31,319 nucleotides of DNA from a virus. Below are positions 1 through 31,319 of this stretch, piece by piece (positions within the stretch are counted from its first letter, which is position 1; each line of letters starts with the position of its first letter). Both the position numbers and the translations under genes were made by a program. The stretch is from positions 1-31,319 of IMG/VR virus record IMGVR_UViG_3300047163_000236. One strand, written 5' to 3'. Under the pieces are notes generated by a model. The model ran no database searches. It was not told the origin of the DNA and saw nothing but the letters and a program-made list of their open reading frames with translations.

Positions 1-333
1 TTAGCTGCGCGTGAGCCGCCTGGCGGTGAGGACCAGGAGCCGGCGGTCTTCCGTTGAGCAAGCACGGTACAGGCGCACGAGTGCTAGCTCATCACCCTGC
101 AGGGAGCCTGCTTCACCGGAGACAAGGTAACCCAGCGAAGTATTTAGCACCTTGGCAATTCGTTCCATATTGTCACGCACCTGACCGGCGCGGTCAGTTT
201 CCCATTGCGCGATGGCTGAACGTGAAACGTTCAGCTTGGCCGCAAATTCGTCTTGCGTGAGGTTGGCGGCAAGCCGGAGGGCTCGGATTCGGGCGCCGAC
301 GGATTCCGGCGGCAATGTTTTCTTCGATGACAT
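1..333 (-). CDS. Phage repressor, Cro/CI (XRE) family HTH protein
   Basis: A 110-aa DNA-binding protein, most likely the lysogeny repressor. Residues 14-70 form a Cro/C1-type helix-turn-helix domain: RIRALRLAANLTQDEFAAKL is followed by the recognition region NVSRSAIAQWETDRAG. The last 35 or so residues are a short helical tail. No LexA-like peptidase S24 domain is present, so RecA-stimulated self-cleavage is not expected and induction would need another route, such as an antirepressor. The gene is divergent from the plus-strand phage genes across a 100-bp spacer that carries GTTAG/CTAAC operator half-sites. It could instead be a host-type XRE regulator, but position and operator favour a phage repressor. 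Confidence 0.85.
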   Translation of the reverse strand: MSSKKTLPPESVGARIRALRLAANLTQDEFAAKLNVSRSAIAQWETDRAGQVRDNMERIAKVLNTSLGYLVSGEAGSLQGDELALVRLYRACSTEDRRLLVLTARRLTRS

Positions 334-342
334 AAAAACACT

Positions 343-407
343 CTAACACGGGTCGCCGTGAAACGCCACGTTAGTATTTCTTGACATATAAAGTTAGTAA
401 TACTAAC
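343..407. promoter_or_regulatory. Operator cluster with GTTAG/CTAAC half-sites
   Basis: A perfect 15-bp palindrome, GTTAGTA-A-TACTAAC, occupies 393-407. Further single half-sites occur at 370-374 (GTTAG, within GTTAGTA) and 343-347 (CTAAC). The spacer separates the repressor gene from the divergent HTH gene at 436. The palindrome sits inside the rightward promoter, so a bound repressor would block RNA polymerase. That the repressor at 1-333 is the ligand is inferred from position only. Confidence 0.7.
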
Positions 408-409
408 AA
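381..409 (+). promoter_or_regulatory. Rightward early promoter (sigma70-like)
   Basis: A consensus -35 TTGACA lies at 381-386. A 17-bp spacer leads to TAACAA at 404-409, a moderate -10 match; AACAAT one base further is an alternative. The spacer is almost entirely the operator palindrome at 393-407. Transcription would start near 416 and read the gene at 436, which has a strong GGAGG ribosome binding site at 426-430. Confidence 0.65.
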
Positions 410-435
410 TCTAATCGTAACCTACGGAGGACGGC

Positions 436-789
436 ATGCCACAGGCCAGAGCTTGGACGGAAGCGGCGGACGATGTGATACGGACCATGCGGGCGCAGGG
501 GCAGACCTGGGCGGCAATTGGGCGCAGCCTGGGGTTGTCTCGCAATACCGTGATTGAACGGGGGCGGCGGCTATGTGCGCAGGCGCCGAAACGCGTGCCA
601 ATGCCGGCTTGCGCGAAATTGGTTTCGGATGATCCGAACCGCGCCGCTTTGCCGGCCGGGCACCCCTGGACCTGGGGGTTGTTGACGGATGCGGAGTTTC
701 CAGATTCGGGCAAGGATGTTCACAAAGTGCCGCAGGATTTTCGCAATGTCCACGGCGCGGCGCCGGGCAGGGCGCTCCGTGCGGCGTAA
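436..789 (+). CDS. GcrA-like helix-turn-helix protein
   Basis: A 117-aa protein, first gene of the rightward operon. Residues 6-50 resemble the N-terminal DNA-binding helices of alphaproteobacterial GcrA/SANT-type proteins: W...DDVIRTMRAQGQTWAAIG, then GLSRNTVIERGRRL, a clear recognition helix. The rest is basic and low in predicted structure. The start is supported by GGAGG five bases upstream and by the promoter at 381-409. It may act as an early transcription activator or as a DNA-binding packaging partner (small terminase-like); the sequence does not decide. The HTH assignment is firm, the role is not. Confidence 0.75.
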   Translation: MPQARAWTEAADDVIRTMRAQGQTWAAIGRSLGLSRNTVIERGRRLCAQAPKRVPMPACAKLVSDDPNRAALPAGHPWTWGLLTDAEFPDSGKDVHKVPQDFRNVHGAAPGRALRAA

Positions 790-828
790 CCGTTAATTAA
801 AATAACAGAAGAAAAAGGGGCAGAGATA

Positions 829-1332
829 ATGACAGTTTCGATCCGTTCGCGTCCCGCGTGCGACATGCTTGGCTCGGGAATCAGGGCTGGCTCACTTGTT
901 ATTCCGGCCACCCCGCAACCGATGCGCGCATCGGAGATTGTGGAGCGGCTGGAGGAGGCCGGCGCCACGTTGCTGGCCATGCCATCCAGCGGCTATTCAA
1001 CGCGCATGCGGCAGATGCGGTTTGACATCGTCCACACGGCTTTGGAGGCCTATGGGTGGGAAGCGCCGGGGTTACGGGCGGCAGCACCCTCCGCGGCGGC
1101 CATTACCCGGATGGACGAGGCTTTTGGGTGGCTGGCGCTGATCCCAGAGTCCAAATTCGTGCTGCGGCGGATACTGGGGGCCAGGGCTTTGGTGCATCCA
1201 TTAACGGGGCGGCATTTATTCGCCTGGCGGCGGCTGGCGGCGGGGCTTGGGGCGGACCATAAATCCGTGCAGCGCTGGCATGATGAGGCTGTGCGGATGG
1301 TGGTGGCGGCGCTAGCGAAACAGCAAAGCTGA
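829..1332 (+). CDS. DUF6362-like phage protein
   Basis: A 167-aa protein. The region from about residue 98 to 160 holds the recognisable part: FGWLALIPESKFVLRRILGA, then WRRLAAGLGADHKSVQRWHDEA. This is the pattern of phage proteins named DUF6362, with an HTH-like end (LG.d..tv.RWh..A). I infer DNA binding. In related phages such genes lie close to the terminase, so a small-terminase or regulatory role is possible. The start follows an AAGAAAAAGGGG ribosome-binding tract. The 3' end overlaps the convergent gene at 1312-1785 by 21 bp, which suggests that gene arrived later. Confidence 0.65.
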   Translation: MTVSIRSRPACDMLGSGIRAGSLVIPATPQPMRASEIVERLEEAGATLLAMPSSGYSTRMRQMRFDIVHTALEAYGWEAPGLRAAAPSAAAITRMDEAFGWLALIPESKFVLRRILGARALVHPLTGRHLFAWRRLAAGLGADHKSVQRWHDEAVRMVVAALAKQQS

Positions 1333-1785
1333 AATTGCGGCGTTCAATTCTTCCCTGGGTGTGGCTAGCTTGCCAAAGCGCAACACGTGGCGGCCCGGTT
1401 TGGGGTGCTCCGGCGCGGTTTGGATCACCAGCGCGCCGGGGAAAAGCTGCGCGGTTTTAATCTGCGCGGCGGCAAAATGCTGCTCGGCACCTGCCGCGTG
1501 CGGGCGTAGCGTAATGCCGGCTGGGGTAATGCTGGCGCGCGGGCGGATGGCGGAGTCCGCCCGGCGGCGAAGCTGGGCGGAGACCGCGCCAAACGCCGTT
1601 ATAATGCCGGCGGCGGCGAGGGCCAGAACGGCAATGCCGAAGAGCGGGCTGGGGGCGCCGGCCTTGAGGAAAAGGATTGGTGCTGCCAGGCCGAGTGCTA
1701 TGAGCATAATGGCCACCAGCAGCGGCGGGTTTGCCGGCGGCGGGCCGGCGATGAGGTCCGTGCGATTAATCGACGTTTCAAACAT
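1312..1785 (-). CDS. Small two-helix membrane protein
   Basis: A 157-aa protein on the opposite strand to its neighbours. I chose the ATG at 1785 (MFETSINRTDL...) rather than an upstream start at 1857, because the extra 24 residues lie in AT-rich promoter-like DNA. Residues 22-64 contain two hydrophobic stretches (LLVAIMLIALGLAAPILFL and FGIAVLALAAAGIITAFG) followed by RRR, a cytoplasmic anchor. The remaining ~85 residues alternate like a small beta domain (ASITPAGITLRPH, ALVIQTAP, HVLRFGKL), reminiscent of bacterial PH-like domains, and end in a helix. Function unknown. The inverted orientation marks it as a moron or host-derived gene expressed from the lysogen. Confidence 0.7.
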   Translation of the reverse strand: MFETSINRTDLIAGPPPANPPLLVAIMLIALGLAAPILFLKAGAPSPLFGIAVLALAAAGIITAFGAVSAQLRRRADSAIRPRASITPAGITLRPHAAGAEQHFAAAQIKTAQLFPGALVIQTAPEHPKPGRHVLRFGKLATPREELNAAISALLFR

Positions 1786-1838
1786 AGTCGCTGTTATGTG
1801 TCGAACTGTGACATTTTTACAATTTTCTTTTAACTTCC

Positions 1839-1853
1839 TTTTTGTTACAAAAA
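1839..1853. promoter_or_regulatory. Palindrome in divergent promoter region
   Basis: A perfect inverted repeat, TTTTTGT-T-ACAAAAA, lies in the AT-rich spacer (1786-1900) between the membrane protein gene on the minus strand and the outer-membrane protein gene on the plus strand. It could be an operator shared by both, or simply part of promoter DNA. I could not pick a convincing -35/-10 pair on either strand. Confidence 0.35.
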
Positions 1854-1900
1854 TCAAGCTTTTTCAAAACTTTAGCTCTTGCGAGGATTTGGCTGCCATT

Positions 1901-2713
1901 ATGCGCGCCCGTTGTCTCCTGCTGATTGCGGCTTTGGCGGCCGGCTTGCCGCCGGTGGCGAGGGCGGCTGACCCTGCGGTGACGGCGGCCGAAACATCCG
2001 TGCGGCTGGGGGTTACGGCGGGGTACGGCGGTTACCAGGAAAATATTTCGCCGCAGGATACTGAATCCGGCGCGCTGGTTGGGCTTTCCGGCGGGGTAAG
2101 TGCGCTCACACCCTCCGGCCTGGGTAGGTATGGCGTGCCGGACCTTTATACCGATGTTGATTACAGTTTCGCCGCGGGATTTTTAAACTACCACGGCAAT
2201 TTACAGAACCCGCAAAACACGCCCTACCAGGCGCGGGACAATGCCTATTATAACACGGCGATTGTTCGGCTGGGGTTTGGTGCGCCGCTGGCCGGCGGGC
2301 CGGAGGTGATTCCATACCTCGCCGGCGGCTACCAGAATTGGTACCGCAATGTTGGGGGCGCTGCCGGCTATGGTGAGTTTTACCAGGCCGGGCTGATTGG
2401 CGGCGGCTTGCGGCTGGACATATCGGGCGGCCCCGGTTTGGTGCTTAGCGCCGCGGCTGAGGGGTTTGCGGTGATCGGCGGCTCGGTTTCCGTACCATCG
2501 CAAAGTTTTACCGGTGATTTCGGGACGAGTGCGGAGGAGCGGGTTTCGCTGGATGCGGATTACCGGTTAACGCGAACATGGCATGCTTTTGCCGGGCTTG
2601 GTGTGACGCATTACGGATATACCGGGTCCAAGCCGGGCGCCCTGAGCTTGTATGAGCCGCTGAGCTCGACGATCCAAGTGAATTCCATGTTCGGCGTGGC
2701 GTACGGGTTTTAA
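1901..2713 (+). CDS. Outer-membrane beta-barrel protein (moron)
   Basis: A 270-aa secreted protein. The open frame extends far upstream, but the ATG at 1901 is the sensible start: it gives a classic signal peptide (MRARCLLLIAALAAGLPP, cleavage after ARA near residue 22) and has GAGG about 14 bases upstream. The mature part shows alternating amphipathic strands with aromatic/glycine girdles (VRLGVTAGYGGYQ, VDYSFAAGFLNY, YLAGGYQNWYRN, WHAFAGLGVTHYGY) and ends in phenylalanine, as outer-membrane proteins do. It is not a virion protein. By analogy with lambda Lom-type genes it may change the lysogen's surface or exclude other phages; that role is inference. Confidence 0.75.
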   Translation: MRARCLLLIAALAAGLPPVARAADPAVTAAETSVRLGVTAGYGGYQENISPQDTESGALVGLSGGVSALTPSGLGRYGVPDLYTDVDYSFAAGFLNYHGNLQNPQNTPYQARDNAYYNTAIVRLGFGAPLAGGPEVIPYLAGGYQNWYRNVGGAAGYGEFYQAGLIGGGLRLDISGGPGLVLSAAAEGFAVIGGSVSVPSQSFTGDFGTSAEERVSLDADYRLTRTWHAFAGLGVTHYGYTGSKPGALSLYEPLSSTIQVNSMFGVAYGF

Positions 2714-2724
2714 TCCAACAATCC

Positions 2725-2830
2725 CGTCATTGCGACACCCGCGAACGCGGCTGGAAGCAATCCATATTTTCTTTGCAAACCAAAGAAGAAAGATGGATTG
2801 CCACGCCGGCTTCGCCGGCTCGCAATGACG
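2725..2830. repeat. Long imperfect palindrome, interspersed-repeat type
   Basis: Outer arms CGTCATTGCGA (2725-2735) and TCGCAATGACG (2820-2830) are exact inverse complements. Inside them GCAATCCAT (2757-2765) pairs with ATGGATTGC (2793-2801), and TTCTTTG (2769-2775) pairs with CAAAGAA (2781-2787) around a CAAAC centre. A separate hairpin GCCGGC-TTC-GCCGGC sits at 2805-2819. The CGTCATTGCGA...GCAATCCA pattern is one I associate with dispersed palindromic repeats in proteobacterial genomes. It lies right after the outer-membrane gene and could also act as a transcription terminator. Confidence 0.7.
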
Positions 2831-2971
2831 CGTCAAACACGAGGGATTTTGACAGGGAAAAATATTTTTTCTAACGTTGTGTTTTTATGCTTGCCCACAT
2901 TCCCCAGTTTGGAATATAGGTTTTGGCATACTGGTTATCTTTAAGCGAACAGAGAGACAAACATAAATTTC

Positions 2972-4333
2972 ATGGCGGTAGAACCTGGTTTCATCGGGTT
3001 TGCCCGGCATGTACTGGCGGAGCAGGATATTGCGCCGGCCCGGCACCATAAGTTACTCATCTCGAAACTGGAAAATGTTCTGCAGGGGCGCACCGACCGG
3101 CTGATGGTGCAGATGCCGCCGGGCTCCGCGAAATCCACTTACGCTTCGGTGCTGTTTCCGGCGTATTTTCTGGGGCGCCACCCCGGCGGCCAGATTATTG
3201 CGGCGGCACATACGGCGTCCCTCGCGGACCATTTTGGCCGGCATGTGCGGCGGCTGGTTCTGGAACATGGCGAAATTCTGGGCGTTGAACTTGCGAAGGA
3301 TAGCAAGGCGGCGGGACGATTTTCTCTAGCGGATGGCGGGGCGTATTTTGCCGCCGGTGTGCGCGGGCCGATAACCGGGCGCCGGGCGGATTTGATACTG
3401 ATTGACGACCCCATCAAGTCCTGGGCGGAAGCCGATAGTCTGGTGCTCCGCGATGCGCTGTATGATTGGTACCGGGCGGAGCTAAGCGCGCGGTTGAAGC
3501 CGGGTGGGCGGATTGTGCTGGTTATGACGCGCTGGCACGAGGATGATTTGGCCGGCCGGTTGCTGCGCCAAGGCGGCGGGTGGGAGGCTTTGGTTCTGCC
3601 AGCACTGGCCGAGGAAAATGACCCGCTGGGCAGGGAGAGTGGCGAGGCGCTGTGGCCGGAATGGGAGGATGCGGCGGCAATCGCCCGGCGCAAGACGGAT
3701 GTTGGTGAGCGGGCATTTTCCGCCCTTTACCAGCAAAACCCAAAGCCGCCGGAACAAGCGGTTTTTAATACGAAACAGATACGGGTTGTTGTGGAAATTC
3801 CTCCGCTGAAGCGGACGATTCGCGCATGGGATCTAGCCGCGACGCTGCCCGCACCTGGTCGGGACCCGGATTATACGGTCGGGCTAAAACTCGGCGTGAC
3901 CGAGACGGACCAGATTATCGTGTTGGATGTAAAACGGTTCCGCGGAACGCCCGCGGATGTGGAGCACGAGATTGCGAAAGCTGCGAAAGCTGACGGGCCG
4001 GGCACGTTGATTGCACTGCCGCGTGACCCTGGTCAGGCCGGCGTGGCGCAGGTGTCGTATCTCACGCGCGGCTTGCTGGGCTACCGGATTGAAGCGACGC
4101 CGGAGAAAGGGACCAAGGTACAGCGTGCCAGGCCGGCGGCGGCGCAGATGGATGCCGGGAATGTTTTATTGCTGGCGGCCACTTGGAATTTTAGTTTTCT
4201 GCTGGAATTGGGCGCGTTTCCGGATTCTGAAAAGGACGACCAGGTTGATGCGTTCTCCCGCGCCGTGAACACGCTGGCGACGACGGATCGTACGCCAATC
4301 CGGCAGATGAATGTGCCCTTTCTCGGGCGGTAA
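2972..4333 (+). CDS. terL: Terminase large subunit
   Basis: A 453-aa DNA-packaging motor, of usual family length. The N-terminal ATPase has a variant Walker A, MPPGSAKST (residues 48-56), a Walker B, LILIDDP (141-147), and a coupling-type motif VMTRWHEDDL (184-193). The C-terminal RNase H-like nuclease begins with IRAWDLAAT (Asp287), continues with IIVLDV (Asp319) and ends with KDDQVDAF (acidic cluster near 422-426). All expected acidic residues are visible, so the enzyme looks intact. It pulls DNA into the prohead through the portal and cuts it. The portal gene follows 14 bp later. No small subunit is identified with certainty; the two genes at 436 and 829 are candidates. Confidence 0.95.
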   Translation: MAVEPGFIGFARHVLAEQDIAPARHHKLLISKLENVLQGRTDRLMVQMPPGSAKSTYASVLFPAYFLGRHPGGQIIAAAHTASLADHFGRHVRRLVLEHGEILGVELAKDSKAAGRFSLADGGAYFAAGVRGPITGRRADLILIDDPIKSWAEADSLVLRDALYDWYRAELSARLKPGGRIVLVMTRWHEDDLAGRLLRQGGGWEALVLPALAEENDPLGRESGEALWPEWEDAAAIARRKTDVGERAFSALYQQNPKPPEQAVFNTKQIRVVVEIPPLKRTIRAWDLAATLPAPGRDPDYTVGLKLGVTETDQIIVLDVKRFRGTPADVEHEIAKAAKADGPGTLIALPRDPGQAGVAQVSYLTRGLLGYRIEATPEKGTKVQRARPAAAQMDAGNVLLLAATWNFSFLLELGAFPDSEKDDQVDAFSRAVNTLATTDRTPIRQMNVPFLGR

Positions 4334-4347
4334 AAGTAAGAGGCAGC

Positions 4348-5742
4348 ATGTTCGAAACAATTTGTGACACCATCCCGGCGGATAGCGGGATGCCGGCGCG
4401 CGTGCGCCGGCTGGATGTGCTGCGCCGCGTGCTGGATGGCACGATTTATGACGGCCTGACCTATCAGTTTCATGAAGAGCGGAATGGCGCGGGCGAATAT
4501 GTGCCGCTGCGGATGCGCCGGCCTGCCGTCCGGTATGGGCTGTGCCGCGTGGTGGTTGAAGATTCGGTGGCGCTGCTGTTCAGCAACGCGCATTTCCCGG
4601 CGGTGGAATGCGCGGATGCGGAACTGGCCGGCGTGCTGGCGCGCATTGTTGATGAGACGCGGCTAAACGAGGTGATGATTGACGCGGCACTTCGCGGCTC
4701 GGTTGGCTCGGTCGCTGTGTTGATGCGGGTGTTGAAGGGGCGGGTGTTTTTCTCGGTGCTGGAAAGCCTTTTTCTGACACCGCAATGGGATGTGACGGCG
4801 CCCGACACGCTGAGCAGCGTGACCGAAAAATATAAGGTGAGCGGAGCGGATTTGCTGGCACAGGGTTACACCGATGTTGATCCAGCCACGATCTATTGGT
4901 TTCAACGAATCTGGGATGATGGAGCAGAAACTTGGTATTTGCCGTGGGCGGTGAACGACCCGCTGGCAATGCCGGTGGTTGATAAGGCGCGCAGCGTTTC
5001 GCACGGGCTGGGTTTTGTGCCGGTTGTGTGGATAAGGAATCTGCCGGGCGGCGATGGCGTGGAGGGCGCCTGTACGTTTCGGGCCGCGATCGAGACGAAT
5101 ATCGAGATTGATTATCAGCTCAGCCAGGCCGGACGCGGGTTGAAATATAGCTCGGACCCGACATTGCTGATCAAGGAGCCGGCGGTCGGGGATTCCCAGA
5201 TCGTGAAAGGTGCAGCCAATGCTCTGGTGGTTTCCGAAAAAGGCGATGCCAAACTGCTGGAGATTGGCGGGACAGCGAGCGAGGCCGTGATATCCTATGT
5301 TCGCACCTTAAGGGAATTTGCGCTGGAAGCCGTGCATGGCAATCGCGCGAGCGCGGACCGGCTGACCGCCGCGCAATCCGGCCGGGCGCTGGAGCTGATG
5401 AACCAGGGGCTGATCTGGCTCGCGGATAATTTGCGGATTTCCTACGGTGATGGTGGCGTGCTCCCGCTTTTAAAAATGGTCGTGCGGGCCTCGAATATCT
5501 ATCCATTGCTGGTGATGGGCGAGGTTGTGGCGCCGATGGATACGGCAACGAGAATTTCGTTGCGCTGGCCGCGCTGGTATCCGCTTTCCGCGGATGACCG
5601 GCTGAAGGAAGCACAGGCCGTCGCGACGCTCGCGAATGCCGGGCAGCTTTCGCGGGAGGCCGGCGTGAAAGTGACGGCGGCGGCAACGGGCGTTGAAGAC
5701 GTGGCGGCCGAACTTGATGCGATTGACCAGGAGTCTGCATGA
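4348..5742 (+). CDS. Portal protein
   Basis: A 464-aa protein placed directly after the terminase gene. It resembles SPP1 gp6-type portals: an N-terminal wing domain (LRRVLDGTIYDGLTYQFHEE), a central segment with IETNIEIDYQLSQAGRGLKY, and a long C-terminal helical stem/crown region including SGRALELMNQGLIWLADNLR. Twelve copies would form the ring at one vertex that binds terminase, the scaffold and the connector. The stop overlaps the next start (ATGA at 5739-5742), implying translational coupling. No minor head protein or protease gene follows, which is less common in this module. Confidence 0.85.
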   Translation: MFETICDTIPADSGMPARVRRLDVLRRVLDGTIYDGLTYQFHEERNGAGEYVPLRMRRPAVRYGLCRVVVEDSVALLFSNAHFPAVECADAELAGVLARIVDETRLNEVMIDAALRGSVGSVAVLMRVLKGRVFFSVLESLFLTPQWDVTAPDTLSSVTEKYKVSGADLLAQGYTDVDPATIYWFQRIWDDGAETWYLPWAVNDPLAMPVVDKARSVSHGLGFVPVVWIRNLPGGDGVEGACTFRAAIETNIEIDYQLSQAGRGLKYSSDPTLLIKEPAVGDSQIVKGAANALVVSEKGDAKLLEIGGTASEAVISYVRTLREFALEAVHGNRASADRLTAAQSGRALELMNQGLIWLADNLRISYGDGGVLPLLKMVVRASNIYPLLVMGEVVAPMDTATRISLRWPRWYPLSADDRLKEAQAVATLANAGQLSREAGVKVTAAATGVEDVAAELDAIDQESA

Positions 5743-6131
5743 CCGAAGAGACAAATGATACCGGTGAAGACTGGCAGGCGCGCGCCGAACATGCCGAGGC
5801 GGCGCTGGCGGATGAGCAGGCGCAGGCGAATGCGCGGCTGATTCGGGCGGAGCTAAAGGCGGAGGCAATCCGCGCCGGGATGATTGATCTAGACGGGCTG
5901 AAATTGCTCGACCTGGCGGATGTAAGCCTGAACCAGAATGGCGAAGTTGCCGATGCCGCCGCGATTTTGGCGAAGTTGAAGCGAACGAAGCCGTGGCTGT
6001 TTGCCAATGTTGCATCCTCCTCCGCCGCCGCGAATCCGCCAAAGCCGGAGCCGCCGCGGATGCGGCATGCGCGTGAGCTGAGCCATGAAGAGTGGCTGGT
6101 GGCGAGGGCTGCGCTGCTACGTAGAAAGTAA
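5739..6131 (+). CDS. Scaffold-like head assembly protein
   Basis: A 130-aa acidic, helical protein. Residues 15-50 form a likely coiled coil rich in Ala, Glu and Arg (WQARAEHAEAALADEQAQAN...). It is followed by a motif typical of phage scaffold families (DUF4355/GP20-like): AEAIRAGMIDLDGLKLLDL, then LAKLKRTKPWLF. The C-terminus is basic, as in scaffolds that bind the capsid protein. Its place between portal and major capsid genes fits. No serine protease signature is present. The start lies within the portal stop and has AGGAG upstream. Confidence 0.75.
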   Translation: MTEETNDTGEDWQARAEHAEAALADEQAQANARLIRAELKAEAIRAGMIDLDGLKLLDLADVSLNQNGEVADAAAILAKLKRTKPWLFANVASSSAAANPPKPEPPRMRHARELSHEEWLVARAALLRRK

Positions 6132-6138
6132 GTCGTGG

Positions 6139-6158
6139 ATGCCGGCCTGCGCCGGCAT
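6139..6158. repeat. Short palindromic repeat, ATGCCGGC stem-loop
   Basis: Arms ATGCCGGC (6139-6146) and GCCGGCAT (6151-6158) enclose a CTGC loop in the 73-bp gap before the capsid gene. This GTGGATGCCGGC...GCCGGCATGACGG form is a common small interspersed palindrome in proteobacterial genomes. It lacks a following T-run, so it is not a typical intrinsic terminator. It might stabilise the 3' end of the scaffold message or adjust capsid expression. Confidence 0.6.
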
Positions 6159-6204
6159 GACGGCTGTTGTGTGTGAGGCTTTTAACAGTTGAAGGATTTG
6201 GCTT

Positions 6205-7527
6205 ATGGGCATTCAGAATTTTCCGGCGGCGTTGCAGCCGATCATTCAGCAGGGGTTTCTGGAACGCGAGTTCGAGATGTCTCTGAAATCGCGGCTTGGG
6301 TATCGGCTGATCGCGGACCGGGAGGAATTCTCGGTCGGCATCGGCGAGACGCTGACCAAAACCCGTGCCGGGTTGAAACCCACCGTGACGGTGCCGCTGG
6401 TGGCGGCGAGCAATACGAATTTGGATAACGGCCTAACCGCCACCAGCTGGGGTATAGAGCAGTATACCATCACGCTGAATTTCTACGCGGCAACGCAGGA
6501 TTTGAACATGGTGACGAGCCGTGTCGGCATCGCCTCGCAATTTTTGCAGAATGCCGCGACGAATGGCGAGCAGGCCGCGCGCAGCCTGGATGAGCTGGCG
6601 CGCAACGCGCTGTTCGCCCCCTATTTCGGCGGCAATACAAGGGTGATGACGGCTCTCAATTCGGCGGCCCCAAGCGTCGAAGTGGACGATATTCGTGGAT
6701 TCCAAACGGTTTTTGTCAACGGCGTGCAGCAGGGTGTTTCCAGCAGCTATCCGCTGACGGTGACTGTTGGGTCGAACACGTATACCGTTGTCGGCGTAAC
6801 GCCGGATGCGACGAATTTTTCAACGGCACCTGGCGGCATCTCCGGCGTCTTGCAGTTTTCCGGCAATGTAGCAACCATCGATGCCGCCGTGGGCAATCCC
6901 GTGCAGGCCGCGACGGCGAGTTCCATCATCCGGCCGGCGTCCCGCAACACGACCGCGGCGCTGCAGGCAACGGATCAGCTGACGATGGGGAATTTGCTGG
7001 ATGCCGTGTCCCTGCTGCGGCGCAACGCGGTGCCGCTGGTGGATGGGGTTTATAATTGCTATCTCGATCCGGTTTCCGCGCGGCAGTTGTTTTCGGACCC
7101 GGACTTCAAGCAGTTGTTCCAGGGCGCCACATCCTCCAACCCGGTCTTCCGGCAGGGCATGGTAAGTGATTTTCTGGGCTTGCGGTTTATTACGACAACG
7201 GAAGCCTATGTCCAGGCGCACCCCACAACTCCGGGGATTTACGTGCGGCGGCCCATTGTGTGCGGCCAGGGCGCGCTCATCGAGGGTGATTTTGCCGGCA
7301 TGGCGGGGGATGATGTGGCGCCAAAAGACAGCCTGGTGAACATCATCGACAATGTGGCGATGGTGACGCGCGAGCCGATTGACCGGCTGCAGCAGATTAT
7401 CGCGCAAAGCTGGTATTGGATCGGGGGGTTCTGCGCGCCATCCGATACCACCACCACGTCGACCACGGTGCCAACAGCAACCAACGCGAATTACAAGCGC
7501 GCGGTGATGCTGGAGCATATCGGGTAA
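6205..7527 (+). CDS. Major capsid protein, HK97-like, with inserted beta domain
   Basis: A 440-aa shell protein in the standard position after the scaffold. The N-arm and first core segment run to about residue 145 (FLEREFEMSLKSRLGYRLIA; WGIEQYTITLNFYAATQDL). Residues of roughly 155-235 are a beta-rich insertion (VEVDDIRGFQTVFVNG, YPLTVTVGSNTYTVVGV) that looks like an inserted surface domain. The core resumes with LTMGNLLDAVSLLRRNAVP and a domain near FRQGMVSDFLGLRFITTTEAYV, a pattern seen in HK97-fold capsids. GAAGGA lies eight bases upstream of the ATG. The assignment rests on order, size and these core motifs. Confidence 0.85.
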   Translation: MGIQNFPAALQPIIQQGFLEREFEMSLKSRLGYRLIADREEFSVGIGETLTKTRAGLKPTVTVPLVAASNTNLDNGLTATSWGIEQYTITLNFYAATQDLNMVTSRVGIASQFLQNAATNGEQAARSLDELARNALFAPYFGGNTRVMTALNSAAPSVEVDDIRGFQTVFVNGVQQGVSSSYPLTVTVGSNTYTVVGVTPDATNFSTAPGGISGVLQFSGNVATIDAAVGNPVQAATASSIIRPASRNTTAALQATDQLTMGNLLDAVSLLRRNAVPLVDGVYNCYLDPVSARQLFSDPDFKQLFQGATSSNPVFRQGMVSDFLGLRFITTTEAYVQAHPTTPGIYVRRPIVCGQGALIEGDFAGMAGDDVAPKDSLVNIIDNVAMVTREPIDRLQQIIAQSWYWIGGFCAPSDTTTTSTTVPTATNANYKRAVMLEHIG

Positions 7528-7542
7528 GGGAGGAGCAAAAAA

Positions 7543-7851
7543 ATGGCGACAGGTTCAACGCAGCCGTTCCGGCCTGCCGGAACGGTAACTTTGGCGGCCT
7601 CCACCGCTTCCGCCAACAAAGCGCTTGCCGGCGGCGGGAGTGCGGTGCTGATTTACAATGCTTCATCCGCCACGGCGTTTTTTCGGCTGGGGGCAGCGTC
7701 CTCGCTCGCGGCTTCCGTGGCTGACACGCCGGTCCCGCCGGGGCAGCGCATGTTGGTGGATGGCGGGCCGTTTGTGACCTACGCGGCGGCGATTCTCAGC
7801 GCCGGCACTGGAAATGTTTATTTCACCCTTGGATATGGGGACACGTACTGA
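7543..7851 (+). CDS. Small beta-rich virion protein, possible capsid decoration
   Basis: A 102-aa protein immediately downstream of the capsid gene, with a strong AGGAG site. The sequence is rich in Ala, Ser, Gly and Val and alternates as beta strands (GTVTLAASTASANKALAG, AVLIYNASSATAFFRLG, NVYFTLGYGDTY). No catalytic or membrane signature is visible. Position and fold type suggest a decoration or stabilisation protein on the capsid, but I do not recognise a named family, so this is inference. It ends two bases before the next start. Confidence 0.6.
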   Translation: MATGSTQPFRPAGTVTLAASTASANKALAGGGSAVLIYNASSATAFFRLGAASSLAASVADTPVPPGQRMLVDGGPFVTYAAAILSAGTGNVYFTLGYGDTY

Positions 7852-7852
7852 A

Positions 7853-8236
7853 ATGTCCGGCGTTATCACCGATGCGCAGAAGGTGGACATCCGGCGGTTC
7901 TGCGGCTACCCGGCCTATGGGGCGGGCGCAGCGGGGTTCAATTCCTGGCGGTTTTTTCAAGCGTACGGGACTTTGGAATACCGGTTGAACAATTTGGCGC
8001 CGGCGGAAATTGCGGTGACGCTGCAATATATCTCCACTCTCGCGACGCTGGAGGCGGCGATTCCGCCCGCATCCGCGAATTTGGATACCGAGAGTGCGGC
8101 GGCGTGGACGCATAACGAGAACGAAACGAAGGACCGGATGGTGCTGTTTGATAGCTGGCGCCGGCGGCTATGCGGGTTTTTGGGCGTGCCGCCGGGGCCG
8201 GCTTTGGCCGATGCCGGCATCACACTGGTGGTGTGA
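7853..8236 (+). CDS. Head-tail connector/adaptor protein
   Basis: A 127-aa mainly helical protein. I use the ATG at 7853 (MSGVITDAQKVDIRRFCGYP); an in-frame start at 7814 would overlap the previous gene by 38 bp. The ITDAQKVDIRRFCGYPAYG opening and LYRF-like helical pattern (LEYRLNNLAPAEIAVTLQYISTLATLE) resemble connector proteins that sit under the portal (gp6/gp15-like role). The C-terminal DSWRRRLCGFLGVPPGP is also typical of neck proteins in related phages. It would form the ring that joins the portal to the neck. Confidence 0.65.
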   Translation: MSGVITDAQKVDIRRFCGYPAYGAGAAGFNSWRFFQAYGTLEYRLNNLAPAEIAVTLQYISTLATLEAAIPPASANLDTESAAAWTHNENETKDRMVLFDSWRRRLCGFLGVPPGPALADAGITLVV

Positions 8237-8238
8237 GC

Positions 8239-8883
8239 ATGGATGGCGTGCGGCTGGCAGACCGGCTTGCCTATGGCGCGGGGTGTGCCGCGCGGCGGGT
8301 TGGGTTTTTGCACGACGCGTACCGGCCGGACGGGCCAGAGGCGCCCGTTGACCTGGCCAAGCGTTTCTTGCGCCTGGCTGTCGCGTTTGTACTGCCTGGC
8401 GGCAATGTGGGCGCGCCCAGCGGCTTTGGCGTACCGTTCCGGCAGGCCTGGGCGGATTGGAGCTATCTGCAGGTAGGGGATTATCTGGCGGGACCGGAGG
8501 GCACGGTGTTCGTGGCGGCGATAGAGCCGCCGAAGCCGATGTTGGTGGTGATGACGAATGCGGTGGTGAGCCTGTGGCGGCCTGCCGCACCCGTGCTGGC
8601 GGGTGTGAACCCGTATGGCGCGGTGTTGCCGAGTACGGAGACGGCGCTGGTAACCGGCTTTCCGGCAAGCCTGCTGGTGGGTGGCACCGGGGACCGCACG
8701 CGGGCCGGGCTGCCGGATGATACGCGCTCGCCTGGCTTTGTGGCGTTGCTGCCGGCAGTGCCCTGCGTTCAGCCGCGGGTGGCGGATATTCTGACGAATG
8801 ACCGGGCGGAGCGGTTTGTGGTGACGGCGGTGGAGCTGGTGAACGGCGTGTGGCGGCTATCCCTGGTGCAGGCGGTAAGCTGA
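8239..8883 (+). CDS. Neck / head-completion protein (hypothetical)
   Basis: A 214-aa protein. The start is the ATG at 8239, three bases after the previous stop; a longer in-frame start at 8170 would bury deep in that gene. The body is beta-rich (LRLAVAFVLPGGN, GTVFVAAIEPPKPMLVVMTNAVVSL, ERFVVTAVELVNGVWRLSL). It begins with a helical segment (LADRLAYGAGCAARRVGF). I recognise no specific domain. Position between connector and tail-terminator-like genes suggests a head-closure or stopper role. Its stop overlaps the next start (TGATG). Confidence 0.55.
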   Translation: MDGVRLADRLAYGAGCAARRVGFLHDAYRPDGPEAPVDLAKRFLRLAVAFVLPGGNVGAPSGFGVPFRQAWADWSYLQVGDYLAGPEGTVFVAAIEPPKPMLVVMTNAVVSLWRPAAPVLAGVNPYGAVLPSTETALVTGFPASLLVGGTGDRTRAGLPDDTRSPGFVALLPAVPCVQPRVADILTNDRAERFVVTAVELVNGVWRLSLVQAVS

Positions 8884-9710
8884 TGGCGGACCAGGCGGAT
8901 GTTGAAACGGCGATCACCGCGATTGTTGCCAATGCGTTGTATCCGGCGGGGACGGATGCGGCGAGTGTGACCGGAAATGTGTGCCGGGTGTATCGGGGTT
9001 ATCCAACCGCACCTGCGTTGGATACGGATTTGGCGGCCGGTGTGCTGCATGTTTCCGTGGTAGCGGATGGCGTGATTAAAAATGTCACGCGCTATCCGCG
9101 CGTCTGGCAAACGGTTGCGCCGGTGGCGGCGAGCCTTACCGTGCAGGCGGGTACGCAAAGCGCGAGCTTCGCCGGCACTTGCGCGGTGGGGCAACTGGCG
9201 GGCGTGGCCGTGGGCGGGGCGTTGTTTCCGTATGCCGTGCAGGCGAATGACACGCCGGCGACGGTGGCGAGCAACCTGGCGGCGCTGCTGCGGGCGGCAG
9301 GGTGGTTTGTGGATTATGCCGGTGCGACGATCACCATTCCGGATGCGCGGCTGTTCACCGCGCGGGTGGTGAATGGCGCGGGGGCGTTGCAGGAGATTAA
9401 GCGGCAGATTCAGGAATTTAAAATCACGCTCTGGTGCCCGGACCCGGCCAGCCGGGATGTGGCGGCGCCGGCGGTGGATGCAGCACTTGCGGCCGCGGCA
9501 TTTATGCCGCTGGCCGATGGGTCCTCCGCGCGGATGATATTTCTGGGCAGCGACGTGGTGGATGAGGCGGCGGATGCCACGCTGTACAAGCGCGATTTGC
9601 GGTACAGCGCGGAATACCCGACGACGCTGGCGCAGCTAACGCCGGCCATGCTGTTTGGCACGGCGAATTTTACCGCCGATGCGGCGTTTGTAGAAACTTT
9701 GAACGGCTAA
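8883..9710 (+). CDS. Tail completion / terminator-like protein
   Basis: A 275-aa protein starting at the ATG inside TGATG at 8883. The N-terminus (MADQADVETAITAIVANALYP) and C-terminal region (FKITLWCPDP..RD...VDAALAAAAFMPLADGSSARM and LYKRDLRYSAEYPTT) match the style of phage tail-terminator or tail-completion proteins. Between them (about residues 85-150) lies a beta-rich insert with PVAASLTVQAGTQSASF and a LysM-like look (FPYAVQANDTPATVASNLAALLR). It probably caps the tube and sheath and attaches to the neck. The exact identity is inferred from neighbours. Confidence 0.6.
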   Translation: MADQADVETAITAIVANALYPAGTDAASVTGNVCRVYRGYPTAPALDTDLAAGVLHVSVVADGVIKNVTRYPRVWQTVAPVAASLTVQAGTQSASFAGTCAVGQLAGVAVGGALFPYAVQANDTPATVASNLAALLRAAGWFVDYAGATITIPDARLFTARVVNGAGALQEIKRQIQEFKITLWCPDPASRDVAAPAVDAALAAAAFMPLADGSSARMIFLGSDVVDEAADATLYKRDLRYSAEYPTTLAQLTPAMLFGTANFTADAAFVETLNG

Positions 9711-9720
9711 AGGAAATTCC

Positions 9721-9861
9721 ATGACATTCCAGCTTGTGGTGCTGAAGCCCTTTCAGGGCTTTGGCCGTGGTGACGTGATTACGGATACGGCTGTGATGAA
9801 CAAAATTCTGGCCGGTCCGGAGGCCAGTTTTGTGGTGCGCGTGAGCGCTAAGGAGGCTTGA
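9721..9861 (+). CDS. 46-aa conserved-position phage protein
   Basis: A very short gene with ATG at 9721 and TGA at 9859-9861, preceded by AAGGAA six bases upstream. The product begins MTFQLVVLKPFQGFGRGD and ends VVRVSAKEA. It is compact, with a possible small beta fold. Many myophages carry a small protein of unknown role just before the sheath gene (DUF2635-like position), but I cannot show homology. Its last codons also supply AAGGAGG, the ribosome binding site of the sheath gene. Confidence 0.7.
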   Translation: MTFQLVVLKPFQGFGRGDVITDTAVMNKILAGPEASFVVRVSAKEA

Positions 9862-9864
9862 ACC

Positions 9865-11415
9865 ATGCCGATTTTTGCAGAAGGCGCGTTGAATACCACG
9901 GCGCTGATTGTGCCGGATTTATATGTGCAGATTGTACCGCCGCAGACCTTGCTTCTCAACGGCGTGGCCACGGATACGCTGGGCGTTGTGGGCACTGCAA
10001 GCTGGGGGCCGGTGGGCGAGCCGGTGATTATTGGGACCATGAGCGCCTATGCCGCCGCATTTGGCCCGGTGATGGCGCGCAAGCACGATATGGGCACGGC
10101 GGTTGCGGCCGCGGTGCAGCAGGGGGCGGCGAATTTCCGTTGCGTGCGCGTGACGGATGGCAGCGACACGGCGGCTTCGGTTTCTCTGCTTGGCGCCATT
10201 ACATTCACGGCGTTGTATACCGGCAGTTTGGGCAACCAGTTGACGGTGACACTTTCCGCCGGGTCGGCTGCGAGTTCCTGGCGGTTGTCCGTAGCGCTGC
10301 CGGGGCTTAGCCCGGAGGTGTTTGATAACATCTCCGGCACTGGTGCTGTGTTCTGGAGCAATCTGGCGAATGCGGTGAACCACGGCAATGGCGCGTTGCG
10401 CGGGCCTTCCCAGCTTGTTGCAGCTACGACTCTTGCCGCGAGTGCGACGCCGCTGGCGGGGACGTATCCGTTTTCCGCCGGTACGCCGGGGACGGATGGC
10501 GCCGGCGCGGTGACGGCGGGGACGCTGGTGGGGAGTGATACATTGCCGCGCGCCGGCATGTACGCGCTGCGCGGGCAGAGTTGCGCGCTGGCGATGCTGG
10601 CGGATGCGGATGATGCAACACAATGGAGCGTGCAGGCGGCATTTGGACTTTCCGAAGCGGTATACATGATTCTTACTGGGCCGGCCGGAGATACGATTGC
10701 CAATGCGGCGGCGACCAAGGCGGCGGCGGGGATTGATACCTATGCCGTGAAGCTGATGTTTGGTGATTGGGTTTATTGGTACGACCAGGCGAATGCGCTG
10801 ACCAGGCTGGTTTCGCCACAGGGGTTTGTAGCGGGGCGGCTGGCGAATTTGTCGCCGGAGCAATCATCTTTGAACAAGCAGTTATATGGCGTGATTGGCA
10901 CGCAGAGATCCGGCCAGCCGGGCGGGGGCACCGCGACGACGTATGCGTCCGCTGATCTTTCGGCGCTGCTTTCCGCGGGGATTGACGTGATTGCCAACCC
11001 GCAGCCGGGTGGCGCGTATTGGGGGGTGCGGGGCGGGCATAATGCATCCTCCAATGCTGCCATCCAGGGCGATAATTATACGAGGCTGACCAACTACATT
11101 GCGAGCACGCTTTCCGCCGGCATGGGGCAGTATGTGGGGCAGTTGGTAAATGCCACACTGTTCCAGAATGTACGGGCGACATTGCTGGCATTTTTGAATG
11201 GGCTGCTGGGGCAGGGGATGTTGGGAAGCACCGATGGGTCCCTGCCATTCGCGGTGGTGTGCGATACGTCGAATAATCCCAGCACGCGGACCGGGCTTGG
11301 CTATGTTCAGGCGGATGTGCAGGTGCAGTACCAGGCGATTAACGAGAAATTCATTGTGAATGTGCAGGGCGGGCAGACGGTGCAGGTGAGCCAGCAGCTT
11401 GTGCCGAGCGCGTAA
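9865..11415 (+). CDS. Tail sheath protein
   Basis: A 516-aa contractile sheath subunit, of usual size. The N-terminus PGLYVQIVPPQT-like segment (IVPDLYVQIVPPQTLLLNGV) and the following LGVVGTASWGPVGEPVII are characteristic sheath features, as is GVAQGAANFRCVRVTDG-like strand (AAAVQQGAANFRCVRVTDG). The C-terminal part (LSAGMGQYVGQLVNATLFQNV, then YVQADVQVQYQAINEKFIVN) is the conserved domain that wires neighbouring subunits together. A middle domain with FGDWVYWYDQANALTRLVSPQGFVAG follows the common pattern of an exposed insertion. This gene identifies the virus as myovirus-like. Confidence 0.92.
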   Translation: MPIFAEGALNTTALIVPDLYVQIVPPQTLLLNGVATDTLGVVGTASWGPVGEPVIIGTMSAYAAAFGPVMARKHDMGTAVAAAVQQGAANFRCVRVTDGSDTAASVSLLGAITFTALYTGSLGNQLTVTLSAGSAASSWRLSVALPGLSPEVFDNISGTGAVFWSNLANAVNHGNGALRGPSQLVAATTLAASATPLAGTYPFSAGTPGTDGAGAVTAGTLVGSDTLPRAGMYALRGQSCALAMLADADDATQWSVQAAFGLSEAVYMILTGPAGDTIANAAATKAAAGIDTYAVKLMFGDWVYWYDQANALTRLVSPQGFVAGRLANLSPEQSSLNKQLYGVIGTQRSGQPGGGTATTYASADLSALLSAGIDVIANPQPGGAYWGVRGGHNASSNAAIQGDNYTRLTNYIASTLSAGMGQYVGQLVNATLFQNVRATLLAFLNGLLGQGMLGSTDGSLPFAVVCDTSNNPSTRTGLGYVQADVQVQYQAINEKFIVNVQGGQTVQVSQQLVPSA

Positions 11416-11429
11416 GGGAGAGTTAGGAC

Positions 11430-11858
11430 ATGCCGTATAATACGTTTTCCGTTGGCAGCGACTGCCAACTTGTGGTGATGGGGCCGTTCGGCCGGGTGGA
11501 TTTGGCGCATGTGACCGGGTTTGAGGCGGCACAGGTAACGCAGGCGATTCGCGTGGACCGGCTGGATGGCGTGCAACTCGGCGCGGAGCTGCCCAAGGGT
11601 TGGCAAGGCGTATTCACTCTGGACCGTGGCTCCTCCGCCGCGGATGACTTTATCGCGTCAATCGAGCGGGCTTATTTGAATGGGCAGTCCATTGGGGCGG
11701 GGACTTTGTACCAATATGTTAACGAACCTGATGGCTCGACATCCACATACCAATTCAGTGGGGCCGTGTTCAAATTGGTGTCCGCCGGCGCGTACCGGGG
11801 GGATGCGCCGGTTGCGCAGAAATTGCAGTTTTACGCATCCAGCCGGGTGAGGGTGTGA
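11430..11858 (+). CDS. Tail tube protein
   Basis: A 142-aa protein directly after the sheath gene. The beginning MPYNTFSVGSDCQLVVMGPFG and centre LPKGWQGVFTLDRGSSAADDFIA fit the small beta-barrel tube proteins of contractile tails (FII/DUF2597-like). It would polymerise into the inner tube through which DNA passes. AAGGGAGAG lies upstream. Its stop overlaps the next gene's start (GTGATG at 11855-11860), a coupling usual between tube and chaperone genes. Confidence 0.88.
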   Translation: MPYNTFSVGSDCQLVVMGPFGRVDLAHVTGFEAAQVTQAIRVDRLDGVQLGAELPKGWQGVFTLDRGSSAADDFIASIERAYLNGQSIGAGTLYQYVNEPDGSTSTYQFSGAVFKLVSAGAYRGDAPVAQKLQFYASSRVRV

Positions 11859-12160
11859 TGGAGCGGGTGATTACGGACAAGGCCGGGCGGCGGCTGACGC
11901 TGCGCAAGTTCGGCGTGCTGGAAACGTTGCGATTGTTCAAAGGCGTGGGGCCGGAGCTTTCCGCAAACAACGCTTATATCGGCGTGGCGAGCTATGCCGG
12001 TTCTGTTGCGATGATTGACGATATTCCGATGCCCTTTCCGGCGAGTGAGGCGGGTGTTGAGGCGTTGATTGAGCGGCTTGGCGATGAGGGGATGGAAGCG
12101 GTGATGGCGGCGGCCAAGCCAGCGGCGATTGAGACGGTGGTTGCAGACGCGGGAAACTAA
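11858..12160 (+). CDS. Tail assembly chaperone, short (G-type) product
   Basis: A 100-aa protein starting at ATG 11858 (a GTG at 11855 is an alternative). It opens with MERVITDKAGRRLTLRKFGVLETLRLFKGVG, a pattern found in tail assembly chaperones, and ends helical (ALIERLGDEGMEAVMAA). Translation stops at TAA 12158-12160. The last two sense codons are part of the slippery sequence G_GGA_AAC, so a fraction of ribosomes should continue in the -1 frame. The chaperone coats the tape measure protein during tail assembly and is absent from the virion. Confidence 0.88.
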   Translation: MERVITDKAGRRLTLRKFGVLETLRLFKGVGPELSANNAYIGVASYAGSVAMIDDIPMPFPASEAGVEALIERLGDEGMEAVMAAAKPAAIETVVADAGN

Positions 12161-12173
12161 GCCGGCACCCGGC
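12151..12173 (+). promoter_or_regulatory. Programmed -1 ribosomal frameshift site
   Basis: The heptamer GGGAAAC at 12151-12157 reads G_GGA_AAC in the zero frame, an exact X_XXY_YYZ slippery sequence, one base different from lambda's GGGAAAG. The zero-frame TAA follows at once. A hairpin GCCGG-CAC-CCGGC (12161-12173) starts three bases downstream and could stimulate slipping. Efficiency cannot be judged from sequence. Confidence 0.9.
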
Positions 12174-12330
12174 ACTGACGGATTGTTTGTATCTGGTGAA
12201 GTGCGGGGTGCCTTATGATGTGGCGTTTGGGCTGGATGAGGCGGAGCGCATGGCTTATGTTGTGGCACTTGGGTGTTTGGATGGTTTGACGTTTGATTGG
12301 CGGCGGCTGCGGTGGGATGAGTCTGTTTAA
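12157..12330 (+). CDS. Frameshift extension of tail assembly chaperone (T-type domain)
   Basis: This is the 57-codon -1-frame extension of the gene at 11858; joined to it the fusion is 157 aa. It starts LSRHPALTDCLYLVKCG, has VAFGLDEAERMAYVVALG and ends with GLTFDWRRLRWDESV before TAA 12328-12330. The DEAERMA...FDW pattern is typical of the distal chaperone domain in phages with contractile tails. There is no ATG at the start of this frame and the first one is deep in the domain, so independent translation is unlikely. The extension is thought to recruit tube subunits to the tape measure complex. Confidence 0.88.
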   Translation, partial: LSRHPALTDCLYLVKCGVPYDVAFGLDEAERMAYVVALGCLDGLTFDWRRLRWDESV

Positions 12331-12365
12331 CCATTGATGAACGAAATAGTGCTATCGGGTTGAGT

Positions 12366-13328
12366 ATGAGGCGAATTCTTGTTTTGGGCGTTGCATGTTT
12401 ATTTGCCGTACTGTTGGCCGGCACAGCCGCGATTTATTGTTACGATGGCATGTATGGCATTAACACCGTATTGCATGGAGGGCCGACAAGGTGGCTTACC
12501 ATGCAGGCTGATGACAAGCGGCTGCCGGTTGAAATTCAGTGGGCGCTTGGGGGCCGGCCGCCGGAAGCGGCGCCTGGGCCGTTTGCATGGCGGCAGATTG
12601 AGCCTGGGCTTGAGGTTGCGGAACTGCCGGTGATTGCCGAGGGGCGCAATGTTGATAGCATATTGCTTACGCGGATCGACACGGAGAAGTTTCGATTTGA
12701 GTTGCGGAACAGGGAAGCGGGCGATCGTGACCTTGCCGGTTGGATGCGTGCGTTAAGGCCGGTGGTGTTGATTAACGCAAGTTATTTTTCGCCGGACGCG
12801 CGGCCGGATACACCGTTTTTGAGTGAAGGCCGGCTGATCTCAGCGCGGAATGACCCGCCGGCGCAGGGTGTTTTTACTGCTGGGCAAAGCGAGGCAGAGG
12901 TTGAGGCGCTGCCGAATAGCGATTGGGGGCGGGCCTTCCAGGGCGCTGAGAATGCGCTGGCGACATACCCGCTGCTGATTGGGCCGGATGGGTCCAATAT
13001 GGGCATTCAGGAGAGCCATTGGGTGGCGAACCGCAGTTTCGTGGGTGAGGATGGTAGCGGCGGGATTATTCTGGGTACGACGACCGGTGCGTTTTTTTCG
13101 CTCGCTAGGTTTGCGATATTTCTTCATTTGGCGCCTTTGGGGTTGAAATTGGCGTTGAATTTGGATGGCGGGCCGGTGGCGTGCCAGGCGGTGGATACGC
13201 CGGAATACCAGCGGCGTTTTTGCGGCGAGTGGGAGATACGCGACCGGGGTGGAATGTTTAAAGTTTTGAAAATGCCGAAGGGGAGTTGGATACCGTTGCC
13301 GGTTGTGCTTACAGTGTATCGGAAGTGA
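12366..13328 (+). CDS. Phosphodiester glycosidase (NAGPA/DUF2233)-like protein
   Basis: A 320-aa envelope protein in the place where a tape measure gene is expected. Residues 3-24 are an uncleaved signal anchor or signal peptide (ILVLGVACLFAVLLAGTAAI). The rest has the family's motifs in order: VVLINASYF (133-141), GRLIS (155-159), YPLLIGPDG (201-209), RSFVGED (223-229), and LNLDGGP (264-270), the near-invariant LDGG segment. Family members hydrolyse or handle glycan phosphodiesters, for example wall polymers or N-acetylglucosamine-1-phosphodiesters. The likely site is the periplasm. A TTG six bases earlier is an alternative start. It is a cargo gene, not a virion part by any feature I see; substrate unknown. 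Confidence 0.8.
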   Translation: MRRILVLGVACLFAVLLAGTAAIYCYDGMYGINTVLHGGPTRWLTMQADDKRLPVEIQWALGGRPPEAAPGPFAWRQIEPGLEVAELPVIAEGRNVDSILLTRIDTEKFRFELRNREAGDRDLAGWMRALRPVVLINASYFSPDARPDTPFLSEGRLISARNDPPAQGVFTAGQSEAEVEALPNSDWGRAFQGAENALATYPLLIGPDGSNMGIQESHWVANRSFVGEDGSGGIILGTTTGAFFSLARFAIFLHLAPLGLKLALNLDGGPVACQAVDTPEYQRRFCGEWEIRDRGGMFKVLKMPKGSWIPLPVVLTVYRK

Positions 13329-13351
13329 CGACAAGGTAGGCTGAGCCGGTT

Positions 13352-13540
13352 ATGTTTCCTTCACTAGATATAATAGACATTTTGACCTCGCGGCAAATTT
13401 TGGCTATTCCGGAGTTTTTGATTCTGTATGCTTTGTCCACGTTTGTTGTGAGGCTCGGCTTCAGAGAGTCTGTGCTATTCATCTTTCTTTATTTGCTCAA
13501 TCAAATCGTCATCGTTGCCGCTAATCAAGCGGCGGATTAG
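13352..13540 (+). CDS. Small two-helix membrane protein
   Basis: A 62-aa protein with two hydrophobic segments (about 17-34, ILAIPEFLILYALSTFVV, and 39-57, ESVLFIFLYLLNQIVIVAA) joined by a short basic loop RLGFRE. AGGTAGG lies 11 bases upstream. No homologue is recognised. It sits in DNA that becomes AT-rich relative to the phage genes. Its position ahead of a lysozyme-like gene makes an immunity, antiholin-like or holin-like role conceivable, without direct evidence. Confidence 0.55.
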   Translation: MFPSLDIIDILTSRQILAIPEFLILYALSTFVVRLGFRESVLFIFLYLLNQIVIVAANQAAD

Positions 13541-13555
13541 CTCAGATAACAAAAA

Positions 13556-13969
13556 ATGTTACATTCTAACGCCACGCTCAATCTTGTCACTTTAGGGCCG
13601 ATCTTCGCTATACCGGTCTCTCTTGCGTTCTATGTCGTTTTTAGGCATTCAATCGGCAAATCTATACCAGGACTAGCTTTGTTATTTCTCGCTACACCTG
13701 GCATCTTGCTAGCTTATCTGTGGTGGCTTATTTTAGATGACAGTTTTTTGTACTATATTTGTTTTAGTATCATTATAATACCAACCAATGTCATATCTCC
13801 ATGTTTTGCGATTTACGCAGTTTTTTTGGCTTGTAAAAAAAACGACTTTGTAAAAATGTCAGACTTACAAAAAAAAATACTTATAATATCGATTGGATGC
13901 CTAGGCATCTTTTATGTATATGATCAGATTGTTGTTTTTACACTAATTCAATCTTTGAGAGATTTTTAA
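13556..13969 (+). CDS. Four-helix membrane protein in AT-rich DNA
   Basis: A 137-aa very hydrophobic protein with four probable transmembrane helices (about 10-29, 37-60, 64-92, 107-130) and a charged loop ACKKNDFVKMSDLQKK between the third and fourth. Base composition is strikingly different from its surroundings (only 16 of 60 bases are G or C at 13741-13800), a sign of recent acquisition. No recognised domain. It ends 17 bases before the lysozyme-like gene. I consider an immunity protein against that gene's product the most interesting option, but nothing in the sequence proves it. Confidence 0.6.
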   Translation: MLHSNATLNLVTLGPIFAIPVSLAFYVVFRHSIGKSIPGLALLFLATPGILLAYLWWLILDDSFLYYICFSIIIIPTNVISPCFAIYAVFLACKKNDFVKMSDLQKKILIISIGCLGIFYVYDQIVVFTLIQSLRDF

Positions 13970-13986
13970 CATCAAAAGTGAGAAAA

Positions 13987-15468
13987 ATGGCCGTCTATAT
14001 TCCCCGTCCGGGCAAATCAAATACTGATCCGCAACCTTATGATAAAGCCGCTCTTCGGTATTTGAAAGATAACGAGTCAACTATAAATCTTGTTTCCTCT
14101 GATCTTGGTGTTTCCCCGAACGCCGTTGCGGGCAGTATGGCCCGGGAGATAACAAGATCCGATGGAGAAATATTGCCGGAACATGCCCTTCACGCGGTTT
14201 TGTTTGATCTCGCAAAGTTAAAGTCTGAGCAAAGCTATGAGGAGGAGTACCAGAAGGATTTACAAGACATTGCTCGAAACCCAGGTATTCTAGACGGTAA
14301 CCCATGGGGAAGATACCTCTCTTACCCTACCGTTCGGGATATCGGACCGGGTTCGATTAAAGTCTTTACCGCCATTCAGATAATAAAGCAGTACCAAGAG
14401 ACGGCGCAAGCTAAGGCACTCGGGTTAGATAAATATAAGTTGACCGACTTGAAGGCTATTGTTCATGATCTGAACGATCCGGCCAACCCGCTTAGTATCA
14501 AAATCGCCGGACTGGTCGTCTTGAATGGCCAAAAATTCTTCTCCGATAAATCCATTGCCGGAATTCCTTGGGCAAAGTTGACGAAGGAACAACAGGATGC
14601 CGCGCTAACCGCCTATTATACGGTTGGTGAGCATGCGGTTAGCGTTGACATGGCGAAGAATGAGTTTTTCCCTTTTGCGCCTGGGCCGAAGGGCGGCAAG
14701 GTGGGTCCCTGGATTTTATTCGGTAATAATTATTCAAATCTGAATACTATACTTGCGAAAGGCAGATCACTCGGCCTTTCGGTTGCCCCGGTTGCGCGGC
14801 CAAAGCCACCGCGAAAAGCGCAGCCCGAATATATGAAACACGCTGGAACGGGTGCGATGCTGGCTCCCGCACGGAAGGTTTTGGATTTGCTTCCGGTAGG
14901 TACAAATTATATTGCAAATATAGCGGCGGCAGTGGAGGCGGCAAATGTACCGGCAGCGAAGTATATGGCGGCGGCGGGAGGCTTGCCGCAATCTTTAGCG
15001 CCCCGGCTGTGGGCTGAGTTACCTGCTGACGTCAACCGGCGTGGGAGCACCTATACAGCGCTGGCGCAAGGACAGCCAGGCAGCTTAGTTAGTGAATTGT
15101 ATCTGGCGATGAAAGATAGGACCGCAATGGCGCTATGGGTTGCCGGTGCGGCAGCTTCGGCGCCGGTGTTTTCGAGATTTTCCGCAATCGAGCGGCGGAC
15201 ATTGCCTAGCATCTCGCCGATAGGGCGCCGTGCGCGGGACGAGGTTTCGGCTGAGCCTTTGGTTGCGCGAAGCGCGGAGAGCGCTATGCCCGCGGCCGGC
15301 CAATATGCAGCCCCGGTTTTGCCGGCGGGGCAAAAAATTGATCAGCGGCGGTTGCGCGGCGCGTTGGATGAGCTGTTGAGCCGGCAGGGGCGGTTGCCGC
15401 CTTCCGGCGGTGCGGCGTTCGACCCGCTGCTGACGCCGGCGTGGCCGGGGCTGCAACTGCCCGTTTGA
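13987..15468 (+). CDS. Lysozyme/transglycosylase-like domain fused to a phage tail C-terminus
   Basis: A 493-aa protein (ATG 13987; GTG at 13978 is possible). Residues 30-225 recall the lytic transglycosylase/lysozyme fold: SSDLGVSPNAVAGSMAREIT with a candidate catalytic Glu54, RDIGPGSIKVFTAIQII (117-133), which matches the usual glycine-rich motif, and DAALTAYYTVGEHAV (204-218), akin to the AYNAG motif. After about residue 265 the sequence is Pro/Ala-rich with weak hydrophobic stretches (NYIANIAAAVEAANVPAAKYM; MALWVAGAAASAPVF) and ends RGALDELLSRQGRLPP...FDPLLTPAWPGLQLPV. Base composition shifts from AT-rich to GC-rich within the gene, supporting a fusion. It has no long coiled coil, so it is not an ordinary tape measure protein. 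The enzyme role is inferred from motifs, and the tape-measure origin of the C-terminus from its position. Confidence 0.6.
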   Translation: MAVYIPRPGKSNTDPQPYDKAALRYLKDNESTINLVSSDLGVSPNAVAGSMAREITRSDGEILPEHALHAVLFDLAKLKSEQSYEEEYQKDLQDIARNPGILDGNPWGRYLSYPTVRDIGPGSIKVFTAIQIIKQYQETAQAKALGLDKYKLTDLKAIVHDLNDPANPLSIKIAGLVVLNGQKFFSDKSIAGIPWAKLTKEQQDAALTAYYTVGEHAVSVDMAKNEFFPFAPGPKGGKVGPWILFGNNYSNLNTILAKGRSLGLSVAPVARPKPPRKAQPEYMKHAGTGAMLAPARKVLDLLPVGTNYIANIAAAVEAANVPAAKYMAAAGGLPQSLAPRLWAELPADVNRRGSTYTALAQGQPGSLVSELYLAMKDRTAMALWVAGAAASAPVFSRFSAIERRTLPSISPIGRRARDEVSAEPLVARSAESAMPAAGQYAAPVLPAGQKIDQRRLRGALDELLSRQGRLPPSGGAAFDPLLTPAWPGLQLPV

Positions 15469-15476
15469 GGGGTGAC

Positions 15477-16175
15477 ATGAGCCAAGTAATTTTGACCCTG
15501 GGCGGCGTGAAATTCCAGGATTTTGAAGTGCCCGAGCAGATACGCTTTGGCGGCGGGCAGCGCCTGGCGGTGCATGAGCTGATCGGCGGCGGCCGGTTGG
15601 TGGATGCGCTGGGCGATGATGCCGGGGAGGTTGTATTTTCCGGAATCTTTTCCGGCAGTGATGCGGCATTGCGCGCGCAAACTTTGGATGCCGCGCGGGC
15701 GGAAGGTGCCGAGATTCCGCTGGTATGGGATGGGTTTTACTACACCGTCATTATCGCGGAGTTCGCGGCGGAGTACAACAAGCCCTGGTGGATTCCGTTT
15801 GCCATACGCTGCGCGGTGGTGGTTGACCCCGCCACTGCGTTTGACTCTTTGCTGGCGCCCGTTTCCAGTTTGATCAGCGGTGATATTTACGCGGCCTCGG
15901 CTCTGCTCTCGCTTGCGGGGTTGCCAGCGGGCGCCCTCGGTCGAGCGACGGCGGCTGGCCTAGCGGCCGTGCAGGCGGATATTGCGGGGGGACTTTCCAG
16001 CATGGGCAATTTGCTTGGCGGCAATGTGGCGGCGCTGAATGCGGCGCCGGATGCACTCACGGGTATTGGCGCGCTGAACCACATATCGGCAAACACAGGT
16101 GCTCTAGCGGGCTTGAGCGGCGTGAGCGGTTATGTGAACAGGGCCGCAACAAATCTGGCGGATGAACTTCTATGA
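15477..16175 (+). CDS. Baseplate/tail adaptor protein
   Basis: A 232-aa protein beginning at ATG 15477 with GAGGGG just upstream. The N-terminal half carries the pattern of tail proteins found beside LysM-type baseplate genes: FEVPEQIRFGGGQRLAVHELIGGGR, VVFSGIFSGSDAALRAQTLD, and YTVIIAEFAAEYNKPWWIPF. The C-terminal half is Ala/Gly-rich and helical (LAGLPAGALGRATAAGLAAV). It probably bridges the tape measure end and the hub. It overlaps the next gene by ATGA. Confidence 0.7.
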   Translation: MSQVILTLGGVKFQDFEVPEQIRFGGGQRLAVHELIGGGRLVDALGDDAGEVVFSGIFSGSDAALRAQTLDAARAEGAEIPLVWDGFYYTVIIAEFAAEYNKPWWIPFAIRCAVVVDPATAFDSLLAPVSSLISGDIYAASALLSLAGLPAGALGRATAAGLAAVQADIAGGLSSMGNLLGGNVAALNAAPDALTGIGALNHISANTGALAGLSGVSGYVNRAATNLADELL

Positions 16176-16360
16176 GCGTGCAAACGGTAACCGTGGCCGG
16201 CGGCAATTTGTTCAAGCTGGCCGCTGTGTATTTGAATGACGCAACACAATGGAACCGCATTGCGCAGGCGAATGGCCTTTCCGACCCCGTGTTGAACGGG
16301 TTGAACACGCTGGTGATTCCGCCGGTGAACCCGAATGCGGGGGGCGGCATTGCCGGTTAG
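16172..16360 (+). CDS. LysM-like tail protein X
   Basis: A 62-aa protein forming a single LysM-like fold: VTVAGGNLFKLAAVYLNDATQWNRIAQANGL, then a short turn and NGLNTLVIPP. This is the composition and size of P2 gpX-type proteins that sit in the baseplate centre next to the hub. The start overlaps the previous stop (ATGA at 16172-16175) and the end overlaps the hub gene by 26 bp. The glycine-rich tail (NAGGGIAG) is partly a consequence of that overlap. Confidence 0.85.
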   Translation: MSVQTVTVAGGNLFKLAAVYLNDATQWNRIAQANGLSDPVLNGLNTLVIPPVNPNAGGGIAG

Positions 16361-17324
16361 CCAGCCGCAGGTGCGGGTGAGCATTGGCGATGCGATTTTG
16401 CCTGGCGCCATTTCACTGGAAGTGGAAAAGGTTGCGTATTTTGCGGCCGGGCGGTTTGTGGTGACAATGCCGCTGCGTGGGAACACGGCGTTTTATGCTT
16501 CGCTTGGTTTGCAGACGATTACAATCAGCATTGCCGTGAACCCCGCGGGGTATTTGGAACTGCTGACCGGGCAGATTGATAATATCAGGATCGACCTGGC
16601 GGAGACCACCGCGACATTGTCCGGGCGGGATCTCTCGGCGCGGTTGATTGATACCGAAATATCCGAGACATTTGCCAACCAGACCGCGAGCCAGATTGCA
16701 ACCACCATCGCGGCGCGCCATGGGCTGGTGCCGAATGTCACCGCCACGGTAACGCCGGTTGGGCAGTATTACGAGTTGGACCATGCCCGCAGCGCGCTCT
16801 CGCTGCATTCACGGGCGGGCACTGAGTGGAACATGCTCTCCCTGCTGGCGAAGGCGGAGAATTTTGGGCTTTCCGTGACGGGGACGACGTTGAATTTCGG
16901 CCCCGTTGCGGCGGGGATTCCGGTTGTTCTCGCACCGCAAAGTTGCATTTCGCTCGAACTTGATGTTGCGACGACCATACCGGCAGCCACGACGGTGAAG
17001 TCCTGGAATACGCGCAACAAAACGGTGGTGACGCAGTCGGCTGGAAGTGGAACGGGAAATTCAACCACGCTAATCCGGCCGAACCTGACCAGCGCGCAGG
17101 CGAGCAGCCTGGCGGCAAACCATCTATCCGTGCTTGCGCGGCATGGCACGATTCTGCGGGCGACAATCCCCGGTGAGACGGCGCTGACGCCGGCATCGGT
17201 GATTTTGCTGACGGGGACAAATTCCTCGCTCGACCAGAGCTATGCGATTGATGCGATTATCAGATCGGTTGATGGGCGCAACGGCTTTACCGAGACCATT
17301 CACGCGCACGCTTTACCCGCTTAA
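16335..17324 (+). CDS. Baseplate hub protein (gpD-like)
   Basis: A 329-aa protein, homologous in style to P2 gpD and Mu gp44 hub subunits. The N-terminal beta domain includes ISLEVEKVAYFAAGRFVVTMPL and LLTGQIDNIRIDLAETTATLSGRDLSARLIDTEI, the latter a hallmark of hub proteins (GRDL..LID). A middle helical segment (TASQIATTIAARHGL) and LSLHSRAGTEWNMLSLLAKAENFGL also match. It forms the trimer at the baseplate centre on which tube and spike meet. I annotate from the ATG at 16335; a TTG at 16350 with less overlap is possible. Confidence 0.85.
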   Translation: MRGAALPVSQPQVRVSIGDAILPGAISLEVEKVAYFAAGRFVVTMPLRGNTAFYASLGLQTITISIAVNPAGYLELLTGQIDNIRIDLAETTATLSGRDLSARLIDTEISETFANQTASQIATTIAARHGLVPNVTATVTPVGQYYELDHARSALSLHSRAGTEWNMLSLLAKAENFGLSVTGTTLNFGPVAAGIPVVLAPQSCISLELDVATTIPAATTVKSWNTRNKTVVTQSAGSGTGNSTTLIRPNLTSAQASSLAANHLSVLARHGTILRATIPGETALTPASVILLTGTNSSLDQSYAIDAIIRSVDGRNGFTETIHAHALPA

Positions 17325-17335
17325 GGAATTTTGGT

Positions 17336-17881
17336 TTGGACCGTTTCTGGAATGCCGTGAAGGCGCAAGCCGGCGCGCTGGATGGGCTGGCCGGCGTGGC
17401 ACGGTTCGGGCTGGTATCCAGCTTCGACCCCGCCGCCTATGCCGCGCGCGTTCTCATGCAGCCGGAAAATGTGCTGAGCGGCTGGTTACCGATTTTGTCA
17501 GCCTGGGTCGGCAATGGCTGGGGCCTGGCGGCGCCGCTCACGCCGGGTGACCAAGTGCTGGTGATCGCGCAGGAAGCGGACGCGGAGCATGGGGTGGTTC
17601 TCGGCTGCGTATGGTCCGCGGTGGACAAGCCCGGCGGCGCGCCGAGCGGTGAGCTTTGGTTGCAGCACCAATCAGGAAGTTTTGTGAAACTGCACAATGA
17701 CGGGACGATTGCGATGCAGGCGGCAACGGTGAACGTGACAGGCAATTTGGTGGTGAGCGGCGATATCTCGGATAAAAACGGTGCGCACGGCACGCTGGCG
17801 GCTTTGCGCAACGCGCATGATGAGCATGTGCACGCGGACGGCCAAGGTGGCGTGACCGGCCTGCCATCGGTGACCGTGTAA
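17336..17881 (+). CDS. Baseplate spike (gpV-like), HxH tip
   Basis: A 181-aa cell-puncturing spike. The start is a TTG at 17336 with AAGGA eight bases upstream; no ATG fits. An OB-fold follows (LVSSFDPAAYAARVLMQPE...LSGWLPILSAW, LTPGDQVLVIAQEAD, GVVLGCVW). Then a repetitive beta helix, SGSFVKLHNDGTIAMQAATV and NVTGNLVVSGDISDKNG, leads to a tip with AHDEHVHADGQGGVTG. The HVH pair near the end is the metal-binding type seen at P2 and phi92 spike tips. It trimerises below the hub and pierces the outer membrane on sheath contraction. Confidence 0.88.
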   Translation: MDRFWNAVKAQAGALDGLAGVARFGLVSSFDPAAYAARVLMQPENVLSGWLPILSAWVGNGWGLAAPLTPGDQVLVIAQEADAEHGVVLGCVWSAVDKPGGAPSGELWLQHQSGSFVKLHNDGTIAMQAATVNVTGNLVVSGDISDKNGAHGTLAALRNAHDEHVHADGQGGVTGLPSVTV

Positions 17882-18243
17882 TGGCGGATCTGGCATTGCT
17901 GTTCGGCGGGGATTTATCCGTGGGGCCGACGGGGGATATTGCGGTGGCGGATGGGGCGGCACTAACGCAGCAGCGTGTGCTCCGCCGGCTGCTCACGAAT
18001 GCCGGAGACTATATCTGGCAACTCACCTATGGCGCGGGGCTGGGCCAATTTGTTGGCCAGCCAGGTGCGGTGGCGGCCATACAGGCGGTGACGCGCGCGC
18101 AAATGCTGCGGGAAACTGCCGTCGCGGCCAGCCCCGCGCCGGTGATCAGCGCGAGTTCGGCCACGGACGGAACGGTTTCGCTATCGGTGCAATACGCCGA
18201 TGCGGCGACGCAGCAGACCAATCTACTCAGTTTTTCAGTATAG
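17881..18243 (+). CDS. Baseplate wedge protein (gpW/gp25-like)
   Basis: A 120-aa protein that matches the gp25/gpW family: DLSVGPTGDIAVADGAALTQQRVLRRLLTNAGDYIW, then YGAGLGQFVGQPG. The core wedge subunit of contractile baseplates, it connects sheath and hub during contraction. The start shares its first base with the preceding stop (TAATG). Position between spike and gpJ-like genes is exactly as in P2. Confidence 0.88.
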   Translation: MADLALLFGGDLSVGPTGDIAVADGAALTQQRVLRRLLTNAGDYIWQLTYGAGLGQFVGQPGAVAAIQAVTRAQMLRETAVAASPAPVISASSATDGTVSLSVQYADAATQQTNLLSFSV

Positions 18244-18249
18244 GGCATC

Positions 18250-19374
18250 ATGCAATTATCGTTGCAGAATTTCTCCACTTTGGTGGAGGGGATGGCGGCT
18301 GCCGTGCAGGGGGCCGCGAGCAATTTGCTTGATCTGACGGCAGGTTCCGTATTGCGGGCGATTCTGGAGGCGAATGCCTCCATCGCGCTTTGGCTGCAAT
18401 GGCTCATCGTGCAGGTGCTGGCAACAACCAGGCTGGCGACGAGCACGGGGGCCGATTGCGACAGTTTTGGCGCGGATTTTGGATTTGTGCGGCTTGGCGC
18501 CGTGGCGGCGATTGGCCAGGTGACATTCTCGCGGTTTACGCCAAGTGTCGCGGCGTTTATTCCGGTGGGTACTACCGTTGCCACATCCTCCAACGCGACA
18601 AGTTTCACGGTGACGGCTGATCCCGCGAATCCTGCATACAGCGCCGCCGCCAGTGGCTATAATCTGGCGGCGGGCGTGGCGAGCGTGACGGTTCCGGTAG
18701 CCGCGAATGTTCCAGGCAGCGCCGGCAATGTTCAGCCGGGCGCGATTGCGGTGGTAAGTTCCGCGCTGGCGGGTGTTGATACCGTAACGAATACCCTGGC
18801 GCTGACGAGCGGGCTGGATGCCGAGAGTGATGCAGCGTTCCGGGCACGGTTTGGGAATTATCTGGCGAGCCTTTCGAAAGCGACGGATGTGGCGGTGGGT
18901 GCCGCCATTGCGGCAGTTCAGCAGGGGCTGAGCTATGTGATCAGCGAGAACATCAACCAGGCTGGTGCGCCGCAGATGGGCCATTTTGTGGTGACGGTTG
19001 ATGATGGCTCTGGCACGCCGCCGGCGAGTTTGCTGAGTGCTGTGTGGCAGGCTGTGAATGCCGTGCGGCCGGTTGGCGCCAGTTTTGCGGTGCAAGGGCC
19101 ACTGGTAACACCAGCTAATGTGTCTCTAACGATCATGACTCTTCCGGGCGTATCGCACCAAACGGTGGTTGCCGTTGTTGCGGCGGCGATTGAAAACTAC
19201 ATTGCGTCCCTCGGTGTGGGTGCCACGCTGAGTTACACCCGGCTTGCGCAGTTGGCTTATGCGGCGTCTGGTTCGGTTACGAATATTTCCGCGGTGCTGC
19301 TGAATGGCGGAACGGCGGATCTGGCGCCGCCCTTGTTCGGCGTGGTGCGCACTGGCACGGTCACGGTTTCCTGA
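18250..19374 (+). CDS. Baseplate wedge protein J (gpJ-like)
   Basis: A 374-aa baseplate component. Diagnostic parts are TAGSVLRAILEANASIALWLQWLIVQVL near the N-terminus, ASTGADCDSFGADFGFVRL, the repeated beta segments (GTTVATSSNATSFTVTAD; GYNLAAGVASVTVPVAANVPGSAGNVQPG), and GLDAESDAAFRARFGNYLASLSKATDVAVGAAIAAV, which is typical of the gpJ/Mu gp47 family. The C-terminus PLFGVVRTGTVTVS is also family-like. Together with gpW- and gpI-type proteins it makes the wedges. Confidence 0.9.
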   Translation: MQLSLQNFSTLVEGMAAAVQGAASNLLDLTAGSVLRAILEANASIALWLQWLIVQVLATTRLATSTGADCDSFGADFGFVRLGAVAAIGQVTFSRFTPSVAAFIPVGTTVATSSNATSFTVTADPANPAYSAAASGYNLAAGVASVTVPVAANVPGSAGNVQPGAIAVVSSALAGVDTVTNTLALTSGLDAESDAAFRARFGNYLASLSKATDVAVGAAIAAVQQGLSYVISENINQAGAPQMGHFVVTVDDGSGTPPASLLSAVWQAVNAVRPVGASFAVQGPLVTPANVSLTIMTLPGVSHQTVVAVVAAAIENYIASLGVGATLSYTRLAQLAYAASGSVTNISAVLLNGGTADLAPPLFGVVRTGTVTVS

Positions 19375-19376
19375 CC

Positions 19377-20036
19377 ATGACGGGCGACACTTCCGATATG
19401 CTGGCGCGGCTTAAATCCGTTTTGCCGGCGCGCTGGTTTGGTGATACCACGCCGATCCTGGATGCGGTTCTGACCGGAATCGCAACGGCATGGAGCGGCC
19501 TGTACGCGCTGTTGGCGAATGTAAAAGTGCAGGCGCGCATCGCCACCGCATCCAGCATATTTCTGGACATCGCGTCCACGGATTATTTCGGCACCAGCCT
19601 GCCGCGCCGGAATGGCGAGGCGGACGGAGCCTTCAGTGTGCGCATCCGCGCCAATCTGGTGCTGCCCCGCGCCACGCGGGCCGGGCTAAGTTTTGTACTG
19701 CAAAACCTTACAGGCCGGGCGCCGATTATTTTTGAACCGCTCAACGCGGCGGATACTGGCGGATATAATTCAAACGCGCTCGGCTACGGCACTACCGGCG
19801 CTTATGGCAGCGCGAACCTGCCGTTCCAGTTTTTCGTCACCGCCTATCGCCCGAACGCGACACCAGTCAGCAATGCCGGCGGCTATAATGCAGGCCCCGG
19901 CGGCTACAACAATGCGCCGATGGTCTACGCCGACACAGCACAGGCACCGGGCGCGATTGATGACGCGGATATTTATGCGGCCGCCGCCGCGGTGCTGCCG
20001 GTTGCCAGCATTGCCTGGATGAACATTTCAAACTGA
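19377..20036 (+). CDS. Tail protein I (gpI-like) fibre adaptor
   Basis: A 219-aa protein two bases after the gpJ-like gene. The opening MLARLKSVLPARWFGDTTPILDAVLTGIATAW and the FLDIASTDYFGTSLPRRNGEADGAFSVRIRANLVLPRATRAGL region match phage tail proteins that end the baseplate cluster and hold the fibres. A tyrosine/glycine/asparagine-rich stretch (GGYNSNALGYGTTGAYG, GGYNAGPGGYNNAP) forms an exposed loop or short repeat. It is the physical link from baseplate to receptor-binding proteins. Confidence 0.85.
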   Translation: MTGDTSDMLARLKSVLPARWFGDTTPILDAVLTGIATAWSGLYALLANVKVQARIATASSIFLDIASTDYFGTSLPRRNGEADGAFSVRIRANLVLPRATRAGLSFVLQNLTGRAPIIFEPLNAADTGGYNSNALGYGTTGAYGSANLPFQFFVTAYRPNATPVSNAGGYNAGPGGYNNAPMVYADTAQAPGAIDDADIYAAAAAVLPVASIAWMNISN

Positions 20037-20045
20037 GGTTTCAAC

Positions 20046-21299
20046 ATGGATCGTAATATCGTCTATCCGGGGAGCATTCCGCTGGATACGGATATTCTTG
20101 GGCTCAATCGCAATGCCATGGTCGGCATTGGCGCGCTCACCGCCGCCGTTCTGGGCGGCACTGTGGTGGCGGATGGGTTGGTTTGCACGCCAACATCACC
20201 GGCCTCGCTCACCGTGAATATCGGGCCGGGCAGCATCACGCAGCTTTCGCCGCTGGATGCGAATGCCTATGGCTCCCTGGCGGCGGATGTGGCTGACCAG
20301 CTTGTTAAAACCGGAATCAATCTGCAATCCACCAGCTTCACGCTGGCAGCACCCGCAAATTCCGGCCAGTCGATCAATTATCTCATCGAGGCGGCGTTTG
20401 ATGAGGCGGATGCTTCGCCTTCCGTGTTGCCCTACGTGAATGCGGCAAATCCGTCCCAACCTTATTCCGGGCCAAACAATTCCGGTACGGCGCAAAACAC
20501 CCAGCGCATTCAGCGCGTGCAATTGCAGTTGAAGCCAGGTGCTGCGGCGAATGCGGGTACGCAGGTAACACCGGTGGTGGATGCCGGTTGGGTGGGGCTT
20601 TACGTCATCACCGTGAATTTCGGGCAGACGGTGATAAATGCGCCCGGAATCGTTACGTTACCGGGCGCGCCGTTCGTCAACTTCAAACTTCCGGCGCTCA
20701 GGCCGGGCTTTTCATCCATGCAGGTGTTAACCTCCTCCGGCACGTTCGTGGTGCCGAATGGGGTGACGGCGGCGCGTGCCACGGTCATCGGCGGCGGCGG
20801 GGCGGGTGGATACCACAGCACCATGCCCAGCGGCGGCGGCGGTGCTGGCGGTGAAGCGGTGGGTATTGTTGCACTAACACCGGGTCAGACGGTTGGGGTG
20901 ACAGTCGGCGCTGGCGGCGCCGTGCCGGCCTCTCCGGGCAATGGCGGGCCGGGCGGAATGTCGAGTTTCGGGTTTTATATTTCCGCCACCGGCGGTGCTG
21001 GCGGCAGCGGCGGCACGACAACGCAGTTTGCAATGGCCGGCGGCGCCGGCGGTGCTGGCACTGGCGGGCAGATCAATCGCGGTGGTTCCTATGGCAGTGA
21101 TTCGATTGTGCTGGCATGCCGCGGCGGGGATGGCGGCGGGCCAGGCAATGGCCGGGCCTCCAGCGGGCCGATTAACGGGCTGAACGCAATCGGCTACGGC
21201 GGCGGTGGCGGCGGTGGCGGCACCACCACCACGGGAAGCCCGCCGGAGGGCTTCCAGGGCGGCAACGGCGCGCCTGGCATTGTTATTGTTGAATACTGA
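20046..21299 (+). CDS. Tail fibre protein with glycine-rich adhesin-like domain
   Basis: A 417-aa receptor-binding candidate. Residues 1-220 form a beta-rich shaft with YPGSIPLDTDILGLNRNAM and a baseplate-attachment look shared with phage tail proteins. From about residue 225 (20718 onward) a domain starts QVLTSSGTFVVPNGVTAARATVIGGGGAGG and continues with long glycine tracts (GGGGGGG near 21198-21219) to VIVEY. Such domains fold as polyglycine type II bundles in some adhesins (phage S16 gp38-like), and are widespread in phage fibres. It likely contacts the cell surface; host receptor unknown. Confidence 0.75.
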   Translation: MDRNIVYPGSIPLDTDILGLNRNAMVGIGALTAAVLGGTVVADGLVCTPTSPASLTVNIGPGSITQLSPLDANAYGSLAADVADQLVKTGINLQSTSFTLAAPANSGQSINYLIEAAFDEADASPSVLPYVNAANPSQPYSGPNNSGTAQNTQRIQRVQLQLKPGAAANAGTQVTPVVDAGWVGLYVITVNFGQTVINAPGIVTLPGAPFVNFKLPALRPGFSSMQVLTSSGTFVVPNGVTAARATVIGGGGAGGYHSTMPSGGGGAGGEAVGIVALTPGQTVGVTVGAGGAVPASPGNGGPGGMSSFGFYISATGGAGGSGGTTTQFAMAGGAGGAGTGGQINRGGSYGSDSIVLACRGGDGGGPGNGRASSGPINGLNAIGYGGGGGGGGTTTTGSPPEGFQGGNGAPGIVIVEY

Positions 21300-21311
21300 G
21301 GAGTCTCCGCC

Positions 21312-21794
21312 ATGAGCACGCCCGCCGCCCATTTATGGCGCCCATCCAACGCCCGCTATCTTCAGATTGACGGGTTCGTTCCCACGCCGCGCGGCCCGCA
21401 AGTGCCGCCGGCCACGCCGCTGAAATGGCCCGCGAAAGACCCCGGCGATACGCTGGATTATGTGTTCGATATCTCGCCCGCGCTAACGGCGAATCCTGGC
21501 GATTCAATCGCCGCACTCGATGTCGCGATCAGCCCGGATAATCCGGGTGATCTTACGCTCGTATCATCCAGCGCGGATGGCGCGCGGGCCGTGCTGTGGC
21601 TCACCGGCGGGCAGCCACTCACAAACTACACCGTCACCGTCACCATCACCACTACGGGCGGCCGCACGCTGGCGCGCAGCATCACACTGCCGGTCGTGTC
21701 GCTCGCCAGTGTTCCAGCACCGGCCTCGGCACTTACCACGCCAAGCGGCCAGGCTTTGACAGACCCAACCGGCACGCCACTGACGACAGATTGA
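21312..21794 (+). CDS. Small fibre/tail adaptor protein, Ig-like
   Basis: A 160-aa protein with a good GAGGAG site. After a short leader (LWRPSNARYLQIDGFVP) there is a stretch that reads as one immunoglobulin-like beta domain (TLDYVFDISPAL, ITLVS-like strands, LTNYTVTVTITTTGGRTLARSITLPVVS). It is often placed ahead of tailspike genes in related phages, where it may attach a spike to the fibre. The C-terminus is a flexible Ser/Thr/Pro tail. The domain is seen; the role is inferred. Confidence 0.6.
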   Translation: MSTPAAHLWRPSNARYLQIDGFVPTPRGPQVPPATPLKWPAKDPGDTLDYVFDISPALTANPGDSIAALDVAISPDNPGDLTLVSSSADGARAVLWLTGGQPLTNYTVTVTITTTGGRTLARSITLPVVSLASVPAPASALTTPSGQALTDPTGTPLTTD

Positions 21795-21805
21795 GGTTTT
21801 AATTC

Positions 21806-24361
21806 ATGCCGACAATCGGACAATTACCGGCCGCGAGCTCCGTTTCGGACAGCGATGAAGTGCCCATTTTCCAGAATGGCCAGACACTTGCGGCAACCCG
21901 CGCCCAGGTGCTGGCGGGGCTGCAAACCGCGCTCGTGGTGCCGCAGAATACGCTGCTTGGCGGCATTGGCCCCGGCTCCGCGGCGCCGGTGCCCATTGCC
22001 ATCGGGTCGAATCTTTCAATGTCCGGCGGCACGCTTTCCGCCAGCGCCGCGCCGTTTGAAATTACGTCACTGCCCGCCGGTGTGACACCTGGTGCGGCGG
22101 ATATTGTGCCCATTGGGCAAAGCGGTGCGAATGCCGGTATCACCTACGCCAATTTTATGGCGGGTATTGGCGGTGTCTCTGGCCTGCCAGGCGGCGCGCT
22201 GACAGCCACGGCCACGGGTGCGACAACCGCGCGCACGCTGGCGGCGCTGGCGGATAATGCCGTCTCCATCGAAGACTTTGGCTCCGCGGGTGACGGTGTC
22301 ACGGATGACAGTGCCGCCTTGCTCGCGGCCCTCGCATCCGGCAACCCGGTACGTTTTGGCGCAAAAACCTACGCGATTGCCGGCGAGTGCGACATCACCG
22401 CCGCCTCATGCGCCTTGCTCGGCGTTCCGGGACTGACCAAGCTCACGCGGCCCGCGCAATCCAGGCTCGGCACCTCCGCGACGGCGGCATGGATAAGTAT
22501 TTCATCCGCCACATTGTTCATCGACGGCATTATTTTTGACGCGAACACGGCCGTTACCGCCGATACCTACGCGGTGGCCATTCAGGCGGCGTGCACGAAA
22601 TCCATTGTCACACGCTGCCTGTTCCGCAACGCAAAGAGCCCGAACAATGGCTCCGGCCTGATTTACGTGGCGAGCGACCCAGCGATTACGCAGCACCATG
22701 TGAACGATTGCGAATTCACCGCCAATGCCGCGCATGGTATTTTCATTCAGGCATCGGATGCTTTCAGCATCACCAATTGCCGCGCGCACGACAATACCGG
22801 CAACGGCATTCATGCGGACAGCCAGGATCCGAGCTTCACGCTGAAAATCCGTGAGCTGCATATTGTCGGCAATACCACATGGAACAATAATTGTGGCATT
22901 CTGGTTGGTAACTTCAATACCACCAATACGGGTTCGGTGATTTACGGGAATGCCAACCCGGATATTCTGGCGGCGGTGATTGCCGCCAACAACACCTATT
23001 CCAACCGCGAATACGGCATTTTCATGTCCGGCCGGAATATTCTCGTCAGCGGGAATCTTTGCACGAACAACAGCGGTTCCGGCGGCAGCGGTGCAGGTAT
23101 TTTGTGTGATACCGGCTATTGCAAGGTGAGCGGCAACATGATCACCGGCGCTTCGGCGTTTGGGATTGATTGTGGTGGATCGATTTATACCGAAGTCAGC
23201 AATAACTACGTCAACGGCGCGGCTTACGGGATTAACATCGGCGGCGGCCAATACTGCACGGCGCGGGATAATTTCGTGCAGGACTGTACGGCAATTGGCA
23301 TTGATGTGCAGAACGTCGAATCCAACGGCCGCGGTAATGATTTCAACCTCGCCTGCACCGGGCTTTCCATTGTCGGCAACTGGATCAGCTATAGCGGGGA
23401 GGTGTTCGGCATTCAGGTTCTGGACGCCGCACAGAACGTGCTGATCGCGGATAATGTGATTCTGGCCGAACCAGGGGCAGACATGGCGCGGGCCGTTGCC
23501 GCCTATACCGATACGGCGACGATCCGTGGCAATGTTTTGAATTTCACCACGCGCTGGCTCGTGAATCCCACATTGGTGAATGGCGTGTATACGCTGGTGG
23601 TGCCTGACGTTGCGGATGCGGTGAGCATCTCGCAATCAACCGCGCCGGTGGCCAGCATCATCACCTCGCAAGGCCAGGTTTTGTTGGGGCAGATTGCGTT
23701 TGTGAAGGTGGTGAATGGCGGCAGCGGCTATACCACTGCCTCCATCAGTTTTTCCGGCACCGGCAGCGGTACAACCGCGCAGGTCTGGCTTTCGGGGGGT
23801 GCTGTGATCGGCGTGCAGATCACCTCCTGGGGGTCCGGATATGGGCCGGGGACGACGGCGACGATCAGCGGCAATGGCACGGGCGCCACGGTAACGGTGC
23901 AAGTGGGGCTGCCGATTTTGCAAAATAAGCAACTCACGATTGATTGCCTCACTTCCGTAACGTTCGCGGCGGCGGGAAGCTCACCCGCGCAAAGCAACTG
24001 GACGGGTGCGCCGATTAAAATCCCTGCAGGTGCAAGCATCGATTGGATCGGCAACGCCGGCGGCTGGCGGGCGGCGCGGTTTTCGCAAAGCGATTATGTG
24101 TCACCGAATGGGGATGGCAGCGTCACGCTGCGGACGCAATCCGGCGATATTTCGTTGCATCCCGCTGGCACCGGCATGGTGCGGTTATTGTCGGACACTG
24201 AATCCACCGGAGCGGTGGAACTCATCGGGCGTGGTTCTCCACTAAACACCGTCGCGGCGCCGGCGGGTTCGACATACCGGAATCTCAATGGCGGCGTCGG
24301 CAGTACGTTCTGGGTAAAACAGGCGGGAACGGGAACTGCCAACTGGGTTGCCGTCGCTTAA
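21806..24361 (+). CDS. Tailspike with right-handed beta-helix
   Basis: An 851-aa spike. Two N-terminal modules (residues 1-40 starting TIGQLPAASSVSDSDEVPIF; 84-121 with ITSLPAGVTPGAADIVPIG) are attachment modules also found in the next gene. Residues 153-176 (VSIEDFGSAGDGVTDDSAAL) are the classic opening of a pectate-lyase-type beta-helix. Asn-rich coils follow to about 600 (NTGNGIH, NNYVNGAAYGINIGGGQ). Two GGSGYT/GSGYGPG repeats lie near 640-690. The C-terminus (STYRNLNGGVGSTFWVKQAGTG) is a common phage spike end. It probably cleaves or binds surface polysaccharide; catalytic residues cannot be assigned. Confidence 0.85.
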   Translation: MPTIGQLPAASSVSDSDEVPIFQNGQTLAATRAQVLAGLQTALVVPQNTLLGGIGPGSAAPVPIAIGSNLSMSGGTLSASAAPFEITSLPAGVTPGAADIVPIGQSGANAGITYANFMAGIGGVSGLPGGALTATATGATTARTLAALADNAVSIEDFGSAGDGVTDDSAALLAALASGNPVRFGAKTYAIAGECDITAASCALLGVPGLTKLTRPAQSRLGTSATAAWISISSATLFIDGIIFDANTAVTADTYAVAIQAACTKSIVTRCLFRNAKSPNNGSGLIYVASDPAITQHHVNDCEFTANAAHGIFIQASDAFSITNCRAHDNTGNGIHADSQDPSFTLKIRELHIVGNTTWNNNCGILVGNFNTTNTGSVIYGNANPDILAAVIAANNTYSNREYGIFMSGRNILVSGNLCTNNSGSGGSGAGILCDTGYCKVSGNMITGASAFGIDCGGSIYTEVSNNYVNGAAYGINIGGGQYCTARDNFVQDCTAIGIDVQNVESNGRGNDFNLACTGLSIVGNWISYSGEVFGIQVLDAAQNVLIADNVILAEPGADMARAVAAYTDTATIRGNVLNFTTRWLVNPTLVNGVYTLVVPDVADAVSISQSTAPVASIITSQGQVLLGQIAFVKVVNGGSGYTTASISFSGTGSGTTAQVWLSGGAVIGVQITSWGSGYGPGTTATISGNGTGATVTVQVGLPILQNKQLTIDCLTSVTFAAAGSSPAQSNWTGAPIKIPAGASIDWIGNAGGWRAARFSQSDYVSPNGDGSVTLRTQSGDISLHPAGTGMVRLLSDTESTGAVELIGRGSPLNTVAAPAGSTYRNLNGGVGSTFWVKQAGTGTANWVAVA

Positions 24362-24374
24362 GGAAACACAAAAC

Positions 24375-26531
24375 ATGACAACGATTGTTCAGCTTCCTGC
24401 CGCGGCTTCCGTGGGTGCGGCGGACCTGCTGCCGCTCTCGCAGGCGGGGGTGCTTTATTCGGTGAGCGTTTCGCAGCTTACGCAGAATTTACAGCCAATG
24501 ATCAGCGTGCCATCCGGTGATTTGCTGGGCCGCAACAGCGCCGGTGCCGGCGCGCCGGAGGTGGTTTCACTTGGGTCGGGGCTTGCGCTGGCCTCTGGCA
24601 TTTTAAGCGCCGATGGCGCGGACCATGCGGGGTTTCCCGTGCAGGCCGCGATGTCACTGAGCGATAATCTGGTGATCAGCAAGGGAACTTCGCCTGGCCT
24701 GTTGCCGGTAACCGCACTTCGCGGCCTGTTCAGTGCTGGCAGTGGTGTGGCTATCAATGGCAATGGCGTTGTATCCGTCACAGCCTCCGCCATTGCCGGC
24801 CCGGCAGGCCCGCAAGGCCCGGCTGGCCCTGCCGGTGCAACCGGCCCGCAAGGCCCTGCTGGTGCGACTGGCGCCGGCCTTTCCGCACCCGCGGCCGGCA
24901 ATTCCGCCAGCAGCATTGGTGCGACGGATTATGTGGCGATCTGGCAGAATGGCGCCAATGCCTGGATGCCGTATGGGCAGTTTCTCGGCGGCCAGACCAT
25001 AAACCAGCTTCCCGCCGCCGCGCCGGCGGCGGATAGTGATGAGCTGCTGGTAGCGCAGGGTTCAAATTCCCTTAGCGTGCAAAGTTTCGGCTCCGTATGG
25101 ACATACGTGCAAGGCAAACTGCCGAGCTTTAAAGCCGGGGTGGTGGAGCTGACAGCGAATACGGTGCTGGACGGCACCAGCCACAATAACCGCATTCTGG
25201 TGGCGAGTTCCCCGCTGACGCTGACGGCGAATTTCGCCAAATTGGGCGCCGGGTTTTCCTGCACGCTGATCAACTTAAGCGCCGGGTCCGTGACCATGGG
25301 CACCGGTATTTCCTCCGGCTCCGGCGGCACATCCCTGCCGCCCGGTGCGTCCGCGGCGCTTACCGGCATCAGCTATTCCGGCGGGTCCTTGGTGTGGTGG
25401 AGCGGGATTATCCCGAATGCGCCAACGCTCACCATCGGCTCCATCGCGGCACCGGCGCCGAACACGGCGTTTACCATCAGCGGCGGCGTGTTCAACGATG
25501 CGCTGACGGCGCTGGATTATTCGACCGATGGGGGGACGACCTGGCACGCGGCTGCAAGCCCGGCGATTTCATCCAACGCCTATAGCTTTACGATTCCTGG
25601 CCTTCCCGGTGGTACCTACACCGTTCGCGTTCGGGACCATGCGAACACGGCGGTTATTGGTGTTTCCAACAGCTTTACCATTATTCCGCCGGCGGTTGCG
25701 ATAAACACTTTGCCCGCAACGCTGATTCTCGGCAATGCGCTGGCTGTCACCGGCACGGTTTCCCCCGGCAACGCCGCGGTGGTTGTTGGCATGTCCAGCA
25801 GCGCCACAACCGCGCCCTCCATTTGGGTGAACGCGACCGTGGCGAATGGGGCATGGACAGCGAACCTCACGCCAACTGCAGCGGGAACGATTTACATCTG
25901 GGCGGAACAGTCCTCCGCCTCTTCCGTGCAGGCGGTGTCCGCGGCTTTGAGTGTGGTTGCCGCGTCTCTCACCATCAGCGCGCCGGCCACCGGTACCGCG
26001 CAGGCGCTGCTTACCATCAGCGGCGCGGTAAGCCCGGCGGCGGATGCGGTGAACGTGCAGCTCAGCACGCAAAATACAACGGCACCCACATCCGGCTGGT
26101 CGGTCGCGGTGAATACATCCGGCGGCTATGCGCTTTCCCTGGCACCGGCCGCCGCCGGAACCTGGTATGCCTGGGCGCAGGACCCGGTGACGGGCCTTAC
26201 CGCTGTTTCCGCCGCCATTACGGTGGCCGCCGCGCCGGCTTTGACGTACACGATCAATAATCCCGGCGGCACATATGTGCACAGCACCGGAACGATTGTG
26301 CTCAATGGCGGGCTTTCGGCGGGGCAGACGGCGACAACGCAGGTTGCACTTTCAACCTCCAACACCGTGCCGCCAACATCCGGCTGGGTAACCGCGTATT
26401 CGTTCTCCAGCAATACCGTGTGGGGTGCGTACTACACGCCGCCGGCAACGCCGGGAAATTACTACGTCTGGGTGGAAACCACGACGGGCCAGGGCACCAC
26501 CGTCAGCACGTTTACCGTAACGGTAACATAA
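24375..26531 (+). CDS. Tail fibre with collagen-like and Ig-like repeats
   Basis: A 718-aa protein starting at ATG 24375 (AAGGAAACAC upstream; an earlier in-frame start would overlap the tailspike gene). The N-terminal module TIVQLPAAASVGAADLLPLSQ is related to that of the preceding tailspike; a second copy, INQLPAAAPAADSDELLVAQ, begins near residue 209. Between them, residues 142-168 hold nine Gly-X-Y triplets, a collagen-like trimerising stalk. From about residue 350 come four tandem Ig-like repeats, with TAPTSGWSVAVNTSGGY...GTWYAWAQ closely matching VPPTSGWVTAYSF...GNYYVWVE. A long structural fibre is likely. Confidence 0.75.
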   Translation: MTTIVQLPAAASVGAADLLPLSQAGVLYSVSVSQLTQNLQPMISVPSGDLLGRNSAGAGAPEVVSLGSGLALASGILSADGADHAGFPVQAAMSLSDNLVISKGTSPGLLPVTALRGLFSAGSGVAINGNGVVSVTASAIAGPAGPQGPAGPAGATGPQGPAGATGAGLSAPAAGNSASSIGATDYVAIWQNGANAWMPYGQFLGGQTINQLPAAAPAADSDELLVAQGSNSLSVQSFGSVWTYVQGKLPSFKAGVVELTANTVLDGTSHNNRILVASSPLTLTANFAKLGAGFSCTLINLSAGSVTMGTGISSGSGGTSLPPGASAALTGISYSGGSLVWWSGIIPNAPTLTIGSIAAPAPNTAFTISGGVFNDALTALDYSTDGGTTWHAAASPAISSNAYSFTIPGLPGGTYTVRVRDHANTAVIGVSNSFTIIPPAVAINTLPATLILGNALAVTGTVSPGNAAVVVGMSSSATTAPSIWVNATVANGAWTANLTPTAAGTIYIWAEQSSASSVQAVSAALSVVAASLTISAPATGTAQALLTISGAVSPAADAVNVQLSTQNTTAPTSGWSVAVNTSGGYALSLAPAAAGTWYAWAQDPVTGLTAVSAAITVAAAPALTYTINNPGGTYVHSTGTIVLNGGLSAGQTATTQVALSTSNTVPPTSGWVTAYSFSSNTVWGAYYTPPATPGNYYVWVETTTGQGTTVSTFTVTVT
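24798..24878 (+). repeat. Collagen-like Gly-X-Y repeat
   Basis: Nine in-frame triplets encode GPA GPQ GPA GPA GAT GPQ GPA GAT GAG in the fibre gene at 24375-26531. Such runs form triple helices and help trimerise phage fibres. Confidence 0.85.
25420..26528 (+). repeat. Four tandem Ig-like repeats
   Basis: Four units of roughly 90 residues, at about 25420-25690, 25700-25965, 25966-26240 and 26245-26528. Units 3 and 4 share APTSGW/PPTSGW and a Y-A/V-W-A/V-E/Q motif near their ends. Units 1 and 2 are more diverged. The borders are approximate. Confidence 0.6.
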
Positions 26532-28669
26532 TGACCCTGTTCGTGACATCGCCCGGCGCGCCCTTGCTTACCGGCCCAGGGGCACGCGCGTTGATTGCGG
26601 CTCTGCCGGGCGGCAGCGCGCCGCCGGCGGGCGTGTTTTCCGGGCCGTATCCGTCCGCGATATCCGGCCTTTCCGGCTGGTGGGATGCAGGGTTGTTGAA
26701 CGGGCTGCTGGATGTGAACGGCTCGTCCGTTACCGCCGCCAACACCGTGGTCGGCAGCATCGCCGACAAATCCGGCAACGGCAAAACGCTGCTGCCTTAT
26801 CATATCGCTGGCGATACAGCGCCCGCCGCAACCCTGGCGGTGGCGCGGGTGAATGGCTACCTCGGCGCCGCCGGCGCGCCGGATGCGAGCATCGTGAATT
26901 ACGGCCCAAGCCTGGACCCGGATTGGGGGCTGGCGCATGTGGGGTTTGAGCTGGGCGAAGGCGCTGCCTGGACGCGTTACCTGGTATGGACCCGGCCGAA
27001 TTTGCGGCAGGGCACGTATTATGTGAACGCGTCGCCGATTCCGCTGCTGCATTGCACAGCCTCCGGCACCACGATTCTGCAGGCGGATAGTTCGGGTGCG
27101 AATCTCACACTGTTTCCTGGCACTTCAAGCGCCAAGATACTGAGCGCAACCCTTGCGCGGCGGCATACGCATGCGATTATTCTTCGCAACACGCCGGGCC
27201 TGGGCGTGGATGCCTGGCTGGATGGCGTGCAGGTGGCGAGCGCGGTGGTGAACCCGCTTGCAGCAAGCGCCAATGCGCAGGTTTTGTATTTGCATGACGG
27301 GACAATTCAAGGCTCCGCGCAATGCTGGTTTCATGAAGCGGCGAACTGGGAACGGGCACTTAGTGCGGCGGATATTGAGACGCTGATTGCTGCCCAGGCC
27401 CGCTGGGTGCTGGGGGCGCGCAAGGGCGTGAGCATCCTCGTCATGGGTCAATCCAACGCCGCATGGTTTCTCAACTCCGGCGGGCTGCTGGCAATGTCCC
27501 AAGGCATTGCCTGGTATCTAGGTGCTGCGTCTTACGCGGTTACGGCGGCGCAGGCTGGCGGCTATTTATCGCCGGCACGGTATTCAGTGATTTCCGGCCA
27601 CCCGATTTCCAATTCCTCCCCGCCGCTGTTTGCGCCGGGTGCCGGCAATGGCACGTTCCTGACGAATCCGGGCGATGGGTCCGACCCCTCGACTTGGTCC
27701 GGCGGGCCGGATTTCGCGGCGCTGACAGCTTACCTAACGGGGAGCTCCGAGGTCGTTGCGGCGGCGGATGAGGCCGATATTGCCTTCATCGTCTGGCCCT
27801 GGACCGAGCAGGACAGCACGATGCCATATGCCAACAAGGCGCTGTATAAGGCAACGGTGCTGCGGCTGCTCTCGATGACGCGTGCTTTGCTCGGGCGAAG
27901 TGCGGCGTCTCTGCCGCTGCTGGCGTGGAATGCGATTCCGTATGAGACGAATGACGGCGTGCAGATGGTACGGGAATCAATTGCCGATCTTGCATCCGTT
28001 GCCGCCAATAACATCATCGTGTTTTTGGCGCAGACGGCGGATTCTAATCCGCTGAACTCGGCTTATGATCCTTCAACCGGTCTGTTCTCCGGCGGCGACC
28101 CGCAGCATCGTGACCAGCCGGATTTGCTGCGCTACGGCCGCATCGGCGCCCACGCCGCCGGCCGCGCCGCGGTGGCTTTGGGGTTGAGCGATACGATTCC
28201 CGCGACGGCATTGCCGGCATCGGATCTTCCCATGAAGGGCGGTCCGCGGATTACTCATGTCTATCGTGCGTCAAACACCAAGATCATTCTTACCATCGCG
28301 CATGATTCCGGGAATGATTTGCTGCTGCCGCTACAGGCCGCGAATGGCGCCGGCTTTGCGGTGATGGATGGCGGCAGCGTGGCAGCGCCCGGCAACATCA
28401 TCACCGCAACCGCCGCAAGCCGCGTGGATGCGACGCATGTTTCCGTCACGCTCGCATCGGCGATTACCAATGCATCCCCCAGCGCGTTGTTTTTCTATCC
28501 CTATGGCAGCACGCAAATTGGCCGCGGCGATGCGGTGACGGATAACGGATCCCTCATCACGCCGCCGGCGAACTGGAACATCGGCAACGACCTCGGCAGT
28601 GCCTGGGCCGTGAATATGCCGCTGCAGGCAACAACATATCCCATACCGCTTTCCGACAGCCCTGATTGA
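26531..28669 (+). CDS. Tail fibre esterase, SGNH/GDSL-like hydrolase
   Basis: A 712-aa protein whose ATG overlaps the previous stop (TAATG at 26529-26533). Residues 40-290 include a LamG/concanavalin-like part (LSGWWDAGLLNG, IADKSGNGKTLLPY, DGVQVASAVVNP, WFHEAANWERALSAADIETL). From 299 the hydrolase starts with VSILVMGQSNAAWF (Ser308 as nucleophile in GQSN), continues with IVWPWTEQDS, resembling the W.QGE.D block, and contains DPQH (Asp523, His526), the catalytic Asp-His pair. So a complete SGNH triad can be proposed. It probably removes acetyl groups from surface glycans. The final ~160 residues are a beta domain. Confidence 0.8.
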   Translation: MTLFVTSPGAPLLTGPGARALIAALPGGSAPPAGVFSGPYPSAISGLSGWWDAGLLNGLLDVNGSSVTAANTVVGSIADKSGNGKTLLPYHIAGDTAPAATLAVARVNGYLGAAGAPDASIVNYGPSLDPDWGLAHVGFELGEGAAWTRYLVWTRPNLRQGTYYVNASPIPLLHCTASGTTILQADSSGANLTLFPGTSSAKILSATLARRHTHAIILRNTPGLGVDAWLDGVQVASAVVNPLAASANAQVLYLHDGTIQGSAQCWFHEAANWERALSAADIETLIAAQARWVLGARKGVSILVMGQSNAAWFLNSGGLLAMSQGIAWYLGAASYAVTAAQAGGYLSPARYSVISGHPISNSSPPLFAPGAGNGTFLTNPGDGSDPSTWSGGPDFAALTAYLTGSSEVVAAADEADIAFIVWPWTEQDSTMPYANKALYKATVLRLLSMTRALLGRSAASLPLLAWNAIPYETNDGVQMVRESIADLASVAANNIIVFLAQTADSNPLNSAYDPSTGLFSGGDPQHRDQPDLLRYGRIGAHAAGRAAVALGLSDTIPATALPASDLPMKGGPRITHVYRASNTKIILTIAHDSGNDLLLPLQAANGAGFAVMDGGSVAAPGNIITATAASRVDATHVSVTLASAITNASPSALFFYPYGSTQIGRGDAVTDNGSLITPPANWNIGNDLGSAWAVNMPLQATTYPIPLSDSPD

Positions 28670-28680
28670 AGAAAGGCCCG

Positions 28681-29019
28681 ATGATGGATCAGGACTCCGT
28701 GACACTTTTGCGCGCGGACATCGCGGCTTTGCGTGGCGATTGCGCCGGCATCCGCCAGGACCTTGGCGTGCTGGATGCAAGGACCGACGCGCTGGAAAAC
28801 TGGCGCGAGCGATACGTAGCGCAGGACGACCAGGTGGTGAACAAGTTGTTCGCCAAAGTGGATGAGCTTGTCGCGGCTTTAAGCGAAATGCGCGCGGATC
28901 TTTCGCGCATCCGCGGTGAACGCGACGCCGAGCGCCGCATGACGATTACGGTGGTGAGCCTGCTATCCGCCTTGTGCGGCGGCCTGGCGACGAATTTTCT
29001 GCATTTTCCGGGACATTAG
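28681..29019 (+). CDS. XhlA-like coiled-coil membrane protein (lysis-associated)
   Basis: A 112-aa protein; starts at ATG 28681 or the in-frame ATG at 28684, after AAGAAAGG. Residues 5-80 form a heptad-patterned coiled coil (LLRADIAALRGDCAGIRQDLGVLDARTDALENW; VNKLFAKVDELVAALSEMRADLSRI). A single C-terminal transmembrane helix follows (ITVVSLLSALCGGLATNFL). This layout is that of the haemolysin XhlA family, which works with a holin and an endolysin. Its place directly before the endolysin supports a lysis role. Confidence 0.7.
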   Translation: MMDQDSVTLLRADIAALRGDCAGIRQDLGVLDARTDALENWRERYVAQDDQVVNKLFAKVDELVAALSEMRADLSRIRGERDAERRMTITVVSLLSALCGGLATNFLHFPGH

Positions 29020-29022
29020 ACC

Positions 29023-29535
29023 ATGGACAATTTTGCGCGTTGTTTTGCCTTCACTTTGGGGGCCGAGGGTGGCTATTCCAACAATGCCGCAGACCCCGGC
29101 AACTGGACCGGCGGTGCCGTCGGCAATGGCGAATTACGCGGCACCAAATTCGGCATCAGCGCCAGCGCCTATCCGCAGCTTGATATTGCGAACCTAACGC
29201 AAGATGAGGCCGAGGCGATTTACCGGCGTGATTACTGGGCGGCGCTGCAGGGCGATGATCTGCCGCTGCCCATCGCACTTGTCGCGTTCGACGCGGCGGT
29301 GAATGCCGGCCCGCGCCGCGCCATTTCCTGGCTGCAGCTCGCGGCTGGTATACCGGCTGACGGCGTGTTAGGCTCGGCAACGCTGGCGGCGCTGAACGCC
29401 GGTGACGCGGCGGCGCTGGCGCGGGAGGCGCTGGTGCGGCGGCTCGAATTTTCCACGCATCTGGCAACCTGGGCGAGCTTCGGCCTCGGCTGGTCCCGCC
29501 GGATCATCGCGCTGGCCGGCGAGGTTTCCGCATGA
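29023..29535 (+). CDS. Endolysin, GH108 muramidase with PG-binding domain
   Basis: A 170-aa peptidoglycan hydrolase. Residues 10-90 are a glycosyl hydrolase 108 domain: LGAEGGYSNNAADPGNWTGG holds the catalytic Glu15 of the EGGY motif, with Asp24 and the G.GtKFGIS strand following, and IALVAFDAAVNAGP near 85-97. Residues about 97-165 are a peptidoglycan-binding domain (ISWLQLAAGIPADGVLGSATLAAL). No signal peptide is present, so it needs a holin to cross the membrane. Length is normal for the family. Confidence 0.92.
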   Translation: MDNFARCFAFTLGAEGGYSNNAADPGNWTGGAVGNGELRGTKFGISASAYPQLDIANLTQDEAEAIYRRDYWAALQGDDLPLPIALVAFDAAVNAGPRRAISWLQLAAGIPADGVLGSATLAALNAGDAAALAREALVRRLEFSTHLATWASFGLGWSRRIIALAGEVSA

Positions 29536-29783
29536 CCTGGCTTGAAGCTTTGCTGAGCGACGGCCGCGGTCAGCCTGACGAACAGGCGCTGATCTCGCTT
29601 GCCGGCGCCGCGGTTTTCTTTGGCCTGGAAATATATTCAGTGGTCGTCCATGGCCAGAATTTTGACCCGCTGAGCTTTGGCGCGGGCGTTGGCACGCTGA
29701 TGGGCGCCACCTCCGCCGGCTTCGGCCTGCGGTCCCGTTTATCCAGTGATCCAGGAGGCAATAATGCCGGCAATAATCCTTAA
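29532..29783 (+). CDS. Holin-like small membrane protein
   Basis: An 83-aa protein that overlaps the endolysin stop (ATGA). Two hydrophobic segments are visible, ALISLAGAAVFFGLEIYSVVV and FGAGVGTLMGATSAGFGL, flanked by charged residues (RSRLSSD at the end). Two-helix proteins of this size next to an endolysin are often holins. It lies between endolysin and spanins, which strengthens the reading; no family motif confirms it. Confidence 0.65.
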   Translation: MTWLEALLSDGRGQPDEQALISLAGAAVFFGLEIYSVVVHGQNFDPLSFGAGVGTLMGATSAGFGLRSRLSSDPGGNNAGNNP

Positions 29784-30132
29784 GCTTTTAACGCCGCTGG
29801 CGCCGTACCTCGCCGCCGCCACGGTGCTCCTCGGCGCCCTGGTTTATGTTGAACATCTGCGTAATGATCTCGCATCCGCCAACGCCGCGAACGCAACGCT
29901 CGCGCAGACCAACCAGGCAAACGCCGCTGCTATCGCCAGCTACCAGGCGCAGCAACAAAAATGGAATGCGGCGCTTGATGCGCTGGATGCGCAAAGCCTC
30001 GCGACCACCAACGCCACCGGACAAATTCTTGGCAACATTTCCGCGCAACCCGCCAGCGCCGATGCGCCGGTGGCCCCGGTGCTGGCCGGTGCGCTCGCGG
30101 ATATCGCCAAACTGCAAGGCCAGTCCAAATGA
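29764..30132 (+). CDS. Inner-membrane spanin (Rz-like)
   Basis: A 122-aa protein starting at ATG 29764 with AGGAGG upstream; the start overlaps the previous gene by 20 bp. It has an N-terminal membrane anchor (ILKLLTPLAPYLAAATVLLGALVYV) followed by an Ala/Asn/Gln-rich periplasmic coiled coil (NDLASANAANATLAQTNQANAAAIASYQAQQQKW). This is the topology of an i-spanin that joins with an outer-membrane lipoprotein to fuse the membranes at lysis. The next gene is exactly such a lipoprotein. Confidence 0.8.
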   Translation: MPAIILKLLTPLAPYLAAATVLLGALVYVEHLRNDLASANAANATLAQTNQANAAAIASYQAQQQKWNAALDALDAQSLATTNATGQILGNISAQPASADAPVAPVLAGALADIAKLQGQSK

Positions 30133-30365
30133 AATTTCTTTTTCCGCTCCTTCTCCTCTCCGCCTGTGCCGCACCAGCGCCGGTGACGAAAATCGTCACC
30201 GTCACGCCAACCCTTCCCAGCAGCCTGCTGCAATGCGCGGCCTCGCCGGATGTGCCATCGCCGGTGAGTCAGGAAGTTGTTGCCAAATACATCGTCGCCC
30301 TCTGGCAGGCCGGGCAGAATTGCCGCGCGCATGTTCAGGCCATCAGCCAGTTGTTCAACAAATAA
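30129..30365 (+). CDS. Outer-membrane spanin lipoprotein (Rz1-like)
   Basis: A 78-aa lipoprotein. The start overlaps the i-spanin stop (ATGA at 30129-30132). Residues 1-13 are a signal sequence ending in lipobox LSAC (Cys13 would be lipidated). The mature part has Pro-rich segments (APAPVTKIVTVTPTLP, ASPDVPSPVSQ) and a helical end (YIVALWQAGQNCRAHVQAISQLF). Together with the gene at 29764 it forms a two-component spanin; here the o-spanin is tandem, not embedded as in lambda. Confidence 0.82.
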   Translation: MKFLFPLLLLSACAAPAPVTKIVTVTPTLPSSLLQCAASPDVPSPVSQEVVAKYIVALWQAGQNCRAHVQAISQLFNK

Positions 30366-30377
30366 TCGAGGCCCCAA

Positions 30378-31319
30378 ATGCAAACTTCCGATCTTCACGT
30401 CGTCTGCGCCGTATTCAACCCCATCCGCTGGAACAGCCGCCTCGCGCTGTACCGCAAGTTCGAGGAGCATATGCTCGATAGCGGTGTATCCCTGACACTT
30501 GTGGAATGTGCCCTCGGCAACCGGCCGTTTGAATTATCGGAACGCCCGCACATCACCTACATTCCCGTTCGCGCGAAAACGCTGGCCTGGAATAAGGAAA
30601 ACCTCATCAACATCGGCATTTCCCGCCTGCCCGAATCGGCGCAGCGTATCGCCTGGGTGGATGCGGATGTGGAATTCCGCAATGATGATTGGGCGATGGA
30701 TACGCTGCACGCGCTGGAACAATACCCCGTGGTGCAGCCATGGAGCGAGGCGCTGGATCTGGGCCCGAACGGCTCGCCCATGTTCATCAAAGGCAGCCAT
30801 CTCCAAACCTCCTTCTGCAAGGTCTGGCGGCATGAGGGCGTGATCGCGCGGGAGCCCTACGGCTATGCCCATCCGGGCTATGCCTGGGCGGCCAGGCGCG
30901 CGGTGCTCGATTCACTCGGCGGGCTGCTGGAAACCTGCGGCCTGGGCGCGGCCGACCACCAGATGGCAATGTCCATGATCGGTGATGTGGGCAACGCGAT
31001 TCATGGGGATACCACGCCGGACTACCAAAGCCACATCCGCACCTGGGCCGCCCGCGCCAGCGCGCTGGTCGCCGGCCGGTTGGGCTACTGCCAGGGGGTT
31101 CTGGAACATTCCTTCCACGGCGAAAAAGCCAAACGCCAATACCACGGGCGCTGGCAGATATTGGTGGACCACGAATTCTCGCCGAGCACGGATTTGCAGC
31201 GCAATTCCTACGGCGTGATCGAGTTCACCGGCAACAAACCCGCCCTGGAGATTGCGGCGGACCGCTATTACCGGCAGCGGGATGAGGACCAGAATGTGCT
31301 GTTTGAGGATCGCGTCTGA
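30378..31319 (+). CDS. Glycosyltransferase-like protein (GT-A fold)
   Basis: A 313-aa protein ending at the last base of the window. The N-terminus resembles a GT-A Rossmann-like fold (LHVVCAVFNPIRWNSRLALY), with TLAWNKENLINIGISRLP and a DxD-type motif WVDADVEF (Asp95-Ala-Asp97) for metal-nucleotide sugar binding. Later regions (YGYAHPGYAWAARRAVLDSLGG, GAADHQMAMSMIG) continue the pattern of family-2-like transferases. No membrane segment is visible. As a phage gene after lysis it could glycosylate virion proteins or modify host surface sugars; donor and acceptor are unknown. Confidence 0.75.
   Translation: MQTSDLHVVCAVFNPIRWNSRLALYRKFEEHMLDSGVSLTLVECALGNRPFELSERPHITYIPVRAKTLAWNKENLINIGISRLPESAQRIAWVDADVEFRNDDWAMDTLHALEQYPVVQPWSEALDLGPNGSPMFIKGSHLQTSFCKVWRHEGVIAREPYGYAHPGYAWAARRAVLDSLGGLLETCGLGAADHQMAMSMIGDVGNAIHGDTTPDYQSHIRTWAARASALVAGRLGYCQGVLEHSFHGEKAKRQYHGRWQILVDHEFSPSTDLQRNSYGVIEFTGNKPALEIAADRYYRQRDEDQNVLFEDRV

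What the first reader, a model, noticed from the sequence alone, without database searches (positions are those of the whole stretch)
12366..15468. Tape measure gene missing and replaced by an envelope-active cargo cassette
In contractile-tail phages a large tape measure gene lies between the chaperone and baseplate genes. Here that 3.1-kb slot holds a phosphodiester glycosidase-like gene, two membrane protein genes and a lysozyme-like gene. Nothing in the window has the long helical sequence of a tape measure protein. Either the phage is defective for tails, or a very unusual short protein sets tail length, or the tail has been repurposed to carry an effector.
Basis: partly seen in the sequence, partly recalled or inferred. 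Interest (0 to 1): 0.85.

Follow-up and report, generated by a model that had tools for sequence, protein, structure and literature searches.

The report
Toxin cargo on shrunken tape measure
In a phage-like particle kept in the chromosomes of Acetobacteraceae bacteria, the protein that normally sets tail length has shrunk to a short carrier with exchangeable toxin-like domains attached, each next to what looks like its own antidote gene, so the particle is probably used by its host to inject antibacterial proteins into competitors.

Summary
In detail: the slot between tail-assembly chaperone and baseplate genes has no long tape measure protein (TMP), and no other gene in the window resembles one. 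But the slot is not simply empty of TMP. Across more than 100 related loci it holds a short protein ending in a conserved C-tail. Basal relatives join this tail to a TMP-type N-terminus (HMM match to 689-850 aa TMPs in the same slot). In the Acidocella clade, including the window, the N-terminus is lost, and several lineages carry unrelated domains there instead: lysozyme-like, SLT transglycosylase or unknown. Three domain types are each preceded by homologous membrane or secreted proteins, as effector-immunity pairs are. The window's 496-aa protein is such a chimera, with membrane proteins of 62 and 137 aa upstream. GC content steps from 34% to 48% to 60% across antidote, effector domain and carrier. 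In eight Acidocella elements the slot is empty and the carrier gene lies about 16 kb away; further C-tail proteins sit on other contigs. All structural genes, head included, are under purifying selection. Best reading: a domesticated phage-like particle with a polymorphic, TMP-derived effector system, related in principle to Streptomyces Tme/Sle1. Delivery and toxicity are inferred, not shown.

The parts
9865..11415 (+). tail sheath
   Evidence: PHROG 23 E=8.6e-50
11430..11858 (+). probable tail tube
   Evidence: position after the sheath; 36% identical to phiKX1 protein in the same position
11855..12330 (+). tail assembly chaperone ORF (11855-12160) with -1 frameshift extension of 57 aa
   Evidence: frame translation; same arrangement in 146 of 152 loci
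12151..12157 (+). slippery heptamer GGGAAAC directly before the stop codon
   Evidence: sequence; GGGAAAC in 110 and AAAAAAC in 32 of 152 loci
12366..13328 (+). phosphodiester glycosidase-like (NAGPA) protein with N-terminal hydrophobic segment; accessory gene, role in the system not shown
   Evidence: Pfam PF09992 45.4 bits, cut-off 25; only in window, L002 and L085
13352..13540 (+). 62-aa membrane protein, probable partial paralogue of the 137-aa protein
   Evidence: hit by the profile built from the 137-aa protein, E=8e-16; 2 hydrophobic segments
13556..13969 (+). 137-aa four-TM membrane protein, candidate immunity protein; GC 34%
   Evidence: truncated homologue kept in L002 without the toxin domain
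13978..14715 (+). N-terminal effector-like domain of the 496-aa protein (aa 1-246); GC 48%
   Evidence: 63% identical domain in L224; remote homologue followed by a Hint domain in L223
14716..15468 (+). TMP-derived carrier region (aa 247-496); GC 60%
   Evidence: 36% identical to L002 over 261 aa; profile hits in 73 loci
15286..15465 (+). conserved C-tail (last ~60 aa, ...RLPPSGGAAFDPLLTPAWPG...), proposed docking/packaging tag
   Evidence: alignment of 74 members; 42 of 150 family genomes
15441..16175 (+). first baseplate-side gene after the slot
   Evidence: PHROG 21362 E=1.7e-39
16335..19374 (+). hub, spike, gp46-like and baseplate J genes
   Evidence: PHROG 52 for the hub; named baseplate genes of phiKX1 in the same order
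2972..7527 (+). head module: large terminase, portal, scaffold (5739-6131), major head protein
   Evidence: conserved in 9 related elements
29023..29535 (+). endolysin (glycosyl hydrolase 108)
   Evidence: Pfam PF05838 E=2e-22

Best explanation
The 496-aa protein is a chimera: an acquired effector-like domain (aa 1-246) fused to a carrier (aa 247-496) that descends from the C-terminal part of a tape measure protein. The 137-aa membrane protein (and its 62-aa partial paralogue) upstream is its immunity protein. The carrier C-tail most likely docks at the baseplate or hub inside the tail tube during assembly, helped by the retained frameshifted chaperone, so that the effector is enclosed in the lumen like a TMP and pushed into the envelope of a target cell when the sheath contracts; siblings are protected by the membrane immunity protein. 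The element is a host-maintained (domesticated) phage-like particle of Acidocella-type Acetobacteraceae. Shown: domain architecture, common descent of the C-tail, homology of basal N-termini to long TMPs, effector-immunity co-occurrence in other members of the family, relocation of the carrier gene, purifying selection. Inferred: loading, ejection, toxicity, neutralisation, and that the window's own pair works like the others.
For: TMP origin: an HMM of the N-terminus of short slot proteins hits long slot proteins L149 (850 aa, 2.7e-12), L147 (8.7e-10) and L139 (2.3e-9); L149 and phiKX1 are PHROG tape measures. C-tail: 74 aligned members; weak hhalign match to the end of L149 (E=6.9e-5, probability 63%). 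Pairing: type A domains in L002, L103, L097, L093 and L213 are each preceded by homologous 231-259 aa membrane proteins; type B in L089, L096, L218 by homologous 160-173 aa secreted proteins; type C in L145, L216 by homologous 142-145 aa proteins. Enzymes: SLT domain on L220 (Pfam 30.3 bits, cut-off 21.3), tail lysozyme PHROG on L089 (1.4e-5). Grafting: the sister genomes G182 (247 aa, carrier only) and G181 (504 aa, domain plus carrier) share 153 of 254 aligned positions. GC step at the domain border. L002 keeps immunity remnants and an orphan 89-aa C-tail. Cargo on other contigs in G181/G182 has carriers closest to those two sister genomes' core carriers among 19. Carrier gene either in slot (8 genomes) or about 16-17 kb away (8 genomes). 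Selection, frameshift.
Against: No experiment on particles, toxicity or immunity. The window's own N-terminal domain has no recognisable enzyme family; its AlphaFold model is poor (pLDDT 54) with no fold match. The window's pair has only indirect support: its 137-aa protein and the membrane protein next to the L223 homologue are not detectably similar. In many relatives the carrier bears no recognisable toxin, so the ancestral role is structural. Many loci are metagenome contigs or MAGs, so some cargo on other contigs could be a binning error.
Confidence: 0.7

Rival explanations
1. The slot protein is simply a short tape measure of an active phage with a very short tail, and its N-terminal enzymatic domain is a tail lysozyme used for genome entry; the small genes upstream are unrelated morons.
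For: TMPs of ordinary phages can bear lytic domains (general knowledge); L089 and L220 domains are lysozyme or SLT type; chaperone and C-tail are retained; one carrier per element is the rule.
Against: The upstream genes track the effector type in three families. Close relatives (sheath 94% identical) carry unrelated domains. C-tail proteins occur on other contigs of the same genome. No integrase found. Fixed flanking genes in Acidocella.
Confidence: 0.17
2. A degraded prophage: the TMP was destroyed and unrelated cassettes drifted into the gap; no functional particle.
For: Long TMP absent; no integrase match in the window or four related records; similar regions were called degraded prophage in a Sphagnum study (PMC12142844).
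Against: dN/dS 0.03-0.24 over 15 genes; all head and tail genes present in 9 elements; frameshift signal conserved; C-tail conserved across the family.
Confidence: 0.06
3. The element is a gene transfer agent-like particle; the carrier is a reduced tape measure and the toxin and immunity genes are passengers that enforce retention of the locus rather than delivered weapons.
For: Head genes intact and under purifying selection; no integrase; usually one copy per genome at a shared chromosomal site.
Against: Passenger genes would not need fusion to the TMP-derived carrier, and cargo on other contigs keeps the carrier domain.
Confidence: 0.07

Closest known systems
Streptomyces davawensis Tme (TMP-related effector of a contractile injection system, PMC11126660)
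   Same: Effector derived from a phage tape measure protein, encoded next to baseplate genes, with a separate functional domain.
   Different: Tme is a very large protein (catalytic His2051) with DUF4157 and transmembrane helices and its enzymatic domain at the C-terminus, in a Streptomyces contractile injection system. Here the TMP-derived part is C-terminal and short, there is no DUF4157 hit, the element has head genes and the host is an alphaproteobacterium.
Streptomyces lividans Sle1/Sle2 and the Micromonospora eburnea effector-immunity pair (PMC13277306)
   Same: TMP-related carrier segment with interchangeable functional domains; one member has an immunity protein. This is the closest published concept.
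   Different: There the TMP-like coiled coil is N-terminal and pairs with a DUF4157 partner. Here polarity is reversed, no DUF4157 was found, immunity genes lie upstream, and further C-tail proteins lie on other contigs.
T6SS effector-immunity pairs and polymorphic toxins (CDI, Rhs)
   Same: Swappable toxin domains on a conserved delivery part, cognate membrane or secreted immunity, orphan remnants left by displacement (general knowledge of these systems).
   Different: The delivery part is a TMP-derived C-tail of a phage-type particle; conserved part at the C-terminus, toxin at the N-terminus.
PBSX-type defective phage particles and R-tailocins
   Same: Domesticated contractile phage particles that can act between bacteria (general knowledge).
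   Different: No fused, exchangeable effector on a TMP carrier is known to me for them.
Komagataeibacter phages phiKX1/phiKX2 (LC644975, LC644976)
   Same: Homologous head and tail module and gene order.
   Different: They have a 742-aa tape measure in the slot.

Membership tests
Canonical tape measure protein | long, largely helical protein between chaperone and baseplate genes | tested here: not met
   496 aa, no TMP family hit; N-terminus not hit by the short-TMP profile
Canonical tape measure protein | shares sequence with TMPs of relatives | tested here: met
   C-tail shared with short slot proteins whose N-termini match long TMPs; direct link to L149 C-terminus weak
Canonical tape measure protein | its length sets tail length | not testable with these tools
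   needs electron microscopy
TMP-derived CIS effectors (Tme/Sle1 type) | TMP-related segment fused to a variable functional domain | tested here: met
TMP-derived CIS effectors (Tme/Sle1 type) | DUF4157 domain in cis or in an adjacent partner | tested here: not met
   no such Pfam hit on the slot proteins or adjacent genes scanned
TMP-derived CIS effectors (Tme/Sle1 type) | packaged in and ejected from the particle | not testable with these tools
   needs particle purification and proteomics
Polymorphic toxin / effector-immunity system | exchangeable toxin domains on a conserved delivery domain | tested here: met
   at least five N-terminal types on one C-tail
Polymorphic toxin / effector-immunity system | cognate immunity gene adjacent to each toxin type | tested here: met
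   types A, B, C; for the window's own type only indirect
Polymorphic toxin / effector-immunity system | toxicity and neutralisation | not testable with these tools
   needs expression assays
Lysozyme superfamily (window N-terminal domain) | recognisable lysozyme or glycosidase fold and catalytic Glu | tested here: inconclusive
   E57 invariant in three sequences; no family or fold hit
Gene transfer agent / domesticated particle | single copy, shared locus, no integrase, purifying selection on head and tail genes | tested here: met
Gene transfer agent / domesticated particle | packages random host DNA | not testable with these tools
   needs sequencing of particle DNA

The most novel reading that the evidence does not exclude
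A head-bearing, host-maintained phage-like particle in Acetobacteraceae has turned its tape measure protein into a general cargo adaptor: any protein given the ~60-residue C-tail (or ~250-aa carrier), even when encoded elsewhere in the chromosome, is loaded into the tail and injected with its toxin domain into competitors, with dedicated immunity genes.
Probability: 0.4. Interest if true: 0.88.

Novelty: new variant of a known kind. Interest (0 to 1): 0.78.

Why it matters
It documents, within one family of related elements, apparent steps from a full tape measure through a shortened one to a bare carrier and then to toxin-carrier fusions with antidotes. That makes testable how phage tails become effector-delivery machines, whether a contractile tail can be built without a long tape measure, and what short sequence suffices to load cargo. 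If the C-tail is a portable loading signal it would be a compact tag for studying protein delivery by contractile particles in Gram-negative bacteria.

Tried and rejected
1) Searching the full 496-aa protein in phages and viral contigs: no relatives found; sheath-based retrieval was what worked. 2) Lysozyme assignment of the window's N-terminal domain: no Pfam, NCBIfam, PHROG or PDB support; structure model too weak. 3) Structure of type A effectors (pLDDT 61): no fold match. 4) Looking for an overlooked TMP among the large downstream ORFs: these are fibre-like by composition and family hits. 5) A direct C-tail HMM match to the long TMP L149 failed; only a weak profile alignment. 6) Homology between the window's 137-aa protein and the membrane protein next to the L223 homologue: none detectable. 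7) The NAGPA gene as cargo: no C-tail, found only in window, L002 and L085; left as accessory. 8) L066 scored as 'empty' slot is probably a gene fusion (631-aa ORF) and is not counted as evidence.
Full report
WHAT IS THERE. The window is a complete IMG/VR record of 31,319 bases. It holds a head module (large terminase, portal, scaffold, major head protein), a contractile tail module and an endolysin. The chaperone has a classic -1 slippery heptamer GGGAAAC at 12151-12157 and a 57-aa extension; the same arrangement is found in 146 of 152 related loci. The other large ORFs are fibre-like in composition and family hits, so no TMP is hidden elsewhere in the window.

RELATIVES. A sheath alignment retrieved 80 loci from bacterial genomes, mostly Acetobacteraceae and related Rhodospirillales-type records, and 80 viral contigs. 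The sister contig L002 (same record as L151/G012; sheath 94% identical) also has no long TMP; its slot holds a 253-aa membrane protein, a 470-aa protein whose C-terminal half matches the window's (36% over 261 aa), the NAGPA gene, a truncated copy of the window's 137-aa protein, and an orphan 89-aa copy of the C-tail directly before the baseplate gene. That is the pattern expected when a new effector-immunity cassette displaces an older one and leaves its antidote behind.

THE SLOT ACROSS THE FAMILY. Of 115 surveyed slots, only a handful have ORFs of 600 aa or more. L149 (850 aa) and phiKX1 (742 aa) are PHROG tape measures and L147 has a weaker match; L137 and L139 have none but match the short-TMP N-terminal profile. 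Most slots hold one short protein whose last ~60 residues align with the window's. In basal lineages this protein starts with a segment whose HMM matches the N-termini of long TMPs L149, L147, L139 and L137 (these E-values are for a set of 68 proteins) and has a proline-rich middle (20-24% Pro in the three measured). So the short proteins are eroded TMPs and the conserved tail is most economically their C-terminus; the direct match of that tail to L149 is weak. In Acidocella, Acidiphilium and Rhodopila elements the N-terminal segment is lost too. On a sheath tree all nine effector-bearing loci fall in one well-supported 32-row clade, together with 15 of the 16 empty-slot loci.

EMPTY SLOTS AND RELOCATION. 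In many Acidocella-type loci the slot is 157-209 bp, just the frameshift extension. Genome-wide searches of the C-tail show that the gene then sits about 16-17 kb downstream of the sheath, near the endolysin end of the element (eight genomes); in eight other genomes it is in the slot; none of the sixteen has it in both places. The element seems to need this gene but not its position.

EFFECTOR DOMAINS AND ANTIDOTES. In the Acidocella clade the carrier can have an N-terminal extra domain: type A (L002, L103, L097, L093, and L213 on another contig), type B (L089, L096, L218; L089 matches a tail-lysozyme PHROG, 1.4e-5), type C (L145, L216), an SLT transglycosylase (L220, where the C-tail lies in another frame) and the window's own type, shared in full with L224 (54% identity). 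Types A, B and C are each immediately preceded by homologous proteins of membrane or secreted type, including tandem copies in L093 and L096. The window's N-terminal domain also occurs, remotely, in L223 before a Hint domain, an architecture of polymorphic toxins, and there too a four-TM protein of 135 aa is adjacent, although the two membrane proteins show no detectable similarity. GC content steps from 34% (137-aa gene) through 48% (aa 1-246) to 60% (carrier, equal to the backbone), so the acquired part ends at the domain border. Sister genomes show the graft directly: G182 has a 247-aa bare carrier at the 3' end, G181 has the same carrier with a ~255-aa domain in front.

CARGO ELSEWHERE. 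G181 and G182 hold further C-tail proteins on other contigs, at least 20 kb from the contig ends for G181 C16 and G182 C44; for the three tested the carrier region is most similar to the core carriers of these two sister genomes among 19. This is what a loading signal recognised by the cell's own particle would give.

FUNCTIONALITY. Window against sister: dN/dS 0.03-0.24 for 15 genes, including terminase, portal and head protein. All head and tail genes are found in nine elements compared. No integrase was found in the window or four related records. The sheath gene is mostly single copy, and four Acidocella elements share flanking chromosomal genes. A Sphagnum study noted what appear to be similar contigs as temperate or degraded prophage of Acetobacteraceae without excision modules, and does not mention tape measures (PMC12142844). 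The data here argue against decay and for host-maintained particles.

MECHANISM, WITH STATUS. Shown by sequence: modular chimera, TMP ancestry of the family, antidote pairing for three types, relocation, selection. Inferred: the C-tail docks at the baseplate/hub in the tube lumen during chaperone-assisted assembly, the effector is ejected on contraction, the membrane protein protects siblings. Not known: enzyme activity of the window's domain, tail length, what the head packages.

COMPARISON. The principle of TMP-derived, modular effectors is published for Streptomyces contractile injection systems (Tme, PMC11126660; Sle1, PMC13277306, with an effector-immunity pair in Micromonospora). The present system differs in polarity (carrier C-terminal), absence of DUF4157 hits, presence of head genes, host group, and likely dispersed cargo genes. 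Hence 'new variant of a known kind'.

Noticed in passing
L150, L152, L157-L160 slots: A second group of short slot proteins (305-445 aa) in related viral contigs ends in a different conserved tail (...SPLSWVQSTPCYPGVHL), suggesting that tape measure shortening happened in another branch too.
   Followed up: partly
L223 (G107:C27): 550-aa protein: the window's N-terminal domain followed by a Hint domain, next to a four-TM 135-aa protein; looks like an independent polymorphic toxin locus.
   Followed up: partly
window 21806-24361 and 24348-26531: Two successive fibre proteins share 40% identity over their first 82 residues, probably a common attachment domain.
   Followed up: no
window 1-333 (-) and 436-789 (+): HTH repressor (Pfam HTH_3) beside a gene with weak similarity to the GcrA cell-cycle regulator; a possible host-type control of the element.
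   Followed up: no
window 12366-13328: NAGPA gene kept at 84% identity with L002 and present in L085, always next to the 62/137-aa membrane genes; purpose unknown.
   Followed up: partly
L161, L163, L164 slots: Short slot proteins ending in another shared tail (RRGSGGVDE...FPG) in a further branch, without match to the C-tail profile.
   Followed up: no
L222 (G161:C79): A 667-aa open frame with a weak C-tail match 3.4 kb after the sheath, possibly a longer fusion.
   Followed up: no
L136 (4098-5534): Slot with an extra 478-aa ORF ending in ...YVWHHHQDGTTMQLVPEPIHTSTGHTGG, resembling an HNH-type nuclease toxin, downstream of a 458-aa C-tail protein.
   Followed up: no

What the first reader, a model, noticed from the sequence alone, without database searches (positions are those of the whole stretch)
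13987..15468. Lysozyme-like domain fused to a phage tail C-terminus
The N-terminal ~225 residues show lytic transglycosylase-like motifs (Glu54 context, DIGPGSIK, AYYTVG), while the C-terminal half has host-like GC content and a phage-like ending. The switch in composition inside one gene suggests recombination placed a peptidoglycan-cutting domain onto the remnant of a tape measure gene. If so, it would be loaded in the tail and delivered to the target periplasm.
Basis: inference. Interest (0 to 1): 0.75.

Follow-up and report, generated by a model that had tools for sequence, protein, structure and literature searches.

The report
Swappable wall-cutting domain on tape-measure end
In a family of bacterial viruses with contractile tails, the gene slot for the tail's "tape measure" protein has been reused to hold exchangeable, probably cell-wall-damaging domains, nearly all with a matching partner gene next door, like interchangeable toxin-immunity cartridges in a syringe.

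Summary
The ORF is real (13987-15468; a GTG at 13978 is an alternative start) and it is a fusion. Residues 1-245 form a domain with Glu54, DIGPGSIK and AYYTVG; Glu54 is invariant in relatives. Its low-confidence model best resembles MltE and goose-type lysozymes. The last ~45 residues match the C-terminal end of bona fide tape measure proteins (TMPs) by profile, far above shuffled controls. The gene sits in the TMP slot. In about 60 relatives this slot is empty (15 loci), holds a short disordered ORF that keeps the TMP end, or holds that end fused to one of at least three different AT-rich N-domains. Nearly every fusion has a class-specific membrane or secreted partner gene upstream; here 13556-13969. 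Displaced partners and one effector-deleted copy occur, and homologues of two N-domains head large repeat proteins on plasmids. Enzyme activity, tail loading and partner function are inferred. Closest known: MuF phage toxins, Sle1-type TMP-like effectors, Ltp and HK97 gp15 exclusion proteins.

The parts
13987..15468 (+). fusion gene (493 aa from ATG; alternative GTG start at 13978): effector-like N-domain joined to a tape measure C-terminal end
13987..14721 (+). N-domain, residues 1-245, lysozyme/GH23-like by low-confidence model
14146..14148 (+). codon of Glu54, candidate catalytic acid
   Evidence: invariant in 5 homologues; catalytic role inferred
14338..14361 (+). DIGPGSIK, residues 118-125
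14611..14628 (+). AYYTVG, residues 209-214
14722..15330 (+). variable middle region, residues 246-448; 36% identical over residues 248-494 to a relative with a different N-domain (L002)
15331..15465 (+). conserved tape-measure-derived C-terminal end, residues 449-493
   Evidence: hhalign to bona fide tape measure ends, score 49.8 vs shuffle maximum 11.4
13556..13969 (+). 137-aa multi-transmembrane protein, proposed cognate immunity / superinfection-exclusion partner, 8 bp before the GTG start of the fusion gene
   Evidence: partner family 3, found with class A loci; GC 0.34
13352..13540 (+). 62-aa hydrophobic ORF, homologue in L002; role unknown
12360..13328 (+). NAGPA-type phosphodiester glycosidase with N-terminal hydrophobic segment, travels with class A cassettes
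   Evidence: PF09992 E 1.3e-11; window, L002, L015, L016, L018
11430..11858 (+). tail tube protein by position, 5' landmark of the slot
11855..12160 (+). tail assembly chaperone by position, immediate 5' neighbour of the slot
15468..16175 (+). Mu gp43-like protein by position, 3' neighbour of the slot

Best explanation
The gene is the effector part of an exchangeable effector-immunity cassette that has taken over the tape measure slot of a contractile-tailed phage. The N-domain (residues 1-245) is most likely a GH23/goose-lysozyme-like peptidoglycan hydrolase with Glu54 as catalytic acid. The last ~45 residues are the retained end of the tape measure protein, which probably docks the protein in the tail during assembly. 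On contraction the protein is expelled into the target's periplasm, where it cuts the wall. The membrane protein encoded just upstream (13556-13969) protects the producing or lysogenic cell against that particular effector, so it would act as immunity and, against incoming sister phages, as superinfection exclusion. Swapping the effector together with its partner changes which cells are immune. Shown here: the slot, the fusion, homology of the end to tape measure proteins, N-domain swapping, class-specific partner genes, displaced partners, dispensability of the slot. Inferred: enzymatic activity, loading, delivery, immunity.
For: Slot: phiKX1 and two Rhodovastum prophages have a 697-807 aa tape measure protein there. 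End homologous to tape measure ends: score 49.8 vs at most 11.4 in 60 shuffles. At least three N-domain classes on the same end. Partner families go with N-domain class: family 1 with 8 of 9 class B loci, family 2 with 6 of 6 class C, family 3 with 3 of 3 testable class A. Orphan partners and an effector-deleted copy in L002 and L042. Plain ORFs have no room for a partner upstream. Domain homologues head large repeat proteins on Devosia and Pantoea plasmids, in Pantoea and Rahnella after a membrane protein. Class C resembles phage tail lysozymes. Top fifteen structural realignments of the focal N-domain are all GH23 or goose-type lysozymes. Purifying selection on the N-domain.
Against: No activity, loading or immunity data. 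The focal model has pLDDT 47.9 and Foldseek E-values are not significant. No Pfam, NCBIfam or PHROG hit. Class B has no known fold, so 'wall-cutting' cannot be extended to every class. One class B locus (L032) has no recognised partner. The small number of class A loci (four) limits the pairing argument for this class.
Confidence: 0.55

Rival explanations
1. Ordinary tail hydrolase: a tape-measure-type protein with a built-in wall-cutting domain that helps the phage's own DNA entry, as in mycobacteriophage TM4, with the upstream gene a plain superinfection-exclusion gene. No killing role.
For: Wall-cutting tape measure proteins are known (TM4, PMC1796659, listed); class C resembles tail lysozymes; prophage proteins that block entry at the tape measure step are known.
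Against: The slot is empty or lacks such a domain in many relatives with the same tail genes, so the domain is not needed for entry. Class B has no hydrolase resemblance. The same domains head large plasmid-encoded repeat proteins.
Confidence: 0.22
2. Lysis cassette: the multi-transmembrane protein is a holin and the fusion a second endolysin acting in the host at the end of the cycle; the C-terminal end is a passive recombination scar.
For: A small multi-transmembrane gene directly precedes a lysozyme-like gene.
Against: A GH108 endolysin is encoded at 29023-29535, followed by a small hydrophobic ORF. In sibling cassettes the partner is a secreted or transmembrane-plus-soluble protein, not holin-like. 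The tape measure end is kept in all fusions.
Confidence: 0.1
3. Moron used by the lysogen: the effector is released by or acts in the producing cell and is never loaded into the tail; the tape measure end is kept only because insertion happens there.
For: Cassette is AT-rich and dispensable; homologous domains occur on plasmid-encoded, probably secreted proteins.
Against: The same ~45-residue end is kept in frame in all the fusions compared and in the plain ORFs. No export signal was noted at the N-terminus of the fusion.
Confidence: 0.1
4. Decaying gene: a broken tape measure remnant with an inserted foreign fragment and no function.
For: Relatives show reduction and loss of the tape measure protein; L002 and L015 carry broken copies.
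Against: Three intact fusions under purifying selection and several different fusions with matched partners.
Confidence: 0.03

Closest known systems
MuF polymorphic toxins of temperate phages (Jamet et al. 2017, PMC5576092)
   Same: Phage structural-region protein with swappable toxin domains and small adjacent putative immunity genes.
   Different: MuF has its constant part at the N-terminus in the DNA-packaging module and variable toxin at the C-terminus, described in Firmicutes phages; here the constant part is the tape measure C-terminal end and the variable domain is in front.
Sle1-type tape-measure-like effectors of actinobacterial contractile injection systems (Nagakubo et al. 2026, PMC13277306)
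   Same: Effectors related to tape measure proteins with diverse functional domains; one has a neighbouring immunity gene.
   Different: Sle1 is cargo of a host phage-tail-like particle, has an N-terminal coiled coil and C-terminal variable domain, and pairs with a DUF4157 protein; here it is a phage with capsid genes and the polarity is reversed.
Superinfection-exclusion proteins Ltp (TP-J34) and HK97 gp15
   Same: Prophage-encoded membrane-associated proteins that block entry; Ltp acts on the tape measure protein.
   Different: No sequence relation was tested; here the partner is class-specific and linked to the effector it is proposed to neutralise.
Mycobacteriophage TM4 tape measure protein with peptidoglycan hydrolase motif (PMC1796659)
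   Same: Wall-cutting function in a tape measure gene.
   Different: TM4's is part of a full-length tape measure protein, without swapping or a partner gene; here only the end of the tape measure protein is left.
E. coli MltE (GH23) and goose-type lysozymes
   Same: Best structural matches of the N-domain; aligned ranges start with an offset of 10 residues, which would place Glu54 on MltE Glu64.
   Different: No detectable sequence-family membership; low-confidence model.

Membership tests
phage tape measure protein | gene lies between tail assembly chaperone and gp43-like/hub genes | tested here: met
phage tape measure protein | C-terminal end homologous to bona fide tape measure ends | tested here: met
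phage tape measure protein | tape measure N-terminus and body (PHROG/NCBIfam match, transmembrane segments) | tested here: not met
   no family hit; no hydrophobic segment found
phage tape measure protein | sets tail length / indispensable for the tail | not testable with these tools
   15 relatives have no ORF in the slot, which argues against it
GH23 / goose-type lysozyme-like hydrolase | lysozyme-superfamily fold | tested here: inconclusive
   MltE Z 6.8 but pLDDT 47.9, Foldseek not significant
GH23 / goose-type lysozyme-like hydrolase | conserved catalytic glutamate | tested here: inconclusive
   Glu54 invariant in 5 homologues; alignment to MltE Glu64 inferred only from ranges
GH23 / goose-type lysozyme-like hydrolase | cleaves peptidoglycan | not testable with these tools
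   bench assay needed
polymorphic toxin system | constant delivery part with swappable effector domains | tested here: met
   three N-domain classes on one end
polymorphic toxin system | adjacent class-specific immunity-like gene | tested here: met
   association of partner families with classes; protection itself not tested
polymorphic toxin system | variable toxin at the C-terminus | tested here: not met
   variable domain is N-terminal
polymorphic toxin system | toxicity | not testable with these tools
   bench assay needed
MuF toxins | MuF domain | tested here: not met
   no Pfam or PHROG hit
Sle1-type effectors | N-terminal coiled coil and adjacent DUF4157 protein | tested here: not met
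   N-domain has no coiled-coil-like body in the model; no DUF4157 hit in the genes scanned on both sides
holin-endolysin lysis cassette | the phage's lysis genes are at this place | tested here: not met
   GH108 endolysin lies at 29023-29535

The most novel reading that the evidence does not exclude
[quoted passage not shown] Lysogens would be protected from, and non-lysogens damaged by, each tail type. Sister phages carry a contractile tail module with no recognisable tape measure gene at all.
Probability: 0.5. Interest if true: 0.82.

Novelty: new variant of a known kind. Interest (0 to 1): 0.64.

Why it matters
It would add the tape measure slot of real phages to the known delivery platforms for polymorphic effectors, with reversed polarity: effector in front, anchor behind. 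It offers a testable link between tail-borne wall-cutting enzymes and superinfection exclusion, since each effector class comes with its own partner. It also exposes contractile-tailed phages whose tail module has no recognisable tape measure gene, which asks how their tail length is set.

Tried and rejected
Pfam, NCBIfam and PHROGs on the fusion: nothing for the N-domain or the whole protein. PDB sequence search with class A, B and C profiles: nothing significant. P0001 alone in viral contigs, genome contigs and phages: no relative; neighbour genes and the C-terminal end were used instead. Both genome-contig scans found nothing, and the genome search draws no relatives for a virus record, so hosts were not identified directly. 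Profile comparison of class A with class C N-domains: no relation detectable, so 'one lysozyme family' is not claimed. Class B structure (pLDDT 77.9): no convincing PDB match, so its activity is left open. A holin reading of the upstream membrane protein and a pseudogene reading were considered and set aside (see rivals). Promoter and terminator scan: not decisive.

Full report
Observation. The window is a whole 31,319-bp IMG/VR virus record with terminase, portal, capsid, sheath, tube, chaperone-like, gp43-like, hub, spike, gp25, gpJ, gpI, fibre and GH108 endolysin genes in Mu-like order (several of these names rest on position). From the ATG at 13987 it encodes 493 aa; a GTG at 13978 is in frame. 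Composition drops to 34% GC in the gene just upstream (13556-13969), is 0.43-0.50 in most of the N-terminal domain and climbs gradually to 0.67 at the end. The change is real but gradual.

What the slot is. In Komagataeibacter phage phiKX1 and in two prophages on Rhodovastum atsumiense plasmids, the same interval between the chaperone-like gene and the gp43-like gene holds a 742, 807 or 697 aa protein that matches PHROG 28 'tail length tape measure protein' (TIGR01760 for one of them, E 3.2e-6, just under its cut-off). The focal gene lies exactly there.

Relatives. A scan with the tail tube found 80 viral loci. In about 60 with a complete interval (some are near-duplicates) three states occur. 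(i) Nothing: 15 loci have only 174-230 bp between the chaperone-like and gp43-like genes; four checked records keep the rest of the head and tail genes in order, and in most the sheath frame is full length. (ii) A single disordered, mostly high-GC ORF, mostly of 250-410 aa, that ends in a motif like QARLPPSGxxxFDPRLTPAWAGxKLP. L012 and L084 also keep a tape-measure-like N-terminus (hhalign score 37.2 vs at most 11.8 in 60 shuffles). (iii) A fusion of that end with an AT-rich N-domain, with extra genes upstream. The fusion ends match tape measure ends with score 49.8 against a maximum of 11.4 in 60 column shuffles, and the plain-ORF ends 53.5 against 12.7.

Swapping and partners. At least three N-domain classes sit on the same end. 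Class A is the focal type (window, L015, L016, L091). Class B is the L002 type (nine loci). Class C is found in L023, L026, L042, L044, L045 and L047 and resembles phage tail lysozymes and SLT proteins. A and C are not detectably related. Family 1 partners (transmembrane plus a ~150-aa soluble domain) occur with 8 of 9 class B loci and with no class A or C locus (Fisher P = 0.0004, which ignores relatedness). Family 2 (mostly ~165 aa, several with a signal-like N-terminus) occurs with 6 of 6 class C. Family 3 (137 aa, multi-transmembrane) occurs with the three class A loci whose upstream region is held. Plain ORFs have only 110-311 bp upstream, with no room for a partner. L002 carries a class B cassette followed by the NAGPA gene, a family 3 partner (frameshifted near its end) and an orphan C-terminal end from which the class A domain has been deleted. 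L042 keeps a family 3 protein downstream of its class C fusion. L027, L042, L043 and L047 have doubled partners. This is the pattern expected of displaced effector-immunity cassettes.

The N-domain. Four viral copies and one Devosia plasmid copy align; Glu54 is invariant. Among copies the domain shows pN 0.21-0.25 and pS 0.76-0.79, so it is under purifying selection. The AlphaFold model is weak (pLDDT 47.9, pTM 0.52). Foldseek gave no significant hit, but in the structural realignment of its candidates the first fifteen rows are all GH23 lytic transglycosylases or goose-type lysozymes (MltE Z 6.8, 118 residues, rmsd 4.3), and the aligned ranges start with an offset of 10 residues, which would set Glu54 on MltE Glu64 (inference; no residue-level alignment was available). 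The class B model, better in confidence, did not draw lysozymes to the top, so the result is not simply what any helical model returns. I rate a lysozyme-like hydrolase at about 0.7.

Mobility outside phages. The class A domain begins an 824-aa Devosia plasmid protein followed by a Hint-like segment (weak, below Pfam cut-off) and repeats. The class B domain begins an 821-aa Pantoea plasmid protein preceded by a 232-aa membrane protein, and a decayed copy in Rahnella is preceded by a related one. The domains therefore look like mobile effector modules.

Mechanism. Most likely the protein is loaded in the tail through its tape measure end, expelled into the target periplasm and cuts the wall there, while the upstream partner protects lysogens, either from self-damage or from sister phages. 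Precedents: MuF toxins for phage-borne polymorphic toxins (PMC5576092), Sle1-type effectors for tape-measure-derived effectors with an immunity partner (PMC13277306), Ltp and HK97 gp15 for prophage proteins that block entry, Ltp by acting on the tape measure protein (PMC4465916, PMC3952083, PMC4987407), and TM4 for a wall-cutting tape measure protein (PMC1796659, abstract listing only). T4 Sp, which inhibits the tail lysozyme of incoming T-even phages, is a further precedent from my own knowledge, not checked here. Loading, delivery, activity and immunity remain untested.

Verdict. It is a new variant of known kinds (polymorphic toxins on a phage structural protein; tape-measure-derived effectors). 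Hosts were not identified; the named relatives are acetic acid bacteria phages and Rhodovastum prophages (both Acetobacteraceae).

Noticed in passing
L073, L066, L078, L037 (and L030, L038-L040, L061, L064, L065, L067, L072, L079, L082): Contractile-tail gene sets in conserved order with no ORF at all in the tape measure slot (174-230 bp gap) and no other candidate in the tail module; how tail length is set is unexplained. The gp43-like protein is shorter in this lineage (about 235-250 aa) than in phages with a tape measure gene (277-306 aa).
   Followed up: partly
window 12360-13328: NAGPA-type phosphodiester glycosidase with an N-terminal hydrophobic segment that travels with class A cassettes (L002, L015, L016, L018); it could be a second protective or wall-modifying factor.
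   Followed up: partly
L002 4572-5984 and relatives (class B); model mf91f52e6699f: A confident model (pLDDT 77.9) of an N-domain with an invariant GxxDxQRG motif and no convincing PDB match: possibly an undescribed effector fold.
   Followed up: partly
L093 (Devosia sp. A8/3-2 plasmid CP104975.1) 4986-7460: Lysozyme-like domain followed by a Hint-like segment and long repeats, an architecture reminiscent of polymorphic toxins but with the effector-like domain in front.
   Followed up: no
L035 10375-11431: A further, split cassette: a 145-aa lipoprotein-like ORF and a 212-aa protein of unknown class in front of a 377-aa ORF that carries the constant end.
   Followed up: no
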